Source: Gracilimonas sp.
GTDB taxonomy: Bacteria; Bacteroidota; Rhodothermia; Balneolales; Balneolaceae
Reading direction: 5' to 3'
DNA: 64,000 nt
Assembly (NCBI RefSeq): GCF_040218225.1
Contig: NZ_JAVJQO010000006.1
Span: 248,001-312,000, forward strand
The translations under genes were made by a program, and so were the position numbers. This document shows positions 1 through 64,000 of the stretch, one piece after another (position 1 is the stretch's first letter; each line of letters starts with the position of its first letter). Below the pieces are notes generated by a model. That model had not been told where the DNA came from. It saw nothing but the letters and a program-made list of their open reading frames with translations, and made no database searches.

Positions 1-571
1 TTCTATACATGGTGACGCTGCACTTCGCGACTATTTATACAGCTATGAAAAGGCTCAATCCGTTGCTGATTATATAACTATCAATATCTCATGTCCCAAT
101 ACCGGTGAGGGCAAAACCTTTGAAGATCCGTCAGCCTTAAGAGATTTATTGGCAATCCTTCAGCCAGGCAATGAAGAACGAAAACCCTCTTTAGTTAAAT
201 TCACGGTAGATATCGACAGAAAAAACCTTGAAAACCTCGTCCGGATTTGTGAAGACTTCGGTGTTGCTGGATATGTAGCAACAAACACATCTTCGGTGCG
301 TGATGACTTAAAGACCGAACAAGCTGTATTAAATAAGATTGGAAATGGGGGACTCAGTGGCCGGGCCATTCAGCAAAGAAGTACAGAGGTTGTAAAATGG
401 CTGGCTGAAATCACAGAGAGAAAGAAACCTGTAATCGGTGTTGGGGGCATTGACAGTGCCCAAGCAGCAGTCGACAAAATAAAGGCAGGTGCTTCCTTGA
501 TTCAGATATATACTGGATTGGTTTACGAAGGTCCCGGGTTGTTAAATAAGATCAAGAAAAGCCTGGCATAA
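1..571 (+). CDS. pyrD: Dihydroorotate dehydrogenase, C-terminal part (gene runs off the left edge)
   Basis: This gene makes the enzyme that oxidises dihydroorotate to orotate in pyrimidine synthesis. The reading frame is open from base 2, so the internal ATG at 149 is not the start. About 190 C-terminal residues are present, against roughly 340-360 for the class 2 (quinone-linked, membrane-associated) family. Visible family motifs are NISCPNT near the edge, TNTSS, GGLSG and the FMN-phosphate-binding GVGGIDS, ending with IYTGLVYEGP. Class 2 is inferred from these motifs because the N-terminal membrane region is missing. The stop lies 7 bases from the end of the convergent TPR lipoprotein gene. 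Confidence 0.93.
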   Translation, partial: SIHGDAALRDYLYSYEKAQSVADYITINISCPNTGEGKTFEDPSALRDLLAILQPGNEERKPSLVKFTVDIDRKNLENLVRICEDFGVAGYVATNTSSVRDDLKTEQAVLNKIGNGGLSGRAIQQRSTEVVKWLAEITERKKPVIGVGGIDSAQAAVDKIKAGASLIQIYTGLVYEGPGLLNKIKKSLA

Positions 572-578
572 AGATCGC

Positions 579-3320
579 TTAATTCTGAACCGGAAATGTA
601 ATCTCACATTCTACCGAAACAGCCTGACCTTCATTCAGAACCGGCTCAAAATTTAATCCTGACTCCATAGTTTGTTCGAAGGCAGATTTAACCTCTGAGG
701 GAACTTCGGTAGTCTTAAGAACGAACTCATCAATAATGCCGCGCTGGTTAACTCTGAATAAATAGGTTATTTCTTCTATTTCGGGATTTTCAGGGACATT
801 TACCTTATCCAGGAACGCCTGCATTCCTCCCCTGATATTCAGTTTTGCATCAATACTTTGACAACTTATATACCCCTCCTTAGTCTGACCAGCTTCAGCA
901 ACAGGTTTTGGTTGTTCTGCGGGCTGCACTTCTTTTACCTCTGCAGTCGGCAAAGCAAGCTCTTTCTTTAGCTTATTGACCTTCCCTGTAAGATCAGATT
1001 CTTTGAAAATCACTAAAAAGGTGTCGACGGCAGCTCGTGCACTATCCCACATTAAGCCTTCGTATGGAAAAGACTCTGAAAAATCTGGCTTGGTAAGAGT
1101 TGAATCTATAAGTACCTGCAGACTCCGGCTTTTTTCGTCAGTTATTGTTGAGTCTTCCAATGCATCTCTTGCCGAGTCTTTGACAGCCTCAAGATTCTGC
1201 ACTTTTTGAGACCAGATTTCATTCTTATTTACCCACTCCGAAATTTTAGTCTGGTATTCCGGATTACCCTTTCCTGCCGACATATAATATTGAATAGCCT
1301 CATAAAGTGCTTTTGGAGCAATACGGTGGGTCGTATTTTGAAATGACAACAACTCTAAATGACGTGCTTTCTCAGCTTGATCTAAAGAATCTTGAGCAAT
1401 GATTTCATTATATGTTTCAAATGGATTGCTGGTTTTTTCCTTTTCTCCAATTGTTAATGGGATGTCAAACTTAACTGATACTCTTCGCGCATATTCTGTT
1501 TGAGGATACTCTTCAATTAGACGTCGAGCATAATACCTTGCTTCTTCTTCATTCTCTTGAATCGTGTACAATTCCGAAAGTGAATACAAAGAAACCGTAT
1601 TAATATTTTCTTTTGATGGATTCTCTATAGCTTTCTGGAAATAATAGGTGGCACTATCAGGCATATTAAGTGATAGAAAAAACAAATTGCCTAACTGATA
1701 CTCATATGATGCAATAAGTTTTTGCACAGAATCTTGCTCCTGAGGGGTAAAGGGAACAGCACTTAAATCAATCTTTACAGTTACTTGTTCATTTCCTGAT
1801 GTTGCGTCCGAGCCCGCCACAGATTTTGACGCATCATTGGATATAGCTGAATAGTCAATCATGCTTTCCACCCTCCAGTTATCCGTCAGCGGTCGGTCTC
1901 CCCATATCGCATAAAATTGTTGCCGCACGTTCTCTTGCACCACTGGATTATTAGAATTCAGAAATCCATTACTCATGTTACTGGTAGCATTTGATTCTTC
2001 ATCATCCCTGTTAACTGTTACAAGTTGGTTCTGCTGTTGTTCTTGTTCCTCTTTCAACCTTTCCAGTTCAGCAATTTTTTTCTGTCTCAGCTCAACAAGT
2101 GCAGAATCAAAAGCTTCAGGCGAAAGACGGCCAAGTTTAAGGAGACTGTCCTGGAGAGCTATTTGAGATTTAAACCGGGCATAGTTTCCAAAAGACTCAG
2201 CAAGTTCTTTGGCTTGAAAGTCTTCAGGTAACTTCTCGGCAGGTACATTTTTTTGGGCAGCAGAGTCATAGTAAGCAGCAGCTTTTTCAAAATCATCGTA
2301 AGCAAAACGATGTATCTCTGCCAGTCCGTAGTAAGCTCGTGCTGCTACATCAGGTGCTGGCTGGCGCAGATTATTATGAAGTACATTATTATATAGTTTT
2401 ACTGCCCGCTTATAATTTTGGCGTTCGTGTTCTGTTCTGGCTAATTCGAAATCGAGCTCAGCCTTATATTCGAGATTCTTGTCATCCCGCACCATGTCAT
2501 CAAAGATTTGATAGGCCACTTCATTTCTTCCGAGATTACGAGCTACCTCTGCTTTTTTTCTCTGAGAAAGATACTGAATGCGATATTCTACATAATGATT
2601 CTGAACTTTATTATATGCATCAAATGCAGCTTCCGTGTTACCCAAACGTTCATAAATCTGACCTAGTAGAAAATAACCCCGCTCCCTGTAATCTTTTTTT
2701 TCCAGGTTAGGAAGCGCCTCAGAAAGTACATTAGCAGCAACCTGCCAATTTTCAACCTTAACATAATGCTGTGCCAACAGGGCTTTTACTTCCGCCCGGT
2801 AGCCTTCATTCCATTCTCCCTCTAATAAAGTAAGCTGTTCGGATAGAAATGCTATTCCCTGATTATATAACTCCATATCAAGTAAAACCCGGCCCTGCCA
2901 CAATATGGACTTCTGCTGCATGTCTGGATTCTGAGTAGTAACAAAAAGCTCCTTAAACTTTTGATCTGCAGAAAAATATTCCTGTCTGAAATAATAAGAC
3001 TTACCAATTAAACCAATGGCATCATCCACCCATTTTGTTTCTTCATATCGCCGAAGTACATCAGCTCCTTTTTGAATAGCTTTATCGAAATCCTGTGCTC
3101 CTGCATTTACAGGCTTGGGATGGATTCTAATTGGCTGTAGCGGGTTATATTCTCGTTGCTGGCCAAGATTTTTTTGCAAGCCAGACTGATAACTTTTTTG
3201 CGCATTATAATAGGTATTATAATAGGCATTGAAGTTTTTCCATTTTGATTGAAATGAGGTTTTACAACCTGTCATAATAATCAATAAGAAAATACCAAAA
3301 AGAAGTCTGCGCATTTTCAT
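579..3320 (-). CDS. TPR lipoprotein resembling PorW/SprE
   Basis: A 913-residue outer-envelope lipoprotein. The N-terminus is a type II signal peptide with the lipobox MTGC (lipid-modified Cys near residue 19). A segment rich in Tyr and Asn follows (NAYYNTYYNA), then many TPR-like helical hairpins, a Gln/Glu-rich linker near residue 410, further TPRs, and a last ~90 residues resembling a TonB C-terminal-like fold. This order recalls the type IX secretion/gliding lipoprotein PorW/SprE. That name is an inference, since no other T9SS gene is in the window. The start could also be the second Met. It faces pyrD and lies downstream of pyk on the same strand (23 bases), so it may be co-transcribed with pyk. 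Confidence 0.72.
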   Translation of the reverse strand: MKMRRLLFGIFLLIIMTGCKTSFQSKWKNFNAYYNTYYNAQKSYQSGLQKNLGQQREYNPLQPIRIHPKPVNAGAQDFDKAIQKGADVLRRYEETKWVDDAIGLIGKSYYFRQEYFSADQKFKELFVTTQNPDMQQKSILWQGRVLLDMELYNQGIAFLSEQLTLLEGEWNEGYRAEVKALLAQHYVKVENWQVAANVLSEALPNLEKKDYRERGYFLLGQIYERLGNTEAAFDAYNKVQNHYVEYRIQYLSQRKKAEVARNLGRNEVAYQIFDDMVRDDKNLEYKAELDFELARTEHERQNYKRAVKLYNNVLHNNLRQPAPDVAARAYYGLAEIHRFAYDDFEKAAAYYDSAAQKNVPAEKLPEDFQAKELAESFGNYARFKSQIALQDSLLKLGRLSPEAFDSALVELRQKKIAELERLKEEQEQQQNQLVTVNRDDEESNATSNMSNGFLNSNNPVVQENVRQQFYAIWGDRPLTDNWRVESMIDYSAISNDASKSVAGSDATSGNEQVTVKIDLSAVPFTPQEQDSVQKLIASYEYQLGNLFFLSLNMPDSATYYFQKAIENPSKENINTVSLYSLSELYTIQENEEEARYYARRLIEEYPQTEYARRVSVKFDIPLTIGEKEKTSNPFETYNEIIAQDSLDQAEKARHLELLSFQNTTHRIAPKALYEAIQYYMSAGKGNPEYQTKISEWVNKNEIWSQKVQNLEAVKDSARDALEDSTITDEKSRSLQVLIDSTLTKPDFSESFPYEGLMWDSARAAVDTFLVIFKESDLTGKVNKLKKELALPTAEVKEVQPAEQPKPVAEAGQTKEGYISCQSIDAKLNIRGGMQAFLDKVNVPENPEIEEITYLFRVNQRGIIDEFVLKTTEVPSEVKSAFEQTMESGLNFEPVLNEGQAVSVECEITFPVQN

Positions 3321-3343
3321 AACGTCTGCTTTAACACACTACC

Positions 3344-4777
3344 TTATTCAATCGTACTTACTTTAATCATATTGGTTCGCCCTCGCTTGGCAATAGGCAT
3401 TCCCGTTGCCACAATGACTCTGTCACCACTTTTTACCATGCCATTGTCATGAAGGTAATTCTCCATCATTCGAACACTTTTATCGGTATCAAAAAGCTCA
3501 TCCAGTCTTACCGAATATACGCCCCAAACCAAATTCAACTGCCGGCGCACTTTTTGACTTTCCGTGAAAGCAACAATGGGCACTTTCGGACGGAATTTAG
3601 CAATTCGCCGGGCTGTATTTCCTGAGTGTGTAATCGTGCTGATCGCTTTCGCCTCCACGTTATCAGCAATGGTAACGCAGGAATAGGCTAAAGATTCTAT
3701 CACTTGTTTTTCTTTCCACTCCGGTTTTCTATACCCAAGGCTGTTATAAATTTGAGGACGTTTTTCTTCAACTGAACGGCAAATTCTATCCATTACATTT
3801 ACTGCTTCCATAGGGTACTTACCAGCAGCTGTTTCTCCGGAAAGCATTACGGCGTCGGTGCCATCCAGAACGGCATTGGCCACATCCGAACTCTCAGCCC
3901 GGGTTGGTCGCGGATTATTGATCATAGAATCCAGCATTTGCGTAGCCGTGATAACCGGTTTACCAGCCATCCGGCATTTCTCGATAATCATTTTTTGCAC
4001 GATAGGTACCTGCTCGGTTGGAATCTCAATCCCCAAATCTCCCCGAGCTACCATAATACCATCTGCTTCTTCAATAATTTCATCTATAACATCAAGAGCT
4101 TCTGGTTTTTCAATTTTTGCAATGATTGCTGCCTGACTTCCGGCAGCCCTCACTCTGGAAATGATATCCCGGACATCTTTAGCTGACCTTACAAAAGACA
4201 ATGCAATCAGATCCACATCTTGTTTAATACCAAACTCGAGATCTTTTAAGTCTTTTTCGGTCAGAGATGGAATTGAAATTCGCACATTGGGAAGATTGAC
4301 CCCTTTCCGGGATTTCAGCACTCCGCCAATCACTACTTTCGCTTGTAAGGAATCAGGCTTTTTTTCTGTAACCTTAAATTCAAGCAAACCATCATCGAGT
4401 AAAATTGAGTTTCCTACTTCCGCTTCATGTAACAGGTTTTTATAATCAATGGGAATAACTGAGCTGTCTCCTAGTACATCTTCACCCGTAATTTTTACGG
4501 TAGAGCCCGTTTCTAATTTCACGCCTCCGTCTTTCATCTGTCCTACTCTGATTTTCGGACCTTGCAAGTCCATCAAAACAGGTACACTATATTCATATTT
4601 CTTTGCTGTTTTCCTGATATACTTAATCACCTTTGCGTGATCTTCGTGAGAACCATGAGAGAAGTTTACACGGGCTACATTCATGCCATGTAATAAAAGT
4701 TCTTCAATCTTGTTTTGTGTATTACAGCTGGGGCCAATTGTGCATACAATTTTTGTTCGGCGCCTTGCAGATATCAT
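3344..4777 (-). CDS. pyk: Pyruvate kinase
   Basis: Catalyses the last step of glycolysis, phosphoenolpyruvate plus ADP to pyruvate plus ATP, in the cytosol. At 477 residues it is the usual bacterial length. Family signatures are the N-terminal TKIVCTIGPS, NFSHG, MDLQGPKIR, the active-site IAKIEKPEA with the catalytic Lys, MVARGDLGIE, ATQMLDSM and MLSGETAAGKYP. The C-terminal allosteric domain is intact. The start at 4777 gives the normal N-terminus. The gene runs leftward, diverging from the GWxTD gene, with about 155 bases between them for both promoters. Confidence 0.97.
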   Translation of the reverse strand: MISARRRTKIVCTIGPSCNTQNKIEELLLHGMNVARVNFSHGSHEDHAKVIKYIRKTAKKYEYSVPVLMDLQGPKIRVGQMKDGGVKLETGSTVKITGEDVLGDSSVIPIDYKNLLHEAEVGNSILLDDGLLEFKVTEKKPDSLQAKVVIGGVLKSRKGVNLPNVRISIPSLTEKDLKDLEFGIKQDVDLIALSFVRSAKDVRDIISRVRAAGSQAAIIAKIEKPEALDVIDEIIEEADGIMVARGDLGIEIPTEQVPIVQKMIIEKCRMAGKPVITATQMLDSMINNPRPTRAESSDVANAVLDGTDAVMLSGETAAGKYPMEAVNVMDRICRSVEEKRPQIYNSLGYRKPEWKEKQVIESLAYSCVTIADNVEAKAISTITHSGNTARRIAKFRPKVPIVAFTESQKVRRQLNLVWGVYSVRLDELFDTDKSVRMMENYLHDNGMVKSGDRVIVATGMPIAKRGRTNMIKVSTIE

Positions 4778-4932
4778 ATAGAGTGTTTATTTAATGTGAG
4801 CAAGAGATTATTAACATAGATAAGATAGGTGAAATGTTACAATCATTGTGAAATGATTTATAAAGTTTTTAGTTAATAAAAAGCAGCTTACTTTCGTCAC
4901 ATATACATTAAGTCAATCAAACTTTTATTTTT

Positions 4933-6363
4933 ATGAAGTTTCACTTTTCTCCGGCCTGTATTTTATTATCTATTCTTATAGTTACACTGGCAGGTTGCTC
5001 AAACAATTATGTTGATAAGATTGACCGTGGTGCCGGGTATCAATATCAACCAGGATTTCCTGAATTAAGGCTTGCCGCTACAGGTCAAATAACAGAAAAT
5101 AATGTTTCTACAGTAATTGTTAATGGAGATATCGTATATGGAAGTTTAGTTTATGAGCAAGAAAATGATACCCTTCAGGCCAGAATACTAATTGAAATAG
5201 CTGTTCAAAGAAAAACTGATGAACAAATGGTTGTGGAGGATCAAATTTCCTTCTCCGAAACGATTCGTGCGGAAGATCAAAACATCATCAACAGTCAGGA
5301 TGTATTTCGTTTTGAAAAGGTCTTTGATGTACCTCCCGGGTCTTATACAATACGAACAGTTGTTACTGATCAGGTTTCAGGTAAGCAAACTTCCAGAACA
5401 CAGGAAACTTCCATTCCGGACCCGACTGAAAATGTCTCTCACATTACCGACATCAGAATCCTTACCAAGAATACAAACTCCTCTGTATCAGATTTCAATC
5501 AGGCTACAACCTATGACATTCAGTCAAGTAATGATTCTCTGAAATTCACCTTCCAGGTAACAAATAATAATCCCAACAAACCTTTAAATATAGAATCAAG
5601 ACTCATCAGATTTCGCTCTGATACTTCTATTGCACGACCAATGAACTACAATGATTACTCAGCATCCAACATTGCATATATTGGTATCGATTATGATGAG
5701 TTTGAGGTCATACAGTCCTCGACCCGTACTCTTACCCAACCTGGCAGTGTTGTAATTGAGTTTATTTTTGAGGATTTACAAAGAGGAAATTACCGGCTTG
5801 AGGTCACTTCTAAACTTGGAGAAGAAGACGAATTATATAAGGCAAGAGATTTTAGCATTAAAAGTCCCAATTACCCCACTCTGCAAACAGCAAAAGAGTT
5901 TGCCCGGCCATTATACTATTTAATGAGCGAGAGTGAGTACGAAAAACTAATGGCCATTGAAAATGCTCAGGAATTAAAAAAAGCTATTGATCGATTTTGG
6001 TTATCCAATGTCCAGAATTCGAATAAAGCCAAGAATGTCATCTCTCTATATTATGAACGTGTAGAAGAAGCCAATAAGATGTTCTCCAATTTTAAGGAAG
6101 GCTGGAAGACCGATCCGGGAATGATATACATATTATTTGGGCCTCCATGGTATAACGAACAATTTTCCGGGCAAATGCTTTGGTCTTATTCATATAATAG
6201 AAACGATCCTGAAAAGAACTTTTTGTTCAATCAAACACGATTAAATTCTAAGTTTTTCCCATTTAATAATTTTCTTCTCGAACGTACTGCCCAGTATTAT
6301 AATATTCAGTCTCAACAAGTTAACAGATGGCTTTCCGGCTCTATCCTCAACTACAACCTTTAG
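4933..6363 (+). CDS. GWxTD-domain lipoprotein
   Basis: A 476-residue exported protein of unknown function. The N-terminus is a lipoprotein signal peptide with lipobox LAGC. The middle is beta-rich. The C-terminal third holds the family signature GWKTD (near residue 395) followed by GMIYILFGPP. GWxTD proteins are typical of Rhodothermota, Balneolota and relatives, and their role is not established. Here the gene lies just upstream of a SusC/SusD pair that has a second GWxTD relative behind it, which suggests an envelope role linked to that transporter. The start at 4933 puts the signal peptide at the N-terminus. Confidence 0.85.
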   Translation: MKFHFSPACILLSILIVTLAGCSNNYVDKIDRGAGYQYQPGFPELRLAATGQITENNVSTVIVNGDIVYGSLVYEQENDTLQARILIEIAVQRKTDEQMVVEDQISFSETIRAEDQNIINSQDVFRFEKVFDVPPGSYTIRTVVTDQVSGKQTSRTQETSIPDPTENVSHITDIRILTKNTNSSVSDFNQATTYDIQSSNDSLKFTFQVTNNNPNKPLNIESRLIRFRSDTSIARPMNYNDYSASNIAYIGIDYDEFEVIQSSTRTLTQPGSVVIEFIFEDLQRGNYRLEVTSKLGEEDELYKARDFSIKSPNYPTLQTAKEFARPLYYLMSESEYEKLMAIENAQELKKAIDRFWLSNVQNSNKAKNVISLYYERVEEANKMFSNFKEGWKTDPGMIYILFGPPWYNEQFSGQMLWSYSYNRNDPEKNFLFNQTRLNSKFFPFNNFLLERTAQYYNIQSQQVNRWLSGSILNYNL

Positions 6364-6431
6364 CCCTCCTTTCCCAGCTACCTCTTGTTAATTTTTTTTT
6401 GTAATACAAGATAATTCTACTGATATTAAAA

Positions 6432-6459
6432 AATCATTCTTTTCCTAATAAGAATGATT
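6432..6459 (+). promoter_or_regulatory. Perfect 10-bp hairpin in the SusC leader
   Basis: A perfect inverted repeat (AATCATTCTT / AAGAATGATT, 8-base loop) lies about 30 bases before the SusC start codon. It has no downstream T-run, so it is unlikely to be a simple terminator for the GWxTD gene. It could be a leader structure or an operator. Function is not known. Confidence 0.4.
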
Positions 6460-6489
6460 ACAATTTAATAATAATTAATTGAGGCTACT

Positions 6490-9420
6490 ATGTTAAAAAA
6501 GCTACAACTAGCCCTCTTTGCGTCTTTACTCAGTGCGAGTTTATATGCGCAATCAGGGACAATTACTGGTATGGTAACTGATGCAGGTACATCAGAGCCA
6601 CTTATCGGTGTGAACGTTATATTACAAGGCACCACCTATGGTGATGCTACAGATTTAGACGGAATCTATGAGATTTCAGGAGTACCGGCAGGTACTTACA
6701 CTCTTAGAGCCAATTTCATTGGTTTCAAACCTTTTGAAACTCAAGTTGAAGTTGGATCTGGAACTGTAAACTTAGACATCGAATTAAATGAAGATGTTCT
6801 TGGACTCGAAGATTTAGTTGTGACAGGGATTGCCTCTCGATCATCTAAGGCTATTTCTGAAGTTGCAATTTCCAGAGTCGATGCTGCTGAACTTACAGCC
6901 GACAAAGCATACAATTCTGTATCACAATTATTAACTGCTAAAGTTGCCGGTGTTTCTGTACAGCCTGCTTCTGGTACAGTTGGTGGTGGTATTCGTTTTG
7001 TAGTTCGCTCTGGTGGTGGACTAAACGGACAGGGACAGCCTGTTATTTATGTTGATGGTGTAAGAATTGATAATGTTCAGACTGGTTTTGGTGCTGGTGG
7101 ACAGAATTACGGTACACTATCTGACCTTAACCCTGAAAACATTGAATCTATTGACTTCCTTAAAGGTCCGGCTGCTGCTGCTCTTTATGGTACCTCTGGT
7201 TCAAATGGTGTTGTACTTATTACAACAAAAACAGGCCAAACCGCGTCAGCTGGTAGTTCTGTAAGCGTTAACTATAAAGGAAGCATTGGTGTTAACAGCC
7301 TTGCTAACGAATATGACGATGACGTTTTCATTAGTGCTGAGGATGCAAACGATGCATTCAGAGACGGACAAGTGCAATCTCATAACGTAAGTGTTAGCGG
7401 TGGTAACGAATTTGTTCGGTACTTCACTTCTTTCGGAACACGTAATGAAGAAGGTACTTTACCACAGAATGCTCAGGAAAGACAATCAGTACAAGCTAAC
7501 TTTGATGCTTTCCCATCTGACAAAGTTACTTTTTCTGTAAACACCAGCTATGCTCTTAATACCGTTAACATTCCTCAGAATGATAACAACGTAACGGGTT
7601 GGTTAGGAAATACACTACTTTTCCCAACCTCCTATGGTTTTACTGATAGTTTAGCTATTGCAAATGTTGAGAATGAGTCTAAGACCAACCGTTTTATTGG
7701 TTCTTTCCAGTTTAACTACCGTCCTATTGATGGGTTAAACATCAACCTTGCTGCAGGTATTGACGATTCTGATTTGAGAGCATTCACTTATCAGTCTCCT
7801 GAATACGCTTACTCAGGTATTGGCTTCCAAGGTTCAAAAAACATTTTCAACCGCCAAAATCAGCAGGTAACTCTTGATGCTAATGCTTCTTATGCATTTG
7901 ACATTACAGATGATATTTCTTCTAACACTGTGATTGGTACTCAGCTGTTTAATAGAAAATTTAGAACTTCACAACTTGGACGTCAGAACTTTGCTACAAG
8001 TTTGGTCCGGGATATCCAGTCAGCTTCTCAGATTAACGTTACTTCTGAAGGTTTTGGACACGTTCGTTCTGCTGGTATTTTCGCACAGGAAGAAATTAAC
8101 TATCAACAAACTTACTTCTTAACGATTGGTGGACGTCAGGACTTTGCTTCTGCCTTTGGTACTGATACACCAAACATTTTCTACCCTAAAGCCAGTGCTG
8201 CTGTTCGAATCGATAAATTAGGAATCCTTCCTGACGCTATCGACTTCCTTAAGGTGCGTGCTGCTTACGGTGAAACTGGTCAGTTACCAGGAAACAATGA
8301 TGGTATCCGCCTGATCTGGGGTGCTACTCCTTCAGGATTTGGTACCGGTGGAGTGCCTGCGAGCATTGGTAACCCATCCATTAAGCCTGAAAGAGTTAAA
8401 GAGCTTGAATTAGGATTTGAAGCTTCAATATTTGAAAATTACGGTATTGACTTCACATACTATATTCAAAACGCTGAGAACTCTATTATTGGATTGTTAA
8501 ATAGTCCTTCAACTGGTCTTGTTGCTTCTTCTTCACCATTCAACATTGGTGCACTTGAAGGAAGCGGAATTGAAGTGGCTATTAATGCAACTCCAATCCT
8601 TTCCAGAGATTATCAATTAGATATTTCTGCTATTCTGTCTTACTCTGAAAACGAAGTAACTGATATCGGTGATGCACAGCCAATTCGTGACGGATTTGAC
8701 TTGAATACAATTCAGCCAGGTCTTCCAAGAAGTGCTTTCTACACATTTGAAGTTCAGGGAGCAAACTTTGATAACAACGGATTCTATACGGGTCCTGATG
8801 TAGCATTTACTGAAGAAAACCGTGTAGCTCTAGGAACTCCATATCCTGAGTACCAAGGTTCTTTCTCTGTAGATTTCAGATTCCTGAAAAACTTCAACGT
8901 ATTCGCCCTTGTTGAGTATCAACTAGGACTTTCTGTTTTCAACAACACATTGCTCTTTGCAAACAGTTTTGGAAATGGCGCAGAATATGAAACACTTCAA
9001 GGTCTTCTGGCAGGAACTCCTGGTGTTGGTTCTTCTTATTACAACACCAATGCAAATCCTGATGACGATATCACAGCTTTAACTCCCGGATCACAAGAGT
9101 ATATTGATGCAGCTAACCGATATGCTGAATTAACTACTGGCGCTGATTATGGGTATGTTGAAGAAGCTGATTTTGTGAGACTTCGTGAAGTAAGTGTTCG
9201 TTACGACTTTACTGATGTACTTAACTCTGCAAACTTAACTCAGTATGTTAAAAATGCGAGTATTTCAGTTTCAGGTTCTAACCTGTGGCTATCATCTAAG
9301 TACAGCGGTAATGATCCTGAAGTTAACTTTGCTGGTGCAAGAAGCAACTCACGAGGACAAGACTTCTTAACACTTCCACAACCAAGAAGTGTATTTGCCA
9401 CTCTTAACATCGGATTTTAA
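6490..9420 (+). CDS. SusC/RagA-type TonB-dependent outer-membrane receptor
   Basis: A 976-residue outer-membrane transporter. In order it has a signal peptide ending SLYAQ, a carboxypeptidase-regulatory-like beta-sandwich (about residues 24-110), a plug domain (about 120-250, with VIYVDGVRI and the GSNGVVLITTK end typical of SusC plugs) and a 22-strand-type barrel to the C-terminal NIGF. SusC proteins take up oligomers or peptides with a SusD lipoprotein lid, powered by TonB. The SusD partner starts 20 bases downstream. No glycoside hydrolase or peptidase is next to it, so the substrate cannot be read from context. The coding sequence is fuller in strong codons (GGT, GCT) than its neighbours, as in highly expressed genes. 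Confidence 0.95.
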   Translation: MLKKLQLALFASLLSASLYAQSGTITGMVTDAGTSEPLIGVNVILQGTTYGDATDLDGIYEISGVPAGTYTLRANFIGFKPFETQVEVGSGTVNLDIELNEDVLGLEDLVVTGIASRSSKAISEVAISRVDAAELTADKAYNSVSQLLTAKVAGVSVQPASGTVGGGIRFVVRSGGGLNGQGQPVIYVDGVRIDNVQTGFGAGGQNYGTLSDLNPENIESIDFLKGPAAAALYGTSGSNGVVLITTKTGQTASAGSSVSVNYKGSIGVNSLANEYDDDVFISAEDANDAFRDGQVQSHNVSVSGGNEFVRYFTSFGTRNEEGTLPQNAQERQSVQANFDAFPSDKVTFSVNTSYALNTVNIPQNDNNVTGWLGNTLLFPTSYGFTDSLAIANVENESKTNRFIGSFQFNYRPIDGLNINLAAGIDDSDLRAFTYQSPEYAYSGIGFQGSKNIFNRQNQQVTLDANASYAFDITDDISSNTVIGTQLFNRKFRTSQLGRQNFATSLVRDIQSASQINVTSEGFGHVRSAGIFAQEEINYQQTYFLTIGGRQDFASAFGTDTPNIFYPKASAAVRIDKLGILPDAIDFLKVRAAYGETGQLPGNNDGIRLIWGATPSGFGTGGVPASIGNPSIKPERVKELELGFEASIFENYGIDFTYYIQNAENSIIGLLNSPSTGLVASSSPFNIGALEGSGIEVAINATPILSRDYQLDISAILSYSENEVTDIGDAQPIRDGFDLNTIQPGLPRSAFYTFEVQGANFDNNGFYTGPDVAFTEENRVALGTPYPEYQGSFSVDFRFLKNFNVFALVEYQLGLSVFNNTLLFANSFGNGAEYETLQGLLAGTPGVGSSYYNTNANPDDDITALTPGSQEYIDAANRYAELTTGADYGYVEEADFVRLREVSVRYDFTDVLNSANLTQYVKNASISVSGSNLWLSSKYSGNDPEVNFAGARSNSRGQDFLTLPQPRSVFATLNIGF

Positions 9421-9440
9421 TCTAATTGGATAATATTATT

Positions 9441-10739
9441 ATGAAATACTCAATAAAACTTTTAACACTCCTCCTGGTCTCAGTCTTTACTGCAGTTTCT
9501 TGTAGCGACTGGGTTGGAGAAACAGACGACCCGATTGATGAAATCGTGGACGATGCACTGAACAATGAAGAGCAGGTCCCATTCCTTGAGACTGGTGTTC
9601 TTGCGAACTTTGCTCAAACACATGATAACCTCTCCGTAACCGTTGATGGTTTATCAGATCTTCTTCAGTTTGACCCTGAAGGTAACTCTTTAGCAACATT
9701 CCCTACTTACCAAGAACTGGATCAGGGTGATATCACCTTTGATAACAACTCTGTTGACGGGGTTTACGCTAACCTTAATGAGACCCGTTTTCTCGCCGAT
9801 GATTTAATTCGTCGAATCGATCAAATTGGTAATTTTGAGGATGCAGCAGTACGTGATCAAGCGTTGTTTACTGCTAACTGGGTAGGAGGCATTTCCAGAT
9901 ACTGGTTAGGTTCTTACTTTGGTTTAGTACCAACAACTAAAGGAGCTCCTATTGATAACTCCGACATTATTCCACGTGCTGAGCTATATACTCAGGCAAT
10001 TGCGAAATACGATGAAGCACTGAATTATGCTAGCGCAGCTCAGGCTAAAATCGTTAACTCTCTCAAAGCTGAGCTCTATATTGCCCAGAATAATTATTCT
10101 GCTGCTGCTGATGCAATTGCAGACGGTGCACTTGTAAGTGGCGACGCACCTCTTCAGTCTCTTCACAGCCTTGAATCAACTAACGCTTGGTACAATGCTG
10201 CTGGACCAGGTCGTACTCAGTTAAACGTAGATCCACGATTCCCGGACTATATTTCTGACGTACCTGAAGAAGCTAACAGAATCGAAATCACAGGGTTTGA
10301 TGAAGACTTTTCTGGACAAGTAATTACATATTACTATGTTAATTACGAGCTAGATAGTCCTATTGATGTTGTTACCTGGCAAGAAGTTGCTTTAATGAAA
10401 GCAGAAATTCTTCTTGATAACCCAGCTGCTGATGTTGGAGACCCAGGTGCTACACCATTAAGTCTTATCAATGCTGTACGTGCCAGCCACAACATTCCAG
10501 ATTATGTTGGAACTGTTGATATGGATGTAATCATGGAAGAAAGAGAGAAAGAATTGTTCGCTACTGGCGATCGTCTACTCGACCAGTTAAGAACTGGTTC
10601 TTTTCACCTGCAAGGTGGTTCTCTTTATTCAGTGCCAAGTTCTCCGGTTACTGGTAACTCTTACCTGATTGTAGCTAATCCTTGGGAGCATTTACCAATT
10701 ACTTCCAGAGAAAGAAATAACAATCCTAACTTTAACTAA
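9441..10739 (+). CDS. SusD/RagB-type substrate-binding lipoprotein
   Basis: The surface lipoprotein partner of the SusC just upstream. I chose ATG 9441 rather than the upstream TTG because it puts a signal peptide with lipobox-like AVSC at the N-terminus. The protein is about 432 residues with TPR-like helices (for example around YTQAIAKYDEALNYA) and the C-terminal pattern of SusD proteins: TWQEVALMKAEILL, then INAVRA and EEREKELFATG, followed by a Leu/Arg segment. It is likely co-transcribed with SusC. A strong terminator follows 40 bases after the stop. Confidence 0.92.
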   Translation: MKYSIKLLTLLLVSVFTAVSCSDWVGETDDPIDEIVDDALNNEEQVPFLETGVLANFAQTHDNLSVTVDGLSDLLQFDPEGNSLATFPTYQELDQGDITFDNNSVDGVYANLNETRFLADDLIRRIDQIGNFEDAAVRDQALFTANWVGGISRYWLGSYFGLVPTTKGAPIDNSDIIPRAELYTQAIAKYDEALNYASAAQAKIVNSLKAELYIAQNNYSAAADAIADGALVSGDAPLQSLHSLESTNAWYNAAGPGRTQLNVDPRFPDYISDVPEEANRIEITGFDEDFSGQVITYYYVNYELDSPIDVVTWQEVALMKAEILLDNPAADVGDPGATPLSLINAVRASHNIPDYVGTVDMDVIMEEREKELFATGDRLLDQLRTGSFHLQGGSLYSVPSSPVTGNSYLIVANPWEHLPITSRERNNNPNFN

Positions 10740-10775
10740 TTAAAGCTTAGTTAATAACAATTTATTAGGGTTTAA

Positions 10776-10808
10776 AAGGCTTAACCGAACGGTTAAGCCT
10801 TTTTTTTT
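10776..10808 (+). terminator. Intrinsic terminator after SusC-SusD
   Basis: The stem AAGGCTTAACC pairs with GGTTAAGCCTT across a 4-base loop and is followed by a run of eight or more T. It ends the SusC-SusD transcript. Confidence 0.93.
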
Positions 10809-10909
10809 GCTGTTTGAGAAATACCTATGTGTGTTTATAAAGTCTTTTTTTTATATATATACTTATGTAATACTCAATGTCTTTAACATAGGCTTATCAG
10901 GTTATAATC

Positions 10910-12931
10910 ATGTTAACAGTAAAAATCCTACTAACACTGCTATTTAGTTTGGTTCAGCTGAATAGTTACTCTCTGGTTCAACAAATACCGACTGACCCCT
11001 ATCAGGAAGGTAAAAATGCTATTGAAAAAGGTGACTGGAAAGAAGGTATTACAATCTGGATTCAGTACTCAAATATAGCTGATAGCTCCGAAATTGATCC
11101 AAGAATTGGTTTTGAGTACATCGAATTTATCACTCAAAATAAGTACAAGAAGTACTATAAGTATGCTGCCCCCCTTTATTATAAAGCTTTATCCCGAAAT
11201 TCAGTTGATAAGTACAAATCCGTTTATTTAAAAGAATTGGAAAAAGCAAAACCACTTATTGAAAATAAAGACTACAGGCTCTGGAAAAATCAAATTGAAG
11301 ATGGGGATATAAAAGGGCTGGAAAATTTAAAAAAGTTTTGGCAACAAAAAGATGTTACCATAAGTGATACTTATAACGAGAGACTTATCGAATTTTGGGA
11401 ACGTATAGCTTATATAAAGAAAACTTTTAATCGCAATAAATCTACAGTATACGGCACCGACGACCGTGGTTTAATTTACCTTAAGCTTGGCAATCCAGAC
11501 TATATCAGAGAAGGTGTTCTTCAGTATAATCAGCTACAGGCAGAAGGCTGGGCACAAACAATCATTATAAATAATTACAATTCGACAACTTCAATATCTG
11601 ACAGCAGCTTTGCATCATCTTCATTAATTGGAGCAAGTTATAACAGTACGGCATTAGCCAAAAATCTGGCCTACCTTGCAAGGCAGTATTTCGATTATCC
11701 CCAATATGAGATCTGGATCTATAAAAATGAAAATGATTATAGAAACCTTGTTCATATTTTCGGGCAAAATGGTAATACAGGGGAGTTTTCAATAATAAAT
11801 ACAATAGACGATTTTATTCCCAGGTCGGCATTTAGAAAAAATTATGCCTCCGACAGTCAGTACCCGGTGCCTCCCGCTACGCTTCTGCAAATGATTTACT
11901 ATTCCCAGTTAACGACCATCGACCGTTTTTTTGCAAGCACTTATATTGATCTCCAAGAAGATATTCTTAACAATACAGAGATAAACAACAGAAATCTGGC
12001 ACACAAGTACCGATCCATACATCAGTCAAAAATGAATACACTGACTGCATTAAACCCTTCTGAAAAATCAGGACTGGATGATCTGAATACGCTGAATCTT
12101 AATGTAAGAAGGTATCGCATACTTGATGAGAATAATCAGAATATGGTCATTACTTATTTATATGCTGCACCATATGAGCAAATATTAATGTCTACACTAA
12201 CCGGAGAATTAAGCCCGGAAAATCTATTGCTAAATTATACTATTCAGCTTCGTGACAACAACTGGAACCTTCTCTTCAAAGATGTTAGGTCTACCAGGTT
12301 AAATGATGCTGTATTACAAAATAATGCCAATAATTATATTACCGTAGCTTTTCTTGTCCCAAATATAGAAGATGCAAATAACTTATTCGGGGTTGAATTA
12401 ACAGCTATTAATTCTGGTGATGTGGATTCTTCTGAAAAGGTGGAAAACTTAAAGGCTTATTCTAAGCTGGAAGAAAAAAGCATGGAACCTTTAAGTACGG
12501 ACCCAAATCAATTAGAGGCCAGTGATCTTATTCTTGGATATGCAGATTCCTCTTCTATAGAAGCAGGCAGTGAAATTCCTTTTTTCATCACCCCTGATAA
12601 TATAATTCCTACCAACAACAGCTTATTCCTAAGATTTGAAGTATATCACCTGGATCTTGACAATGGTTCATCCGAGTTTTCTATGAATTACAGAATAACT
12701 GAAGTTGAAGATGGTTTCTTCAAGCGCCTATTCAACAGAAATAATGAATTGAAAAGTATTACTGTAAACCTTAATTCATCATCATCTACCTATAAAAACA
12801 GTTTTGAAATTGTAACTGAGAAACTTGAACCCGGAACTTACAACCTCATCGCTACAATCAAAGACCTCAACTCAGGGCAGGAAATTGAGAAAGAGATTGA
12901 GTTTTCGATTTCAGATAAAGCCAATTATTAA
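10910..12931 (+). CDS. Exported GWxTD-family protein
   Basis: A 673-residue protein with an N-terminal signal peptide but no clear lipobox. The start at 10910 follows a TATAAT-like sequence a few bases upstream, so the leader may be very short. The GWxTD-type region is the variant YGTDDRGLIYLKLGNP near residue 185, and the C-terminal half is beta-rich. It is the second member of this family within 6 kb, and the pair brackets the SusC/SusD genes. Function is unknown. Confidence 0.75.
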   Translation: MLTVKILLTLLFSLVQLNSYSLVQQIPTDPYQEGKNAIEKGDWKEGITIWIQYSNIADSSEIDPRIGFEYIEFITQNKYKKYYKYAAPLYYKALSRNSVDKYKSVYLKELEKAKPLIENKDYRLWKNQIEDGDIKGLENLKKFWQQKDVTISDTYNERLIEFWERIAYIKKTFNRNKSTVYGTDDRGLIYLKLGNPDYIREGVLQYNQLQAEGWAQTIIINNYNSTTSISDSSFASSSLIGASYNSTALAKNLAYLARQYFDYPQYEIWIYKNENDYRNLVHIFGQNGNTGEFSIINTIDDFIPRSAFRKNYASDSQYPVPPATLLQMIYYSQLTTIDRFFASTYIDLQEDILNNTEINNRNLAHKYRSIHQSKMNTLTALNPSEKSGLDDLNTLNLNVRRYRILDENNQNMVITYLYAAPYEQILMSTLTGELSPENLLLNYTIQLRDNNWNLLFKDVRSTRLNDAVLQNNANNYITVAFLVPNIEDANNLFGVELTAINSGDVDSSEKVENLKAYSKLEEKSMEPLSTDPNQLEASDLILGYADSSSIEAGSEIPFFITPDNIIPTNNSLFLRFEVYHLDLDNGSSEFSMNYRITEVEDGFFKRLFNRNNELKSITVNLNSSSSTYKNSFEIVTEKLEPGTYNLIATIKDLNSGQEIEKEIEFSISDKANY

Positions 12932-12944
12932 TCCTGAAATAAAA

Positions 12945-12974
12945 AAAGCCTTCTGAAATTAATCAAAAGGCTTT
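12945..12974. terminator. Bidirectional terminator at the core/island edge
   Basis: Stem AAAGCCTT (12945-12952) pairs with AAGGCTTT (12967-12974), with A-rich sequence on the left. It can end the GWxTD gene reading right and the original tRNA gene reading left. Confidence 0.7.
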
Positions 12975-12980
12975 ATATAG

Positions 12981-13023
12981 TGGCGGGGGCAGGATTCGAA
13001 CCTGCGACCTTCGGGTTATGAGC
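12981..13023 (-). tRNA. 3' fragment of tRNA-Met(CAT): island attachment site
   Basis: On the minus strand this is the 3' half of a tRNA: anticodon loop CTCATAA (anticodon CAT), the 3' anticodon strand, variable loop, T-arm (GGTTCGAATCC) and acceptor strand ending CCCCCGCC-A with no encoded CCA. The match stops inside the anticodon stem, and the 5' half (D-arm and 5' acceptor) is missing. The flanking DNA to the right is foreign and carries a tyrosine recombinase 182 bases away. This is the left junction left when an element entered the tRNA gene. The reconstituted full tRNA should sit at the far right end, outside the window. Confidence 0.9.
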
Positions 13024-13204
13024 CTTACCCATTCTGGCGTGATATGGCCTCAAATGTATCCATAATGCCGTTTTATAGCTATTTAAAGCACACTTAAAAA
13101 CACACCATATCAAGTTAAACCGCCAAATGTTTGACCTATGTTGTACCCATTTTAGAAAAAGAATCCTTATGTTGTCTTAGGCACTCATTAAAGCAACATA
13201 GCTT
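13024..13204 (+). other. Integrase leader / attachment-site arm
   Basis: This 181-base stretch between the tRNA fragment and the integrase has no gene. It holds a dyad just before the integrase start (TATGTTG near 13169 and CAACATA near 13193). It is the expected place for integrase arm-type sites and the integrase promoter. Confidence 0.5.
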
Positions 13205-14422
13205 ATGGCTTCTTTAAAGGTACTACTGCGAACAAATAAACAAAAGAAAGACGGCACCTCTCCCCTTGTTCTGCGAATTACGCACAACCGAAAGTCACGT
13301 TACATATATTTAGGTCAATATCTGGATGAGAAGTATTGGGACTTTGATAATCAGCGTGTCAAAAAATCTCATCCTAATTCTAAGCGACTGAATAATCTTA
13401 TTCTTAAAAAATTGTCAGAAGCGAATGACACTGTTCTTGAACTAGAGACCAAAGATGATCCGGTCTCTGTTAAACAGATCAAGAATAAGGTCAAAAACAG
13501 TAATGCTGATATAAGCTTTTTTGATCTTGGTGAGAAACGAATCAAAGAGTATGAAGATAAAGGTACGTTCTCAGTAGCCCGTGCCGATCAGTCGATCTTG
13601 AACAATGTTGAAACATTCAATGGTGGTAAAGACCTCTACTTCCATGAAATCACAGTCTCTTTCTTAGAGAGATTTAAAACCTACTGCCTAACTGAACTCA
13701 AACACAAGAAACGTACGGCCACTAACCAGTTGATGCTGATTAGAACACTTTACAATAGAGCTATAAAAGAAGGTATCGTGGATGAGAAGAATTATCCTTT
13801 TGGCGGTGATAACGTCACAATCAAATTGAGTTCTGGGAATAAGATTGGATTAACCGAAGAAGAAATCAGAACTATTGAAGAGATGGAGTTCGAGAAAAAC
13901 ACCTCCATCTGGCATACAAAGAATATATGGCTCTTCTCATTCTATTTCGCCGGAGTGCGAATATCAGATGTTTTATCTTTAAGATGGTCTGACATTAAGA
14001 ATGACCGTCTCTACTATGAAATGAGTAAGAACGAAAAGCCTGTGTCTTTAAAAATCCCGGATAAGGCTATAGAGATATTGGCAAGTTACAGACCTGATAA
14101 ACAGTCAAAGAATGACTATGTGTTCCCTTACTTAAAGGAAGCCGATCAGGATGATGAAGAGGATATATTCCGAAAGTCACGGAATGCGGCTCGTCTATTT
14201 AATAAGTGGCTGAAAAGAATTGCAGAGCAAGCCGAGATTGATAAGAACTTATCCAATCATATCTCCCGTCATTCCTTTGGCAATATCGCCGGAGAGAAGA
14301 TTCACCCGTTGATGCTCCAAAAACTTTACCGTCATTCTAACCTTAAAACGACAATCAATTACCAGGCTAACTTCATAAATAAAGAGGCTGATGACGCTCT
14401 AGATAAGGTTATAGACTTCTGA
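13205..14422 (+). CDS. Tyrosine recombinase (integrase) of the tRNA-Met island
   Basis: A 405-residue site-specific recombinase of the type common in Bacteroidota mobile elements. It has an N-terminal arm-binding domain (about 1-80), a SAM-like core-binding domain (about 105-210) and a catalytic domain. Catalytic residues seen are Arg in GVRISDVLSL, the HISRH motif, the second His in LYRHSNLKTT and the nucleophile Tyr in INYQ. It is full length. Its position next to the cut tRNA fragment makes it the enzyme that inserted the island. The start at 13205 gives the usual N-terminus. Confidence 0.95.
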   Translation: MASLKVLLRTNKQKKDGTSPLVLRITHNRKSRYIYLGQYLDEKYWDFDNQRVKKSHPNSKRLNNLILKKLSEANDTVLELETKDDPVSVKQIKNKVKNSNADISFFDLGEKRIKEYEDKGTFSVARADQSILNNVETFNGGKDLYFHEITVSFLERFKTYCLTELKHKKRTATNQLMLIRTLYNRAIKEGIVDEKNYPFGGDNVTIKLSSGNKIGLTEEEIRTIEEMEFEKNTSIWHTKNIWLFSFYFAGVRISDVLSLRWSDIKNDRLYYEMSKNEKPVSLKIPDKAIEILASYRPDKQSKNDYVFPYLKEADQDDEEDIFRKSRNAARLFNKWLKRIAEQAEIDKNLSNHISRHSFGNIAGEKIHPLMLQKLYRHSNLKTTINYQANFINKEADDALDKVIDF

Positions 14423-14453
14423 TAAAATGAAGCCATATAATAAAGGATAAAGA

Positions 14454-15503
14454 ATGGATCTAAGTAATAAAACTATCTGGCAACAAGCTTGTGGTGATAC
14501 AGACAGAAACTATAGTAAAGTATGCCTAGACTGGGATGTTATTCTTAATGGTCCCGGAATACATGGGAAAACACCAGACACTAATAAAAAATTACGGAAC
14601 CTTGGCTTTTCATCGAGAAAAGTTACTGACTTAAATAGATTTGCTTTGGAGATGAAAGATGGTGATCTGGTAGTCTTAAGACTGGGGACAGGATTAATTC
14701 ATGGCATAGGGGTAATAGTGGGTGACTATCAATGGTTAGATATCTTTGGAGATATTGATGGTTGGGATTTACAACATGTTCGAAGAGTAAAATGGCTCAA
14801 AAAGTTTTACTCCCCTATCGAGTTTGATACTTATACTTTGAAGCAAGGCGACACAACTCAGATTCTTGATTCAGATACAATAAATGATTGGATTCAATCA
14901 CTTGATATTAGTGAGGAGGAGATGAATCGCGAGTTAGTTCAGCTGCCTACAGATATTGATTATTCAGAAGTTTCTCATGAAGATATTTCTGAATTTTTAT
15001 TCGCAGAAGGTGTTGCAAGTAATTCAATAAACAGGCTTACAGAAGAGATTGATGAACTTCAAAGAATTGCAAAATGGTATCAAAATCATACGATCCCTTC
15101 TGAGCATGAAACTGTAGCATATCTTGTAGCTCCCTTATTAAGAGCTTTAGGATGGACACCGCAAAAGATGGCCGTTGAATGGAATAGGGTCGATGTTGCT
15201 CTATTTAAATCATTACCCCGAGAAGACCAAAATCTTACAATTGTGGTTGAGGCAAAGAAAAAGGGCTACTCTTGTTTAACTGCCAGATCGCAAGCTGAAT
15301 CTTATGCAATAAATCGTTCTGGTTGTGATCGCCTGATCGTTACCGATGGCCTTAGATATGGTATCTATTTTAAGAAAGACGATGACTTCAATCTTTATGC
15401 ATATATGAACCTTACTAACTTAAGAAGCTCTCATCCTATCTATAAATGTAGAGGAACACAGCACGCATTACTTGCAATTACACCTGAGTGGAATCCAAAT
15501 TAA
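14454..15503 (+). CDS. Orphan nuclease: PUA/EVE-like domain plus HsdR_N-type PD-(D/E)xK domain
   Basis: A 349-residue protein. The first ~115 residues contain GDLVVLRLG and a Gly/Trp-rich beta pattern like the PUA/EVE-type modules seen in modification-dependent nucleases. The C-terminal ~150 residues match the nuclease domain at the N-terminus of type I restriction subunits: an initial Glu in SEHETVAYLVAPLL, Asp in RVDVALF, and E-x-K in VVEAKKKG. No HsdM, HsdS or helicase motor is nearby, so it is not a type I system. It sits directly after the integrase, a common defence slot. A single-protein restriction role is an inference. Confidence 0.62.
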   Translation: MDLSNKTIWQQACGDTDRNYSKVCLDWDVILNGPGIHGKTPDTNKKLRNLGFSSRKVTDLNRFALEMKDGDLVVLRLGTGLIHGIGVIVGDYQWLDIFGDIDGWDLQHVRRVKWLKKFYSPIEFDTYTLKQGDTTQILDSDTINDWIQSLDISEEEMNRELVQLPTDIDYSEVSHEDISEFLFAEGVASNSINRLTEEIDELQRIAKWYQNHTIPSEHETVAYLVAPLLRALGWTPQKMAVEWNRVDVALFKSLPREDQNLTIVVEAKKKGYSCLTARSQAESYAINRSGCDRLIVTDGLRYGIYFKKDDDFNLYAYMNLTNLRSSHPIYKCRGTQHALLAITPEWNPN

Positions 15504-15512
15504 ATGCATTAA

Positions 15513-16319
15513 ATGAAAAATAGATCTGCCCCTAAAATATATTTAAATCATAATCCTAATACACCTTTCATAAAAGATTTTTGGATATACACACCTTCTG
15601 GTGAAAAATCTGATTTTTACAATGTATATCCAGATGGCTACTCAGACATCATCTTTAAAATTGCTAAGGTTCAGAATAGGCTATACATATCTAAACCACG
15701 AATAATGGGTTTGCTTACTAAACCTAAATCTTTCAGTGGTCATGGAACTGAAATAATAGCTGGTATTAGAATTACACCCAGTTCAGCTTATCATTACTTT
15801 GATGTTAAAGAAGAAGCAAATATCAACGATATTTCAATAGAGTTTACTAAGGGAACTCAATCTGAAGTTTCAATTCCTGTTTTAAATAACTCAATTGAAT
15901 CAACAGTTCTTATTTTCCTAAAAAACTTCACGCTAAAGCACCTCTACAAAGATAAAGATCCCATTCCAATCAACTACGCAATTGATCTTATTTTAAAAAA
16001 AAGTGGTAATATTGATATTAAAAAGCTTAGCTCTCAAACCGGCTATTCCTTAAGGCATCTTGAAAGGAAATTTCAAGCAGTAATTGGCATTGACCCAAAG
16101 AAATACGCATCAATCGTTCGATTTAGAAAAGCCCTTTATATGGTAAAAAATACAAATTTATCATTACTCGAAATTGCTTTTAGCACTGGGTATTATGACC
16201 ATCCTCACCTTACTAAAGAGATAAAAAATCACTCTTTTCATACCCCGTCGAAGATTAGAACTGAAAATGTCGAATATTTACAAAGCTTAAATCTCGACTT
16301 AAAATTATGTTCTGGCTAA
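15513..16319 (+). CDS. AraC-family transcriptional regulator
   Basis: A 268-residue cytosolic regulator. The N-terminal ~150 residues form a beta-rich sensing domain like those in AraC proteins with a DUF6597-type N-terminus. The C-terminal ~100 residues are the double helix-turn-helix (IKKLSSQTGYSLRHLERKF, then LLEIAFSTGYYDHPHL). It begins 9 bases after the nuclease gene and heads a same-strand group with a methyltransferase, OsmC and PhzF genes, which it may control. Confidence 0.88.
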   Translation: MKNRSAPKIYLNHNPNTPFIKDFWIYTPSGEKSDFYNVYPDGYSDIIFKIAKVQNRLYISKPRIMGLLTKPKSFSGHGTEIIAGIRITPSSAYHYFDVKEEANINDISIEFTKGTQSEVSIPVLNNSIESTVLIFLKNFTLKHLYKDKDPIPINYAIDLILKKSGNIDIKKLSSQTGYSLRHLERKFQAVIGIDPKKYASIVRFRKALYMVKNTNLSLLEIAFSTGYYDHPHLTKEIKNHSFHTPSKIRTENVEYLQSLNLDLKLCSG

Positions 16320-16363
16320 TTCATTCCACTTAACATGCTTAAACATGTTAGCTGAACTAGCTT

Positions 16364-16990
16364 ATGAAATTGTCAGAAAAAGAATTCGCTGAAAATCTAC
16401 GCCACCCTTTCGGTGAATCGGGAAAAGCCGTCGCTGAATTCATGAAAAGTGGTAATAAATACATGTACGATCATGTGCTAACCCATTTTGAAAAACTCAG
16501 TGATGTAAATAAAATAATTGAGATTGGATGTGCTGATGGATCAAACAGCTTAAGCATAATAGAAAGAAGTAACGCAAATTACATTGGGATAGACAAATCA
16601 GGTGATATGATAAAACTTGCTACTGATTCTTACTCTAACCATCCCAAATCACCCCTTTTTTATAAAGGCTCCGCCGAGTCTTTTTCAAAAATTTCAGAGT
16701 CAGCAGATCTAATATTTATGGTCAACGTTATCTACTTCATTAATGACCTTGACCTTCTTTTTAAGCACTCTAAAAAGGTTCTGAATAGAGGGTTACTCTT
16801 AATATGCTACAAAAGCTCCAGACAATTAGACAAATCATGGAGCAAATACGGTTTCAATTTTTATACTGATAAAGACATATATAATGCTGCTTTAAAATCT
16901 GGATTTAAAAGACTAGCAATTGATCGAATTAAACCAGGTGATTATAACTCAGTTATACAAATTTTTCAAATCTATGTACCACATTCTTAA
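16364..16990 (+). CDS. Class I SAM-dependent methyltransferase
   Basis: A 208-residue Rossmann-fold methyltransferase. Motif I is IIEIGCADGSNS (about residue 45), followed by the acidic strand end YIGIDKS, which binds the SAM ribose. The substrate cannot be told from the sequence. It lies between AraC and OsmC genes on the same strand and is AT-rich compared with the core. Confidence 0.8.
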   Translation: MKLSEKEFAENLRHPFGESGKAVAEFMKSGNKYMYDHVLTHFEKLSDVNKIIEIGCADGSNSLSIIERSNANYIGIDKSGDMIKLATDSYSNHPKSPLFYKGSAESFSKISESADLIFMVNVIYFINDLDLLFKHSKKVLNRGLLLICYKSSRQLDKSWSKYGFNFYTDKDIYNAALKSGFKRLAIDRIKPGDYNSVIQIFQIYVPHS

Positions 16991-17064
16991 GTCTATTTGA
17001 TGTGTTTTAATATAAGAATCGAAGTCCATTGTAATATTTCGGATAAAATATTTTAGGTGATAAA

Positions 17065-17517
17065 ATGAGCAAGTATAAAATAAAAATTGAGTGGAAAAGT
17101 GATGTTAAAGATTTTACTCAAGGCGAATATTCAAGAAAACATAAGTGGAAATTCGATGGTGGTTTAGAAATAACTGCTTCCTCCTCTCCATCTGTAGTTC
17201 CTATTCCATTTTCTATAGAAGAGGCTGTAGATCCTGAAGAAGCGTTTATTTGCTCAATATCAAGCTGTCATATGTTGTGGTTTTTAGACTTAGCAGCTAA
17301 AAAAGGAATAAATATCCATGAATATAACGATGAGGCTATCGGGATTATGAAGAATAAAAATGGTGCTATCCAAATAACTGATGTTCAACTTCATCCTAAG
17401 ATCACTGGCATTGATGGAGAATTAGATAAGAATTTATTAGAGCAACTACATCATGAGGCACATAAAAGATGTTTCATCGCAAATTCTGTAAAAACCAACA
17501 TTGAAGTAATCTTCTAG
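17065..17517 (+). CDS. OsmC-family protein
   Basis: A 150-residue OsmC/Ohr-type protein, a family that reduces organic hydroperoxides with paired cysteines. Visible residues are Cys in FICSISSCHMLWFLDLAAKKG and a later Cys in KRCFIANSVKTNIEV. The second is in the expected place for the resolving cysteine. It ends 4 bases before PhzF, so the two are probably co-transcribed. Confidence 0.85.
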   Translation: MSKYKIKIEWKSDVKDFTQGEYSRKHKWKFDGGLEITASSSPSVVPIPFSIEEAVDPEEAFICSISSCHMLWFLDLAAKKGINIHEYNDEAIGIMKNKNGAIQITDVQLHPKITGIDGELDKNLLEQLHHEAHKRCFIANSVKTNIEVIF

Positions 17518-17521
17518 TTTT

Positions 17522-18379
17522 ATGTCTAAAGGCATTTCATTTTATACTATTGATGTATTTACAGATCAGGTTTTTTCCGGGAATCAACTGGCTGTCTTTA
17601 TAGAAGACCGCTCAATTGATGATCAATTCAAACAAGGCTTAGCTAAAGAATTAAACTATTCTGAGACTACATTTATAAAACCCATTTCTGGTGACAAATA
17701 TTACTGTCAAATTTTTACACCTGAACATGAAATTCCATTTGCCGGACATCCAACATTGGGATCTGCTGCTATAATCTATTTCAATTATGAGGAAAAAGGG
17801 GAAATAAAGCTAGTTGAAAAAATTGGTGAGATAGAATGCAGTGTTACTCAAAAGGAGAATTTTAGTTTTTCAGTACAGACTGATTTAGATCTGGATTTAC
17901 CTATTAGGAAAATTAAAGTAGCCCCTGACACAATTAATAAGATAATCGGAATGGATATTTTTAATACTACTAACCATTTCAGTGTTATCAACTCAGGGGG
18001 AGACTATTTGATGATCCAAATCCCAGAAGATTTTTCTATTAATGAAATAAATATTAGTCTGAAAGACTTAGCAAATATTAGCAAAGAAAATTCAGGTTTA
18101 GATCTTTATCTCTTTAAAAAAGTAGATAAAAATCAGTATTCAGTAAGAATGTTTGCCCCAAATGCTGGAATTCTGGAAGACCCTGCAACCGGTAGTGCTG
18201 CTGTTGCATTAGCAAAGCTTCTATACAAAGAGCATAATATTTCAGAAGAGGAGTTAATTATTCATCAAGGAAGAGCCCTCAGCCGTCCATCAAAAATCTA
18301 TGTAACTCATTTAAGTAATGGAAAAATTAGACTGAAGGGTAATGCAAGGCTTGTTCTTAATGGAAAGACATTAATTTAA
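17522..18379 (+). CDS. PhzF-family isomerase
   Basis: A 285-residue protein of the PhzF (diaminopimelate-epimerase-fold) family of isomerases. Family features are VFTDQVFSGNQLAVF at the N-terminus, with the catalytic Glu in NYSETTFI, FTPEHEIPFAGHPTLG, and RMFAPNAGILEDPATGSAA. The substrate is unknown. It follows OsmC by 4 bases and precedes the HTH gene by 4 bases, so it lies in a rightward operon-like run. Confidence 0.92.
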   Translation: MSKGISFYTIDVFTDQVFSGNQLAVFIEDRSIDDQFKQGLAKELNYSETTFIKPISGDKYYCQIFTPEHEIPFAGHPTLGSAAIIYFNYEEKGEIKLVEKIGEIECSVTQKENFSFSVQTDLDLDLPIRKIKVAPDTINKIIGMDIFNTTNHFSVINSGGDYLMIQIPEDFSINEINISLKDLANISKENSGLDLYLFKKVDKNQYSVRMFAPNAGILEDPATGSAAVALAKLLYKEHNISEEELIIHQGRALSRPSKIYVTHLSNGKIRLKGNARLVLNGKTLI

Positions 18380-18383
18380 AAGT

Positions 18384-18653
18384 ATGGAAGTTATTTGTAT
18401 AGAGACAGAAGCTTTCTACCAGTTAATTGATAAGGTTGTAGAGAGATTGGAATCAAGCGATCCAGAAACAAATAACAAATGGATTGATACAGATACAGCA
18501 ATGGACATGCTAGGCATCAAGTCTAAGACGACTTTACAAAAGTATAGGGATAACGGGAACATACGTTTCACTCAGCCCCGTAAGAAGATCATTCTGTATG
18601 ATAGGGATTCAATCTTAGATTTTTTGGAGGGGAATGCTAAAGAGACCTTCTAA
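18384..18653 (+). CDS. Helix-turn-helix (excisionase-like) protein
   Basis: An 89-residue small DNA-binding protein. The C-terminal half has the winged-HTH pattern of excisionase/MerR-like proteins in Bacteroidota mobile elements (WIDTDTAMDMLGIKSKTTL, then a Tyr-Arg recognition segment and ILYDRDSILDFL). It starts 4 bases after PhzF, but by type it belongs with the mobility genes. It could be the directionality factor of the island integrase (inference). Confidence 0.75.
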   Translation: MEVICIETEAFYQLIDKVVERLESSDPETNNKWIDTDTAMDMLGIKSKTTLQKYRDNGNIRFTQPRKKIILYDRDSILDFLEGNAKETF

Positions 18654-18675
18654 AATATCACTCATTCCACATCAA

Positions 18676-18996
18676 CTAATGGACGGTTCGATCACTGTCG
18701 ATAATATCGTCTGGCCGTTTCATTTTACGGTACCGGAAGTTATGAAGCGATCTGGACGTCTCTTTACTCATTTCAATAGTACCAAAGACTTGTTGTCTGA
18801 GACTTTCAAATTCACTCCACGAAATATCCCCCCTGTCAACTTCTGTCAAAAACTCAGCCAACATATGAGTGTACCATTCTTGGTCAATATCATTGATAAA
18901 GTACTCAGGAAACTCACCATCAAAATGCTCAAGCAACATCTTGTGTGCTTTTTCTCTGTTCTTTTCTGGGATCTCTTCTGGTTTCAAATTCTTCAT
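18676..18996 (-). CDS. Small acidic hypothetical protein
   Basis: About 106 residues with no family I recognise. I chose ATG 18996 because an AGAGGG ribosome site lies just upstream on the minus strand. The frame remains open to 19032. The composition (many Glu, Asp, Phe and Trp) looks like a real soluble protein. It is transcribed away from the next mobility gene with 34 bases between the starts, so the two may share a regulatory region. Confidence 0.55.
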   Translation of the reverse strand: MKNLKPEEIPEKNREKAHKMLLEHFDGEFPEYFINDIDQEWYTHMLAEFLTEVDRGDISWSEFESLRQQVFGTIEMSKETSRSLHNFRYRKMKRPDDIIDSDRTVH

Positions 18997-19030
18997 AGTC
19001 GCCCTCTTAATTTTTTTAATTATACCATAC

Positions 19031-19621
19031 ATGCTGGAACGTAATCAATACATATCCCTGCTAAGGCAACTCAAAGAGGATGAGCAAAAAGCTATTAGTA
19101 GGTTACTCCTGCGCCAAGAGGCAGAGTATGAAGGACGAGGTATTCGCCCGGGTGATGACACATCATTGGATAACAAATTCATTTCACAAATCGAGGCTTT
19201 AGAAGACAGCTTTGATGAGAGACGATCTTCTTTAAAAGATCATAGAAACCAAGATAAGCTCAACGAATTTTACCAAGAATTTATACAAGAACCTGATCCC
19301 TACGGCCTAGGCCAAACTACTGACGGCACTGACCGCCCCATTGAACCTGATGCAGAATCCGATTATTTCAAAGGCTTTACTCAGGGCTATAAACTCCAAG
19401 AGCTAGCCCCTGATATCAATGAAGCCTTTATCAATTCCGGCAATCCAAATGATGAACGCATACAAGGTATGCAAGATGGTCGTGAGCAACATAACAAGGA
19501 TAAAGAATTGGAGTCTGATATCTCACCTGAGATTTGGGATGAGTTGAATACCAATAAGGGTGAAATCGAAACAGGTCACTCACGAGAAAAAGAGCCTGAT
19601 AAGGGCAAGGATATAAACTAA
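19031..19621 (+). CDS. Mobilization-region hypothetical protein
   Basis: A 196-residue hydrophilic protein starting at ATG 19031. The longer open frame from 18869 runs antisense to the previous gene and is not credible. It has a charged coiled-coil N-terminus (about 1-75) and a C-terminal repeat-like part (DYFKGFTQGYKLQEL, then ERIQGMQDGREQ). It ends inside the first codons of the coupling-protein frame, which fits translational coupling. A relaxosome accessory role is an inference from position. Confidence 0.6.
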   Translation: MLERNQYISLLRQLKEDEQKAISRLLLRQEAEYEGRGIRPGDDTSLDNKFISQIEALEDSFDERRSSLKDHRNQDKLNEFYQEFIQEPDPYGLGQTTDGTDRPIEPDAESDYFKGFTQGYKLQELAPDINEAFINSGNPNDERIQGMQDGREQHNKDKELESDISPEIWDELNTNKGEIETGHSREKEPDKGKDIN

Positions 19622-21143
19622 CCTCAATTCTGGAACAATAGATCTTGATACAACCATACTAACCTTTCCAAATTCCGGTAACACACTGGATGATATCTGG
19701 ACACTTCGCAATGCGGTTCAAGGTGTTCAGGTCTTCGGTGGTATTGGTTCTGGTAAGTCTTCGGGGTCTGGTGCAACACTGGCTAGAAAATATCTCTCCC
19801 TTGGTCTTGGTGGATTGGTTTTAACGGTTAAGACTGGGGAAAAAAACACATGGGTTGAATACTGTAACCAGACTAACCGCTTAGATGATCTTATCATCTT
19901 AGAACAAGATGGTAACTACCACTTCGACTTTTTGGACTATGAGTACAATAGATCGGGTGATGGCTCAGGTATTACCGATAATATTGTCAATGTTCTAAAG
20001 ACGGTTATACATGCCGGCAAATCAGAACAAGGTCAGGTGGCAAATGAAGGGTTCTGGGAAGATGCTCTTGATATGCTCTTATTCAACGTGGTTGATCTGT
20101 GTGTACTTGCTCATGGCAAGCTTAAGATTGATGATCTCTACCTTGCGGTTCAAAACCTTCCAAAATCTAAATCAGATGTTGTCCAACCAACATCTGATGC
20201 TGATGATCCCTTTGCCCAAATTCTCTATCAGGCCAAGCTGAATGTTGCCCGTCAGGCCGAACAAAGAAAGCGGATATTTAAGAAGAACAATCCTGATAAA
20301 CGTTTTGAAGTAAAGTCCGATAAAGGCTTAGCCTCTTTTAAAAAGGTCATGCATTATTTTATGTCTGACTTTCCGGGATTAAGTGATAAAACCCGCTCGG
20401 TAGTTGAACACTCTTTTTTCGGTTTACTATTTCGTCTGATCCGTGAACCGATTAAAAGTCTGATCTGCTCTCCTACGCCTAACTTCTCTCCTGATGATTG
20501 TTTTAACGGTAAGATCATCCTGATTAATCTACCGATTAAACAGTTCGATAAAGTCGGTCGTGATGCCCAAATCTTATTTAAATATGTCTGGCAAAGAGCG
20601 ATGGAGCGCCGGACAACTGATAACAATAAAATGCCTGTTTTTCTCTGGGCTGATGAAGCTCAAAACTTCCTCCATGAACATGACATTGATTATCAGGCCA
20701 CTGCTCGAAGTTCCAAAGTTTGCACCGTTTATTTGACTCAAAATCTTCCAAATTATTTTGCTCATTTAGGAGGGCGTTCCGGTGAGTTTCAAGTCAAAAG
20801 TTTTCTGGGAACAATGGGCACGAAGATCTTCCATGCTAATGCCGATATGGAGACCAATAAATACGCCTCTGATTTAATCGGCCAACAAGAGATTTGGAAG
20901 GAGAATAAAGGCTCTCAATTTGTCGGTGGTTTTACTATGTCAGAGGGCACTTCTCAGGACAGAGATTTTGTTATTCATCCAGAAGATTTTACAGCCATGA
21001 GAACAGGTGGACCGATCAATAAATATCTGGTTGATGCCAGGATTCACAGACAAGGCATGCCGTGGTTTTCTACAACAAGAAATGACAGAAAAATATCCTT
21101 CAAACAATCTATCAATAACAATAAAAAACGAGGTGAATCATGA
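19617..21143 (+). CDS. Type IV coupling protein (TraD/VirD4-like, TraM-recognition type)
   Basis: An ATPase that brings the relaxase-DNA complex to a mating pore. The frame is open from 19617. Walker A (GGIGSGKSSG) is encoded near 19737 and Walker B (VFLWADEAQNFL) near 20640. The C-terminal part has the TraM-recognition/TraG pattern, including VYLTQNLPNYF. No transmembrane N-terminus is visible, and a separate membrane protein follows directly and may fill that role. There is no ATG, GTG or TTG between 19617 and Walker A; the first TTG (19815) lies after it and would remove the ATP site. Translation must use a rare start such as ATA 19638 or a shift from the upstream gene. Confidence 0.82.
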   Translation, partial: TNLNSGTIDLDTTILTFPNSGNTLDDIWTLRNAVQGVQVFGGIGSGKSSGSGATLARKYLSLGLGGLVLTVKTGEKNTWVEYCNQTNRLDDLIILEQDGNYHFDFLDYEYNRSGDGSGITDNIVNVLKTVIHAGKSEQGQVANEGFWEDALDMLLFNVVDLCVLAHGKLKIDDLYLAVQNLPKSKSDVVQPTSDADDPFAQILYQAKLNVARQAEQRKRIFKKNNPDKRFEVKSDKGLASFKKVMHYFMSDFPGLSDKTRSVVEHSFFGLLFRLIREPIKSLICSPTPNFSPDDCFNGKIILINLPIKQFDKVGRDAQILFKYVWQRAMERRTTDNNKMPVFLWADEAQNFLHEHDIDYQATARSSKVCTVYLTQNLPNYFAHLGGRSGEFQVKSFLGTMGTKIFHANADMETNKYASDLIGQQEIWKENKGSQFVGGFTMSEGTSQDRDFVIHPEDFTAMRTGGPINKYLVDARIHRQGMPWFSTTRNDRKISFKQSINNNKKRGES

Positions 21144-21901
21144 AGCAAAAATCATACTTCAAACAAGTGTTCAGACGAACAAATTTTAAGCTCTCATTTC
21201 TGTCATTTTTCTACAGCATATGTTCAGTTCCCCGGCTTCTTCTTGAAGTCTTTATCCGAAAAAATATGGGGTCGAGATATTTCAGTTTTGGGCTAAGTAT
21301 TATTCTCTTTTTACTTTTTCTCATTACACTATTATTTAGTGCTTTCTCACAAGCGGCGTCCTTTTCTGCACTCGGCAGTAATGGCTACGGACTTGGTATA
21401 TTTGGGATACTGTTTTTTGTCTTTGCAAATAAACGTCGATCTGAAATCAACAGTGATCCGACGCATGTCAGCTTTGATGAATTCAGTTTGTCCACAGGTG
21501 AATTGACAGGTTGGTTTAAGTCAAGAAAAGAGAATGGTACAAGTTTACGGAGGATTGAAATATGGTTTGAACCCCTTCCCTTTTTTATTGGTGGTTTGGT
21601 GTTAATGTTTATTCCATTTACTCGAATACTTGGCCTCCTTCTTCTCCTATCCAGTGTCCTTTATTCACTGAGTTACATGGGCGCTTATGCGTTAGCCAGA
21701 GATTTTATTATGGACAAGATTGATGAGAAAATTGCCGGAGAAGAAATGGGGCAAGCTCTTAAATCTGGGTTAGCTGGACATGAGGCCAGAGGCTTTACAA
21801 ATCGCTCCCCCATACCAACCGATGAAGAGCATAGAGATCAGCTCTACAATCTGATTTTAAAGCGAGATAAATCAGGCGAACCAACAGCCGTTGCGCAATA
21901 A
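21140..21901 (+). CDS. Mobilization-associated membrane protein
   Basis: A 253-residue inner-membrane protein whose ATG overlaps the coupling-protein stop by 4 bases. It has hydrophobic segments at about 48-72 and 78-96, and a pair at about 145-185, with a soluble C-terminal tail. The coupling protein lacks its own membrane anchor, so this may be the split membrane half (inference). I recognise no named family. Confidence 0.65.
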   Translation: MKQKSYFKQVFRRTNFKLSFLSFFYSICSVPRLLLEVFIRKNMGSRYFSFGLSIILFLLFLITLLFSAFSQAASFSALGSNGYGLGIFGILFFVFANKRRSEINSDPTHVSFDEFSLSTGELTGWFKSRKENGTSLRRIEIWFEPLPFFIGGLVLMFIPFTRILGLLLLLSSVLYSLSYMGAYALARDFIMDKIDEKIAGEEMGQALKSGLAGHEARGFTNRSPIPTDEEHRDQLYNLILKRDKSGEPTAVAQ

Positions 21902-22126
21902 AAAATTAAAGAGACATGACAGTGCGTAAGCTCTGTCTCATCTGACCGAAACACTGCTTAGGGGAGATGTCTGATAGGATTGCGCACTGCTTGAAGCTAC
22001 GCACTGTCATAAGTCAATCTAACGCACTGCACGTTACGCACGAACACCGTATGAGCGTAGGAAACCTGTGATGTTTATCCCATAAATAGACCTTCACTCA
22101 AGAGGGAATATCACCGAGAAAATGTT
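21902..22126 (+). other. Candidate origin of transfer (oriT) upstream of the relaxase
   Basis: A 225-base gene-free gap directly before the MobF relaxase, dense with repeats of GCGCACTG/ACGCACTG. The longest is an inverted pair: ATGACAGTGCGTAAGC at 21916-21931 and GCTACGCACTGTCAT at 21996-22010. Further direct copies begin at 21982 and 22022, with a related ACGCAC near 22036. A smaller hairpin, GAGACA/TGTCTC, covers 21911-21939. MobF elements usually place oriT next to the relaxase gene with inverted repeats beside the nick. The nick base itself cannot be assigned from sequence alone. Confidence 0.68.
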
Positions 22127-24799
22127 ATGATACGAATGTTTCAAAGTCAAACTGTGGAGCAGGCTAAGACCTACTTTAATGAAGCTCTCAGCAAGGCGGA
22201 TTATTACATTGATGACCAGGAATTGAACGGACGCTTTCATGGAAAGCTGTCCTCTCGTTTAGGTATTGAACATGATATTGTTGAACGGGATATCTTTCAC
22301 AAACTGTGTGATAACATTCACCCCATCACGGGAGACAATCTAACACCTCGAACGGTGGATAATCGCCGGGTTGGGTATGACATTTCGTTTCATTGTCCAA
22401 AGTCTGTCTCCATCCTTCACGCCTTCGGTGATGATGACAGAGTTTTGGATTCCTTTCGAAAAAGTGTTTTAGAGACAATGCGAGAAATGGAAGCTGATAT
22501 GCAGACCAGAGTTCGCTTACAAGGCCAAAATCATGACCGGGATACCGGGGAATTAATGTGGACAGATTTTATTCACCAAACCGCCAGACCGGTTGATGAC
22601 CACCCCCCTGATCCGCATTTGCATTGCCACTGTTTTACCTTTAATGCCACATGGGATGAGACTGAAAATCGCATTAAGGCCGGACAGTTTCACAACATCA
22701 AAAGAGATATGCCGTGGTACCAAGCCAGGTTCCAAAAACGACTTGCCGATAAACTGTCTGAGTTGGGTTATGGGATACGAAAAACGGGCAGAAGTTTTGA
22801 GGTGTCAATCGTTCCTCAAAAAGCGATTGAGCACTTCTCAAAACGCACCAATGCGATTGGTCAAACGGCCAAAGAATTAGGCATTACTGATCCAGAAGAA
22901 CTCGATCAATTAGGGGCACGCACCAGAGGCAAAAAACAGTCCTCACGATCAATGCCGGAGCTTAAAAAATCATGGGTTGGGCAACTTAAAAAGGTCGGTA
23001 TAGATCACCACCTAAATGAAGAGATTGAAACGACTATTCGAGATCTAAATTCAGTGCAATGTATTGACCATGCTTTGAGCCATTCTTTTGCCAGAAAATC
23101 GGTTGAACGAGACCGTAGAATTTTAGCTGAAGGTTACCTGCATGGGATCGATTCAAAAGCTGTGTCATTGGATGATATTGACCAGGCTTTTGATAACGAT
23201 GATCGGGTGTTCAAAGTCCCTGATGGTAAAGATAAATTATGCACGACGATTCCGGTTCAGGCCGAAGAAAAGCGTATGGTGAAACTGGCAAAGAATATGC
23301 GAGGCTCTGTCAATCCAATCAGCCCGATTATGAATGAAACAGTGTTCGAGAATTTAAACGATGAGCAAGCGGTTGCCGTCAAACATATCCTCAAATCCAA
23401 CGACCTTTTGATGATGGTACGTGGTGGCGCGGGAACGGGTAAGACAACCATGATGAAATCGGCTGTGAAGCTCATAGAAGAATCTGAGAGACGTGTCTAT
23501 GCCTTTGCCCCGACTTCCGCTGCCTCACGGGATATGTTGCGCTCTGAGGGCTTTGAAAAGGCTGATACCGTTGCCCGGCTTTTAAAAGATGACAAGCTAC
23601 AGTCAGAGATTAAAGATCAAGTCATCTGGATTGATGAGGCCGGAATGCTTGGTACTAAAGATATGGGTGATATTTTAGAGTTAGCTGATGATCTGAATGC
23701 CCGGGTAATTTTGACTGGAGATACCCGTCAGCATACTGCCGTCCAACGTGGTGATGCCATGCGTATCTTGAGACAAGTGGCAGGGATTCCAATTCCGTCT
23801 GTGAACCGTATCTATCGCCAAAAAGGAAAAGAGTATCGTGAGGCTGTTGAGGCTATCAGTTCGGGGGATGTATCGAGTGGTTTTGATAAACTGGAGTCAT
23901 TGGGATGTATTGAAGAAATTGAGACCAATGACGTCTCAAAGCAATTAGCTGATGACTATTTACAAGCCCAAAAAGAAAACCGCTCTGCACTGGTGATCTC
24001 TCCCACCAATGAACAAGCTCAACTGGTTACGAATGGGATTAGACAAGGATTAAAAGACAGTGGTGAATTAGAAGACAAAGATCGCCCCTACTCTCGATTG
24101 AAAAACCTCTACTATTCGAATGCTCAAAAGAAAGACTGGCGGTCTTATAGAAAAGGTCAGGTTGTTCAGCTTCATCAGAATATGCCGGGATTGAAAAAAG
24201 GCTCTCAAACCACCGTAATTAAAGTTGATGATAAGAGCGTCAAGATCGTCCAAGATGGTCAGACTCATTCACTAGACCTGTCTCGCCCAGATGATTTTGA
24301 TGTTTACAACTCTTTTGAGATCAACCTATCCAAAGGTGACCGTATTCGCATCACAAAGAACGGCTTTGATAACAATGGCCGTCGCTTGAACAATGGTAAG
24401 ATATTGGAAGTGGACAGCTTTAGCCGTCAGGGTGATATCCGACTGAAAACGCCAAATCGAAAGAATGGTGCCATTTATGAAATTGATAAAGACTTTGGCA
24501 ATTTCAATCATGCCTATTGCATTACCTCTTATGCCTCCCAGGGCAAGACAGTAGATCGGGTATTGATTGCTCAACCCTCTGCCACCTTCCCGGCCTCCAA
24601 CATGAAGCAGTTCTATGTCTCGGTCTCCCGTGGTCGAGAAGCTGTAAAAATCTATACCGATGATAAAGAGGATCTTCTACAAACGATCCACAAAGAAGGG
24701 AACCGTATGTCAGTCCATGAACTTGAGGAGATAGATCAAGGTCGCACGCAAGCCAAATCTAAAACCCCTAATAAAGGAGATTATGAACCGGATATCTAA
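22127..24799 (+). CDS. MobF-type conjugative relaxase-helicase (TrwC/TraI-like)
   Basis: An 890-residue bifunctional enzyme that would nick oriT, stay bound to the 5' end and unwind the strand. The relaxase domain (about 1-290) has tyrosines at 26-27, DISFHCPKSVSI, and the metal-binding histidines 164, 166 and 168 in PDPHLHCHCF. The helicase domain (about 400-860) is SF1, RecD-like, with Walker A GGAGTGKTTM near residue 432, VIWIDEAGML, and the C-terminal YVSVSRGRE. It is full length for the shorter TrwC class. No pore genes are present, so the element is probably mobilizable rather than self-transmissible. Confidence 0.95.
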   Translation: MIRMFQSQTVEQAKTYFNEALSKADYYIDDQELNGRFHGKLSSRLGIEHDIVERDIFHKLCDNIHPITGDNLTPRTVDNRRVGYDISFHCPKSVSILHAFGDDDRVLDSFRKSVLETMREMEADMQTRVRLQGQNHDRDTGELMWTDFIHQTARPVDDHPPDPHLHCHCFTFNATWDETENRIKAGQFHNIKRDMPWYQARFQKRLADKLSELGYGIRKTGRSFEVSIVPQKAIEHFSKRTNAIGQTAKELGITDPEELDQLGARTRGKKQSSRSMPELKKSWVGQLKKVGIDHHLNEEIETTIRDLNSVQCIDHALSHSFARKSVERDRRILAEGYLHGIDSKAVSLDDIDQAFDNDDRVFKVPDGKDKLCTTIPVQAEEKRMVKLAKNMRGSVNPISPIMNETVFENLNDEQAVAVKHILKSNDLLMMVRGGAGTGKTTMMKSAVKLIEESERRVYAFAPTSAASRDMLRSEGFEKADTVARLLKDDKLQSEIKDQVIWIDEAGMLGTKDMGDILELADDLNARVILTGDTRQHTAVQRGDAMRILRQVAGIPIPSVNRIYRQKGKEYREAVEAISSGDVSSGFDKLESLGCIEEIETNDVSKQLADDYLQAQKENRSALVISPTNEQAQLVTNGIRQGLKDSGELEDKDRPYSRLKNLYYSNAQKKDWRSYRKGQVVQLHQNMPGLKKGSQTTVIKVDDKSVKIVQDGQTHSLDLSRPDDFDVYNSFEINLSKGDRIRITKNGFDNNGRRLNNGKILEVDSFSRQGDIRLKTPNRKNGAIYEIDKDFGNFNHAYCITSYASQGKTVDRVLIAQPSATFPASNMKQFYVSVSRGREAVKIYTDDKEDLLQTIHKEGNRMSVHELEEIDQGRTQAKSKTPNKGDYEPDI

Positions 24800-25166
24800 G
24801 GAGATACTGGCTGAACTGAATGGTCAGGATAAAGAAGAGTTAGAAGAAAAGGGTTTTAAGTCCGGTGATATCGGAACCATAGATTTTATTAAACAAGATG
24901 GTACTCGTCAAATGTTTGCATACTCTCAGCTTATCACCTCATGGACAGAAAAAACAGATGAGCATAATATCATCAAACTCTTCTTCTCTACGCATGTTGT
25001 AAAGCTAAAGGGATACAAGCTAGCTGGTCTCTATGAGCTTATTAGAAAACACAATCTGGAAATTGTCTTTGCACGTGATGAGAGGTATTTGAATACTTCA
25101 AAAGAAAATCAGCCTTATGTATATTCGATTGAATCGGAATGGAGAAGCAATCACAAAAATAAATAA
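24783..25166 (+). CDS. Small hypothetical protein coupled to the relaxase
   Basis: A 127-residue soluble protein that starts 17 bases inside the relaxase gene, behind a GGAGAT ribosome site, so it is likely translationally coupled. No family recognised. It has a beta-alpha pattern (GTIDFIKQDGTRQMFAY) and no membrane segment. It is the last rightward gene of the mobilization block and faces the leftward six-gene operon with no gap. Confidence 0.6.
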   Translation: MNRISKEILAELNGQDKEELEEKGFKSGDIGTIDFIKQDGTRQMFAYSQLITSWTEKTDEHNIIKLFFSTHVVKLKGYKLAGLYELIRKHNLEIVFARDERYLNTSKENQPYVYSIESEWRSNHKNK

Positions 25167-25958
25167 TCACAACTCATTCTTCTGTGCCTTAATTATAAAG
25201 CTGTAGGGCATTTTCATCCAAAAAATTTTATTTTCCAGTATTGAATTATCTCGATAAGGTTGTGATTGAGAATCTTTATTAAATTCGATTTCTGGTTCAA
25301 AAAATCCTTTTAGTTCAAAACCTGCCTTTAGTAAGGTATTAATGTATGTTTCAAGTGTTCGATGATATCGATAAAATTTTATATTTTTAGATTCGTTTTC
25401 AAATTTCCAATTGAATTCAATTTTTCTTTGATTAAAGTAATCTATCGTATCAAAGAATGTATTTACTTTATCTTTGGTAATTTGTCCTGCAGAAGAAAAT
25501 GGATGCAAATCACAAAGAATTAGATTTCCATTTTTGGATAGAACACTATTCATTTTTTTAAAAAAATCAAAAATATCTGATATATATTCGATAAGAAAAG
25601 ATGACAGAATAACATCAAATTCTCTATTAAAGATTTCATCAATTCTTTCTACGCGTGAAGCAACAAAATCGATTTTTAAGTTATTGGCCTCAGCAAGTTT
25701 TTTTGCATATGCAATCTGATTTTTTGAAAAATCAACACCTGTAACATTTGCTCCTCTTGAAGCTAGAAAAATTGAATTCTGTCCTCCCCCACAGCCTAAC
25801 TCCAAAATTCTTTTATTGCTAACTTCTCCTATCAAATTGTAGTAATTTTCCCCCAATCCACATGGACCATAGTGGACATCTTCAGTTGAAATATCTACAC
25901 TGTTTTGATATTTCAAGGATATATTGTCCCAAGATTTTTTTAAATCAATATTTGTCAT
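25167..25958 (-). CDS. SAM-dependent methyltransferase, last gene of the six-gene operon
   Basis: A 263-residue class I methyltransferase of the small-molecule type. Motif I is ILELGCGGGQNSI (about residue 51), then VTGVDFSKNQI and a motif IV-like FDVILSSFLIEYI. Its start overlaps the VOC gene stop by 4 bases (ATGA). It is very AT-rich. The substrate is unknown. Operon membership suggests it acts on the same compound or target as the QueC-like and SDR enzymes. Confidence 0.85.
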   Translation of the reverse strand: MTNIDLKKSWDNISLKYQNSVDISTEDVHYGPCGLGENYYNLIGEVSNKRILELGCGGGQNSIFLASRGANVTGVDFSKNQIAYAKKLAEANNLKIDFVASRVERIDEIFNREFDVILSSFLIEYISDIFDFFKKMNSVLSKNGNLILCDLHPFSSAGQITKDKVNTFFDTIDYFNQRKIEFNWKFENESKNIKFYRYHRTLETYINTLLKAGFELKGFFEPEIEFNKDSQSQPYRDNSILENKIFWMKMPYSFIIKAQKNEL

Positions 25959-26338
25959 TCATTTGATAATTGATAGATCATAAGCTTATAGCCATCTGGA
26001 TCAGTTATAGAAAATTCAATAGTTCCCCAGGGACGTTTAGAAATATTACTAACTATTGCACCCGATTCTTTTATAGATTCATAATCTGTGTAGATATCAT
26101 TACTTTTGACATAAATGAAAGCACCATTTCCTTTTGGGTCCTTGTTGGCCTCAGCTTTAAGTTCTTCAATTGTTTCAAGTTTCTTATCGTGAAATTCAAA
26201 CTCAAAATTTGATAATGCTATTTTAAGATGCCCTTCCTTAATTACTTCGACATTAAATCCAATTTTTTCATAATGTTTTAAAGTTGCATTTATATCATTT
26301 ACGTAAAAAACTATTGCATAGACGCCTAAAGAATTCAT
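25955..26338 (-). CDS. VOC/glyoxalase-fold protein
   Basis: A 127-residue single VOC-fold unit: VYAIVFYVNDINATLKHYEKIGF at the N-terminus and FSITDPDGYKLMIYQL at the C-terminus, with the paired beta-alpha-beta-beta-beta modules between. This size and pattern fit dioxygenases, glyoxalases and antibiotic-binding proteins alike. It begins 3 bases after the two-TM gene and overlaps the methyltransferase. Possible roles are self-protection or a tailoring reaction (inference). Confidence 0.85.
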   Translation of the reverse strand: MNSLGVYAIVFYVNDINATLKHYEKIGFNVEVIKEGHLKIALSNFEFEFHDKKLETIEELKAEANKDPKGNGAFIYVKSNDIYTDYESIKESGAIVSNISKRPWGTIEFSITDPDGYKLMIYQLSNE

Positions 26339-26341
26339 AGG

Positions 26342-27256
26342 TTAATAATTTAATAAGTCATTAATATTTATGTCTGGTAGGTCTTTATTTTCAAGAGTAT
26401 GACCATTTGCCCAACATTTTTCAAATAAATTGCGGTATTTTTCTATAGAATCCTCTTTACTAATGTAAATTCCTTTAAGGTTTCTTTCTTCGTCATATTC
26501 AATTGTTTTATATACTGTCTTATTACTGTAGATACCAAAGTCAATACAATCGTTATTGAAGCCATAGTCCGACATCAACCTTTCAAACTCAGTAGCTCCT
26601 ATAACCCGGAATTCATATTTTCTTGTATTACTATGAGCTGCAATAATTTTTTTACTAATCTCACTCATTAGCTCTACTTCATTTTCATATACAAATAACC
26701 GACTTACCTTTTTTACTTTCTTATTTTTTACACTCTCATCGACTTTTCGTAACCATTGTTTTTCATGTACATTTAATAACTCTGAATTATACTTAAGCCT
26801 ATGTACAATTCTTATAAAGTCTTGACTAGAACCATTGAATGAATCTAATAATATATCACTCAAATAAAGATGCTCATGATTAATTTCAATTTCTCCTGAA
26901 GCAACTACAGAATTTAGTTCTTGCTCTAATCCATTAATTTTTTTTATAAAATATTCATTCAGTATACTTCCCTTTTTATTTACAATTCTATTGTTGATAA
27001 ATAAAGCTCGAACATTATGTAAAATTCTAGAAATTTCATTTTCGATCCTCTCTATTTTTATTAGTTCTTTTCTCTCAACTTCTTTCAGGTTCAACATTAT
27101 GAGTATTTCTATTAGACTTACCACGATAAAAATAATTAAGCCAAAAATTATACTATTAAAGTAAGGCTGACTTGCTAATTCATTGCCTAAAAGAATAGGT
27201 AGCGCAACACTCACAAGAACATTAATTATAAGAAGTAAGTAAAAGTAGTTTTTCAA
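26342..27256 (-). CDS. Two-TM membrane protein with C-terminal sensor-like domain
   Basis: A 304-residue protein with two N-terminal membrane helices (about 4-22 and 32-55), a helical region (about 60-180) and a C-terminal alpha/beta domain (about 185-300). That domain ends IEKYRNLFEKCWANG, a pattern shared by several regulatory domains that follow a response or PLD-like fold. No catalytic motif is evident. It sits between the degenerate Nudix and VOC genes with gaps of 12 and 3 bases. It could be a membrane sensor or an effector. I cannot name the family. Confidence 0.6.
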   Translation of the reverse strand: MKNYFYLLLIINVLVSVALPILLGNELASQPYFNSIIFGLIIFIVVSLIEILIMLNLKEVERKELIKIERIENEISRILHNVRALFINNRIVNKKGSILNEYFIKKINGLEQELNSVVASGEIEINHEHLYLSDILLDSFNGSSQDFIRIVHRLKYNSELLNVHEKQWLRKVDESVKNKKVKKVSRLFVYENEVELMSEISKKIIAAHSNTRKYEFRVIGATEFERLMSDYGFNNDCIDFGIYSNKTVYKTIEYDEERNLKGIYISKEDSIEKYRNLFEKCWANGHTLENKDLPDININDLLNY

Positions 27257-27268
27257 AATCCAGAATTT

Positions 27269-27751
27269 TTAGTCATATAATTTATGAAGTAAATCAAATA
27301 CATCACCTAGCTGACTTGTTTCCCACCAGGGAAATTCATCTGGGATATTAGTTTTATTAAATGCAACAATTTCGGAAACCAGATCAGATGTCTTGGGCTT
27401 ATCTTCAACTTCAGCTAATATATTTAGACACATATGCCAGTGATTATTATCATCTGCCCAACTCACAAAATTTTGGAATTGAATACCCTCCAATTTAATG
27501 CTAGCATATTTCTTGGTAAGCCGATTAGCACATTGAAAAGCTGATTCTCCAAATCTTATCAACCCATGAGGAAAATAAAGACCATTTTTTTTTGCCCCAT
27601 GTAATCCATCAGGTAATCTTAGGCCAAAAATATTTCTTCTATTGTGTAATATAATATCAAAAGTTAAATGTGCACCACCTTGTACTTCTTTCTGTAACGG
27701 TGGGCCAAAATTTGCTTCTTTATTTTCATAAAAGTATTCGTAATCTGACAT
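27269..27751 (-). CDS. Nudix-fold protein with degenerate catalytic box
   Basis: A 160-residue protein. The Nudix-fold framework is clear (GLYFPHGLIRFGES, then an alpha-helix and WHMCLNIL). In the box, G-x5-E is kept, but the REUxEExGU part reads RLTKKYAS, so the metal-binding glutamates are gone. It should not hydrolyse nucleoside diphosphates by the normal mechanism and may bind a nucleotide as a sensor or carrier. It starts 9 bases after the QueC-like gene, with overall similarity to GDP-mannose-hydrolase-like small Nudix proteins. Confidence 0.68.
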   Translation of the reverse strand: MSDYEYFYENKEANFGPPLQKEVQGGAHLTFDIILHNRRNIFGLRLPDGLHGAKKNGLYFPHGLIRFGESAFQCANRLTKKYASIKLEGIQFQNFVSWADDNNHWHMCLNILAEVEDKPKTSDLVSEIVAFNKTNIPDEFPWWETSQLGDVFDLLHKLYD

Positions 27752-27760
27752 TTTTCCCCT

Positions 27761-28402
27761 TTATTTTTGTTGAAATTCCTCTAAAGCCCTTTTTCTATCT
27801 AAACATGATATACATTCGTTGCAGGGATCATTCCTATCAATCCAACAACTCCATGATTTATCAATTGGGGCATTTACTTTAATTCCTAATTCAACAGCCT
27901 CTTGATCAGACATATGAATTAATGGCATGATTATTTCGACTTCACTTTTTATCCTTTCTTCTTTAAGAAAGCTTGTAGAAAAAGAAACTCTGCATGCGTT
28001 CTCTAGTATTCTAAAAAAATTATAGCTTGCATCAGCATGGACCTTACTATCTGATTTTAAGTGCCCCCCAATTATTTTTTTCGCATGTAAAATATCTGCA
28101 TAATGTGCTGCAATCGAATAAAAAATTAAATTTCTCATTGGGATATATGAATCTGAACTACCATATACATTTCCATCACCATATTTTATTTGCCTAAATG
28201 ATTTTATAAATGGTAGTTCGATTTCCAATAACTTAACCCCATAAGCGTGGCAAATTTTTTGGGCTGCCAAAATTTCCTTTTTAGGTCTTTCTGGAAATAA
28301 ATAAGAGAGACAAATTACTTCACCATACCTTTCTAGAGCCCACGCTAATGCAATTGTAGAATCAAGCCCACCCGAAAAAAGTATAATTGCTTTACTGTTC
28401 AT
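27761..28402 (-). CDS. QueC-like 7-cyano-7-deazaguanine synthase family protein
   Basis: A 213-residue ATP-pyrophosphatase-fold protein of the QueC family, whose known member turns carboxydeazaguanine into the nitrile preQ0. The PP-loop is SGGLDST at residues 10-16, the middle has YIPMRNLIFYSIAAHYA, and the zinc site is a late Cys cluster (SCWIDRNDPCNECISC). No QueD, QueE, QueF or TGT gene is near, so this is not a queuosine operon. QueC paralogues are also found in defence systems and in deazaguanine natural-product pathways. The start overlaps the SDR stop by 4 bases. Confidence 0.88.
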   Translation of the reverse strand: MNSKAIILFSGGLDSTIALAWALERYGEVICLSYLFPERPKKEILAAQKICHAYGVKLLEIELPFIKSFRQIKYGDGNVYGSSDSYIPMRNLIFYSIAAHYADILHAKKIIGGHLKSDSKVHADASYNFFRILENACRVSFSTSFLKEERIKSEVEIIMPLIHMSDQEAVELGIKVNAPIDKSWSCWIDRNDPCNECISCLDRKRALEEFQQK

Positions 28403-29145
28403 GCTGAAATTCCTCCATCAATATAAATTAGTTGTCCAGTTATGTATGAAGAATTATTTGATAATAAGAATTGTACCAAATCCGATACTTCTTTTGGCTT
28501 TCCTAATCTTTTCATCATCTTTTTAACAGCTTGTAAATTCTTTTTTTCACTATCAGATAACTTCCACCCCTCAATCCAATCTGTTTTTATGGAACCTGGT
28601 GCAATAACATTGGCTCTAATATTTGGAGCTAATGCTCGCGCTAATGATTTCGTCAACCCTACAACCCCTACTTTAGCAGAATTATAAATAAATGTATCTG
28701 CATCACCCCTCATTGAACCGCTCGAGGAGAAATTTACAATTGCTCCTCCATCTTTTTCCATCAATGGAATTGAGAATTTAGAGCATAGAAAAACAGCCGT
28801 TAAATCTATTTTAAGACATTTTTCCCATTGATCTAATGAGATTTTAGTAGGTTTTATGTTCCAGAGTTTTTCCGAGGAATATGAGGCATTATTGACTAAA
28901 AAATCTAATTTTCCAGATTCATCATAAATGACTTTAAAGACTTCTCTTATATTACTTTCAAGTAAAAAATTTGCTTGAATTGCTGATAAATTGTAATCCT
29001 CTATTAAAGACTCCGCTTTCTGTTTATTTTGATTGTATGTAAAGTAAACTTTACACCCTTGATTCTTTAAGTCAACACAAATTTTTTCCCCAATTTTACT
29101 CGTTCCCCCAGTAACTAATGCTATTTTACCTTTAAATTTATTCAT
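28399..29145 (-). CDS. Short-chain dehydrogenase/reductase, first gene of the six-gene operon
   Basis: A 248-residue classical SDR. The NAD(P) motif is TGGTSKIGE near residue 14, the structural motif is NNAS, and the catalytic residues are Ser in SSSGSMRGD and Tyr-Lys in YNSAK. The C-terminus has VIAPGSIKTDW and ITGQLIYIDGG. It resembles FabG and sugar or secondary-metabolite reductases; a lipid role is less likely next to a QueC-like gene. It is the promoter-proximal gene, and the promoter should lie in the AT-rich 29146-29203. Confidence 0.9.
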   Translation of the reverse strand: MNKFKGKIALVTGGTSKIGEKICVDLKNQGCKVYFTYNQNKQKAESLIEDYNLSAIQANFLLESNIREVFKVIYDESGKLDFLVNNASYSSEKLWNIKPTKISLDQWEKCLKIDLTAVFLCSKFSIPLMEKDGGAIVNFSSSGSMRGDADTFIYNSAKVGVVGLTKSLARALAPNIRANVIAPGSIKTDWIEGWKLSDSEKKNLQAVKKMMKRLGKPKEVSDLVQFLLSNNSSYITGQLIYIDGGISA

Positions 29146-29203
29146 AGCATTTTTTTTGCTATAAAAAACTTAAAAAAGACGAGATAAGAAAGTATAATTA
29201 GTT

Positions 29204-29365
29204 TTAGCCAAAAAGGATCGCAACTATTATCCCCGTTTGTGCCATAAATCCGATGTATACCCTATTTAAAATTCTTACTTCCAGTTTTGCTAAAGCTGTT
29301 TCTAAATCTTCAATATCCAAAAAACCATTAGTCCGAGCCTCAATGACTCGGACAATGGCTTTAAT
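29204..29365 (-). pseudogene. Remnant of a coiled-coil membrane protein (CCDC90/DUF1640-like)
   Basis: Reading leftward the sequence encodes about 50 residues with a short helix (FLDIEDLETALAKLE) and a C-terminal membrane anchor (MAQTGIIVAILFG), then a stop. The family it resembles is longer and needs an N-terminal ATG. Here an in-frame TAA lies just before the fragment and the only internal starts are a TTG or a late ATG. It is most likely a leftover C-terminus beside the small conjugation gene. Confidence 0.5.
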
Positions 29366-29415
29366 TTATTTTTGAGAAAATTTGGCCTTTCTCAGTATAT
29401 GATCCGCTGAATAAC

Positions 29416-29652
29416 TCATGGGGTCATTGCTTTACTATTTACTGATTTAGTACCCTGATTGGTTTGCTCATCAACTTGACGCACAACCAGTTCAACATTG
29501 AATCCAAAGAATTCAATTACCTGGGTCATACCATTGTCATCTTTGTGTGTCCAAGCAGCTCCAACCTTTTCCCAAAACTGCTCACCATCTTTGCTTTCTT
29601 TGATAAAATAGACATTGTGCGTTGGTTGTTTACTTTGTCCTTTGTCAGACAT
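29416..29652 (-). CDS. Small conjugative-element protein, copy 1
   Basis: A 78-residue protein with the pattern PTHNVYFIKE then WEKVGAAWTHKDDNGMTQ. Proteins with VG/IGAAW-HKD-G segments are frequent on conjugative plasmids and integrative elements, with no proven function. A paralogue lies at 31417-31617 on the same strand (about half the positions look shared by eye). The ribosome site AGGAGT sits upstream of ATG 29652. It is divergent from the PIN-membrane gene. Confidence 0.72.
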   Translation of the reverse strand: MSDKGQSKQPTHNVYFIKESKDGEQFWEKVGAAWTHKDDNGMTQVIEFFGFNVELVVRQVDEQTNQGTKSVNSKAMTP

Positions 29653-29779
29653 ATTTCACTCCTTTGTTTGTGAATGGAAGGTGAATATGACACAAAGGCA
29701 TTTATTTGAATACGCACAAAGATTTTTTGTAAGGAATTGTATTGAAATCGCTCTAACTATATGAATTCAATAATAAAGT
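29653..29779. promoter_or_regulatory. Divergent intergenic region shared in part with 31618-31904
   Basis: This contains ACGCACAA at 29712 and TTTTTTGTAAGGAAT ending near 29736. Both elements recur in the same order in the gap before the NUC1 gene. It probably holds promoters for both flanking genes and may mark a recombination boundary. Confidence 0.4.
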
Positions 29780-30856
29780 ATGGAACAAAAAAACATTTCA
29801 GATGAAGAGCTAAGAGAACAAGCTCAGTTAAGACTAGAAGAAAAATTCCCCGGTATAAGTAAGGAATGGAAAGAATTAACCCAAAACATCGGAATGGATG
29901 TAAAAAACAAGGTTAAAAAAGAAATTCAGGGAAACTTCATTTCAATTCAGGGCATTGGTCGACTCAATGCATCAGTTATTATTGACAATAACTTTGTTAT
30001 TGCTCAAATGCGCGGAATCCTCAGTAGTGATAAAAAACTTGAAGATTCATTTATTTATCGTCTTTTGAACTCCATTTTTATCACAGCTTATGCTCCACCT
30101 AAATTAAAAGAGGAACTTTACGACAAAGTCGATAAGTATTTTTCTGATCAATATGAGGAAGCATGCGTTTTAGCTGAATACGTATTAGAAAGAGTTGTGA
30201 TTAAAGAGGCCTATTTTGTTGATAATTGGATCAGTGCACAAAGAAAAATTGGAGATATCGATGAAGATGATGTACCATACTTAGCTCTTGCATTGGACAT
30301 AAAAGGCCAAGCAATATTGTCATTAGACAAGATATTCCAGCACCAGAATGATGTAGTAGTTTGGGAGATGAAAGATGCTGGCAAAGTTATGGCAAGTTTT
30401 AGTCAAGGTGTTGCCTCTTTGGGACTAATTGGGACAGGAGCTATTACTTTAAAATCAATCTATCAGGTTATAGCATTTATTTTTGAAATCTTGATAGAGA
30501 TTTTGAAAGATATGCTGAAAGCAATTATGGCATTATTTAGTCTTATAGTGAATTCTGCTGCAAATGTACCAAAAGAGATGTGGGCACTACTCTTAATTAC
30601 ATTATTAGGTAGCCTCTTTTTCAGTGAAGATTTACGAGCGAAAGGGAAAGAGTTTTACGATAAAGCTATTGAAAAATTCAGTCAATTTATTCGTGATTTT
30701 CGCGATTTTTTAATCCGTTTAAAAGAAGACCTATTAGAGCTTTGGAACGTTTTTAGCCCTGTTGCTAGTGTAACGGGTCAAATACTTCTTTTTTTATTTG
30801 CAGAGGTGAATTTAATGCTGAATGAAGTTAAATCTCTTGAACTAGATGAATTATAA
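29780..30856 (+). CDS. PIN-domain nuclease fused to a membrane/helical C-terminus
   Basis: A 358-residue protein. After a charged N-terminal segment (1-60) comes a PIN-type ribonuclease domain (about 64-200) with the four expected acidic positions: Asp69 (SVIIDNNF), Glu111 (PPKLKEEL), Asp164 (IDEDDVPYLALAL) and Asp183 (ILSLDKIF). Residues about 205-290 contain hydrophobic helices (including SIYQVIAFIFEILIEI and WALLLITLLGSLFF), followed by an amphipathic tail. Ordinary PIN toxins are about 130 residues with an antitoxin partner; neither holds here. A membrane-linked RNase effector in the element's cargo is an inference. Confidence 0.68.
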   Translation: MEQKNISDEELREQAQLRLEEKFPGISKEWKELTQNIGMDVKNKVKKEIQGNFISIQGIGRLNASVIIDNNFVIAQMRGILSSDKKLEDSFIYRLLNSIFITAYAPPKLKEELYDKVDKYFSDQYEEACVLAEYVLERVVIKEAYFVDNWISAQRKIGDIDEDDVPYLALALDIKGQAILSLDKIFQHQNDVVVWEMKDAGKVMASFSQGVASLGLIGTGAITLKSIYQVIAFIFEILIEILKDMLKAIMALFSLIVNSAANVPKEMWALLLITLLGSLFFSEDLRAKGKEFYDKAIEKFSQFIRDFRDFLIRLKEDLLELWNVFSPVASVTGQILLFLFAEVNLMLNEVKSLELDEL

Positions 30857-30876
30857 AGCCCGGTTTCCCGGGCTTT
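30855..30876. terminator. Bidirectional terminator between the PIN-membrane gene and ardA
   Basis: Stem AAAGCCCGG pairs with CCGGGCTTT across the loop TTTC. It lies between two convergent genes and could end both transcripts. Confidence 0.8.
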
Positions 30877-30879
30877 ATA

Positions 30880-31383
30880 TTAATTGATGAATAAATGGTG
30901 TTCATCATGTTTTGTTTGAATGGAATAGAATTCACCATTGAGTTCCATATCTCTTGCCATTGATTTGTAATCAATATAATATTCCAGGCATTGGGGAATA
31001 TCATAGCATCCAGATGTTAGCTCTTCAGCATAGTCTGATAAGCTTTCATAGCAACCAAGATAGTTATCTTCCAGCACCTCTTTCGCCTTATCAATATCAT
31101 CATGAATATCTAAAAGCTCTGCACCAAGACGCTCATATTCTTCAATGAACAGTGCAAATTGACTGAGCTTTTCTGGCAGATAGCCACTTGGATCAAAACC
31201 ACAGAAATATTCATAGTCATGGATTTGCCACTCTTCAGCCATTTCAATCGGTGAGGCTTTAAGCATCTGTTGGATATCTGTTTCAATATCCTCCGGATCA
31301 TTAGCACAATCAATCCATGAACCATGAAGTATGCCGTTATTGTATGAGGCTAAACAGGCTACATAAACACGAGGTATATTCAT
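30880..31383 (-). CDS. ardA: ArdA-family antirestriction protein
   Basis: A 167-residue, highly acidic DNA-mimic protein that blocks type I restriction enzymes, helping transferred DNA survive entry. It has the ArdA pattern: PRVYVACLASYNNGILHGSWID at the start, IHDYEYFCGF in the middle, and LGCYESLSDYAEEL near the end. Length is normal. It lies between the two copies of the small conjugation gene, in what is the establishment region of the mobilizable element. Confidence 0.92.
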   Translation of the reverse strand: MNIPRVYVACLASYNNGILHGSWIDCANDPEDIETDIQQMLKASPIEMAEEWQIHDYEYFCGFDPSGYLPEKLSQFALFIEEYERLGAELLDIHDDIDKAKEVLEDNYLGCYESLSDYAEELTSGCYDIPQCLEYYIDYKSMARDMELNGEFYSIQTKHDEHHLFIN

Positions 31384-31416
31384 TGAATTATCCTTTCTTG
31401 AAAAAGGAAGAGAGCA

Positions 31417-31617
31417 CTAGGCTCTCTCCTGTTCATCTTTGTTTTCACGGACAACCAACTTGGTTTCTAATCCAAGTAAATTGATACTTTGATTTAAACC
31501 TTTCTGATCTTTGTGAGTCCAAGCAACACCAACTTTATTCCAGATGGCATTATCACCTTCACCGGATACGGTATAGACAGTGTGTGTAGGTTTTTTAGTT
31601 TGATCGACTGATTTCAT
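31417..31617 (-). CDS. Small conjugative-element protein, copy 2
   Basis: A 66-residue paralogue of 29416-29652: PTHTVYTVSG then WNKVGVAWTHKDQKGLNQ and TKLVVRE. It starts with the ribosome site AGGAG upstream of ATG 31617. It is 33 bases after ardA on the same strand and may share its transcript. The duplication brackets the PIN-membrane gene and ardA. Confidence 0.72.
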   Translation of the reverse strand: MKSVDQTKKPTHTVYTVSGEGDNAIWNKVGVAWTHKDQKGLNQSINLLGLETKLVVRENKDEQERA

Positions 31618-31904
31618 AATAAACTCCTTTTCTGTTATTGGTTTCGAAATCGAGAAATGACCAATCCAAAGTTAGAGACGAGATGTCATGAGCCACACGT
31701 TTAAGCGGGCCAGCGTATTGACATCGAGTCGATTTGGATAAATTGACGCGATCCGAGAAACCGATGCAGAAAAGGATTAACAGAGTCGATCACTTAAAAA
31801 AACGCACAAGTATGTGGTGATTAGGAAAATAATTTAATTTTTATTGTAAGGAATACCTTCTAAATCCCTCTTACTTATACGAACCATAACTAAAATCCAG
31901 TAAT
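31618..31904. promoter_or_regulatory. Gene-free region before the NUC1 gene
   Basis: This 287-base stretch has no convincing gene. It contains a small dyad (ATTGGTTTC near 31638 and GAAATGACCAAT near 31655) and a higher-GC middle around 31680-31780. On the right, ACGCACAA (31802) and TTATTGTAAGGAAT (31841-31854) match sequence in 29653-29779. It probably holds divergent promoters. Confidence 0.4.
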
Positions 31905-32711
31905 ATGAAACAAATATTAGGAGTTTTAGCACTATGGCTGATTTCAAGTAGTACAGTTTTAGGGCAATACCAAGAAATTCATACTAAACACTTTTTTAAG
32001 GGCTACCCAGCTGGTACACCAGAAAGCAATGACTTGATTATCCGAGATCTTTACAGTTTGAGTAATAATGATGAAACGAAGTTTGCAGACTGGGTTGCCT
32101 ACCGTATTGATACACTTACTATGTCTGGAAATGATATGCCTAGAAATTGGAAATCAGATCCTTGGTTACATGAAAGCGAAACACTGGAAAAAGATGATTA
32201 TGACGATGCTCATGCTATTCTAAAAACGGATCGTGGGCATCTAGCACCTCTTGGTTCATTGGACGGGAATCAAAACTACTTTGAGACTAATTACTTATCC
32301 AATATTACACCACAAAAAACAAACTTAAATCAGGGGCCCTGGAAAGTTCTAGAAAGATTCGAACGAGATATCATAACCACACACAAACTTTCTAATTATA
32401 TTATAGTTTACACGGGCACATTGTATGAGAGAGAAATGGAGACTATGCCTCGTGCAGATGAAAGCGCAAAAGTCCCAAGTGGTTACTGGAAAATAATTAT
32501 TGTACCCAAAGCAGATAATCAATTCGATACTGCGGCATTTATATTTGATCAAGACACTCCTCGAAATGTTTCTCCTATAGATAGCTTGGTTACGATTGAT
32601 GAAATCGAGGAAAGGAGTGGTTTGGATTTCTTTTGGGAACTTGAGAATATAGAAGAAAACCAGCTTGAAGCGATGAGCAACTCATCATGGATTTCGCCTT
32701 TATTGGATTAA
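31905..32711 (+). CDS. Secreted DNA/RNA non-specific endonuclease (NUC1 family)
   Basis: A 268-residue nuclease of the beta-beta-alpha metal family that cuts DNA and RNA. The signal peptide runs to about LGQ at residue 21, so it acts in the periplasm or outside. The catalytic motif is DRGHLAP (about residue 108) with the supporting Asn in NITPQ and NLNQGPW. Length is typical. It starts the second module, and the next gene follows after 3 bases, so the two are almost surely one transcript. Confidence 0.9.
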   Translation: MKQILGVLALWLISSSTVLGQYQEIHTKHFFKGYPAGTPESNDLIIRDLYSLSNNDETKFADWVAYRIDTLTMSGNDMPRNWKSDPWLHESETLEKDDYDDAHAILKTDRGHLAPLGSLDGNQNYFETNYLSNITPQKTNLNQGPWKVLERFERDIITTHKLSNYIIVYTGTLYEREMETMPRADESAKVPSGYWKIIIVPKADNQFDTAAFIFDQDTPRNVSPIDSLVTIDEIEERSGLDFFWELENIEENQLEAMSNSSWISPLLD

Positions 32712-32714
32712 TTT

Positions 32715-33389
32715 ATGAGACAGTTATATCAAGATTTAATAGATTATTTAGGCCAAAAAAACGAAGGTATCTCTTTTGATTATCGCTTTTTAAGAGGTGC
32801 AATTGGTGCTGTAGCATTTGCATTACCAATTATTGTATTTTTCAGGTCAGACAAACTATTTGAGTTATCATCTATTAGTCATTCCTACTATACACCTGCG
32901 ATAGACTTCTTTGTAGGGATTCTATTTTTTGTTTGTGCATTCTTAATAGCTTACAAAGGCCATACAAAAAAAGAGAACTTGGCAAGCTCTTTAGCCGCTT
33001 TTGCAGCACTCGGAGTAGCTATATTTCCAACTGATGAAATTAGAGGAAACGACTCTTTGACTGGTGATATCCATGCTGTCGCAGCCATAATTATGTTTTC
33101 CATTTTGGCCTATTTTTGTCTCTCCCCTTTTGCAAAGGGAGTTCAAGAAAAAATAGATAATAGTAGGCAAGGTGATACCAAAATTAGCGCCATGAAGAGG
33201 CGTCGTAGAACTTATTTATTTTGCGGGTGGGCAATTATTTTGATAATGGTAAGTTACGCAATTACCAATCTTATATCCCCTAATCTTGTCTGGAAATATA
33301 AATTGTTATTTTGGGCTGAGGCTTTTTCCCTGATGATTTTTGGAATAGCTTGGTCTGTAGCTGCTAAATATCTCCCTTATATGCGCTGA
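32715..33389 (+). CDS. Multi-TM membrane protein paired with the NUC1 nuclease
   Basis: A 224-residue inner-membrane protein with about six hydrophobic helices (roughly 27-45, 62-80, 88-104, 119-137, 165-185 and 194-214). Conserved-looking residues are SISHSYYT, DFFVGILF and AIFPT, a pattern I associate with a widespread family of unknown function. It could be an immunity or anchoring partner for the exported nuclease, but this is only inferred from the 3-base spacing. Confidence 0.65.
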   Translation: MRQLYQDLIDYLGQKNEGISFDYRFLRGAIGAVAFALPIIVFFRSDKLFELSSISHSYYTPAIDFFVGILFFVCAFLIAYKGHTKKENLASSLAAFAALGVAIFPTDEIRGNDSLTGDIHAVAAIIMFSILAYFCLSPFAKGVQEKIDNSRQGDTKISAMKRRRRTYLFCGWAIILIMVSYAITNLISPNLVWKYKLLFWAEAFSLMIFGIAWSVAAKYLPYMR

Positions 33390-33423
33390 AAGTATACTGT
33401 ATTTGAATTAGTGAGTAATTATA

Positions 33424-34380
33424 TCAAATATTAAATCCGGCTACTATGCTTATGCCAAGTCGTTTTGAGATTGAATTATTCGTTTCAATTCCAAAAAAAT
33501 CCTCGATCATAAAGTTAAGACCACCAAGTATTTTTGTACTTGCATCTTTATGGGTTAAATAAACTCCTAACCCCATATTACTAATGTATTTTTGATCTTC
33601 AATGGCCTTGCCTCTGTAATGCCCAGAAAATAATAGACGATGAGAAAATACTGATGGTAGTATACCTGCATCCATATTTAAATTAAAGATACCTCTACTA
33701 CTCATGTAATCGTCACTGATTAATCCTTTCAAATCCTTTTTTTCGGTAATTGTTTGCGTAGCAGAACTTTCGATTATGTTAGTTAATATATATTCACTCT
33801 GACTAACTTCATCGGCATTATCTCCCAAATCGTAAGACACACTCACTCCAAAGAGAGTATTTTCCCATATATCTTTGCCATCACTATTTTCCCTTTTAAA
33901 TAGATAGCCCACTCTATTGTAAGCTACTTCTAGTGAGAACCCTGGGGTTTTTTCATCAAATGAACCTTTTCCAAAATTAGTAGTGTCAATCAGTGAAACT
34001 GATTCAAGTTTAAGTCCACCAGAAAAAATAAAGTAATCAAATCTTTCATTGATTTTATGTTTTGGTTCATTTTTACCATAGGCTGTATAGTAAAATGAAA
34101 TCTCACCTGTAGGGTCCAAACTACCCTCGTTGAAAAGTGTACTTACACCAGAGTTTGCAATTGCATTAACTGTGATTCCAAATTTATTGGGGAAGTATTT
34201 TTCCCTAACTATAGGTCTGAAATAGTTAAGTTTAATTGACTGTTCAGCAGAATTTATCGAAATAACATTGTCATTAATTTTAAATGCTCCCTCCCCTTTC
34301 GAGTCTTCAAAAAAACTATTTTGGGCAAAAACATTAGTACTCAATAATAGGATAATGATTGATATATATGACCATTTCAT
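33424..34380 (-). CDS. Exported protein, probable outer-membrane beta-barrel
   Basis: About 318 residues, starting at ATG 34380. The longer frame to 34404 would overlap the upstream gene. The N-terminus MKWSYISIIILLLSTNVFAQ is a signal peptide. The rest alternates polar and aromatic residues and ends SIVAGFNI with a terminal hydrophobic pattern, as in outer-membrane barrels. No named family recognised. It is 1 base from the gene upstream, so the two are coupled. Confidence 0.58.
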   Translation of the reverse strand: MKWSYISIIILLLSTNVFAQNSFFEDSKGEGAFKINDNVISINSAEQSIKLNYFRPIVREKYFPNKFGITVNAIANSGVSTLFNEGSLDPTGEISFYYTAYGKNEPKHKINERFDYFIFSGGLKLESVSLIDTTNFGKGSFDEKTPGFSLEVAYNRVGYLFKRENSDGKDIWENTLFGVSVSYDLGDNADEVSQSEYILTNIIESSATQTITEKKDLKGLISDDYMSSRGIFNLNMDAGILPSVFSHRLLFSGHYRGKAIEDQKYISNMGLGVYLTHKDASTKILGGLNFMIEDFFGIETNNSISKRLGISIVAGFNI

Positions 34381-34381
34381 C

Positions 34382-34693
34382 TTATTCAGCTTTACAGTTT
34401 CCATTTACAATTGCGCCGTTTGGAATATTTCTATTTGTATAGTCAGTATCTGATTTAACCTTTTCTTCTACTTTGGTATTAAGAATTTCGTAGTCAAATT
34501 TGACTCTCCCTGTTGCTGAAATAATAATTTTATAATCGAGTTTTTCATTTACTTCTATATCAGTAACACTGCCCTCCCATTTTTTGGATGAGACCGGCTT
34601 CATTGGCACGATATTAATAAACTCTAAAACACAAGAAACATTATGAAGCTCAGCAACACCTTCGACCGTGATTTTATATGATTGTAGTGACAT
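34382..34693 (-). CDS. Small beta-rich hypothetical protein
   Basis: A 103-residue protein without a signal peptide, predicted all-beta (VEGVAELHNVSCVLEF, WEGSVTDIEV). Composition and pattern recall small nucleoside- or lectin-like beta-sandwich proteins, but I recognise no family. Its stop lies next to the start of the exported barrel-like gene, so it is first in a two-gene operon. Confidence 0.5.
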   Translation of the reverse strand: MSLQSYKITVEGVAELHNVSCVLEFINIVPMKPVSSKKWEGSVTDIEVNEKLDYKIIISATGRVKFDYEILNTKVEEKVKSDTDYTNRNIPNGAIVNGNCKAE

Positions 34694-34840
34694 AATGTTG
34701 AATTATGACGTTATAAAAAGCTTTATATTTACCTTTAATATATTCATTCCCAATCTAATAGAAACGCATAGTCATGTGGTTTCTACAACTTATTGTCAAT
34801 TTTCTGTTTTGTACCTGATTGAAAATATCAGCTTGTGCCT

Positions 34841-35350
34841 TTACCAAGCTTCAACTCCATGTTTTTCAGCATAATAAAAAAGTATATCAAAGCTTTCGGT
34901 AGGCTTACCTAGTTCCCTTAAAAGTATTGCAAGCTGTCCACGATGATGAACGCCATGAATGATTACGTGATGGAGTAACTCTCCGATAGGCATTGAACGC
35001 GTCTTACTTTCTTTGCCTGAATATTCAGCATAGTTATTGATTTTTTTGTCATCTAATTGAGATAAAAAAGTATACATATGCTCTTTGACCATATTCCAAT
35101 CGTCCAAGAGGGGCTTGAATATTGGATAATCATCAGCCTTTAAACTAGGTCCTCTTTTATATCCACCACAACGGTCAAGCCATCCCCATTCTGCACTTAA
35201 TAGATGAACAAGGGTATTTCTTATTGACGAATGCCCACCTGCTATTGATTGTGTAAATTCCTGATTTGTAAGTTTTGCGACTTCTTTAAATATCTTTTCA
35301 TTCGACCAATAATGATATTCGTAGAGATTTCTTATATCGTTTACATTCAT
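34841..35350 (-). CDS. DinB-family (YfiT-like) four-helix protein
   Basis: A 169-residue DinB-fold protein. The metal-binding histidines are visible in IRNTLVHLLSAEWGW and in HHVIIHGVHHRGQLA near residue 132. Members include thiol transferases and proteins of unknown role. It belongs to a leftward run with a cupin and an acetyltransferase remnant, which looks like stress-related cargo. Confidence 0.9.
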   Translation of the reverse strand: MNVNDIRNLYEYHYWSNEKIFKEVAKLTNQEFTQSIAGGHSSIRNTLVHLLSAEWGWLDRCGGYKRGPSLKADDYPIFKPLLDDWNMVKEHMYTFLSQLDDKKINNYAEYSGKESKTRSMPIGELLHHVIIHGVHHRGQLAILLRELGKPTESFDILFYYAEKHGVEAW

Positions 35351-35386
35351 TTTTATAATCCTCTTTTACTATATAGTTGACATAAT

Positions 35387-35725
35387 TTACTCACCGCCAT
35401 CTGGTCCATAGAAAATGACCCAAACTGCGAGGTCTTTACTAAAATTTTCAAAACGGTGCACCGTCCCTGCGGGTACAAAAATTAATGATCCAGGTGAGAT
35501 TTTTATTCGTTCTTTTCCGTTGAAAAACTCTCCTTTCCCACGAGCAACAAAATAAATTTCATCTTTGGAATGTGGTGATTGACTGTCAATCTTATCAGGG
35601 GCATAAAATTCTGCTTCCATTGTACCATGGCTGAAGACCGATATTGCTAAATCACCATCTTGAACAGGTCCTAATTTTGAAGCATCATTAAAGCTGATAT
35701 GAACTGCCTCTCTATATTTACTCAT
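35387..35725 (-). CDS. Single-domain cupin
   Basis: A 112-residue cupin-2 barrel. Motif 1 carries SPHSKDEIYFVARGKGEF and motif 2 PAGTVHRFEN, keeping His, Glu and the second His of a metal site. No enzymatic role can be assigned. It is followed by the DinB gene on the same strand. Confidence 0.85.
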   Translation of the reverse strand: MSKYREAVHISFNDASKLGPVQDGDLAISVFSHGTMEAEFYAPDKIDSQSPHSKDEIYFVARGKGEFFNGKERIKISPGSLIFVPAGTVHRFENFSKDLAVWVIFYGPDGGE

Positions 35726-35781
35726 CGATAAGCTCCATTGTTAATACAATAGTTTAATTGGTATAGGATCAAAAAGATAAA

Positions 35782-36282
35782 TTAACTGTTTTCTACATTC
35801 ATGCTGTAATATGAGAGCATTTCATTACCCTTCTTACGATCACCTACATAGGTGAGACCAAGACTTGCAAGCAACTTAATTGATTTCTCATTTTCTGGTG
35901 AGGTAAATGCAATGATGGTGTTTGGGATTTCTGATTTTATTTTTTTTAAATAAGCTCTGCATGCCTCTAGCGTATAACCATTTCTTTCATATTTGGGTAA
36001 TAGTGCAAATCCAATATCAGGGAACTCCTCCTCTTCTCGTTTCATAAAAGTAACGATACCAATGGCTTTTGTTGTCTTTTTTTATTCGAAAACTGTGTAA
36101 TAGGTATCTTCTCTATCAAGTATATTTAGAATATAATTTTCTGCATCCTTCTGGCTTTTGACATTTCTATCCCCTATAAACCTTAGCCACCCGTCTGAAT
36201 TCACCAATTCGAATATAAAATTGGCATCATTTAAGTTCAGAGGTCGCAAAATCAATCTTTTGGATTCAGTCTCCATATTCAT
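35782..36282 (-). pseudogene. GNAT acetyltransferase (RimJ/RimL-like) with one in-frame stop
   Basis: The N-terminal part (36282 to 36082; ESKRLILRPLNLNDANFIFELVN) and the C-terminal part (to 35782; DIGFALLPKYERNGYTLEA, ASLGLTYVGD) are in the same frame, separated by a single TAA at 36082-36084 after VFE. Across the stop the sequence still reads like the family (KKTTKAIGIVTF). Together they make a normal ~166-residue acetyltransferase. So one nonsense change, not a frameshift, broke it. The acetyl-CoA loop reads PKYERNGY instead of the usual R-x-x-G-x-G/A. Confidence 0.82.
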
Positions 36283-36324
36283 TTTATCAATTTATTTTCT
36301 GGATAAATTTTATTTGGGTATTTC

Positions 36325-37095
36325 TCATTGAGTAAACAACTTAACTTTTTCTCCATCATTAAGGATCTTACATTGCTTACTTAAGTTGTTTTCTTTTAAA
36401 AAAACATTTAGAAATTCACGGTCTTCTACACATGGACTTACCGCTTCTAAATGTGTTATCCAAATAGTCGAGTTTTTTGAATAACTTGCAAGCTCTTTGA
36501 TATCCGTAGCCGTCATTGTTACTGGTTCACCAATCGAAAAAGTTGCCGCACCCCCTGCAAATATAATATGATCTGGTTTATGAATATCTATGTTTTTTTT
36601 AACTTCTGAACACCATATTGTATCACCTGCTATATATATATTTCTGTCCTGATACTGAATAACTAATCCATTGACTTGACCCATTTTTTCTTGGATCTTG
36701 CCTTCTCCATGTTTACCCTCGGTCAAATGAAGAACTGTTTTATCTAAAGTAAGTTTATCTTCCAGTTCAATAATATTTGAAAATCCATATGAAGATATTG
36801 GTTCAGATATTACTTTAGGGCATATTACTGCTGTACTTTTATTTATTAGTTTAATTGCTGTTTCATCTAAATGGTCTGGATGAAGATGAGAAACAAAGAC
36901 CATATCAATGCTTAGAAGTTTCTTCTTTAGATCATCTATCCCAAATGGTAAATCAATGATAGGGTTTTTGCGCTTATCACTAGTCCATGGAAAAGCTCCA
37001 AATGATCCTTTTTTACCAAGCATTGGATCTATAAGAATCGTTAGATCTTGAATATCAAGTTGCAAGGTTGCGTTGCGCCATAATTGTAATTCCAT
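36325..37095 (-). CDS. MBL-fold hydrolase (UlaG-like)
   Basis: A metallo-beta-lactamase-fold protein of about 256 residues starting at ATG 37095 (MELQLWRNATLQL). The ORF extends to 37164, but those residues do not fit the family. The metal motif is HLHPDHLDE, followed by a later Asp in YIAGDTIWC and a final His in WITHLEAV. Lactonase- or phosphodiesterase-like roles are possible. It diverges from an HxlR regulator gene 105 bases away, which probably controls it. Confidence 0.87.
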   Translation of the reverse strand: MELQLWRNATLQLDIQDLTILIDPMLGKKGSFGAFPWTSDKRKNPIIDLPFGIDDLKKKLLSIDMVFVSHLHPDHLDETAIKLINKSTAVICPKVISEPISSYGFSNIIELEDKLTLDKTVLHLTEGKHGEGKIQEKMGQVNGLVIQYQDRNIYIAGDTIWCSEVKKNIDIHKPDHIIFAGGAATFSIGEPVTMTATDIKELASYSKNSTIWITHLEAVSPCVEDREFLNVFLKENNLSKQCKILNDGEKVKLFTQ

Positions 37096-37200
37096 ACTAA
37101 TTGAAATATTATATCCTCTTATTAAAATTTGACTAAACTTATCGGAGTATAGCATACTTACCAAGAGGGTTACTTTGATGTAACTTAGTTTTTAAAAAAA

Positions 37201-37539
37201 ATGATGAAAATGAACTACAAAGACTTTGAAAATTGCGGACTAAATAAAGCACTTGATATGATATCGGGGAAATGGAAACCATTAATCCTTTATTTTCTAT
37301 TTCATCAAGGCGAGTTCCGGTTTAACGAACTTTGGCGTTCTATGCCAAAAGTTTCTAAAAAAGTACTTTCTGAGCATCTAAGACAAATGGAAGCCCATGA
37401 CTTGATAATAAGGTATGAACTCAACGGATTCCCGCCTGAAGTATATTATAACCTATCAGAAAAGGGGAAATCATTAGGTCCCATTCTCTCGGCATTAGAT
37501 GATTTTGGCGAAACAACAGGTTCGCTTAAAGAATGGTAA
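37201..37539 (+). CDS. HxlR-family transcriptional regulator
   Basis: A 112-residue winged-helix regulator. The family core reads KALDMISGKWKPLILYFL, then FNELWRSMPKVSKKVLSEHLRQME and YNLSEKGKSL. A Cys at residue 12 (NCGL) is in the usual place for redox or aldehyde sensing HxlR proteins. It is divergent from the MBL gene, the typical layout for control of its neighbour. Confidence 0.92.
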   Translation: MMKMNYKDFENCGLNKALDMISGKWKPLILYFLFHQGEFRFNELWRSMPKVSKKVLSEHLRQMEAHDLIIRYELNGFPPEVYYNLSEKGKSLGPILSALDDFGETTGSLKEW

Positions 37540-37589
37540 ATTAGATTGGGAAGACGCTCCATTTGCAAATAAAAAGAGCTAGGTAGTAT

Positions 37590-37758
37590 CACTCTATCAA
37601 TCAGAAGAGTTTGTAATAATCTCTTTCATGGTGGTAAGTTCCCCTATGGTCCAATAGAAGATCCTTCCCGAGACTCTATTTTACTTACACATTCTATAAC
37701 TATACTAGAACACATCCTTGGACTTGATAATGAATTGAAAGTGATTTTTGAAGACTAA
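37590..37758 (+). pseudogene. 3' remnant of an unidentified gene
   Basis: About 55 residues are open to a stop at 37756-37758 (RRVCNNLFHGGKFPYGP, then SRDSILLTHSITILEHIL). This looks like the C-terminus of a larger soluble protein; N-N-L-F-H-G-G is typical of HEPN-like helices seen in several uncharacterised defence and nucleic-acid proteins. It has no start codon of its own and begins in non-coding sequence after the HxlR gene. It is probably what remains of a lost gene. Confidence 0.5.
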
Positions 37759-37775
37759 ATGTAGTAGGTAACACC

Positions 37776-39008
37776 TTGAAAAACTGTAGTCATAAAAACT
37801 TAACGTGTCTTAATCCATACGAGTTAATTCGTAAATATCAGTGTCTGGATTGCGAAGAAGTTATGATGTGCGACTGTGACAAAAAAATTGGCCTTAAATA
37901 TCTCAGTCATCAACTTTCAGAGGGTACTGAATTAAAAAATCAAAAAAGAATACCAGTCTCTCTTGGGTTTCAAAAAAATATCTGCCGAGAATGTAGAGGC
38001 TTAAAACCAGAAGTGTATCCAAAAGCAGAAATGTATGGTGCTACCTCAAAAATCAAACGCTACTACTGGAGAGAGCTTCACTTCAAGCAACTTGAAATTT
38101 TTGAAAGGCTATCGTCAAGAGGAACAGTAGATCCAATATTGGATACCTCTGAAGAGGTGCAGGAGCTATATAAAAAAGCAAAAAATAAGGCTCTAAAAGA
38201 AATTAAAAAGCTTCATAAAGAGAACCCTAAATATGAATATAATGAGCTTACAGAGCCCGAGGTTATAGAGAAGTATAATATTGATGTATTAAACTTTAAA
38301 GGCACTTACATAAAATCATCTAAACATGAGAAATCTAAAGTTCAATATAAAGATGAACCAGTTACTGTCGAAGATTATGTAAGGCTTAAGTTTAGGGAAG
38401 ATGGTTATGATAGCCTCTTCCTCGAGAGCAGACCATTGCACGCTCTTTTTGGAGTGTTCATGTGGATTTTGATTCAAGATCCAGTAGATCCTAAAAACCG
38501 CATGGTTGGTTTCGGAGATAGAAATGCATTTGAAAAGAATGGTGAGAAAGTCCTAATTCATACATTTTTACCAGAAGATTTTGGCACCTCTGGCTATTAT
38601 GAACGGCGGAAAAATGCAATTAATAAACATATTAGCGAGCTAGAGCAGGAACAATCGGATTTAGATTGGTTATTCAGGTATTGGAGCCAACATAGCTATA
38701 ACTTTAGGCAGTACTTATGGGCACACAAAGAGACTGATTTAATTAGAGCAAAAGAATTGCTTAACGTACTTCCTACGTCTACTATTCTAAAAATCTTGAG
38801 GTATTTAGTCTCCGATTATTGGGGAAATTACGTTGGCTGGCCTGATTTATTAGCTTTTAAAGATAATGACTTCATTTTTTTAGAAGTAAAATCCACCGGC
38901 GATAGTTTATCTGATGTTCAAAAGAATTGGATCAAGAATAACTATGAACACTTAAAATTTCCATTTCAATTGGTTAAGGTTCATAAACATAAAGAAATAG
39001 AAATTTAG
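37776..39008 (+). CDS. VRR-NUC-domain nuclease with N-terminal Cys-rich region
   Basis: A 410-residue protein starting at TTG 37776. The first ~90 residues have paired cysteines (CSHKNLTCL, CLDCEEVMMCDC, CRECRG) that could form zinc sites. The C-terminal ~70 residues are a VRR-NUC (PD-(D/E)xK) nuclease: the metal Asp in GWPDLLAF, then E-x-K in FLEVKSTGDSLSDVQ and WIKNNYEHLKF. The middle is helical and unrecognised. Standalone VRR-NUC proteins are found in phages and repair. It probably cuts DNA; its exact role is open. Confidence 0.75.
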   Translation: MKNCSHKNLTCLNPYELIRKYQCLDCEEVMMCDCDKKIGLKYLSHQLSEGTELKNQKRIPVSLGFQKNICRECRGLKPEVYPKAEMYGATSKIKRYYWRELHFKQLEIFERLSSRGTVDPILDTSEEVQELYKKAKNKALKEIKKLHKENPKYEYNELTEPEVIEKYNIDVLNFKGTYIKSSKHEKSKVQYKDEPVTVEDYVRLKFREDGYDSLFLESRPLHALFGVFMWILIQDPVDPKNRMVGFGDRNAFEKNGEKVLIHTFLPEDFGTSGYYERRKNAINKHISELEQEQSDLDWLFRYWSQHSYNFRQYLWAHKETDLIRAKELLNVLPTSTILKILRYLVSDYWGNYVGWPDLLAFKDNDFIFLEVKSTGDSLSDVQKNWIKNNYEHLKFPFQLVKVHKHKEIEI

Positions 39009-39107
39009 CCACTTTTCTCAGCTCTACAAGAGAGTTTTTATTTGCGTAATTTAAAAAGGTAGTATAATTTTTTAATATACTTTTTTATAAAACGCAAAGG
39101 CAGTAAA

Positions 39108-40385
39108 ATGAATCTTCTAAAACAAAACAGTACACCATCCAATAAATTACAATTAATTGGAAGGGCACATTCTCAAAAAAGCTATGAGTTACGTGATTTC
39201 TTAAAGCGTAGTGTTGTTAATTTTGAATGGATTGAAATTAATAATGATGAAGAGGCAAAAAAGTTTGCTGGTATTTCCTCAATCAGTGACCGTCTTTTAC
39301 CTATATGTATATTCCCTGATGGAACACGTTTGTATACACCTTCTTTAAGAGAGGTCGCTGATCGCCTAGGGTGGATCTCCAAACCCAAGTATGAAGAATA
39401 CGATGTATCAATCTATGGTGCTGGTCCTGCTGGATTAAGCGCAGCTGTTTACGCTGCCTCCGAAGGATTAAAAACTATTGTAATAGAAAGGAACGCAGTC
39501 GGTGGCCAAGCTGGAAGTAGCTCACTTATTGAAAATTTTCTAGGCTTTCCTTCGGGTATTAGCGGAGCTGATCTTGCAGAACGTGCCCGTCAACAAGCAG
39601 TAAAATTTGGCTGTGAGATTCTACTTCTAAGAGAAGGTGTTCATGCAGAATTTATTGATGGAAAAATTCATGCTGACTTAGCAGATGGCGGAAAGATTAT
39701 TGCTAAAACAAACATCTGCGCGACTGGAGTTGAATATCAGCGATTAAATATAGCCAATGAGGATAAATTTCTAGGTGCGGGAATTTTTTATGGGTCAGGA
39801 GCCAGCGAGGCGCCAATGTGTTCAGGTCAAACTGTATTTGTCATCGGTGGAGGGAATTCAGCTGGTCAAGCAGCCATGAATATGTCAGAGTATGCGAGTA
39901 AAGTCGTAATGTTAGTTCGTGGCGATTCACTTTCTTCTACCCTTTCACATTATTTGATCGAAAAGATTGAAAATACGAGTAACATTAAAGTTCTCACAAA
40001 TACAGAGTTAGTTGAAGTTGATGGTGATAAAACTCTTAAAGAAATTACTATCTTAAACAATAATGATGACTCGACAGAAATTTTTAACGCATCGCGTATC
40101 TTTATTTGTATAGGGGGAAAACCTCACACAGAATGGGCAAAAGAAACAAAGATCATTAGAAATGAAAAAAATTATCTTATTACAGGTACTCAATTACTAA
40201 AAGATGAGAACTTTACTAAAATTTGGCCTCTAGACCGAGAACCATACTTTTTAGAAACAAGTGTACCTGGATCATTTGCTGCTGGTGATGTGCGTCATGG
40301 TTCAATCAAGCGTGTTGCGTCCGCAGTTGGTGAAGGAGCTATGGCGGTAACTTTCATACACAAATATCTTCAAGAAGCTTATTAG
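39108..40385 (+). CDS. Thioredoxin-reductase-like FAD oxidoreductase with N-terminal thioredoxin-fold domain
   Basis: A 425-residue flavoprotein. Residues 1-85 look like a small glutaredoxin/thioredoxin-fold module that has lost its cysteines (LIGRAHSQKSYELRDFL). The rest is the TrxB-type body: FAD motif GAGPAGLSAAVYAA near residue 105, NADPH motif VIGGGNSAGQAA near residue 243, and the C-terminal AAGDVRHGSIKRVASAVGEGA. The usual CxxC is replaced by GASEAPMC with a single Cys. So it cannot reduce thioredoxin in the normal way. It may use a different electron acceptor. Its stop overlaps that of the LysR gene. Confidence 0.85.
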   Translation: MNLLKQNSTPSNKLQLIGRAHSQKSYELRDFLKRSVVNFEWIEINNDEEAKKFAGISSISDRLLPICIFPDGTRLYTPSLREVADRLGWISKPKYEEYDVSIYGAGPAGLSAAVYAASEGLKTIVIERNAVGGQAGSSSLIENFLGFPSGISGADLAERARQQAVKFGCEILLLREGVHAEFIDGKIHADLADGGKIIAKTNICATGVEYQRLNIANEDKFLGAGIFYGSGASEAPMCSGQTVFVIGGGNSAGQAAMNMSEYASKVVMLVRGDSLSSTLSHYLIEKIENTSNIKVLTNTELVEVDGDKTLKEITILNNNDDSTEIFNASRIFICIGGKPHTEWAKETKIIRNEKNYLITGTQLLKDENFTKIWPLDREPYFLETSVPGSFAAGDVRHGSIKRVASAVGEGAMAVTFIHKYLQEAY

Positions 40386-41287
40386 TGACCAAATTTTGAA
40401 AATAATTCATTTAGGAAATCAAGAAACACTTCAACCTTTTTCAAGCTTTTTCTGTTTTCTAAGTAGACCGCATAAATGCACGAATCTTCACGACCTTTAT
40501 GAAAAACATGATCCGACATAACTGTTGTTAGTTTCTTTTTTTCTAAACTTGGTTTGATAAGCCAATCTGGTAATAAAGCAATGCCAAGACCATGTTCAGC
40601 TGCCTCTAATATGACTTCTGCATTATTTACTTGAAAGGAGCCCTTAATCTCAATTTTATGATTTTTATTTTTTTTCTTGATAAACCACTCTTCACACCCA
40701 TTTTCACTAGAAAAGATTAAACAGTTATGATTTTGTATGTCTTCCGCAGAATTAGGTGCTGGATGATCTGCAAAATATTTTGGTGATCCAACTAATTGAA
40801 ATTTCTGTTCTGCAAGTTTAGTGCCTTTTAGATCAGATGTAATGTTCTCATTAATCATAACGACTACATCAGCATTGCTCTTTACCAGATTTACTGGTTC
40901 ATCTGTAAGTCGGGCTTCTATTTGAATATCTGGGTATTCATCTAGGAAATGGCAAAGTACAGGTGCTATACATAGTCTCCCGATTGCAACTGGCATATAT
41001 AGTTTTAATTCACCTCTAGGAATAGAATCCAGGTTTTTGACGTGATAATCTGCCTCTATGATCTCTTGCAAAATTCTCTTTGCTTGAGGATAGTAAATTT
41101 CTCCTGCAGCTGTTAGTGAAACTTCTCTTGTTGTCCGGTTGAAAAGCGTAACATCTAATTCTTCCTCCAATTGGTTTACTAGTCTTGTAATTGTAGACGT
41201 AGCAACCCCTTCCTTTCGTGCAGCCGAAGAGAAGCCAGATGATTCGACAACATTAACAAATGCATGAAGAGCTGAAAGCTTATCCAT
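40382..41287 (-). CDS. LysR-family transcriptional regulator
   Basis: A 301-residue regulator. The N-terminal winged HTH reads ALHAFVNVVESSGFSSAARKEGVATSTITRLVNQLEEEL (split here: residues about 5-43), followed by a substrate-binding domain to residue 300. It diverges from the FrnE-like DsbA gene with a 100-base gap, and its end meets the TrxR-like gene. The likely targets are the DsbA-monooxygenase operon. Confidence 0.93.
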   Translation of the reverse strand: MDKLSALHAFVNVVESSGFSSAARKEGVATSTITRLVNQLEEELDVTLFNRTTREVSLTAAGEIYYPQAKRILQEIIEADYHVKNLDSIPRGELKLYMPVAIGRLCIAPVLCHFLDEYPDIQIEARLTDEPVNLVKSNADVVVMINENITSDLKGTKLAEQKFQLVGSPKYFADHPAPNSAEDIQNHNCLIFSSENGCEEWFIKKKNKNHKIEIKGSFQVNNAEVILEAAEHGLGIALLPDWLIKPSLEKKKLTTVMSDHVFHKGREDSCIYAVYLENRKSLKKVEVFLDFLNELFSKFGH

Positions 41288-41314
41288 CTATTGTTGCGTT
41301 TTTTGCAATTAAGT

Positions 41315-41332
41315 ATATCATATATTTGGTAT
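41315..41332. promoter_or_regulatory. Candidate LysR box
   Basis: An imperfect dyad ATATCA-N6-TGGTAT lies between the divergent LysR and DsbA starts, where LysR proteins bind. It has one mismatch. I offer it as a candidate only. Confidence 0.3.
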
Positions 41333-41387
41333 TGTTGTAATTTATAAAATAATGTAAGTTTACAGAAACGAACATATAAGGTTTAAA

Positions 41388-42053
41388 ATGAGCCAAGTAA
41401 CTATTCAAATTACATCCGACTTCATCTGCCCGTGGTGCTTTGTAGCAGAGAGAAGACTTTCTCATATAATAAAAAAACTCACTAAGACTATTTCATTTGA
41501 AATAATAGCACAACCATATGAATTAAATCCAACCCTAAGTACAAAAGGTTTAAATAGGAAAATTTATAGAAGCCAAAAATTTGGCAGTTGGGAAAATTCA
41601 ATACTTTTAGACAAAAAGGTAATATTAGCATCTACTGAAGATGACACAAATTTTAATTTTGAGAAAATTACAGTAACACCCAACACTAACAAAGCACACC
41701 GCCTTATTTGGTATATACAACAAGAAAGAAAAGCAGAACAATTAAAAGCTCTTGGTGCAATTTTTTCAGGGTACTTTACGGATGGGCGTGATATTGGCCA
41801 AACAGAAGTGCTTGCTGATATAATTTCACCATTAGGATTCAAAAAAGACAAGCTTATTAATTTTCTGAATAGCAATGAGGGAAAAGAAGAGGTAGCTGCA
41901 CAAGAAAAAAAAGCAAACTCGCTCGGAATAAAAGGCGTGCCTCATATAGAGATCAATGGTCAATCAACCTATGGTGCACAACCGCAAAGAATTTATGAAC
42001 AACTTATTACAAAAACTGCAAAGAACTCAGAAACGAATAAATTGGTACGATAA
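41388..42053 (+). CDS. DsbA-family (FrnE-like) oxidoreductase
   Basis: A 221-residue thioredoxin-fold protein of the DsbA/FrnE branch. The active site is near the N-terminus (DFICPWCFVAERRL, CPWC), the cis-Pro loop is GIKGVPHIEING, and no signal peptide is present, so it is cytosolic. FrnE-like proteins act as disulfide or glutathione-linked isomerases. Its stop is 2 bases before the monooxygenase start, so the pair is co-transcribed. Confidence 0.9.
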   Translation: MSQVTIQITSDFICPWCFVAERRLSHIIKKLTKTISFEIIAQPYELNPTLSTKGLNRKIYRSQKFGSWENSILLDKKVILASTEDDTNFNFEKITVTPNTNKAHRLIWYIQQERKAEQLKALGAIFSGYFTDGRDIGQTEVLADIISPLGFKKDKLINFLNSNEGKEEVAAQEKKANSLGIKGVPHIEINGQSTYGAQPQRIYEQLITKTAKNSETNKLVR

Positions 42054-42055
42054 TA

Positions 42056-43186
42056 ATGGAACAGCCAAAGGGGATTATTATCGGTGGGTCTTTGAGTGGT
42101 CTTTTTTTGGGTACACTTCTCAAAAATATTGGATGGGAAATAGAAATCTATGAAAGATCAGAGCATGATTTAGATAGTCGAGGTGGTGGTATTGTACTGC
42201 AACCGGATATACTTCAACTATTTCAAAGAGTTGGAATTAAACTAGGATTTGACTTAGGAGTAGATTCTAAAGACCGGATTGTATTTAATCCTGATGGCAG
42301 TGTAAGATCTCTCAAACATATACCTCAAACACAAACTTCTTGGAGCCTTATATATTCCAGAATAAAAAAGGCTTTTGGAGAAGAAAACTACTTTAAAGGA
42401 AAAAGACTTATTGATTTAAAACAAGATCAAGATTCAGTACAAGCTTTTTTTGAAGATGGAACGATGAAAACTGGACATTTTCTATTTGGGTGTGATGGTT
42501 TTCAGTCAACTGTTCGTGAAATAGTCAATCCAGATGTTAAACCTTTATATTCAGGTTATATAGCTTGGCGCGGTTTAATTCGCGAAAAAGAACTGCCAGA
42601 GGTAGCGCAAAAGTGGTTAGTCGGACAATTTGGGTTTGCAAATAATAAACATTCCCATGTACTTGGTTATTTAGTTCCTGGTGACAACAATAATGTATCC
42701 AAAGGCTCTAGGTACTATAACTGGGTATGGTATCGGGTGGTTGATGAACATGACCAACTCCCCAGTATTATGACTGATAAGAACAACTATCAAAGAAAGT
42801 TTTCTTTGCCAGAAGGGTCTATGAAAGATGAGTGGAAGCAGCATATTAATGAAGAGGCTGACCTTTTATTACCCCCACAGTTTAGCGAGACTATAAAAGC
42901 AACACAAGAACCATTCGCTCAGGCCATTGTTGATGTAACAGTATCAAAGATGGTTTATAATCGCGTAATACTAGTAGGTGATGCAGCATTTACGCCAAGG
43001 CCACACACTGCAGCAAGTACCGCCAAAGCTGCAATAAATGCATTACTTCTTGAAAACTCATTAGTTGAAAATTCAGGTGATATTAGTAGTGCAATAAAAG
43101 CTTGGGAATCATCCCAAGTAATTTATGGCCACCGTCTTCACAAGCAAGGAGTTCAGACAGGAAATTATCTTTTATACAATAGGTGA
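42056..43186 (+). CDS. FAD-dependent aromatic monooxygenase
   Basis: A 376-residue group A flavin monooxygenase. The FAD motif is IIIGGSLSGLFLGTLL near residue 7, followed by RGGGIVLQPD and the second FAD motif ILVGDAAFTPRPHTAASTAKA. The pattern is closest in my memory to 2,6-dihydroxypyridine 3-hydroxylase-like enzymes. The real substrate is unknown. It follows the FrnE-like gene by 2 bases. Confidence 0.87.
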   Translation: MEQPKGIIIGGSLSGLFLGTLLKNIGWEIEIYERSEHDLDSRGGGIVLQPDILQLFQRVGIKLGFDLGVDSKDRIVFNPDGSVRSLKHIPQTQTSWSLIYSRIKKAFGEENYFKGKRLIDLKQDQDSVQAFFEDGTMKTGHFLFGCDGFQSTVREIVNPDVKPLYSGYIAWRGLIREKELPEVAQKWLVGQFGFANNKHSHVLGYLVPGDNNNVSKGSRYYNWVWYRVVDEHDQLPSIMTDKNNYQRKFSLPEGSMKDEWKQHINEEADLLLPPQFSETIKATQEPFAQAIVDVTVSKMVYNRVILVGDAAFTPRPHTAASTAKAAINALLLENSLVENSGDISSAIKAWESSQVIYGHRLHKQGVQTGNYLLYNR

Positions 43187-43243
43187 AGGAATATTGCTTG
43201 ATGACTTCATCAGCTTCAATATTGCTTTAGGTCTGATAACTAA

Positions 43244-44821
43244 ATGGAAATTCTATCGATTGGATTAGCATATATATTAGGGATGGTCGTATCGATTATA
43301 CGACTTCCTCCTTTAGTCGGCTATTTAGGAGCCGGTTTTCTACTTTCGATTTTGGGTTATAGTGGTGGAGAAACACTTAATGAAATAGGTCACCTTGGCG
43401 TGCTATTTCTATTATTTACTGTTGGATTACATTTAAGATTTAAGAACCTCTGGCGAGCTGAGGTTATCGGGGTGGGTGCCCTCCATCTTCTTATATCTAG
43501 TTTTGTTTTCTTTATGATTGCATTGGGTTTTAGATATACTTTTACAAGCTCAGTAATTATTGCTGTTTTATTAGGATTTTCAAGCACGGTCATCACGGCA
43601 AAATCATTGGAGAGTCGGGGCGAACTCGGAGCTTATCATGGAAGGGTGGCAATTGGAATTCTTATAATGCAAGATATAATTGCAATATCTCTTCTTGCAA
43701 TAACTGCGGGTAGGACCCCATCGATTTGGGTATTTTCATTAATAGCTCTTCCTTTATTAAGACCTATTCTTATTAAAGCATTACAACTTAGCAAAGTAGA
43801 TGAGTTATTACTTTTATATGGCCTTTTGCTTGCTATAGGAGGAAGCATAATTTTTGATTTTCTTGGTTTATCGTCAGAACTGGGAGCACTTACGGCTGGT
43901 GCATTAATAGCTGGTCACAAGGAAACTGAAGATCTTTCAAAAAAGCTATGGGGTTTGAAGGAAGCATTCTTGGTTGGCTTTTTTTTGGAGGTGGGTTTAG
44001 CAGGCTTACCATCAATGAATGAGTTAACCTTTTTTGTTACAGTAATCCTGCTTCTTCCGGTAAAAGCAATTCTATTTTTTGCCTTATTTATTGCGTTCAA
44101 ATTACGTGCCCGAACAGCATTTATGAGTGCAATATCCTTGTCATCTTATAGTGAGTTTATATTGATAGCAGGAGTAGCAGCTGCTAGTACTGGTTTTATT
44201 CCAAACTCCATTGTTGTCTTATTCGCACTTTTGGTGTCAGCTTCATATGCTTTAAATGCACCTATAATTACAAGAGTTGAACAGATTTGGGAAAGATGGG
44301 AAAAGAAGCTTTTAAAATTTGAAAGAGATGTTAAACACCCAGATCAACAAGTTATTTCTTTAGGAGGTGCTCAATTTTTGGTAGTAGGCATGGGTAGTGC
44401 AGGAAAAGCCGCATACGATTATCTCAAAGAGAAGAATTTACATGCAGTAGGCTTAGATATTGACCCAGGACGTATTGAGGCAAATATTCAAGATGGTCGA
44501 AGGGTTGTTTATGGAGATGCTCAAGATCCTGAGCTTTGGAAAAATGTGAATATGCAACCAATAAAAGCTGTAATTCTAACCATAACTAATGCTGATCCTA
44601 AAATCTTAGCAACAAAACTGCTGCGTAAATACGGTTATTCTGGGGAAATAAATACACTAACCATGAAGTATGATGAATTTCAATTACTTCAGGGAGCAGG
44701 AGCTAATGCTGTATGTTTACCTATTATGCAGGCCGGGCAAAAGCTAGCGGAATTAAGTACAGATAATAATCTTGATATCTCTCATACCTCCATAAGATTA
44801 GAGTTCGACGCTCAGATATGA
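43244..44821 (+). CDS. CPA2 cation:proton antiporter with TrkA-N domain (KefB/KefC-like)
   Basis: A 525-residue inner-membrane antiporter: about 12 membrane helices (1-360) with the CPA2 pattern (GHLGVLFLLFTVGLH, LLGFSSTVITAK) and a C-terminal NAD-binding TrkA-N/RCK domain starting LVVGMGSAGKAAYDY. Members exchange K+ or Na+ for H+, and Kef proteins are gated by glutathione adducts. The thioredoxin-like gene overlaps its stop by 4 bases and a UBP zinc-finger gene follows, which suggests thiol- or redox-linked control. The neighbouring monooxygenase and DsbA genes support a reactive-electrophile context (inference). Confidence 0.92.
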   Translation: MEILSIGLAYILGMVVSIIRLPPLVGYLGAGFLLSILGYSGGETLNEIGHLGVLFLLFTVGLHLRFKNLWRAEVIGVGALHLLISSFVFFMIALGFRYTFTSSVIIAVLLGFSSTVITAKSLESRGELGAYHGRVAIGILIMQDIIAISLLAITAGRTPSIWVFSLIALPLLRPILIKALQLSKVDELLLLYGLLLAIGGSIIFDFLGLSSELGALTAGALIAGHKETEDLSKKLWGLKEAFLVGFFLEVGLAGLPSMNELTFFVTVILLLPVKAILFFALFIAFKLRARTAFMSAISLSSYSEFILIAGVAAASTGFIPNSIVVLFALLVSASYALNAPIITRVEQIWERWEKKLLKFERDVKHPDQQVISLGGAQFLVVGMGSAGKAAYDYLKEKNLHAVGLDIDPGRIEANIQDGRRVVYGDAQDPELWKNVNMQPIKAVILTITNADPKILATKLLRKYGYSGEINTLTMKYDEFQLLQGAGANAVCLPIMQAGQKLAELSTDNNLDISHTSIRLEFDAQI

Positions 44822-45345
44822 AAGAATTGACAGTGAAAATAGGAGATACAGATTACTCGAAAGGTGAAAAAGGCGCCATACTACAATTAGTGGAATATGG
44901 AGATTATGAATGCCCTTTTAGCCAACTTGGATATAGGTTAGCCTTAATATTAATGCGAAATACTAATTTTTCAATACGATTTACCATCAGAAATTTTCCT
45001 TTAAAAAAGCATCCTAATGCTCAGTTAAGTGCTGAAGCTGCCTTAGCAGCTGGGTCTCAAGGATTATTTTGGGAAATGCACGATTTGCTATTCGACAATT
45101 ACCAAAACCTAAACAAATCAAGACTCACTGGACTTGCAAATGATGTAGGCTTAGATATAAAACTTTTCAGTGAGGACTTAGATCAAAGAAAATTTTGAGA
45201 GCGTGTCTATAAGCAACTTAAAAGTGGTATAAATCTGGGAGTAAGTGATACACCTACATTCTTCGCAAATGGTAAAAAGTTTAGGGGTAAATTGAGTTAT
45301 AAAAGGCTAGAAGAATTTCTTAAAAAGTTAAACATCAAATACTAA
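44818..45345 (+). pseudogene. DsbA-like thioredoxin-fold partner of the antiporter, with in-frame TGA
   Basis: It overlaps the antiporter stop by 4 bases (ATGA). The frame reads VEYGDYECPFSQLGY, FRNFPL-like and EMHDLLFDN, then TGA at 45196-45198, then continues in the same frame with ERVYKQLKSG, DTPTFFANGKK and a stop at 45343-45345. The whole 175-residue reading matches the thioredoxin domain found fused to or beside Na+/H+ antiporters. The active-site second Cys is already replaced (CPFS). A single nonsense change truncates it, losing the cis-Pro loop. Read-through is possible but not supported. Confidence 0.82.
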
Positions 45346-45361
45346 ATGGAAGCTGTCAATC

Positions 45362-45618
45362 ATGATTTGTTCACAAACAAACAAGATAAACATAGAAGAA
45401 ACTGATATTTCAGTTGTCAAGATTGTCTTGACAAAGGAGATAGTTGGGTTCAGCTTAGATTATGTATGGTTTGTGGTTATGTTGGTTGTTGTAATTCTTC
45501 AAAGAACAAACATTCCTTCAAGCATCATCATAGAAGTAAACACCCTTTAGTTAAATCACTTAAATTTAACGAAAACTGGATGTATTGCTACATAGATAAC
45601 ATTTATCTAGATATTTAA
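45362..45618 (+). pseudogene. UBP-type zinc-finger protein, broken reading frame
   Basis: The C-terminal part is a clear ZnF-UBP: CQDCLDKGDSWVQLRLC, CGYVGCC, HHHRSKHPL and MYCYIDN, ending at TAA 45616-45618. It has no start in its own frame after an in-frame TGA at 45403-45405. A plausible N-terminus (MICSQTNKINIEETDIS from ATG 45362) is in another frame, so a one-base shift near 45410 is likely. UBP proteins of this kind often sit beside CPA2 antiporters, which fits the gene upstream. Confidence 0.72.
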
Positions 45619-45825
45619 AATATCGGGTGGATTATGCAGACTTTTAAATGTTTGACATGAGTAACCATGTAATTCTTTTTTCATGAAATCAGTTTATGCA
45701 CTTTTTTGCAAAAGCTATCCACTATTACGGTGTATTCTTTTTCTAAATAAAGTTCGCTTTTCCTCTAAATTTGTGCGTAGCACACCTTCGTTTAATTCCA
45801 TAACATTCCCGAAAATGGAGTAGTT

Positions 45826-46065
45826 ATGGAAGAGTTATGTCTTAAACATATTTATAGATTAGAGCATATCCCCAAGCGATGTGCTCCTATCAGTGATTCA
45901 GATGTCACATTAGAATTGGCTGAAAAATGCCAAAAGATAGTTGCGAAGCTAGTTGTAGAAGAAGGCGAAAAATACTTACCACTTTTTGAAAGAGTGAACC
46001 ACGAATTTGAATCCCTGAAAAAACAAAAAAGTCTTATAAACTTTGCTCACCAAGTAGCTTCTTAA
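45826..46065 (+). CDS. Small helical protein upstream of the second integrase
   Basis: A 79-residue soluble protein, helical and rich in Lys and Glu (LELAEKCQKIVAKLVVEEG, LPLFERVNHEFESL). I have seen similar short proteins (YLPxFERL) beside DUF6538-type integrases in proteobacterial genomes, but no function is known. Its stop is followed at once by the first set of 12-bp iterons. Confidence 0.58.
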   Translation: MEELCLKHIYRLEHIPKRCAPISDSDVTLELAEKCQKIVAKLVVEEGEKYLPLFERVNHEFESLKKQKSLINFAHQVAS

Positions 46066-46077
46066 AAAATCAAAAAC

Positions 46078-46110
46078 TGGGTTACAAACTGGGTTACATA
46101 CTGGGATACA
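46078..46110 (+). repeat. Iteron cluster A (three 12-bp repeats)
   Basis: Three head-to-tail copies of TGGGTTACA with 12-base period start at 46078, 46090 and 46102 (the third is TGGGATACA). This is about one helical turn, so a protein would bind one face. They are likely integrase arm-type sites. Confidence 0.75.
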
Positions 46111-46171
46111 AAAATTTCCAACTTCACAAATAACATAATTATTTCAATGCTTTATAATGCTAAAAATTCCA

Positions 46172-46195
46172 GTTTCAATCTCGTACGGGGCACCA
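46172..46195 (+). other. Candidate attachment core between the iteron clusters
   Basis: The segment GTTTCAATCTCGTACGGGGC plus ACCA has the look of a tRNA or tmRNA 3' end (TTCAA loop, then ACCA) but the stems do not pair. It lies midway between two identical iteron clusters, as an attachment core would. No second copy was seen by eye in the window. Confidence 0.3.
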
Positions 46196-46296
46196 TTAAT
46201 TTCAAATTTTCACACATCAAAAAGACCGCAAACCATTGAAATAGATAATTTTTATCATTTCAGTGGACACTAGTGGTGCGTTGTGTATACTCTAAC

Positions 46297-46329
46297 TGGG
46301 TTACAAAATGGGTTACATTTTGGGTTACA
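46297..46329 (+). repeat. Iteron cluster B (three 12-bp repeats)
   Basis: Three TGGGTTACA copies with 12-base period start at 46297, 46309 and 46321, immediately before the integrase ribosome site. They match cluster A in unit, number and period, 219 bases away. Confidence 0.78.
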
Positions 46330-46341
46330 AAGGAGAGTAGA

Positions 46342-47622
46342 ATGCAATACCTGATGAAGCGTGGAAATAGATATTATTATTACAGACGAGTACCGAACGC
46401 CGTTTCGGATCTTGTGGATTCTAAGTTTTTCAAACTCTCCCTAAAAACCGACTCCAAGGAATTAGCAAAAAGGAAATGTGTTCAGGTCAATGCTGAAATT
46501 GAAAGTTACTGGGAGTCTCTTTTGAGTTCAAAAGAAACACATACTAAATCTAAGTTTGATGAAGCCGTAGATGTAGCAAAAATAATTGGCTTTAACTACC
46601 TACCTATTCAACGCCTTTCTTCTGAAGTTTCCAGAAATGAAATATATGAACGTATTCTCTTGGCAGACGAAAATAAAGAGCATCCTATCATTCGGAGTGC
46701 CATTTTAGGTACTGTCGAAGCCCCCGAAATAACGGTTTCAAAAGCTTTGGAAACTTTCTGGACGATATCCAAAGATAAACTCATCAATAAATCTGAGAAA
46801 CAGATTCGTAAGTGGAAGAACCCACGCAAGAAAGCTATCAGGAACTTCATTAACATATGCGATGACTTACCGATTGAGAAAATCGAACGACATCATCTGG
46901 TTAAATTTAAAAACTGGTGGGTAGAACGTATAGAAACTGAAGGGCGAAGTCCAAATACTGTTAATAAGGAGATCATCAACCTAAAGAATATCATCCAATC
47001 AGTTGCTTTACATTATGACCTCAAGCAAGACTTCCAGAAGCTATTTAGAAAATTAACTTTAAAAGAGAGACAAGAACAGCTCCGCAAACCATTTGATAGT
47101 ACCTTTATCAAAGAAGAAATTCTTCACCCGAACGCATTTAGTGATTTAAATGACGAAGCAAAGAATATCGTATTTGCTCTTATAAATACCGGAGCAAGAC
47201 CTTCAGAGATTATTGGACTTTCTGAAGACGATATCAAACTAGATTATGAGATACCTCATGTTTTAATTCGCCCGAATAAGTTTCGTAACCTTAAAACACC
47301 ACAAAGTACACGTGTAATGCCTTTACTGGGTTGTTCTTTGGAAGCTTTAAAAAAATATCCAACTGGATTTTTACGATACCGAGGAAAACCTGACAGCTTT
47401 TCAAGTCTGGTGAACAAATATTTCAGGAATAACGACTTACTCCCATCAAAGAAGCATAGTTTGTATTCACTGAGACATGGCTTTCAGGATCGTTTAACCA
47501 GGTCTAATGTTAATGATCGGATGCAAGCAGAACTAATGGGACATAAGTTTAACCGTCCGCTTTATGGAGATGGGCCTACTTTAGAGCAAAAGCAAAAGTG
47601 CCTTATAAAAATATCGCTATAG
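46342..47622 (+). CDS. Tyrosine recombinase with DUF6538-type N-terminus (second integrase)
   Basis: A 426-residue integrase. I chose ATG 46342, behind the ribosome site AAGGAGAG; the longer frame to 46273 just translates the iterons. The N-terminus MQYLMKRGNRYYYYRRVP is the DUF6538 type, more usual in Proteobacteria than in this lineage. Catalytic residues: Arg in NTGARPSEIIGL, SLRHGF with its His-x-x-Arg-His arrangement, and a late His/Tyr in LMGHKFNRPLYG. It seems complete. It faces the helicase-nuclease operon, with a 55-base gap between the ends. Confidence 0.93.
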   Translation: MQYLMKRGNRYYYYRRVPNAVSDLVDSKFFKLSLKTDSKELAKRKCVQVNAEIESYWESLLSSKETHTKSKFDEAVDVAKIIGFNYLPIQRLSSEVSRNEIYERILLADENKEHPIIRSAILGTVEAPEITVSKALETFWTISKDKLINKSEKQIRKWKNPRKKAIRNFINICDDLPIEKIERHHLVKFKNWWVERIETEGRSPNTVNKEIINLKNIIQSVALHYDLKQDFQKLFRKLTLKERQEQLRKPFDSTFIKEEILHPNAFSDLNDEAKNIVFALINTGARPSEIIGLSEDDIKLDYEIPHVLIRPNKFRNLKTPQSTRVMPLLGCSLEALKKYPTGFLRYRGKPDSFSSLVNKYFRNNDLLPSKKHSLYSLRHGFQDRLTRSNVNDRMQAELMGHKFNRPLYGDGPTLEQKQKCLIKISL

Positions 47623-47677
47623 ATTTTAATCCTACAACTGGTAAAACTATAGCCCTTTTTTGAAGAAACTAATTTTA

Positions 47678-49540
47678 CTATATCAGAATAACTTCTTCGT
47701 CCTCAAACCAACCTTCATTAATAACAAAATCATGAACAGCGTCAGGATTAGCTGTATAAGCTACAACAGCTAAACTTTCCTCAGCTCTACTACAAGTCAC
47801 ATAAAAAAGTCTTCTCGTTCTCTGAATACTGGTCTCCTTTCCTTCTTCACGATTTTTTTTATCTGTTTTTGTCGGCGCTTTAGCTGCGAATAATTTTTCA
47901 TAGCTGAACAGAAATCCTCTAGATTCTTCATCATCCATGATTACCATAACCCTTGGATATTCTAAACCTTTAACACCTTGATGCGTGCCAAATGTAGCTT
48001 CATCATTTATGTATAAATGATATTTCTCAACTTGTGAAAATGGTGCTTCGATTGCTTCCTTGAAAGAAATTATTGTATCAACATTTTCATATTCATCAGC
48101 TACATCATTGCTGTCTAAACTCCAATCTAATGACTTTTCTAAAAGATCTGGGATAGTCAGTAATTCTGACTCCTTTAGTTCTTTAAGTATTTCTGCGATT
48201 ATAGGATCATTATTATTGTCCCATAATCTCAATAATGATTCAGTTTTTTCGTCAACATTTTCCAATAACTCAATTTGCTTATCTTTGTCTTTTAGATTCT
48301 CTTTCGACAAAAAGGGTGAATTCCTTGTAATTATTTTTGAAATCGTAAATTCATCACCTTTCCTATAAGCTACAACTATTGGCAATATTACATTGGTTAA
48401 GAATCTCATCTCAGGCATTGATCCATCAAGTAAACTCGTTGAAAGTCGGGAGTTCTTATATAATGGCTCGAATAGTTCTAAAAAACCCATTCTACTTGCT
48501 GCCATATGATGTTCTAAAATTAATGATTTAACATCTGAACCCTCTCCAAACCACAATTTATCACCCGTTTCTTCGGCCATTCTTTTTCTAATATCTGCTT
48601 CTGTCTTTTCCTTATCATCAGTTCCTTTGACTATAAATAATCTTGCATATCCTTCTGGCTTATCATCTCGTGGCTCTTGTTTATGTTCATCATCATAACT
48701 TCTGATTTTGTTGATCAATCTGATGACTCTCTTGGGTGATCTATGATTTATAACTTTACTAGGCTTTTCCCAATCCTCCGGTAAGTCTCTTCCTAGGTTT
48801 TCTTTACCATCGGCGTAAATTCGTTGCATCATATCTCCAAAAAGCCCTAGAGAAAACTTCTCTTTTTTTTCTTGTTGGACTTCAAATAAGGCGTTTATTA
48901 GATGCTTATTGGTATCCTGACTCTCATCAATTAACAGGATTGGAAATTTTTGAACTAAAATTTCCTTCATAGTGTCATTTTCAGATAGAAAATCTGAGCA
49001 CATTAAAATCACTTCACTATGATTGACTGATTCTCTTGAGTAATTATCTCCATTCGGGTTGTAGGTAAACTTTCTAATATGAGATAAATTTTCCAGTCTT
49101 TTACTTTTGGATTCTAATTTCTTGATTCTATTAGCATGTGCTTGAGTACCTGCCCGGCCATTTTTATGCTTCTCTTCAATCTCATGTATTCTTTTTTTTG
49201 TATCTGTTTCAAGCCAATCTCGCATATCATCTTGGTAAGGCTTGATTAGCTCCCAAGAAAAGCTGTGAATAGTTCGAACAAAAAATAGATTATCATGTTC
49301 AAGACGGGCTATGATTTCATCACAAGCGGCATTTGTATAGGTAATAACCGCTACTCTTTGGCCTCTTAAAGAAAGCTTTTTTTTAGACTCTTCTTTTATC
49401 TTTTTTAGGACATTTACTAGCGACCTTGTCTTACCAGACCCAGCACCGGAAAAAAGAAAAAAGCTTTTTGGTGCATTGAGATTCAAAAAACCATATAACT
49501 CTTTATCTAACTTTGGAATATCTTCTTTAATCGTTTTCAT
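47678..49540 (-). CDS. UvrD/PcrA-like SF1 helicase, partner of the OLD nuclease (GajB-like)
   Basis: A helicase of about 620 residues. Motif I is FSGAGSGKTRSL (about residue 33), then ITYTNAACDEI, motif II LLIDESQDT, GDMMQRIYADG, and the C-terminal motifs THQGVKGLEYPRVMV and RRLFYVTCSRAE. I chose ATG 49540, though 49549 is also possible. It overlaps the OLD gene. In Gabija, the ATPase-nuclease GajA and UvrD-like GajB form one complex that senses nucleotide loss and cuts DNA. This one is longer than the Bacillus cereus GajB (about 494 residues). Confidence 0.85.
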   Translation of the reverse strand: MKTIKEDIPKLDKELYGFLNLNAPKSFFLFSGAGSGKTRSLVNVLKKIKEESKKKLSLRGQRVAVITYTNAACDEIIARLEHDNLFFVRTIHSFSWELIKPYQDDMRDWLETDTKKRIHEIEEKHKNGRAGTQAHANRIKKLESKSKRLENLSHIRKFTYNPNGDNYSRESVNHSEVILMCSDFLSENDTMKEILVQKFPILLIDESQDTNKHLINALFEVQQEKKEKFSLGLFGDMMQRIYADGKENLGRDLPEDWEKPSKVINHRSPKRVIRLINKIRSYDDEHKQEPRDDKPEGYARLFIVKGTDDKEKTEADIRKRMAEETGDKLWFGEGSDVKSLILEHHMAASRMGFLELFEPLYKNSRLSTSLLDGSMPEMRFLTNVILPIVVAYRKGDEFTISKIITRNSPFLSKENLKDKDKQIELLENVDEKTESLLRLWDNNNDPIIAEILKELKESELLTIPDLLEKSLDWSLDSNDVADEYENVDTIISFKEAIEAPFSQVEKYHLYINDEATFGTHQGVKGLEYPRVMVIMDDEESRGFLFSYEKLFAAKAPTKTDKKNREEGKETSIQRTRRLFYVTCSRAEESLAVVAYTANPDAVHDFVINEGWFEDEEVILI

Positions 49541-51755
49541 CGGCCCCATCTGCTATTACTTTGTCAGTCATAAATTTCTGATTATTCAATTCCTCTTCAA
49601 GCCACTTCAATCCAACTTTGATGTACTCAGGAACCCTCAGTTCCGATGGGTCTTTCAAAAAAAGCAGATCAAGAGCTAACTTAGCTTTTTGCCCTTTTCG
49701 TAAGTCTTTAAACAATTGTGTCGCACATTCTTCCAAATCATCTAACTTAAAAGCTTCTTTAAATTTTGTAATTAGACCAACTCCATCCAGTGAATTGAAT
49801 AAATCAATATTTTCATAGGCTAAAGCATCTTCGAAAGTATAGGGAACCACTTTTTGAGCATCTTCATTTAATTTGATACTTACAGGTACCTGAAAAGCAG
49901 CCATGATTTTTTTATCATCAGATAGTTTAGCTTCTTGTTCAAGTTCAATCAAATCATCAAGTCCTTCTTTTTTTGGCAGCCAATCTTTAATGGTTTTATT
50001 ACCTGTTATCTGACCGTCACCTACTTTTGGGACAACAGCACTTCCATCTTTAGAGGCATCCAAATCTGTAATAATCAATGTTATTATCCCGAGATTTTCT
50101 ATAAGAGGTCTCAGTCTGTGGGCATGACTTCCACCAATTTCTAACAATGAAATATAGCTAGTATTCAAGTTTGGGAAATTTTGTTCAATAAAGTGTGGCA
50201 GAAGCATTTTCTCAGCAGACCCCTCAACCATTATGACGGCATCCGCAAAAAACAAATCACAATGTGTAGTCTTTAAATACCTAACAGCAAATTTTCTTGT
50301 TTCGTCTTCAGTTCCAAATGCCCTTGAAATATCAATTACGACTGAAGTAGGAACTGATTTTTCATCTTTAGCAAGTATTCTTTTAAAATATCTCAGTGCT
50401 CCAAAATCACTTTCATGAGCAATATGGTTTGAGTGAGTGCTGACAATTAATTGAGTTGAAAACTGTGTTTTTTTACCCAAATTCTCATCATTTCGGAGCA
50501 CCTCAAAAGCCTTCCTTATAAAGACTTGCTGAACCTGGGCATGAAGGTGAGCTTCAGGCTCTTCAACTAAGACTAAATGTAATGGTTCATAGGTTATTTC
50601 ATCTGCAGTATCAAACTCTGTAGTCTCTGCTTTACCGGTTTTCATCCATTCGTCTCTAAAACGTATGAGTTTAAATACCATCGAAATAAGATTCTGGTAA
50701 CCTAACCCATTGTAGACTTCTGGTAAACTAAGAGGATCATCATCTTGTTCCCCCTCTTTAAGCAAACTAAATTGTACAGCAGAATTATGATCTAAAGAAT
50801 CAATTGGTTTTATCAGAGTAGATATAGTAATACTTGGGTTCCCGAAACCTGGATAATTTAATCCTTCTAGTTCATCAAGGGATTTGTGAAAGCTAGTTTT
50901 AAGAGTTTCATCAAAAACATCTTTAGCTTCTTCAATAGCTTCCAAGGCTTTAAGATCTGATTCTGTTGGTTGATCAGTAGGGTTTAAATGTTTTGAAAAA
51001 TAATCCCGTAATTGTTTGGAAAGACTCCCATAATTTGCAAAAGTATCATTAGGGTCGGAAAATCCTCTTTGAGCATTGACTATATCAATCTTAATCAAAC
51101 CATGAAAAGGATTTCCCTCTATTGGTTCCATATCCTCTTGAATTGATTGTAACTGAGCTACTCCTTGATCCGGTTCCTCAATAGCACCAGGATTTAGTTT
51201 ATAGGCTTTTATGGTAAATAGACTTTCAAATTTTTTCTTTTCCAAAAAATCCCACATTGAATACGGCCATAGTTTCAACTTTTTCTGCGAAGCCTCTTTA
51301 GTCTCTTTAGCTTTTAGATAATTAGAACGAAAGTCTTTGAAGAACTTTTCCAGATCTTTTGGCTCATAAATTAATCTAACTCCTAATAGTCCACCTCTCC
51401 ATTTCAATGTGGGAATCAATTCATTGACATGATGGATTTCATCGTCTTCAACATGTAACCAGATATCCATTTTAGGGAGTAGATTTCGCCATTTATCTAT
51501 CGATAAATTTGGCTCATCTTCCTCATCTTGTTTTACCCAAGAATTTCCAATTGCATTGATTTCACCCCAATTGCTTAGTGTAATATCTTTCGTTTTAAAT
51601 CTAGATTTATCTTTTAAAAAAGTTATTAGTGCATCCATAGCTGATGTCTTACCGCTATTATTTGCACCAACAAAAATTGTTTCTTTTTCGGAAAAGCTAA
51701 TTCTGCACGATTTTAACTTTCTGAAATTCTCAATCTCTAGAAATTCTATTCGCAT
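49527..51755 (-). CDS. OLD-family ATPase/TOPRIM nuclease (GajA-like)
   Basis: A 742-residue overcoming-lysogenisation-defect nuclease. The ABC-type ATPase comes first: Walker A GANNSGKTSAMD near residue 33, signature/Walker B LVLVEEPEAHLH near residue 402 and the H-loop VSTHSN. The TOPRIM nuclease follows: MVEGSAEKMLL with the catalytic Glu near residue 510 and TDLDASKDG near 565. OLD proteins paired with a UvrD helicase are class 2 OLDs, which include Gabija GajA (about 578 residues), so this is larger. Its ATG overlaps the AlpA-like gene by 10 bases. Confidence 0.88.
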   Translation of the reverse strand: MRIEFLEIENFRKLKSCRISFSEKETIFVGANNSGKTSAMDALITFLKDKSRFKTKDITLSNWGEINAIGNSWVKQDEEDEPNLSIDKWRNLLPKMDIWLHVEDDEIHHVNELIPTLKWRGGLLGVRLIYEPKDLEKFFKDFRSNYLKAKETKEASQKKLKLWPYSMWDFLEKKKFESLFTIKAYKLNPGAIEEPDQGVAQLQSIQEDMEPIEGNPFHGLIKIDIVNAQRGFSDPNDTFANYGSLSKQLRDYFSKHLNPTDQPTESDLKALEAIEEAKDVFDETLKTSFHKSLDELEGLNYPGFGNPSITISTLIKPIDSLDHNSAVQFSLLKEGEQDDDPLSLPEVYNGLGYQNLISMVFKLIRFRDEWMKTGKAETTEFDTADEITYEPLHLVLVEEPEAHLHAQVQQVFIRKAFEVLRNDENLGKKTQFSTQLIVSTHSNHIAHESDFGALRYFKRILAKDEKSVPTSVVIDISRAFGTEDETRKFAVRYLKTTHCDLFFADAVIMVEGSAEKMLLPHFIEQNFPNLNTSYISLLEIGGSHAHRLRPLIENLGIITLIITDLDASKDGSAVVPKVGDGQITGNKTIKDWLPKKEGLDDLIELEQEAKLSDDKKIMAAFQVPVSIKLNEDAQKVVPYTFEDALAYENIDLFNSLDGVGLITKFKEAFKLDDLEECATQLFKDLRKGQKAKLALDLLFLKDPSELRVPEYIKVGLKWLEEELNNQKFMTDKVIADGADEND

Positions 51756-52042
51756 TTTTTATAAGCCTTATTATCTAGTTTGTCTCTTTTTTTGTATGTA
51801 GTTGGGGATTTCAACCACTTAATAATATCCTCTACCCGATAAGCTTTTCTTCTTTCAGAAGACGTTAACTCTACCGGCTCTGGAAATTGCCCCTTTCGTC
51901 TTTGACGATATTGAGTCGTCTTATCCAGTGTAGTTATTATCTCAGCATCTTCAATCGATATAAAGCCGTTGATCTGAATCATTAATTCTGCTAGTGGTGA
52001 TGATTCACTATTACCCAACAATTCAATGTTGTCATCTTCCAT
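51746..52042 (-). CDS. AlpA-like DNA-binding protein, first gene of the nuclease-helicase operon
   Basis: A 98-residue small regulator with an excisionase/AlpA pattern: SIEDAEIITTLDKTTQYRQRRKGQFPEPVEL, with RRKGQFPEPV the hallmark, then AYRVEDIIKWLK. In P4-like satellites, AlpA activates the integrase or acts in excision. Here it is placed as the operon head of the defence pair, so it may control both mobility and immunity. It starts with the ribosome site AAGGAGA upstream. Confidence 0.83.
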   Translation of the reverse strand: MEDDNIELLGNSESSPLAELMIQINGFISIEDAEIITTLDKTTQYRQRRKGQFPEPVELTSSERRKAYRVEDIIKWLKSPTTYKKRDKLDNKAYKKCE

Positions 52043-52205
52043 GTATTTTCTCCTTTAAATTGCTAAAAGACACATGGATGGTATTAAATACTCAAGCGGT
52101 TTGACACGCACAATACTAAATATTTTCTCTTACTTCATGTCGAATTTTTACAAAGCATGACGATACCTATTCTACTATAATTATGCTTCTGCTAGAGATT
52201 ATTCT

Positions 52206-52820
52206 ATGAACACGATACACTTTTGGGAAACTTTTGTACTATTGATTGGACTGCACTTTAGTGCCGGACCTGCCAATATTTTGATGGCCACTAGCGTCAC
52301 CCGACAAGGCATTAAAGGCACATTGCCTGTTTTTCTTGGCCTATGGGTTCCCATTATTATATATACCCTGTTGACAGGGTTTGTATTAAAAGAATTCATA
52401 AAAGAGTTTATCCTTTATATAAACCTTGTCTCAATTTTGGGGGCTGTTTATATAATTTATCTGAGTTATAAGCTTTTCACTTCACCGATTGAAGGCGATA
52501 AAGCAACTAAAAATGAAAACCATTTCACATTCAAAGATGGTTTTATTTTAAATGCACTCAATGGAAAGTTATTTGTCTCTTTGGCTTTGGTATTTTCTGT
52601 TGGTCTTACCACAGAATCCTCGTCAACCGGGGTGATAATTATTATTGCAACCTTTATTGTATTAGGACTTTTAGCAAATGCTAGCTGGGGAGTTGGTGGT
52701 AAGTTATTATCAACCGTTGCAGGTAATCACCACCAGCAGAAGCTCAACATCATATACAGTCTACTTTTACTTGGTGTTGGACTCTGGATATTATTTGATG
52801 TTTTAATGATTATTATTTGA
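52206..52820 (+). CDS. LysE-family exporter
   Basis: A 204-residue inner-membrane exporter for amino acids or analogues, with five to six hydrophobic segments. The signature at the start is FSAGPANILMATSVTRQGIKG (about residues 20-40), typical of the RhtB/LysE group. It begins the rightward run LysE-Nudix-esterase-GIY-YIG with gaps of 4, 2 and 6 bases. Confidence 0.9.
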   Translation: MNTIHFWETFVLLIGLHFSAGPANILMATSVTRQGIKGTLPVFLGLWVPIIIYTLLTGFVLKEFIKEFILYINLVSILGAVYIIYLSYKLFTSPIEGDKATKNENHFTFKDGFILNALNGKLFVSLALVFSVGLTTESSSTGVIIIIATFIVLGLLANASWGVGGKLLSTVAGNHHQQKLNIIYSLLLLGVGLWILFDVLMIII

Positions 52821-52824
52821 TTAC

Positions 52825-53337
52825 ATGAACTTTTTTGAAAAAAAACTATTAGCCTCCGGATTTAAGCACATTTCTGTGAATTGCGTAATAGAGTATAATT
52901 CCAAGTTATTACTTATAGAAAGGGCTAATAATCCACACAGGGGTAAATTCTGTCCAATTGGAGGAAAGTTAAATGCTTATGAGGCTCCTAGTGAAGGTTT
53001 AATACGTGAAGTTAACGAAGAAACAGGCATAAATTTAAAATCTTTCAAGCTATTCGGAATTATGGTCGAAAGTTCCCCTAATGAACACAATTGGGTTAAT
53101 TTTATATACTATTCGTCTTTTAAAAGCCTACCCGAATTAGAAACCATGAATACAATCGAAGGTAGACTCAATTGGGTAAGTTGGTATGATTTAGAAAATA
53201 TACCTCTACCAGAAACTGATATTCATATATATAGAAATATAAGAAGGGGCCAACCATTTATTTTTGATGTCAGCTTTGATGCGAACAACAAAATAAAAAA
53301 AATGGGAAATGTTCTTATGGAACAAATTGAAGTTTAA
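52825..53337 (+). CDS. Nudix hydrolase (GDP-mannose mannosyl hydrolase-like)
   Basis: A 170-residue Nudix enzyme with an intact box: G-x5-E-x7-REVNEETGI in GGKLNAYEAPSEGLIREV (about residue 48). The N-terminal strand and the C-terminal WVSWYDLENIPLP are as in small Nudix proteins. It can hydrolyse a nucleoside diphosphate linked to another group. It is in contrast to the degenerate Nudix at 27269-27751. Confidence 0.9.
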   Translation: MNFFEKKLLASGFKHISVNCVIEYNSKLLLIERANNPHRGKFCPIGGKLNAYEAPSEGLIREVNEETGINLKSFKLFGIMVESSPNEHNWVNFIYYSSFKSLPELETMNTIEGRLNWVSWYDLENIPLPETDIHIYRNIRRGQPFIFDVSFDANNKIKKMGNVLMEQIEV

Positions 53338-53339
53338 AT

Positions 53340-54266
53340 ATGGAAGAGATTGACGAAAAATTAAGGTATTTGATAAACACTACGAACAATAATAGTACCG
53401 GTTTTGATGTAAATAGTATTCGGCTTTATGATGATCAAATTAAAGAACTTCAAATCCGGCAAAGTGAGATCCCAGATGTTATACAATTTGAAGTGACAAT
53501 ACCTGGCTTTAAACCTTCACTTACTCTATATCGACCAAGCCACATCGCCCCACCACTATCAACTTTGTTGTATATGCCCGGTGGTGGATTTGTTATTGAT
53601 GCTAAAAACTACGCATCACCGCTTTCATTACTTTCAAAGCAATCAGGATTCCAAATTTGTGTGATTAATTATCCTTTAGCGCCGGAAAATAAATTTCCAA
53701 CAGCTCATGATCATTGCATTGAAATAACTAAAAAGATACTCGATAATCCGTCCCTTATTGGTGCTTCGGAAACTAAATTATCGATTGCCGGTGATAGCTC
53801 GGGTGGCAATATTGTTGCTATTATCCTAAATGAATTAACCTCTGATTATATAGAGAAAATCAACAGTCAGACACTCATTTACCCAATGCTTGATGCTACA
53901 TTGTCTCATGACTCAATTAGCATTTATGGGAAAGGATTTGGATTTACGAAAGAAAAAATTGAGTGGTATTTTTCTCAATACCTGGAAAAGAATTCTAACT
54001 TGAAAGATCCTAAAGTATCGCCTTTTTTTACACCAAAATTACGAAGTGATATGCCGCCAACTTTCATTGCTTCGGCATCCCATGATCCATTAATTGATGA
54101 AGCTCTGGCGTATGGTGAAAAATTTAAAGTTAAATCATTACCTGTGGAAACTAAGATTTATCCCGGTGTGATCCATGGCTTTTTCCAGATGACAGCACTT
54201 TTGAGCCAGAGTCAAAAGCTTATTGAAGATATTTCAACATTCATAACTACTCATAACTCTAAATAA
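53340..54266 (+). CDS. Alpha/beta hydrolase of the HSL (hormone-sensitive lipase) type
   Basis: A 308-residue esterase. The oxyanion-hole motif is YMPGGGFVID (HGGG variant, with PGGG), the nucleophile is GDSSGGN near residue 160, and Asp and His follow in HDPLIDEAL and GVIHGFFQM. No signal peptide, so it is cytosolic. The His of HGGG is replaced by Pro, which is unusual for the family. It is in the LysE run. Confidence 0.9.
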   Translation: MEEIDEKLRYLINTTNNNSTGFDVNSIRLYDDQIKELQIRQSEIPDVIQFEVTIPGFKPSLTLYRPSHIAPPLSTLLYMPGGGFVIDAKNYASPLSLLSKQSGFQICVINYPLAPENKFPTAHDHCIEITKKILDNPSLIGASETKLSIAGDSSGGNIVAIILNELTSDYIEKINSQTLIYPMLDATLSHDSISIYGKGFGFTKEKIEWYFSQYLEKNSNLKDPKVSPFFTPKLRSDMPPTFIASASHDPLIDEALAYGEKFKVKSLPVETKIYPGVIHGFFQMTALLSQSQKLIEDISTFITTHNSK

Positions 54267-54272
54267 ATAATT

Positions 54273-54602
54273 ATGGCAGAAACACCTACAGTTACGATTA
54301 ACGAAAGAACTTTTAATGCTTATAAACTTGAAGGAACTACATTTAATAATATTGCTGCCATATATGTAATCATATGTGTCGACAATCAAGGTAAATGGTT
54401 TATAGTTGATGTTGGAGAAACCGGTGAACTCGGTGATAGAATAGAAAACCATGATCGAAGAGATTGCTGGGCTAAAAACTGTGACCACACATTATGGGTT
54501 TGTGTTTTGAGCACCCCAAGCAAACAATACACTCAAAAAGATCGCTTATTGATAGAGGCTGAAATCCGGGATCAGCACAATCCGCCTTGTGGTCAAAAGT
54601 AA
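54273..54602 (+). CDS. Small GIY-YIG-like nuclease-fold protein
   Basis: A 109-residue protein with the GIY-YIG-like order AAIYVIICVD, then DVGETGELGDRIENHDRRDCW, a later Glu in LLIEAEIRDQHNPPCG. The tyrosines of the true motif are partly changed (IYV and VGETG), but Arg and Glu positions fit. It could be a nuclease or a fold relative without activity. It follows the esterase by 6 bases. Confidence 0.6.
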   Translation: MAETPTVTINERTFNAYKLEGTTFNNIAAIYVIICVDNQGKWFIVDVGETGELGDRIENHDRRDCWAKNCDHTLWVCVLSTPSKQYTQKDRLLIEAEIRDQHNPPCGQK

Positions 54603-54608
54603 ATAACT

Positions 54609-55061
54609 ATGATTGACTCTACTGATCTTAAACTTATTGATACAGTAAGGGATGAGATAGGTAAAATCTATGATTTGGAAAATAAGTACTCCCCAGAATT
54701 TATTATTCAGAATGAGCCAGGAGAGCATTTAAAACTTCTAGATTCATCTAAGTCAGTTTATAAATCTATTTACTATAAAGATAAGTTTATTGGTTTCATA
54801 TTGCTCATTAAGGATGGGGATCAAATCAGTGTAGAATTCAGACGGATAGTTATTGATCTACAAAATCAATGTATCGGGAAACTTGTTTTGAGGAGAGTGG
54901 ATAGAATTTGACAAAAGCAGTTGCAACGGAATCGAATTTAGCTTGATGTTTTCTCTTCCAATACGAGAGCTCAAGCTGTATATGAAGCCAGCAGTTACAA
55001 GCGATTCGGCGAATCATCACTAAATGGTCGGTCTCTATTCTTGTACGAGAAACTACTTTAA
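54609..55061 (+). pseudogene. GNAT acetyltransferase with two in-frame stops
   Basis: One frame reads across the whole stretch: start ATG 54609, ISVEFRRIVIDLQNQCIGKLVLRRVDRI, TGA at 54909-54911, QKQLQRNRI, TAG, then LDVFSSNTRAQAVYEASSYKRFGE and LFLYEKLL. The second stop stands where the family usually has Trp (N-R-x-W-L-D-V), so TGG to TAG is likely. Both breaks are nonsense changes and the frame is otherwise whole, at ~150 residues. Confidence 0.8.
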
Positions 55062-55402
55062 TTTGAGGATTCGCAGGATTTTGTGTCCGATTTTACACAG
55101 AATATGACCTTAAAGTCTTAAAACTTCTATTGCACTGCACAAGTGACCTCTTTTCCTTTTAAATCAATGGGTTAATAGTACCTTATTATGACAAATGAAT
55201 TGCAATTTTTATCCCTAAAAACGCTACAGTTCCCATAAATACTGGACTCGGAGTATATTCCATGTATAATTCTCTCAAATTCTACCAAGTAATGTTATGT
55301 AAATACATTAAGGACCTGTACTGAATGTGCGTAGAATAAATTAAGAACAAGTACAAAGGTTGCATTGGGACATCGAGAATTAACTAAACAAGGAGAAGAG
55401 AG
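55062..55402. other. Gene-free stretch
   Basis: No gene or strong repeat is visible in these 341 bases, apart from a strong ribosome site (AAGGAG) just before the XRE gene start. It is AT-rich, and the start 55403 must be served by a promoter here. A TGTGCGTA octamer at 55325 recurs in other intergenic regions of the window and may be chance. Confidence 0.5.
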
Positions 55403-55744
55403 ATGAAAAACCCTGAAGTAGTATATAAAACAAAAACTAGAGATGACTTCCTTATGGATGTTGTAGGTGATTTAATAAAGCTCCGACATAGAAAGGGTAT
55501 GACACAAGAAGAATTAAATCATAGAATTGGTGTAGCCGATCGCTTGGTAAGTAAGTGGGAGTGTGGAATGAGAACACCAACTTCATTTAATCTTTATTGC
55601 TGGGCTGATGCATTAGATGGTAAGCTAATAGTTATACCTAATCTTGATCGACCCTCAAAATCATCTGAGGGACACCAAGGTGTAGTAGATTATGATGATC
55701 AGGTGGGAGAATCTGTTGAAAGGTATCTTGCCAAGGCAGCATAA
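55403..55744 (+). CDS. XRE-family HTH regulator
   Basis: A 113-residue protein with an XRE helix-turn-helix (about residues 20-75: LIKLRHRKGMTQEELNHRIG, then RLVSKWECGMRTP). It has the strongest ribosome site in its area. There is no adjoining toxin, so an antitoxin role is not supported; a solitary regulator is more likely. It is followed by a terminator hairpin. Confidence 0.87.
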   Translation: MKNPEVVYKTKTRDDFLMDVVGDLIKLRHRKGMTQEELNHRIGVADRLVSKWECGMRTPTSFNLYCWADALDGKLIVIPNLDRPSKSSEGHQGVVDYDDQVGESVERYLAKAA

Positions 55745-55766
55745 CAACCATTATCCAAATTAAAAA

Positions 55767-55798
55767 AGGTGGGAGCCACGTCACTGGCACCCACCTAT
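55767..55798 (-). terminator. Hairpin terminator for the NmrA gene
   Basis: AGGTGGG-A-GCCA pairs with TGGC-A-CCCACCT with one A-A mismatch across a 6-base loop. On the minus strand it is followed by a T-run, so it ends the leftward NmrA transcript; it may act on the XRE transcript too. Confidence 0.72.
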
Positions 55799-55821
55799 TT
55801 GGGGTACAATAATGGTTCATG

Positions 55822-55914
55822 AGTCAAGGTCTAAATTATGAGGGGAATCACCCACTTTGCACAAACCCGTGCGGAAAAGTGGGGATACGTAATTTAGCTT
55901 GTATAACCTTGACT
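55822..55914. repeat. 93-base imperfect palindrome
   Basis: A nested inverted repeat: AGTCAAGGT/ACCTTGACT at the ends, then CTAAATTA/TAATTTAG, CCCACTTT/AAAGTGGG and GCAC/GTGC around the loop. The arms are interrupted by unequal bulges. The right end overlaps the NmrA stop codon. As RNA it would fold into one long bulged hairpin. It could be the end of a small mobile repeat or a structured RNA; neither is shown. Confidence 0.75.
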
Positions 55915-56779
55915 ACTCTTCTGGTATAAAGTGATTTGAGTTATTTTTGATATATGTGTTGAAATAATGGGGACCTCGACCAAGAATTTTCATGACATGA
56001 TCGGTATTTATATCGACCTTACCCTCTTTACATTTCTTATTAAACTGCATAAAAACCTCAACCATCCATTCAGGCATACCAGAATCAAGCATAGATTCTT
56101 CTGCTACATCTTCCGGAACATCAACGTAAAATATCTCTTTACCTAAGACATTGGTAAATATTGAAGCTATTTCATTTTTTGTGTAGCTATGCCCTGTCAA
56201 CTGATACATATCTGTATCGAAGGACTTTTTTGTTAAAAGAAAAGATACAACCTCAGCTAAATCTTCGACATCAATTAGGTTTACTTTAGCATTTCCATGG
56301 GGTAGATAAAAGGCACCATCGTGGCGGATCGTCTCACCGTAGAAATTTTGAAAATTTTGCATGAAATTGGCCGATCTTAAAAAAAGATGCTCTATACCTG
56401 ATTCCACGATAAGATCTTCAGAAATACCATGCCATTTCCACAAATTGACCTCACTTTTGGAGTCCGCATTAAGAACGGAAAGCTTTATAATACGTTTCAC
56501 CCCAACATCTAAGGCTGCTTTCACAAAATTTTCGGTCATTTGTTCCATATCCGGAGATAAAGGAACATTAAAGAAGACCGTATCTACACCCTCTAAAGCC
56601 ATCTTTAATTTTTGAAGATCTAAGAAATCGGCAGATCTAAAATTGTCCTTCTGAATATTTTCTGGTTTATTTCTACTTATAGCAACAAAAGGCACACCAT
56701 TGTCATAAAGTCTATTTTGCACTTTTGTTCCAAGAGTGCCGGTTGCAGCTGTAATTGCTATATTTGGGTAATTCATCAT
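55913..56779 (-). CDS. NmrA-like NAD(P)-binding protein
   Basis: A 288-residue atypical SDR of the NmrA/HSCARG type. The N-terminal dinucleotide motif is ITAATGTLGTKVQ near residue 8, followed by the helical substrate region (FLRSANFMQNF) and YQLTGHSYTKNEIA. Such proteins sense or use NADPH, or reduce quinones. An HxlR gene diverges 145 bases upstream, a common pairing for control by oxidants. The start may be either of two Met. Confidence 0.9.
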   Translation of the reverse strand: MMNYPNIAITAATGTLGTKVQNRLYDNGVPFVAISRNKPENIQKDNFRSADFLDLQKLKMALEGVDTVFFNVPLSPDMEQMTENFVKAALDVGVKRIIKLSVLNADSKSEVNLWKWHGISEDLIVESGIEHLFLRSANFMQNFQNFYGETIRHDGAFYLPHGNAKVNLIDVEDLAEVVSFLLTKKSFDTDMYQLTGHSYTKNEIASIFTNVLGKEIFYVDVPEDVAEESMLDSGMPEWMVEVFMQFNKKCKEGKVDINTDHVMKILGRGPHYFNTYIKNNSNHFIPEE

Positions 56780-56924
56780 GAAGTATTTGAGTTATTAATT
56801 CATCTCGAATCTCAAAATTAAATTATTCATTAACAATAACTTACAGTATAGAAAGAAACTTACCATTTGGTTAGAAAAAGGCTTTCAGGAGAGCAAGCCT
56901 CTCTTTTACAAAGATTAGAATATT

Positions 56925-57245
56925 ATGGACGGCAAATACAAAGAAGCATCTGAATGCCCGATTACAAAATCAGTTGATATAATTGGGGGAAAGTGGAAGC
57001 CCATTATCTTGTGGGTGCTACGTAATGGGGCTTTGAGATATAATGAAATAAATAAAGAGATTGAGGGGGTATCAGAAAAAGTTTTATCTCAACAACTGAC
57101 TCAATTGGAGAAATCTGGATTTGTACTACGTCAAGTTGAGTATGAAAAACCTCCAAAAGTTACTTACAAGTTATCTGATCTTGGTTCTTCTTTTGTCCCT
57201 GTCTTGGAAACAATGGCAGACTGGAGTAGAGAAAAACTTAGCTAG
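56925..57245 (+). CDS. HxlR-family transcriptional regulator
   Basis: A 106-residue winged-helix regulator: KSVDIIGGKWKPIILWVL, then YNEINKEIEGVSEKVLSQQLTQLE, YKLSDLG. It carries the conserved Cys at residue 9 (ECPITK), which can sense quinones or aldehydes. It diverges from the NmrA gene and is followed, 75 bases later, by the flavoprotein gene. Confidence 0.93.
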   Translation: MDGKYKEASECPITKSVDIIGGKWKPIILWVLRNGALRYNEINKEIEGVSEKVLSQQLTQLEKSGFVLRQVEYEKPPKVTYKLSDLGSSFVPVLETMADWSREKLS

Positions 57246-57320
57246 AATTTCGTCTTTTGCATTCACCTATACGTCTTTATAGTAGAAGTCAAAGACAAAA
57301 CTATAAAGAGGTATTTAAAT

Positions 57321-58703
57321 ATGACTGTTGAAGAAAACCTACCCATCGCGATAATTGGCGCAGGCCCAGTAGGCCTAGCAGCTGCATCATATATCATAAA
57401 GAGAGGTAAAACACCTATTATCTTAGAAGCCGGGGATGAGGCTGGTTATGCTATTCGTCAATGGGAACATGTGAGATTATTTTCCCCTTGGAAGTATAAT
57501 ATGGATAAGGCAGCAGTTGAACTTTTAAAAGCTTCATCGTGGATCGAGCCAGAACCCGAGAAGCTTCCGACCGGGAAAGAGTTTCTTGAGGACTATATAA
57601 CACCACTTTCAAAAAATACTGTCCTAAAAGATTTTATAAAGTACGGTAGTAAAGTCACAGCTGTTACACGCCTTAATACTGATAAAATAAGGACGTTTGG
57701 CAGAGAAAAACTTCCATATGTATTAAAAATTGACCGTGGGTCAGATACGGAATTCATACAAGCCTCCGCAGTTATTGATACATCCGGAACCTGGTTCACT
57801 CCAAACCCAATTGGTTCAGGTGGAATTAAAGCTGCCGGTGAAGAGGAGCATTCAAATAAAATAACATATGGAATTCCCAATGTTCTTAATAAAGATCGGG
57901 CGAAATTTGAAGATAAAACAATTGCTGTAGTTGGAAGTGGTCACTCAGCAATGCAGGTCATTATTGATCTTCTTGAATTACAAGAAACATCTCAAACGAC
58001 AAATATGAAATGGGTGATGAGAAAAACTGATCTTGGTAATGTTTTTGGTGGTGGTAAGGATGATGCTTTACCTGCTAGAGGTGAAATTGGAATGAAAGCT
58101 AAAAAAGCGGTTGAATATAACCGTCTTGAATTGGTCACGCCTTTTCTTATAAATAAAGTTTCTATGGAGTCTTCAGGCGATAGCAAATTAAAAGTCCATG
58201 GATTTAAAAATGGTCAAAATCATCACATAGAAGTAGATGAGATTATAGCAACAACTGGATTTCGACCTGACCTAGAAATGCTTAGAGAGGTTCGTGTAAA
58301 CATTGATTCATCTCTTGAATCTGTCGCTGATATCGCTTCGATGATTGATCCTAATATTCATAGTTGTGGTACGGTACCACCTCATGGGGTTGAAGAACTA
58401 AAACATGATGACGAGAATTTCTTTATTGCCGGAATGAAAAGCTATGGCCGTGCACCAACTTTCCTAATGGCTACGGGCTATGAACAAGTCAGATCGATTG
58501 TAGCCTATCTTGATGGTGATTTGGAAGCTGCTAATAGAATTGAGTTAGATTTACCTGAAACTGGTGTTTGCAGTAGTAATTTATCTCTAAACGGAGCTGA
58601 ATGTTGTGCGCCTGCTAATTCACAAGAAGATGTATCAAGTTCTTGTTGTACCCCAAACAGGAAAACAACCTTAGTTCAAGCTAGCCCTGCTTGCTGTGGC
58701 TAA
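57321..58703 (+). CDS. FAD/NAD(P) flavoprotein with Cys-rich tail (ArsO/CzcO-like)
   Basis: A 460-residue flavin monooxygenase-like protein. FAD motif IIGAGPVGLAAASYI near residue 12, NADP motif VVGSGHSAMQV near residue 205, and ATTGFRPD near the end. The last ~45 residues hold cysteine pairs (ECCAP, SSCCTP, ACCG). Cys-rich tails of this type occur on metalloid-linked flavoproteins such as ArsO. With MFS, SigZ and rhodanese genes it forms a cluster known from several bacteria, so an arsenic or sulfur role is likely but not proven. Confidence 0.82.
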   Translation: MTVEENLPIAIIGAGPVGLAAASYIIKRGKTPIILEAGDEAGYAIRQWEHVRLFSPWKYNMDKAAVELLKASSWIEPEPEKLPTGKEFLEDYITPLSKNTVLKDFIKYGSKVTAVTRLNTDKIRTFGREKLPYVLKIDRGSDTEFIQASAVIDTSGTWFTPNPIGSGGIKAAGEEEHSNKITYGIPNVLNKDRAKFEDKTIAVVGSGHSAMQVIIDLLELQETSQTTNMKWVMRKTDLGNVFGGGKDDALPARGEIGMKAKKAVEYNRLELVTPFLINKVSMESSGDSKLKVHGFKNGQNHHIEVDEIIATTGFRPDLEMLREVRVNIDSSLESVADIASMIDPNIHSCGTVPPHGVEELKHDDENFFIAGMKSYGRAPTFLMATGYEQVRSIVAYLDGDLEAANRIELDLPETGVCSSNLSLNGAECCAPANSQEDVSSSCCTPNRKTTLVQASPACCG

Positions 58704-58738
58704 GTCCTGATGGTAGTTATTTAAGGGTATCTAATTCA

Positions 58739-59896
58739 TTGAAAAAAATACTCACAGTATTGGGTCTGACTCAGCTGGTTGGATGGGGCACACTCTACTA
58801 CTCATTTAGCATATTTGTAACACCTATTCATGAGAAATTGGGGTGGAGTTATTCAGCTATTAATGCAGCTGTTACAGTCTCTTTGATAACTTGGGCTATA
58901 TGTGCACCCTTCGTTGGTAATATGCTCCATACGAAGGGTGCAAGATTTGTAATGAGCACAGGATCCCTTATCGCATCCTTTGGCCTTCTAATCTGGGGCT
59001 TAACCCCATACTCATACGCTGTATTTTTGACTGCCTGGATGCTCATAGGTATCTCGATGTCAATGGTGCTTTATGAGTCTTCTTTTGCAGTTTTAACAAC
59101 ACAATTTGAGAACTATAAAAAAGGGATTAATCTATTAACCATTGTTGGAGGATTGGCAAGTACGATATTTATACCGATTGTCCAATTCAGTATTGATAAA
59201 TCAAGCTATGAAGAGACTATCTGGTTACTTTTTCTTCTCAACCTTGCTGTAAATTTTCCTCTTCATTTTATATTTCTGCCCAAATCAAAGGCAAACTTTA
59301 AAAAACTTGATTCGTCTCAAAAGCTACACTCCAAAAGAGTGAGAAACCTACTAAAAGATCAATCTTTCTTAGGCTTACTAATCTGGTTTTCCGCTTATGC
59401 TTTGTTAACATCTGGCTTTTCATTTCTGTTGTTTCCATTGTTATTAGACTTTGGAGTAGATAAAAACAATGTAATTTATACGATGGCCTTAATTGGAGTA
59501 ATGCAGGTCGTTGGTAGAGTCGTATTTATTATTTTCGAGACTAAAGAAAACAATAGAGACATTGGAATAGTTATTAATATCTTTTTTTTGCTCTCCATAC
59601 TAATACTCTTATTTAGTAAAAACTTCTTTGCCCTTTTACTGTTTGCATTTTTATATGGGTCTGCTAAAGGTATTATGTCAATTATAAAGGGAACAGCGGC
59701 AGCGGATTTATTTTCTTTAGATTACTATACCCGTATAAATGGATTTTTATCAGGTATTTCAGGTTTTGTTAAAGCTACTTCGCCTCTTTTGTTATCAATA
59801 TTGTGGACAAATTATCAATCGGGTACGTCTGTATTATTTATTTTGTTAATAGTTCCATTAATTGGGATTGTTGGGGTAAAGCTAATAAGCAACTGA
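58739..59896 (+). CDS. MFS transporter
   Basis: About 386 residues with 12 predicted membrane helices. The frame opens at 58691, but those bases overlap the flavoprotein, so I chose TTG 58739 (LKKILTVLGLTQLVGWG), which gives the typical start of this exporter class. It ends 9 bases from the convergent SigZ gene. It likely exports the product or substrate of the flavoprotein (inference). Confidence 0.85.
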   Translation: MKKILTVLGLTQLVGWGTLYYSFSIFVTPIHEKLGWSYSAINAAVTVSLITWAICAPFVGNMLHTKGARFVMSTGSLIASFGLLIWGLTPYSYAVFLTAWMLIGISMSMVLYESSFAVLTTQFENYKKGINLLTIVGGLASTIFIPIVQFSIDKSSYEETIWLLFLLNLAVNFPLHFIFLPKSKANFKKLDSSQKLHSKRVRNLLKDQSFLGLLIWFSAYALLTSGFSFLLFPLLLDFGVDKNNVIYTMALIGVMQVVGRVVFIIFETKENNRDIGIVINIFFLLSILILLFSKNFFALLLFAFLYGSAKGIMSIIKGTAAADLFSLDYYTRINGFLSGISGFVKATSPLLLSILWTNYQSGTSVLFILLIVPLIGIVGVKLISN

Positions 59897-59905
59897 TGTG
59901 TTAGA

Positions 59906-60463
59906 CTAACAGTTTTCTGATTTACCACTTAACTTCACAGGCTCACAATTAATAATGTTTCCTTCTTTATCATAGATTAATCTGCAGCACTCTTCAACAA
60001 ACCGGTTAAATATTACTTCCCGTGCTTTTTGGACCCTTGATTTTAGAGTACTATAAGGTATGTCAAGTTTTTCTGCAGCCTCTTTCTGGGAGGTCTCACC
60101 TGAAAATATTTCCAATAACAGTTGGTTATCAACTGCATCATATTCTTCAATAAACTCTACTAAACAGTCACTTATTCCGTTAACCAATTGGGTAATTTGG
60201 TCAATTTCATTATTTGAGCTCTGAATTTCTTTTTCACCAAGCGAAAGCTCTTTCTTTTTTCTTGTATGATCTATTAACCTGTTCCTTGCAATGGTAAATA
60301 TCCAACTATCAAGATTTTCAATTTCCTCTAACTTAGAGGAGTTATCCAAGACTTTTATAAAAATATCTTGTGTTAGATCCTTTGCTAGCTCTTCATCTGA
60401 TACTCTTGCATTAATGTAATTGAGTATTTTATACCGGTATGTATTCCAGATTTGTTCTTCCAT
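59906..60463 (-). CDS. sigZ: RNA polymerase sigma factor, SigZ-type ECF
   Basis: A 185-residue ECF sigma factor: region 2 (AKDLTQDIFIKVLD, WIFTIARNRLIDHTR) and region 4 (QKEAAEKLDIPYSTLKSRVQKAR) are intact. A short C-terminal extension carries ECCR and INC cysteines, typical of SigZ. No anti-sigma gene is adjacent, so control may be through those cysteines. It is divergent from the rhodanese gene by 200 bases. The symbol is a family label rather than a proven orthologue. Confidence 0.82.
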   Translation of the reverse strand: MEEQIWNTYRYKILNYINARVSDEELAKDLTQDIFIKVLDNSSKLEEIENLDSWIFTIARNRLIDHTRKKKELSLGEKEIQSSNNEIDQITQLVNGISDCLVEFIEEYDAVDNQLLLEIFSGETSQKEAAEKLDIPYSTLKSRVQKAREVIFNRFVEECCRLIYDKEGNIINCEPVKLSGKSENC

Positions 60464-60663
60464 AAATGTAGTATAAAGCTTTATTCATATAGGACGATCA
60501 CTAAATCAAAAAGACGAAATCCTTATACTTTATAATATATCCTTAAGGCCTAAAGAATCATTATCAGAATACTAATCAAGTGCATGAATAAATCTCATTT
60601 TATTTAAGCTCTCACGCTCGCTATACTTTTTGTGAGTTAATAACATAATTAGAGGATACGAGC

Positions 60664-61065
60664 ATGAATACACAAATACAGCACTATGAAGACAAACTCT
60701 CTTTTGAGATGGACCCTGCAGATCTATATGAATATTTAAACAAAACAGATCATAATCTTGTAGTGATTGATGCAAGAAGTAAAGATGGATATGACATAGA
60801 GCATATTCCTAGTGCCATTAGTTTTCCGCACAGGACTATGAATGAGGAAACAACTTCCAAGCTTGATAAATCAAAAACCTACATCACCTATTGTGATGGC
60901 ATAGGTTGTAATGCCTCTACGAAGGGTGCTTTGAAACTTGCGAAACTTGGTTTTGATGTAAAGGAACTAATTGGTGGCCTAGAATGGTGGAAAAAAGATG
61001 GGTATCAGACTGAAGGCGAACTTAACGCTGAAAAAAATAATCCTGTCGTAGGTTGTTATTGTTAA
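60664..61065 (+). CDS. Rhodanese-like sulfurtransferase
   Basis: A 133-residue single rhodanese domain (LVVIDARSKDGYDIEHI, then active-site YCDGIGCNASTKGAL with catalytic Cys). The C-terminus has a second pair of Cys (VGCYC), like the neighbours' Cys-rich tails. It acts on thiosulfate or persulfide sulfur. It diverges from SigZ and is probably in its regulon (inference). Confidence 0.92.
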   Translation: MNTQIQHYEDKLSFEMDPADLYEYLNKTDHNLVVIDARSKDGYDIEHIPSAISFPHRTMNEETTSKLDKSKTYITYCDGIGCNASTKGALKLAKLGFDVKELIGGLEWWKKDGYQTEGELNAEKNNPVVGCYC

Positions 61066-61095
61066 GAGTGTAGAAATAGTACTTAAAACCCAACG

Positions 61096-61165
61096 AAAGG
61101 GTTCTTTAGTTTTCGCCCTACCTATTTGTACCCCGAACGAAAATTATTGAACCCTTTTTTATTTA
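61096..61165 (+). terminator. Long hairpin terminator after the rhodanese gene
   Basis: AAAGGGTTC (61096-61104) pairs with GAACCCTTT (61149-61157), with a second inner stem GTTTTCG/CGAAAAT. A T-run follows. It is much longer than a normal intrinsic terminator, so an attenuator role is possible. Confidence 0.75.
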
Positions 61166-61186
61166 ATTATTAGTGGAATTAGCATC

Positions 61187-61537
61187 ATGAAAAAAATAAA
61201 CCTTTACAAAACTCTTGATAGTATTGATGAATACTGGTCTCAAAAAGTCTTAGGGAAAGCTAATGGGAGTATGTTTAAAGTTGCTAAAGGTATTGGTGAA
61301 ATAAATTGGCATAAGCATGAAGATCAGGATGAAGTATTTATTGTTCTAAAGGGTGCTATTACAATCCGGTTTAAAGAAGATTATGATGATGTTTTACTTG
61401 AAAAGGGTGATATGTTAGTTGTACCGAAAGGAGTTGAACACAGTCCAGTAGCTGACCAGGACGTTGAACTTCTTGTTGTTGGGAAAAACATTACTTCCAA
61501 TAAACAAGGTGGAAAACCAGATTGGAGCTATCAATAA
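61187..61537 (+). CDS. Cupin-2 family protein
   Basis: A 116-residue cupin with motif 1 INWHKHEDQDEVFIVLKG and motif 2 VPKGVEHSPVADQ; metal ligands His, His, Glu and His are kept. The start codon follows GTGGAATTAGCATC with no strong ribosome site. The MBL gene follows by 5 bases, so they are co-transcribed. Confidence 0.9.
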   Translation: MKKINLYKTLDSIDEYWSQKVLGKANGSMFKVAKGIGEINWHKHEDQDEVFIVLKGAITIRFKEDYDDVLLEKGDMLVVPKGVEHSPVADQDVELLVVGKNITSNKQGGKPDWSYQ

Positions 61538-61542
61538 ATTAC

Positions 61543-62295
61543 ATGAGAATAAAAGTTTGGTATATCGGTGTTGCTACGATACTCATAGAAATTGGCTCAA
61601 TTAAAATTATTACAGATCCCAATCTCGATAAACCAGGAAATTTATACCATCATGGTTTTTTGGCCTTTTCTAAAAAGAACTCAATACCACGATTCGAAGA
61701 TCAATTAAAACATATAGATCTTGCCCTAATTAGTCATGCCCATCATAAAGATAATTTAGACCGGACTGGACTAAAGCTATTAAACAACGTAAATCAAATA
61801 ATTACTACTTATCATTCCTCAATAAAACTCAAGCGAGGCATAGGCTTGGATCCTGGGGAGAGTTTTATATATAAAAAGAGAAAAAATGAATTAGAAATTA
61901 TTGCCATTGAAGCTCAACATGGAGTCTTTCCAGTCCACTACTTTGCAGGACCGGTAATAGGGTTTATCATAAGGAAAACTAATTCTAATAATCTAATCTA
62001 TATTTCAGGCGATACTATTTATAAGTCTGAGATTGCCAAGCAAGTTAATGACTTAGGAGATACAAAATTGTTTATCCCTCATTTGGGTAAAGCTCAGTTT
62101 AAATATCTATCAGGTAATCTAAGATACACTATGAATGAAACTGATTTAAAGCACTTCATAACGGATTTAAGTCCGGAAAGAATTTTTCCAGTTCACAACG
62201 AGGGCTGGACTCACTTTAATAAAGTTCAAAATCCTGTAGATGATGATTTTAAGAATAGGTTAATTAAAAAAAATGAATTTGAAACGGACATATAA
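61543..62295 (+). CDS. MBL-fold metallo-hydrolase
   Basis: A 250-residue MBL-fold protein starting at ATG 61543. The earlier start at 61522 overlaps the cupin. The metal motif reads HAHHKDNLD, a variant of HxHxDH, then HGVFPVHYFAGP, YISGDT and the late His in VHNEGWTH. It is a UlaG-like relative of 36325-37095, with a different metal motif. Substrate unknown. Confidence 0.87.
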   Translation: MRIKVWYIGVATILIEIGSIKIITDPNLDKPGNLYHHGFLAFSKKNSIPRFEDQLKHIDLALISHAHHKDNLDRTGLKLLNNVNQIITTYHSSIKLKRGIGLDPGESFIYKKRKNELEIIAIEAQHGVFPVHYFAGPVIGFIIRKTNSNNLIYISGDTIYKSEIAKQVNDLGDTKLFIPHLGKAQFKYLSGNLRYTMNETDLKHFITDLSPERIFPVHNEGWTHFNKVQNPVDDDFKNRLIKKNEFETDI

Positions 62296-62301
62296 AAGAG
62301 C

Positions 62302-62709
62302 ATGATTGAATTCATCTGCGCAGTTATAACAACAACGTTTATCATTGGTATTGGAAAAGCTAAAATCTTTCGATTTGAAAAGGACCGTAGTTATTTCCCA
62401 ACGATTCTAATAGTTATAGCACTTGTCTATATACTCTTTGCAGTCATGAGTTCTAATGTAGACGTTATAATTGCAGAAGCAGTAGTAGCTACAATGTTTA
62501 TTACAGGGGCTTTATATGGCTCTGTAAACTCATTAAGAATGGTAGCCATACTTCTTATAGTACATGGCTTGTATGATTTTATTCATCCACACATCTTTAA
62601 CTATAATACAGTCCCTTCTTGGTGGCCCATATTTTGTTTATATGTTGATGTAATACTTGGAGTTTGGATTTTTTTCAGATACAACGACAGAAAAGTAAAT
62701 CACCTTTGA
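62302..62709 (+). CDS. Four-TM membrane protein
   Basis: A 135-residue inner-membrane protein with four or five helices, containing DRSYFPTILIVIAL, HGLYDFIHPHIF and VPSWWPIFCLYVDVILG. The pattern resembles DUF6010 proteins of unknown function. It starts 6 bases after the MBL gene and may be in its operon. Confidence 0.68.
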   Translation: MIEFICAVITTTFIIGIGKAKIFRFEKDRSYFPTILIVIALVYILFAVMSSNVDVIIAEAVVATMFITGALYGSVNSLRMVAILLIVHGLYDFIHPHIFNYNTVPSWWPIFCLYVDVILGVWIFFRYNDRKVNHL

Positions 62710-62724
62710 GATAGCTTAGTATCC

Positions 62725-63447
62725 TTACAAAATCCTGTTTGTCACGATTCCAGTCTCTGTATCAAATATGATAATACCTTCTTTATTTCTTGGCATTTGG
62801 AAAATTACCTTTCCTTTTTGCCAAGCAGTAGACTGACCAGCACATTGTAAACCGTCGGCCTCTCCAACAGCATTGGACATTAATACAGTAGAACCAAATT
62901 TAAATGAAACGTCTTTCAATCGCTTTAGGGCTTTATTAATATTGTGTCCGAATTTAGCAACGCTTGCCATGTATATCATTTCGTTTTGATTTGCAGCTTC
63001 AATGTGTTCATCAATAAAAATCTCATAGCAGATTCCTACCGATATTGGAAATTCTGGTATTATAGGTAATGAATCATCTTTTACGGCAATAAAATAATGC
63101 TCTTCGTCCGGGTGTAAGTATCTTTTAGAATAGACCTTTCTTTCGCCATTTGGATAAAATAGCAGAATGGAGATAGTAATTCCTTCTTTTTGACGTAGAG
63201 GTAAACCTATGCCTATTGTCATATTTTTTTCTCTACTAGCTGCTCCAAGCTTCATCAAACGCTTATCATTTATTTCAAATGCTAAACTTTCTGCTAATTT
63301 TGGTTCATAACCAGTTATTGAAAGTTCTGGAAATAGCAAGAGATCAGAATTTCTAGCAAATTGTTCATTTATAAACCGTAGATGATTTTCCAGATTTAAC
63401 TCAATATCACCTGGAAATGATTTTAATTGTGCTATTCCAACTTTCAT
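62725..63447 (-). CDS. Carbon-nitrogen hydrolase (nitrilase/omega-amidase type)
   Basis: A 240-residue nitrilase-superfamily enzyme. The catalytic triad is in place: Glu in LFPELSITGYEP, Lys in VYSKRYLHPDE, Cys in VGICYEIFI. Members split C-N bonds of amides or nitriles. It runs leftward, with the GNAT gene 35 bases upstream, so they may be co-transcribed. The substrate is unknown. Confidence 0.9.
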   Translation of the reverse strand: MKVGIAQLKSFPGDIELNLENHLRFINEQFARNSDLLLFPELSITGYEPKLAESLAFEINDKRLMKLGAASREKNMTIGIGLPLRQKEGITISILLFYPNGERKVYSKRYLHPDEEHYFIAVKDDSLPIIPEFPISVGICYEIFIDEHIEAANQNEMIYMASVAKFGHNINKALKRLKDVSFKFGSTVLMSNAVGEADGLQCAGQSTAWQKGKVIFQMPRNKEGIIIFDTETGIVTNRIL

Positions 63448-63482
63448 GGTTTAAAATGAGCCATTATTTGTGATTCAAAAAT

Positions 63483-63947
63483 CTAATTTTCCGAAATATT
63501 CAAAGTAAATCTAACCTTTTGTTTACCAATCGCTCCCTCTCTATTGTAAAACTTAATTGCACCTTCATTGAATGATGGGGTTTGCCATTGAACTTGACTA
63601 TAACCATTTGAAGAAGCAAAATTATGTATTTTTTTCATGACTTTTGCACCAATACCTTGCCCTCTATGCCCTTCTTTAATAAATAAACAGTCAAGGTATA
63701 GGTAATTTTCGGCATCCCAAGTAGAAAATTGGGGTATTAAAGTTACATAGCCAATAAAATAGTTTGCCTTAGTAATGACCCAGCATTCTATTTTCTTATT
63801 CTTCCCAAAAATAGCTTCTTCAAGTTTATTAGCTTTTCCTTCACTGAAATACTCTGCCTTTTCATATTCTGCATGTAATTCACATAGCTTAGTTAGGCGA
63901 TCAAGCTCATCTCTTCTTATTGTTCTAATCTGGTAATGCTTTTTCAT
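63483..63947 (-). CDS. GNAT-family N-acetyltransferase
   Basis: A 154-residue acetyltransferase with the acetyl-CoA loop intact: LFIKEGHRGQGIGAKVMKKI (R-x-x-G-x-G). The core strand reads YLYLDC, and the C-terminal part reads AIKFYNREGA. Substrate unknown. It is the last gene in the window; the remaining 53 bases to the edge show nothing. Confidence 0.92.
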   Translation of the reverse strand: MKKHYQIRTIRRDELDRLTKLCELHAEYEKAEYFSEGKANKLEEAIFGKNKKIECWVITKANYFIGYVTLIPQFSTWDAENYLYLDCLFIKEGHRGQGIGAKVMKKIHNFASSNGYSQVQWQTPSFNEGAIKFYNREGAIGKQKVRFTLNISEN

Positions 63948-64000
63948 ACTGAATATTCTGTTTCATGAAGTTTAAAAATTGTTCTAAAAACGGAGGACGG

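What the first reader, a model, noticed from the sequence alone, without database searches (positions are those of the whole stretch)
47678..52042. Gabija-like OLD/UvrD operon led by an AlpA-like gene inside a mini integrative unit
Seen: overlapping AlpA-like, OLD ATPase-TOPRIM and UvrD genes (overlaps 10 and about 14 bases), facing a DUF6538-type integrase. Known: OLD plus UvrD is the Gabija architecture. Both proteins are larger than the type members (742 and ~620 residues against ~578 and ~494). The AlpA-like gene as operon head is unusual. Inference: a self-contained 6-kb defence element in which mobility and immunity share a regulator.
Basis: partly seen in the sequence, partly recalled or inferred. 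Interest (0 to 1): 0.72.

Follow-up and report, generated by a model that had tools for sequence, protein, structure and literature searches.

The report
Gabija defence operon behind AlpA gene
A Bacteroidota bacterium carries an ordinary two-gene Gabija anti-phage system; the unusual touch is a small excisionase-like gene overlapping the front of its operon, opposite an integrase, so defence and mobility might be switched on together, which is untested.

Summary
The genes are real. GajA (49527-51755, 742 aa) and GajB (47678-49549, 623 aa) are a regular Gabija pair: near full-length PADLOC hits of 955 and 828 bits, TOPRIM and DEXQD catalytic residues present, GajB downstream of GajA in 85 of 86 relatives. 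Their size is normal for the subfamily (medians 745 and 629 aa). The 98-aa head gene is AlpA/excisionase-like: no Pfam hit, PHROG 2790 at 5.9e-8. The convergent integrase is DUF6538-type.

Not supported: a self-contained 6-kb element. No flanking repeat was found, a putative attP-like site lies unsplit beside the integrase, and the empty-site test was uninformative. Nor a recurrent AlpA-Gabija operon: 0 of 86 relatives (83 with at least 500 nt upstream) has AlpA at the operon head.

Integrase, AlpA and Gabija on one island is already published (I23, PMC12595487); related Gabija sits in tRNA-bounded integrase elements in E. coli. Verdict: known system in slightly unusual packaging; a shared mobility/immunity switch remains open and untested.

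The parts
51746..52042 (-). AlpA/excisionase-like gene, 98 aa, operon head; SD-like AAAGGAG at 52050-52056
   Evidence: PHROG 2790 5.9e-8; AlpA profile built without it 5.4e-13, sole hit at E<=10 among window ORFs of 35 aa or more; no Pfam hit at 0.01
49527..51755 (-). gajA: OLD-family ABC ATPase + TOPRIM nuclease, 742 aa, overlaps alpA by 10 nt
   Evidence: PADLOC GajA PDLC00093 955 bits; Pfam AAA_15 and OLD-like_TOPRIM; catalytic residues invariant in 65 sequences; AF2 model pLDDT 86 with GajA and OLD chains as best PDB matches
47678..49549 (-). gajB: UvrD/SF1 helicase, 623 aa (620 aa from ATG 49540), overlaps gajA by 23 or 14 nt
   Evidence: PADLOC GajB PDLC00111 828 bits; Walker A GAGSGKT and DESQD box invariant or nearly so in 22 sequences
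46342..47622 (+). DUF6538-type tyrosine integrase, 426 aa, convergent with the operon
   Evidence: Pfam DUF6538 2.3e-13, Phage_integrase 3.2e-6; 36% to a Roseicitreum plasmid integrase
46078..46110 (+). three TGGGTTACA-type repeats at 12-bp spacing (left set; one has a mismatch), putative integrase arm sites
   Evidence: (family D1); all five exact copies in the window lie in the two sets, but copies with up to one mismatch are not above shuffles in total (19 against 12.5, sd 3.9) and the clustering was not tested formally
46179..46195 (+). tRNA-3'-end-like sequence TCTCGTACGGGGCACCA, putative attP core between the two repeat sets; no other exact copy of its last 15 nt in this genome
   Evidence: tRNA likeness and att role are my reading; ARAGORN finds no tRNA
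46297..46329 (+). three exact TGGGTTACA repeats at 12-bp spacing (right set), just upstream of the integrase
   Evidence: (family D1)
47605..47660 (.). hairpin followed by a T-run between the convergent integrase and gajB stops, putative terminator for the integrase (borders approximate)
   Evidence: RNA fold of 47600-47675: z = -3.6 on + strand, -1.2 on - strand; not found by the consensus scan

Best explanation
A regular Gabija anti-phage system of the long-protein subfamily. GajA (OLD ATPase/TOPRIM DNA nuclease) and GajB (UvrD-like helicase) are expected to form one complex that acts on invading DNA. It is cargo of an integrase-bearing accessory segment, probably a degenerate or compact satellite-like or island-like element. 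The AlpA-like protein most likely serves the integrase as an excisionase/regulator, and its gene has come to sit, with overlapping reading frames, at the head of the gajAB operon. Shown here: gene identities, catalytic residues, overlaps, integrase domains. Inferred from family knowledge: nuclease activity, phage protection, the AlpA role. Not shown: present mobility, co-transcription, or regulation of Gabija by AlpA.
For: Near full-length PADLOC hits to GajA/GajB. E511 and D564/D566 align with E399 and D452/D454 of PDB chain 8j4t_A, which I take as E379 and D432/D434 of GajA (the chain is 20 residues longer than the 578-aa chains; offset is my inference; residue roles from PMC10781630 passages); they are invariant in 65 sequences. 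GajB D208-E209-S-Q211-D212 and Walker A are invariant or nearly so in 22. The GajA model's best PDB matches are GajA and OLD chains. GajB follows on the same strand in 85 of 86 relatives, within 150 nt in 84 of them (L026 and L105 hold fragments). AlpA assignment. Integrase. Precedents for integrase, AlpA and Gabija together: PMC12595487 passages, and L100, where an AlpA gene 3.3 kb beyond gajB faces an integrase (AlpA by profile, integrase by eye).
Against: No element boundary could be shown; the empty-site test was uninformative because the right flank matched no other genome. AlpA is not at the operon head in any sampled relative. Sequence similarity to solved GajA is low (39 bits in phmmer), so the biochemistry is extrapolated across a wide divergence. 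Foldseek TM-scores are only moderate (0.46/0.54, rmsd 10).
Confidence: 0.8

Rival explanations
1. The AlpA-like gene is an immunity regulator: a local transcription factor for gajAB with no role in recombination, like other small regulators at the head of defence operons.
For: AlpA heads the operon with a 10-nt overlap. AlpA has been suggested to be a transcriptional regulator and/or an excisionase (PMC10803314 section 8).
Against: An integrase gene lies convergent, 55 nt from gajB, and AlpA genes are common partners of integrases (recalled; also PMC12595487 and PMC10803314 passages). Upstream of alpA only a short direct repeat (8-9 nt) and two 6-nt inverted repeats were seen, not tested against chance. 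No sampled relative keeps AlpA with gajAB.
Confidence: 0.15
2. The AlpA-gajA junction is accidental: a Gabija operon landed behind a relic alpA of a decayed element, and the overlap has no functional meaning.
For: 0 of 86 relatives share it. The neighbouring dsbA-like and zf-UBP genes on the left look disrupted. The attP-like site is unsplit and without a second copy.
Against: Both alpA and int are open reading frames with good ribosome-site-like sequences (by eye), and the overlap places gajA where translational coupling is possible.
Confidence: 0.35
3. Not Gabija but another OLD-nuclease system (retron Eco8-type effector, PtuA, Class 1 OLD).
For: Weak NCBIfam hits to retron Eco8 effector and PtuA, far below cut-offs; retron Eco8 chains are among the fold matches.
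Against: No reverse transcriptase or HNH hit among the neighbours scanned; a UvrD helicase with GajB as best PADLOC hit follows directly; PADLOC GajA 955 bits; GajA and OLD chains hold the first six PDB ranks.
Confidence: 0.02

Closest known systems
Gabija (GajA/GajB), Class 2 OLD nuclease plus UvrD-like helicase
   Same: Gene order, domains, catalytic residues, overlap or close spacing of gajA/gajB, family models.
   Different: Longer than the 578-aa type GajA, as is the subfamily; preceded by alpA, which none of 86 relatives shows.
Island I23 acquired by Pseudomonas fluorescens SBW25 (intY, Gabija, alpA, next to tmRNA), PMC12595487 (passages read)
   Same: Tyrosine integrase, AlpA and Gabija on one mobile island without genes for autonomous transfer.
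   Different: There alpA is at the 3' end of the island and Gabija next to intY; the island has a 14-bp direct repeat at tmRNA and more genes; here no repeats were found.
PICMI satellites (int, alpA, primase), PMC10803314 (passages and section 8 read)
   Same: int plus alpA as mobility core; alpA belongs to an early regulon with its neighbours up1 and prim; some members carry anti-phage genes.
   Different: No primase is seen between the integrase and alpA, no boundaries; here Gabija lies directly behind alpA. In PICMIs the known defence systems lie between prim and fis.
E. coli tRNA-Thr element with a related Gabija pair (UTI89, VCSW8)
   Same: gajAB operon with a convergent site-specific integrase in a compact (about 10.7 kb) unit. 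The query was the Klebsiella pair L063, whose GajA is 50% identical to the window's.
   Different: Lies between two annotated tRNA-Thr genes; different integrase; no AlpA annotated, but a recombinase-family gene and an HTH gene lie upstream.

Membership tests
Gabija | GajA: N-terminal ABC ATPase plus C-terminal TOPRIM of the OLD family | tested here: met
   Pfam AAA_15 1.3e-58, OLD-like_TOPRIM 1.9e-19; PADLOC GajA 955 bits; fold match to GajA
Gabija | TOPRIM active site (Glu and DxD) intact | tested here: met
   E511, D564, D566 align with E399, D452, D454 of 8j4t_A, taken as E379, D432, D434 by an inferred offset of 20 (roles from PMC10781630 passages); invariant in 65 sequences
Gabija | UvrD/SF1 helicase GajB directly downstream with intact DEXQD box | tested here: met
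   PADLOC GajB 828 bits; Walker A and DESQD conserved in 22 sequences; downstream in 85 of 86 relatives
Gabija | GajA-GajB 4:4 complex, DNA cleavage, phage protection | not testable with these tools
   needs expression and assays
AlpA / excisionase family | AlpA/Xis profile match | tested here: met
   PHROG 2790 5.9e-8; profile of 23 other AlpA-like proteins, partly chosen by likeness to this one, finds it at 5.4e-13. Against: no Pfam hit at 0.01; single-sequence AF2 model uninformative, pLDDT 55
Site-specific integrative element | intact tyrosine integrase | tested here: met
   DUF6538 + Phage_integrase in one open frame of 426 aa; R, HxxR, H and Y residues seen by eye, motif recalled; activity not tested
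Site-specific integrative element | flanking att direct repeats, or an intact tRNA target at one end | tested here: not met
   no second copy of the putative core in window or genome; no tRNA in the window; other, unrecognised att sequences are not excluded
Site-specific integrative element | empty site in a relative | tested here: inconclusive
   left flank matched 12 of 37 genomes, own included, mostly as partial gene matches; right flank matched only the own genome, so no syntenic site could be compared
PICMI/PICI/P4-like satellite | primase/replication gene with int and alpA | tested here: not met
   only alpA, gajA, gajB lie between the integrase and the LysE gene apart from short antisense ORFs; no primase among 8 proteins scanned
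Recurrent AlpA-Gabija operon | alpA at the head of gajAB in independent loci | tested here: not met

The most novel reading that the evidence does not exclude
A minimal defence satellite in which the excisionase and the immune nuclease-helicase are made from one translationally coupled mRNA. The signal that frees the element (for instance an incoming phage, as for alpA in PICMIs) would simultaneously raise Gabija, so leaving the chromosome and cutting the phage become one decision, with no primase or packaging genes of its own.
Probability: 0.12. Interest if true: 0.6.

Novelty: new member of a known kind. Interest (0 to 1): 0.25.

Why it matters
As Gabija it adds one more member of a very common system. 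If the AlpA link were functional it would be a direct coupling of mobile-element excision to a nuclease-helicase defence, testable with two promoters and an excision PCR. As it stands it mainly shows Gabija of one subfamily in different integrase settings across phyla.

Tried and rejected
Tried without result: flanking direct repeats of the integrase-side core in window and genome; a tRNA gene carrying that core; the arm-repeat triplet and the core as exact patterns in viral contigs (none) and in the 148 loci then held (only four loci of this genome itself); empty sites among 37 genomes, own included (right flank found only in the own genome, so uninformative); integrase relatives in viral contigs (none), in 394 genomes of the phylum, own included (own only at E<=1e-30) and in 274 genomes of a gammaproteobacterial class sample (one hit at a contig end, E<=1e-20); AlpA relatives in plasmids (none at 0.01), phages (five weak hits) and 394 phylum genomes (one besides our own); AlpA by phmmer in the Gabija loci (none at 1e-3; the profile was more sensitive); a text motif for AlpA (it failed to find the window's own protein, so its result was discarded); a shared operator between alpA and int upstream regions (shared 7-9-mers above the shuffle mean but within the shuffle range); AF2 of AlpA alone (pLDDT 55, not used). 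DUF6538 is in no paper of the library. The paper search Gabija + AlpA gave 2 papers, one relevant.

Rejected: retron Eco8 effector or PtuA readings (far below cut-offs); 'oversized proteins' as a sign of novelty; a self-contained 6-kb unit as established fact.

L032, L055 and L099 are the same loci as L018, L020 and L021, which are not counted in the 86. The AlpA profile was seeded from likeness to the window protein and from PHROG 2790 hits. Of 109 plasmid records 6 contexts were viewed, and of 14 E. coli records 3. The neighbourhoods L145 and L146 were fetched but not analysed, L150 likewise.

Full report
Observation. Reading from 52042 leftwards: a 98-aa gene with a good ribosome-binding-like sequence (by eye), a 742-aa gene overlapping it by 10 nt, and a 623-aa gene overlapping that by 23 nt (14 nt if the second ATG, 49540, is the start). 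A tyrosine integrase on the other strand ends 55 nt before the gajB stop. The listed GTG start of the integrase (46273) is unlikely; ATG 46342 follows AAGGAG. A hairpin plus T-run between the convergent genes folds better than shuffles on the + strand (z -3.6; - strand -1.2), though the consensus terminator scan does not list it.

Gabija. The two large genes match the PADLOC GajA and GajB models over nearly their whole length at 955 and 828 bits, with Pfam AAA_15, OLD-like_TOPRIM and UvrD domains. PMC10781630 (passages read) names E379, D432 and D434 as the GajA TOPRIM site. In the alignment with PDB chain 8j4t_A the residues E399, D452 and D454 pair with E511, D564 and D566; I take the chain numbering to be 20 higher (598 against 578 residues). 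E511, D564 and D566 do not vary in an alignment of 65 sequences, the window protein and 64 of the 86 relatives. The GajB DESQD box and Walker A residues are invariant or nearly so in 22 sequences, the window protein and 21 relatives. An AlphaFold2 model of GajA (pLDDT 86) has GajA and OLD chains as its best PDB matches, with moderate TM-scores (0.46/0.54 for the first). Length is ordinary for the subfamily: GajA 706-808 aa with one shorter exception of 597, median 745 (n = 86); GajB median 629 (n = 85, fragments included).

Relatives. One scan of genome contigs kept 80 of 391 confirmed relatives and one scan of viral contigs gave 6; these 86 are the sample. Their titles span Bacteroidota, Firmicutes, Proteobacteria and others, and the 64 aligned ones have 44-57% identity, so the system moves widely. 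GajB follows GajA on the same strand in 85 of 86, within 150 nt in 84 and 852 nt away in L091; L026 and L105 hold only fragments of it, and the exception, L031, ends at the contig edge. Among 394 sampled genomes of the phylum only 5, our own included, have this GajA at E<=1e-60.

The AlpA-like gene. It has no Pfam or NCBIfam match at 0.01, but PHROG 2790 (excisionase and transcriptional regulator) matches at 5.9e-8. A profile made from 23 other AlpA-like proteins, without this one, finds it as the only hit at E<=10 among window ORFs of 35 aa or more, at 5.4e-13; its members were gathered partly by likeness to this protein, so the test is not fully independent. The profile with all 24, run on ORFs of at least 35 aa in the Gabija loci, gave seven hits at E<=0.01 in six loci. 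The one strong hit, L100 (2.5e-12), is an AlpA facing an integrase (by eye) 3.3 kb beyond gajB. None is at the operon head: the nearest upstream ones are 388 nt away on the other strand (L083) and 1.7 kb away on the same strand (L071), both weak. 83 of 86 loci have at least 500 nt upstream and 74 at least 2000. PHROG 2790 was also searched in the genomes behind 50 of the 86 loci: 11 of 50 have a match, and none of the 21 places falls in a fetched Gabija locus. Six plasmid contexts out of 109 records with the protein showed none. [quoted passage not shown]

The integrase and the site. The integrase is DUF6538 + Phage_integrase. It is rare: own genome only among 394 phylum genomes at E<=1e-30, one hit at a contig end among 274 gammaproteobacterial genomes at E<=1e-20. 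Best named matches are a Roseicitreum plasmid (36%) and Microcystis and Dinoroseobacter phages (34, 32%). Just upstream lie two sets of three TGGGTTACA-type repeats at 12-bp spacing on either side of TCTCGTACGGGGCACCA, which I read as a tRNA 3' end and thus a putative attP core. All five exact TGGGTTACA copies of the window are in these sets, but copies with up to one mismatch are not more frequent in the window than in shuffles (19 against a mean of 12.5; 6 of 100 shuffles reach it), and the clustering was not tested formally. The core has no other exact copy in the 3.5-Mb genome; matches with up to three mismatches are no more frequent than for the reversed control pattern (23 against 34). 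In an integrated element the two arms should be parted and the core repeated at the far end. Here both repeat sets stay together and no second core exists in the window, so, if the reading is right, the site looks unsplit: a relic, a tandem-insertion scar or an element that arrived another way. The flanks could not be used to find an empty site: the left flank has matches in 12 of 37 genomes, own included, mostly partial gene matches, and the right flank only in the own genome. A self-contained 6-kb mobile unit is therefore possible but not demonstrated.

Mechanism. Gabija needs no invention: GajAB forms one 4:4 assembly in B. cereus (PMC10781630, passages) and, by a 2025 preprint (PMC12407980, abstract read), is proposed to act on linear DNA devoid of RecBCD, blocking phage genome circularisation. 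[quoted passage not shown] The likeliest picture is an excisionase gene of the integrase with Gabija as cargo behind it. Whether operon coupling makes Gabija rise with excision is the open and novel part; short words shared by the regions upstream of alpA and int stay within the shuffle range.

Known comparisons. Island I23 carries intY, Gabija and AlpA together, although alpA lies at the opposite end (PMC12595487, passages). The Klebsiella pair L063 of this subfamily (GajA 50% identical to the window's) has near copies in 14 of 5,426 E. coli genomes. In two of three contexts viewed it lies with a convergent integrase between two tRNA-Thr genes; in the third (AH21I008) the same gene set sits elsewhere without annotated tRNA genes. 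So integrase-plus-Gabija mini-elements are seen elsewhere with clearer borders. Published statements that AlpA heads a Gabija operon were not found in the searches Gabija+AlpA, AlpA+defence+integrase+excisionase+satellite, GajA+GajB+island+integrase and Gabija+satellite+integrase+PICI (listings viewed, of which PMC12595487 and PMC10803314 were opened), which cover only the held library.

Host. A genome of the same family as this one, G270, holds the Gabija locus on a contig of 113,311 bases that is the Fodinibius halophilus contig of L055, so the host belongs to the family of Fodinibius in the Bacteroidota (Balneolaceae, name recalled). Verdict: real, correctly recognised, ordinary Gabija; unusual but isolated operon head; element status unproven.

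Noticed in passing
window 13205-24799: A second, unrelated mobile segment: tyrosine integrase (Arm-DNA-bind_5, Phage_int_SAM_5), a TraG/TraD-type coupling protein and a TrwC relaxase-helicase, suggesting an integrative mobilizable element.
   Followed up: partly
window 26342-29145: Cluster on the - strand with a QueC-like enzyme (PADLOC QueC 1.6e-19, QatC weak), a short-chain dehydrogenase and two proteins without clear family, next to the relaxase segment; could be nucleoside-modification or defence-type cargo.
   Followed up: partly
window 44818-45618: DsbA-like gene with an in-frame stop, and a zf-UBP gene broken or truncated, directly left of the integrase segment: probable pseudogenes or sequencing errors.
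   Followed up: partly
window 45826-46065: 79-aa ORF left of the first repeat set with no Pfam match; may be the tail of another or the same element.
   Followed up: no
L162 (E. coli AH21I008): The same Gabija/integrase gene set as at the E. coli tRNA-Thr site occurs here in a different place, near RADAR genes and without annotated tRNA genes.
   Followed up: no
L100 (Jannaschia), 2899-11970: Gabija followed 3.3 kb beyond gajB by an AlpA gene facing a different integrase (AlpA by profile, integrase by eye): an independent meeting of the three gene types.
   Followed up: partly
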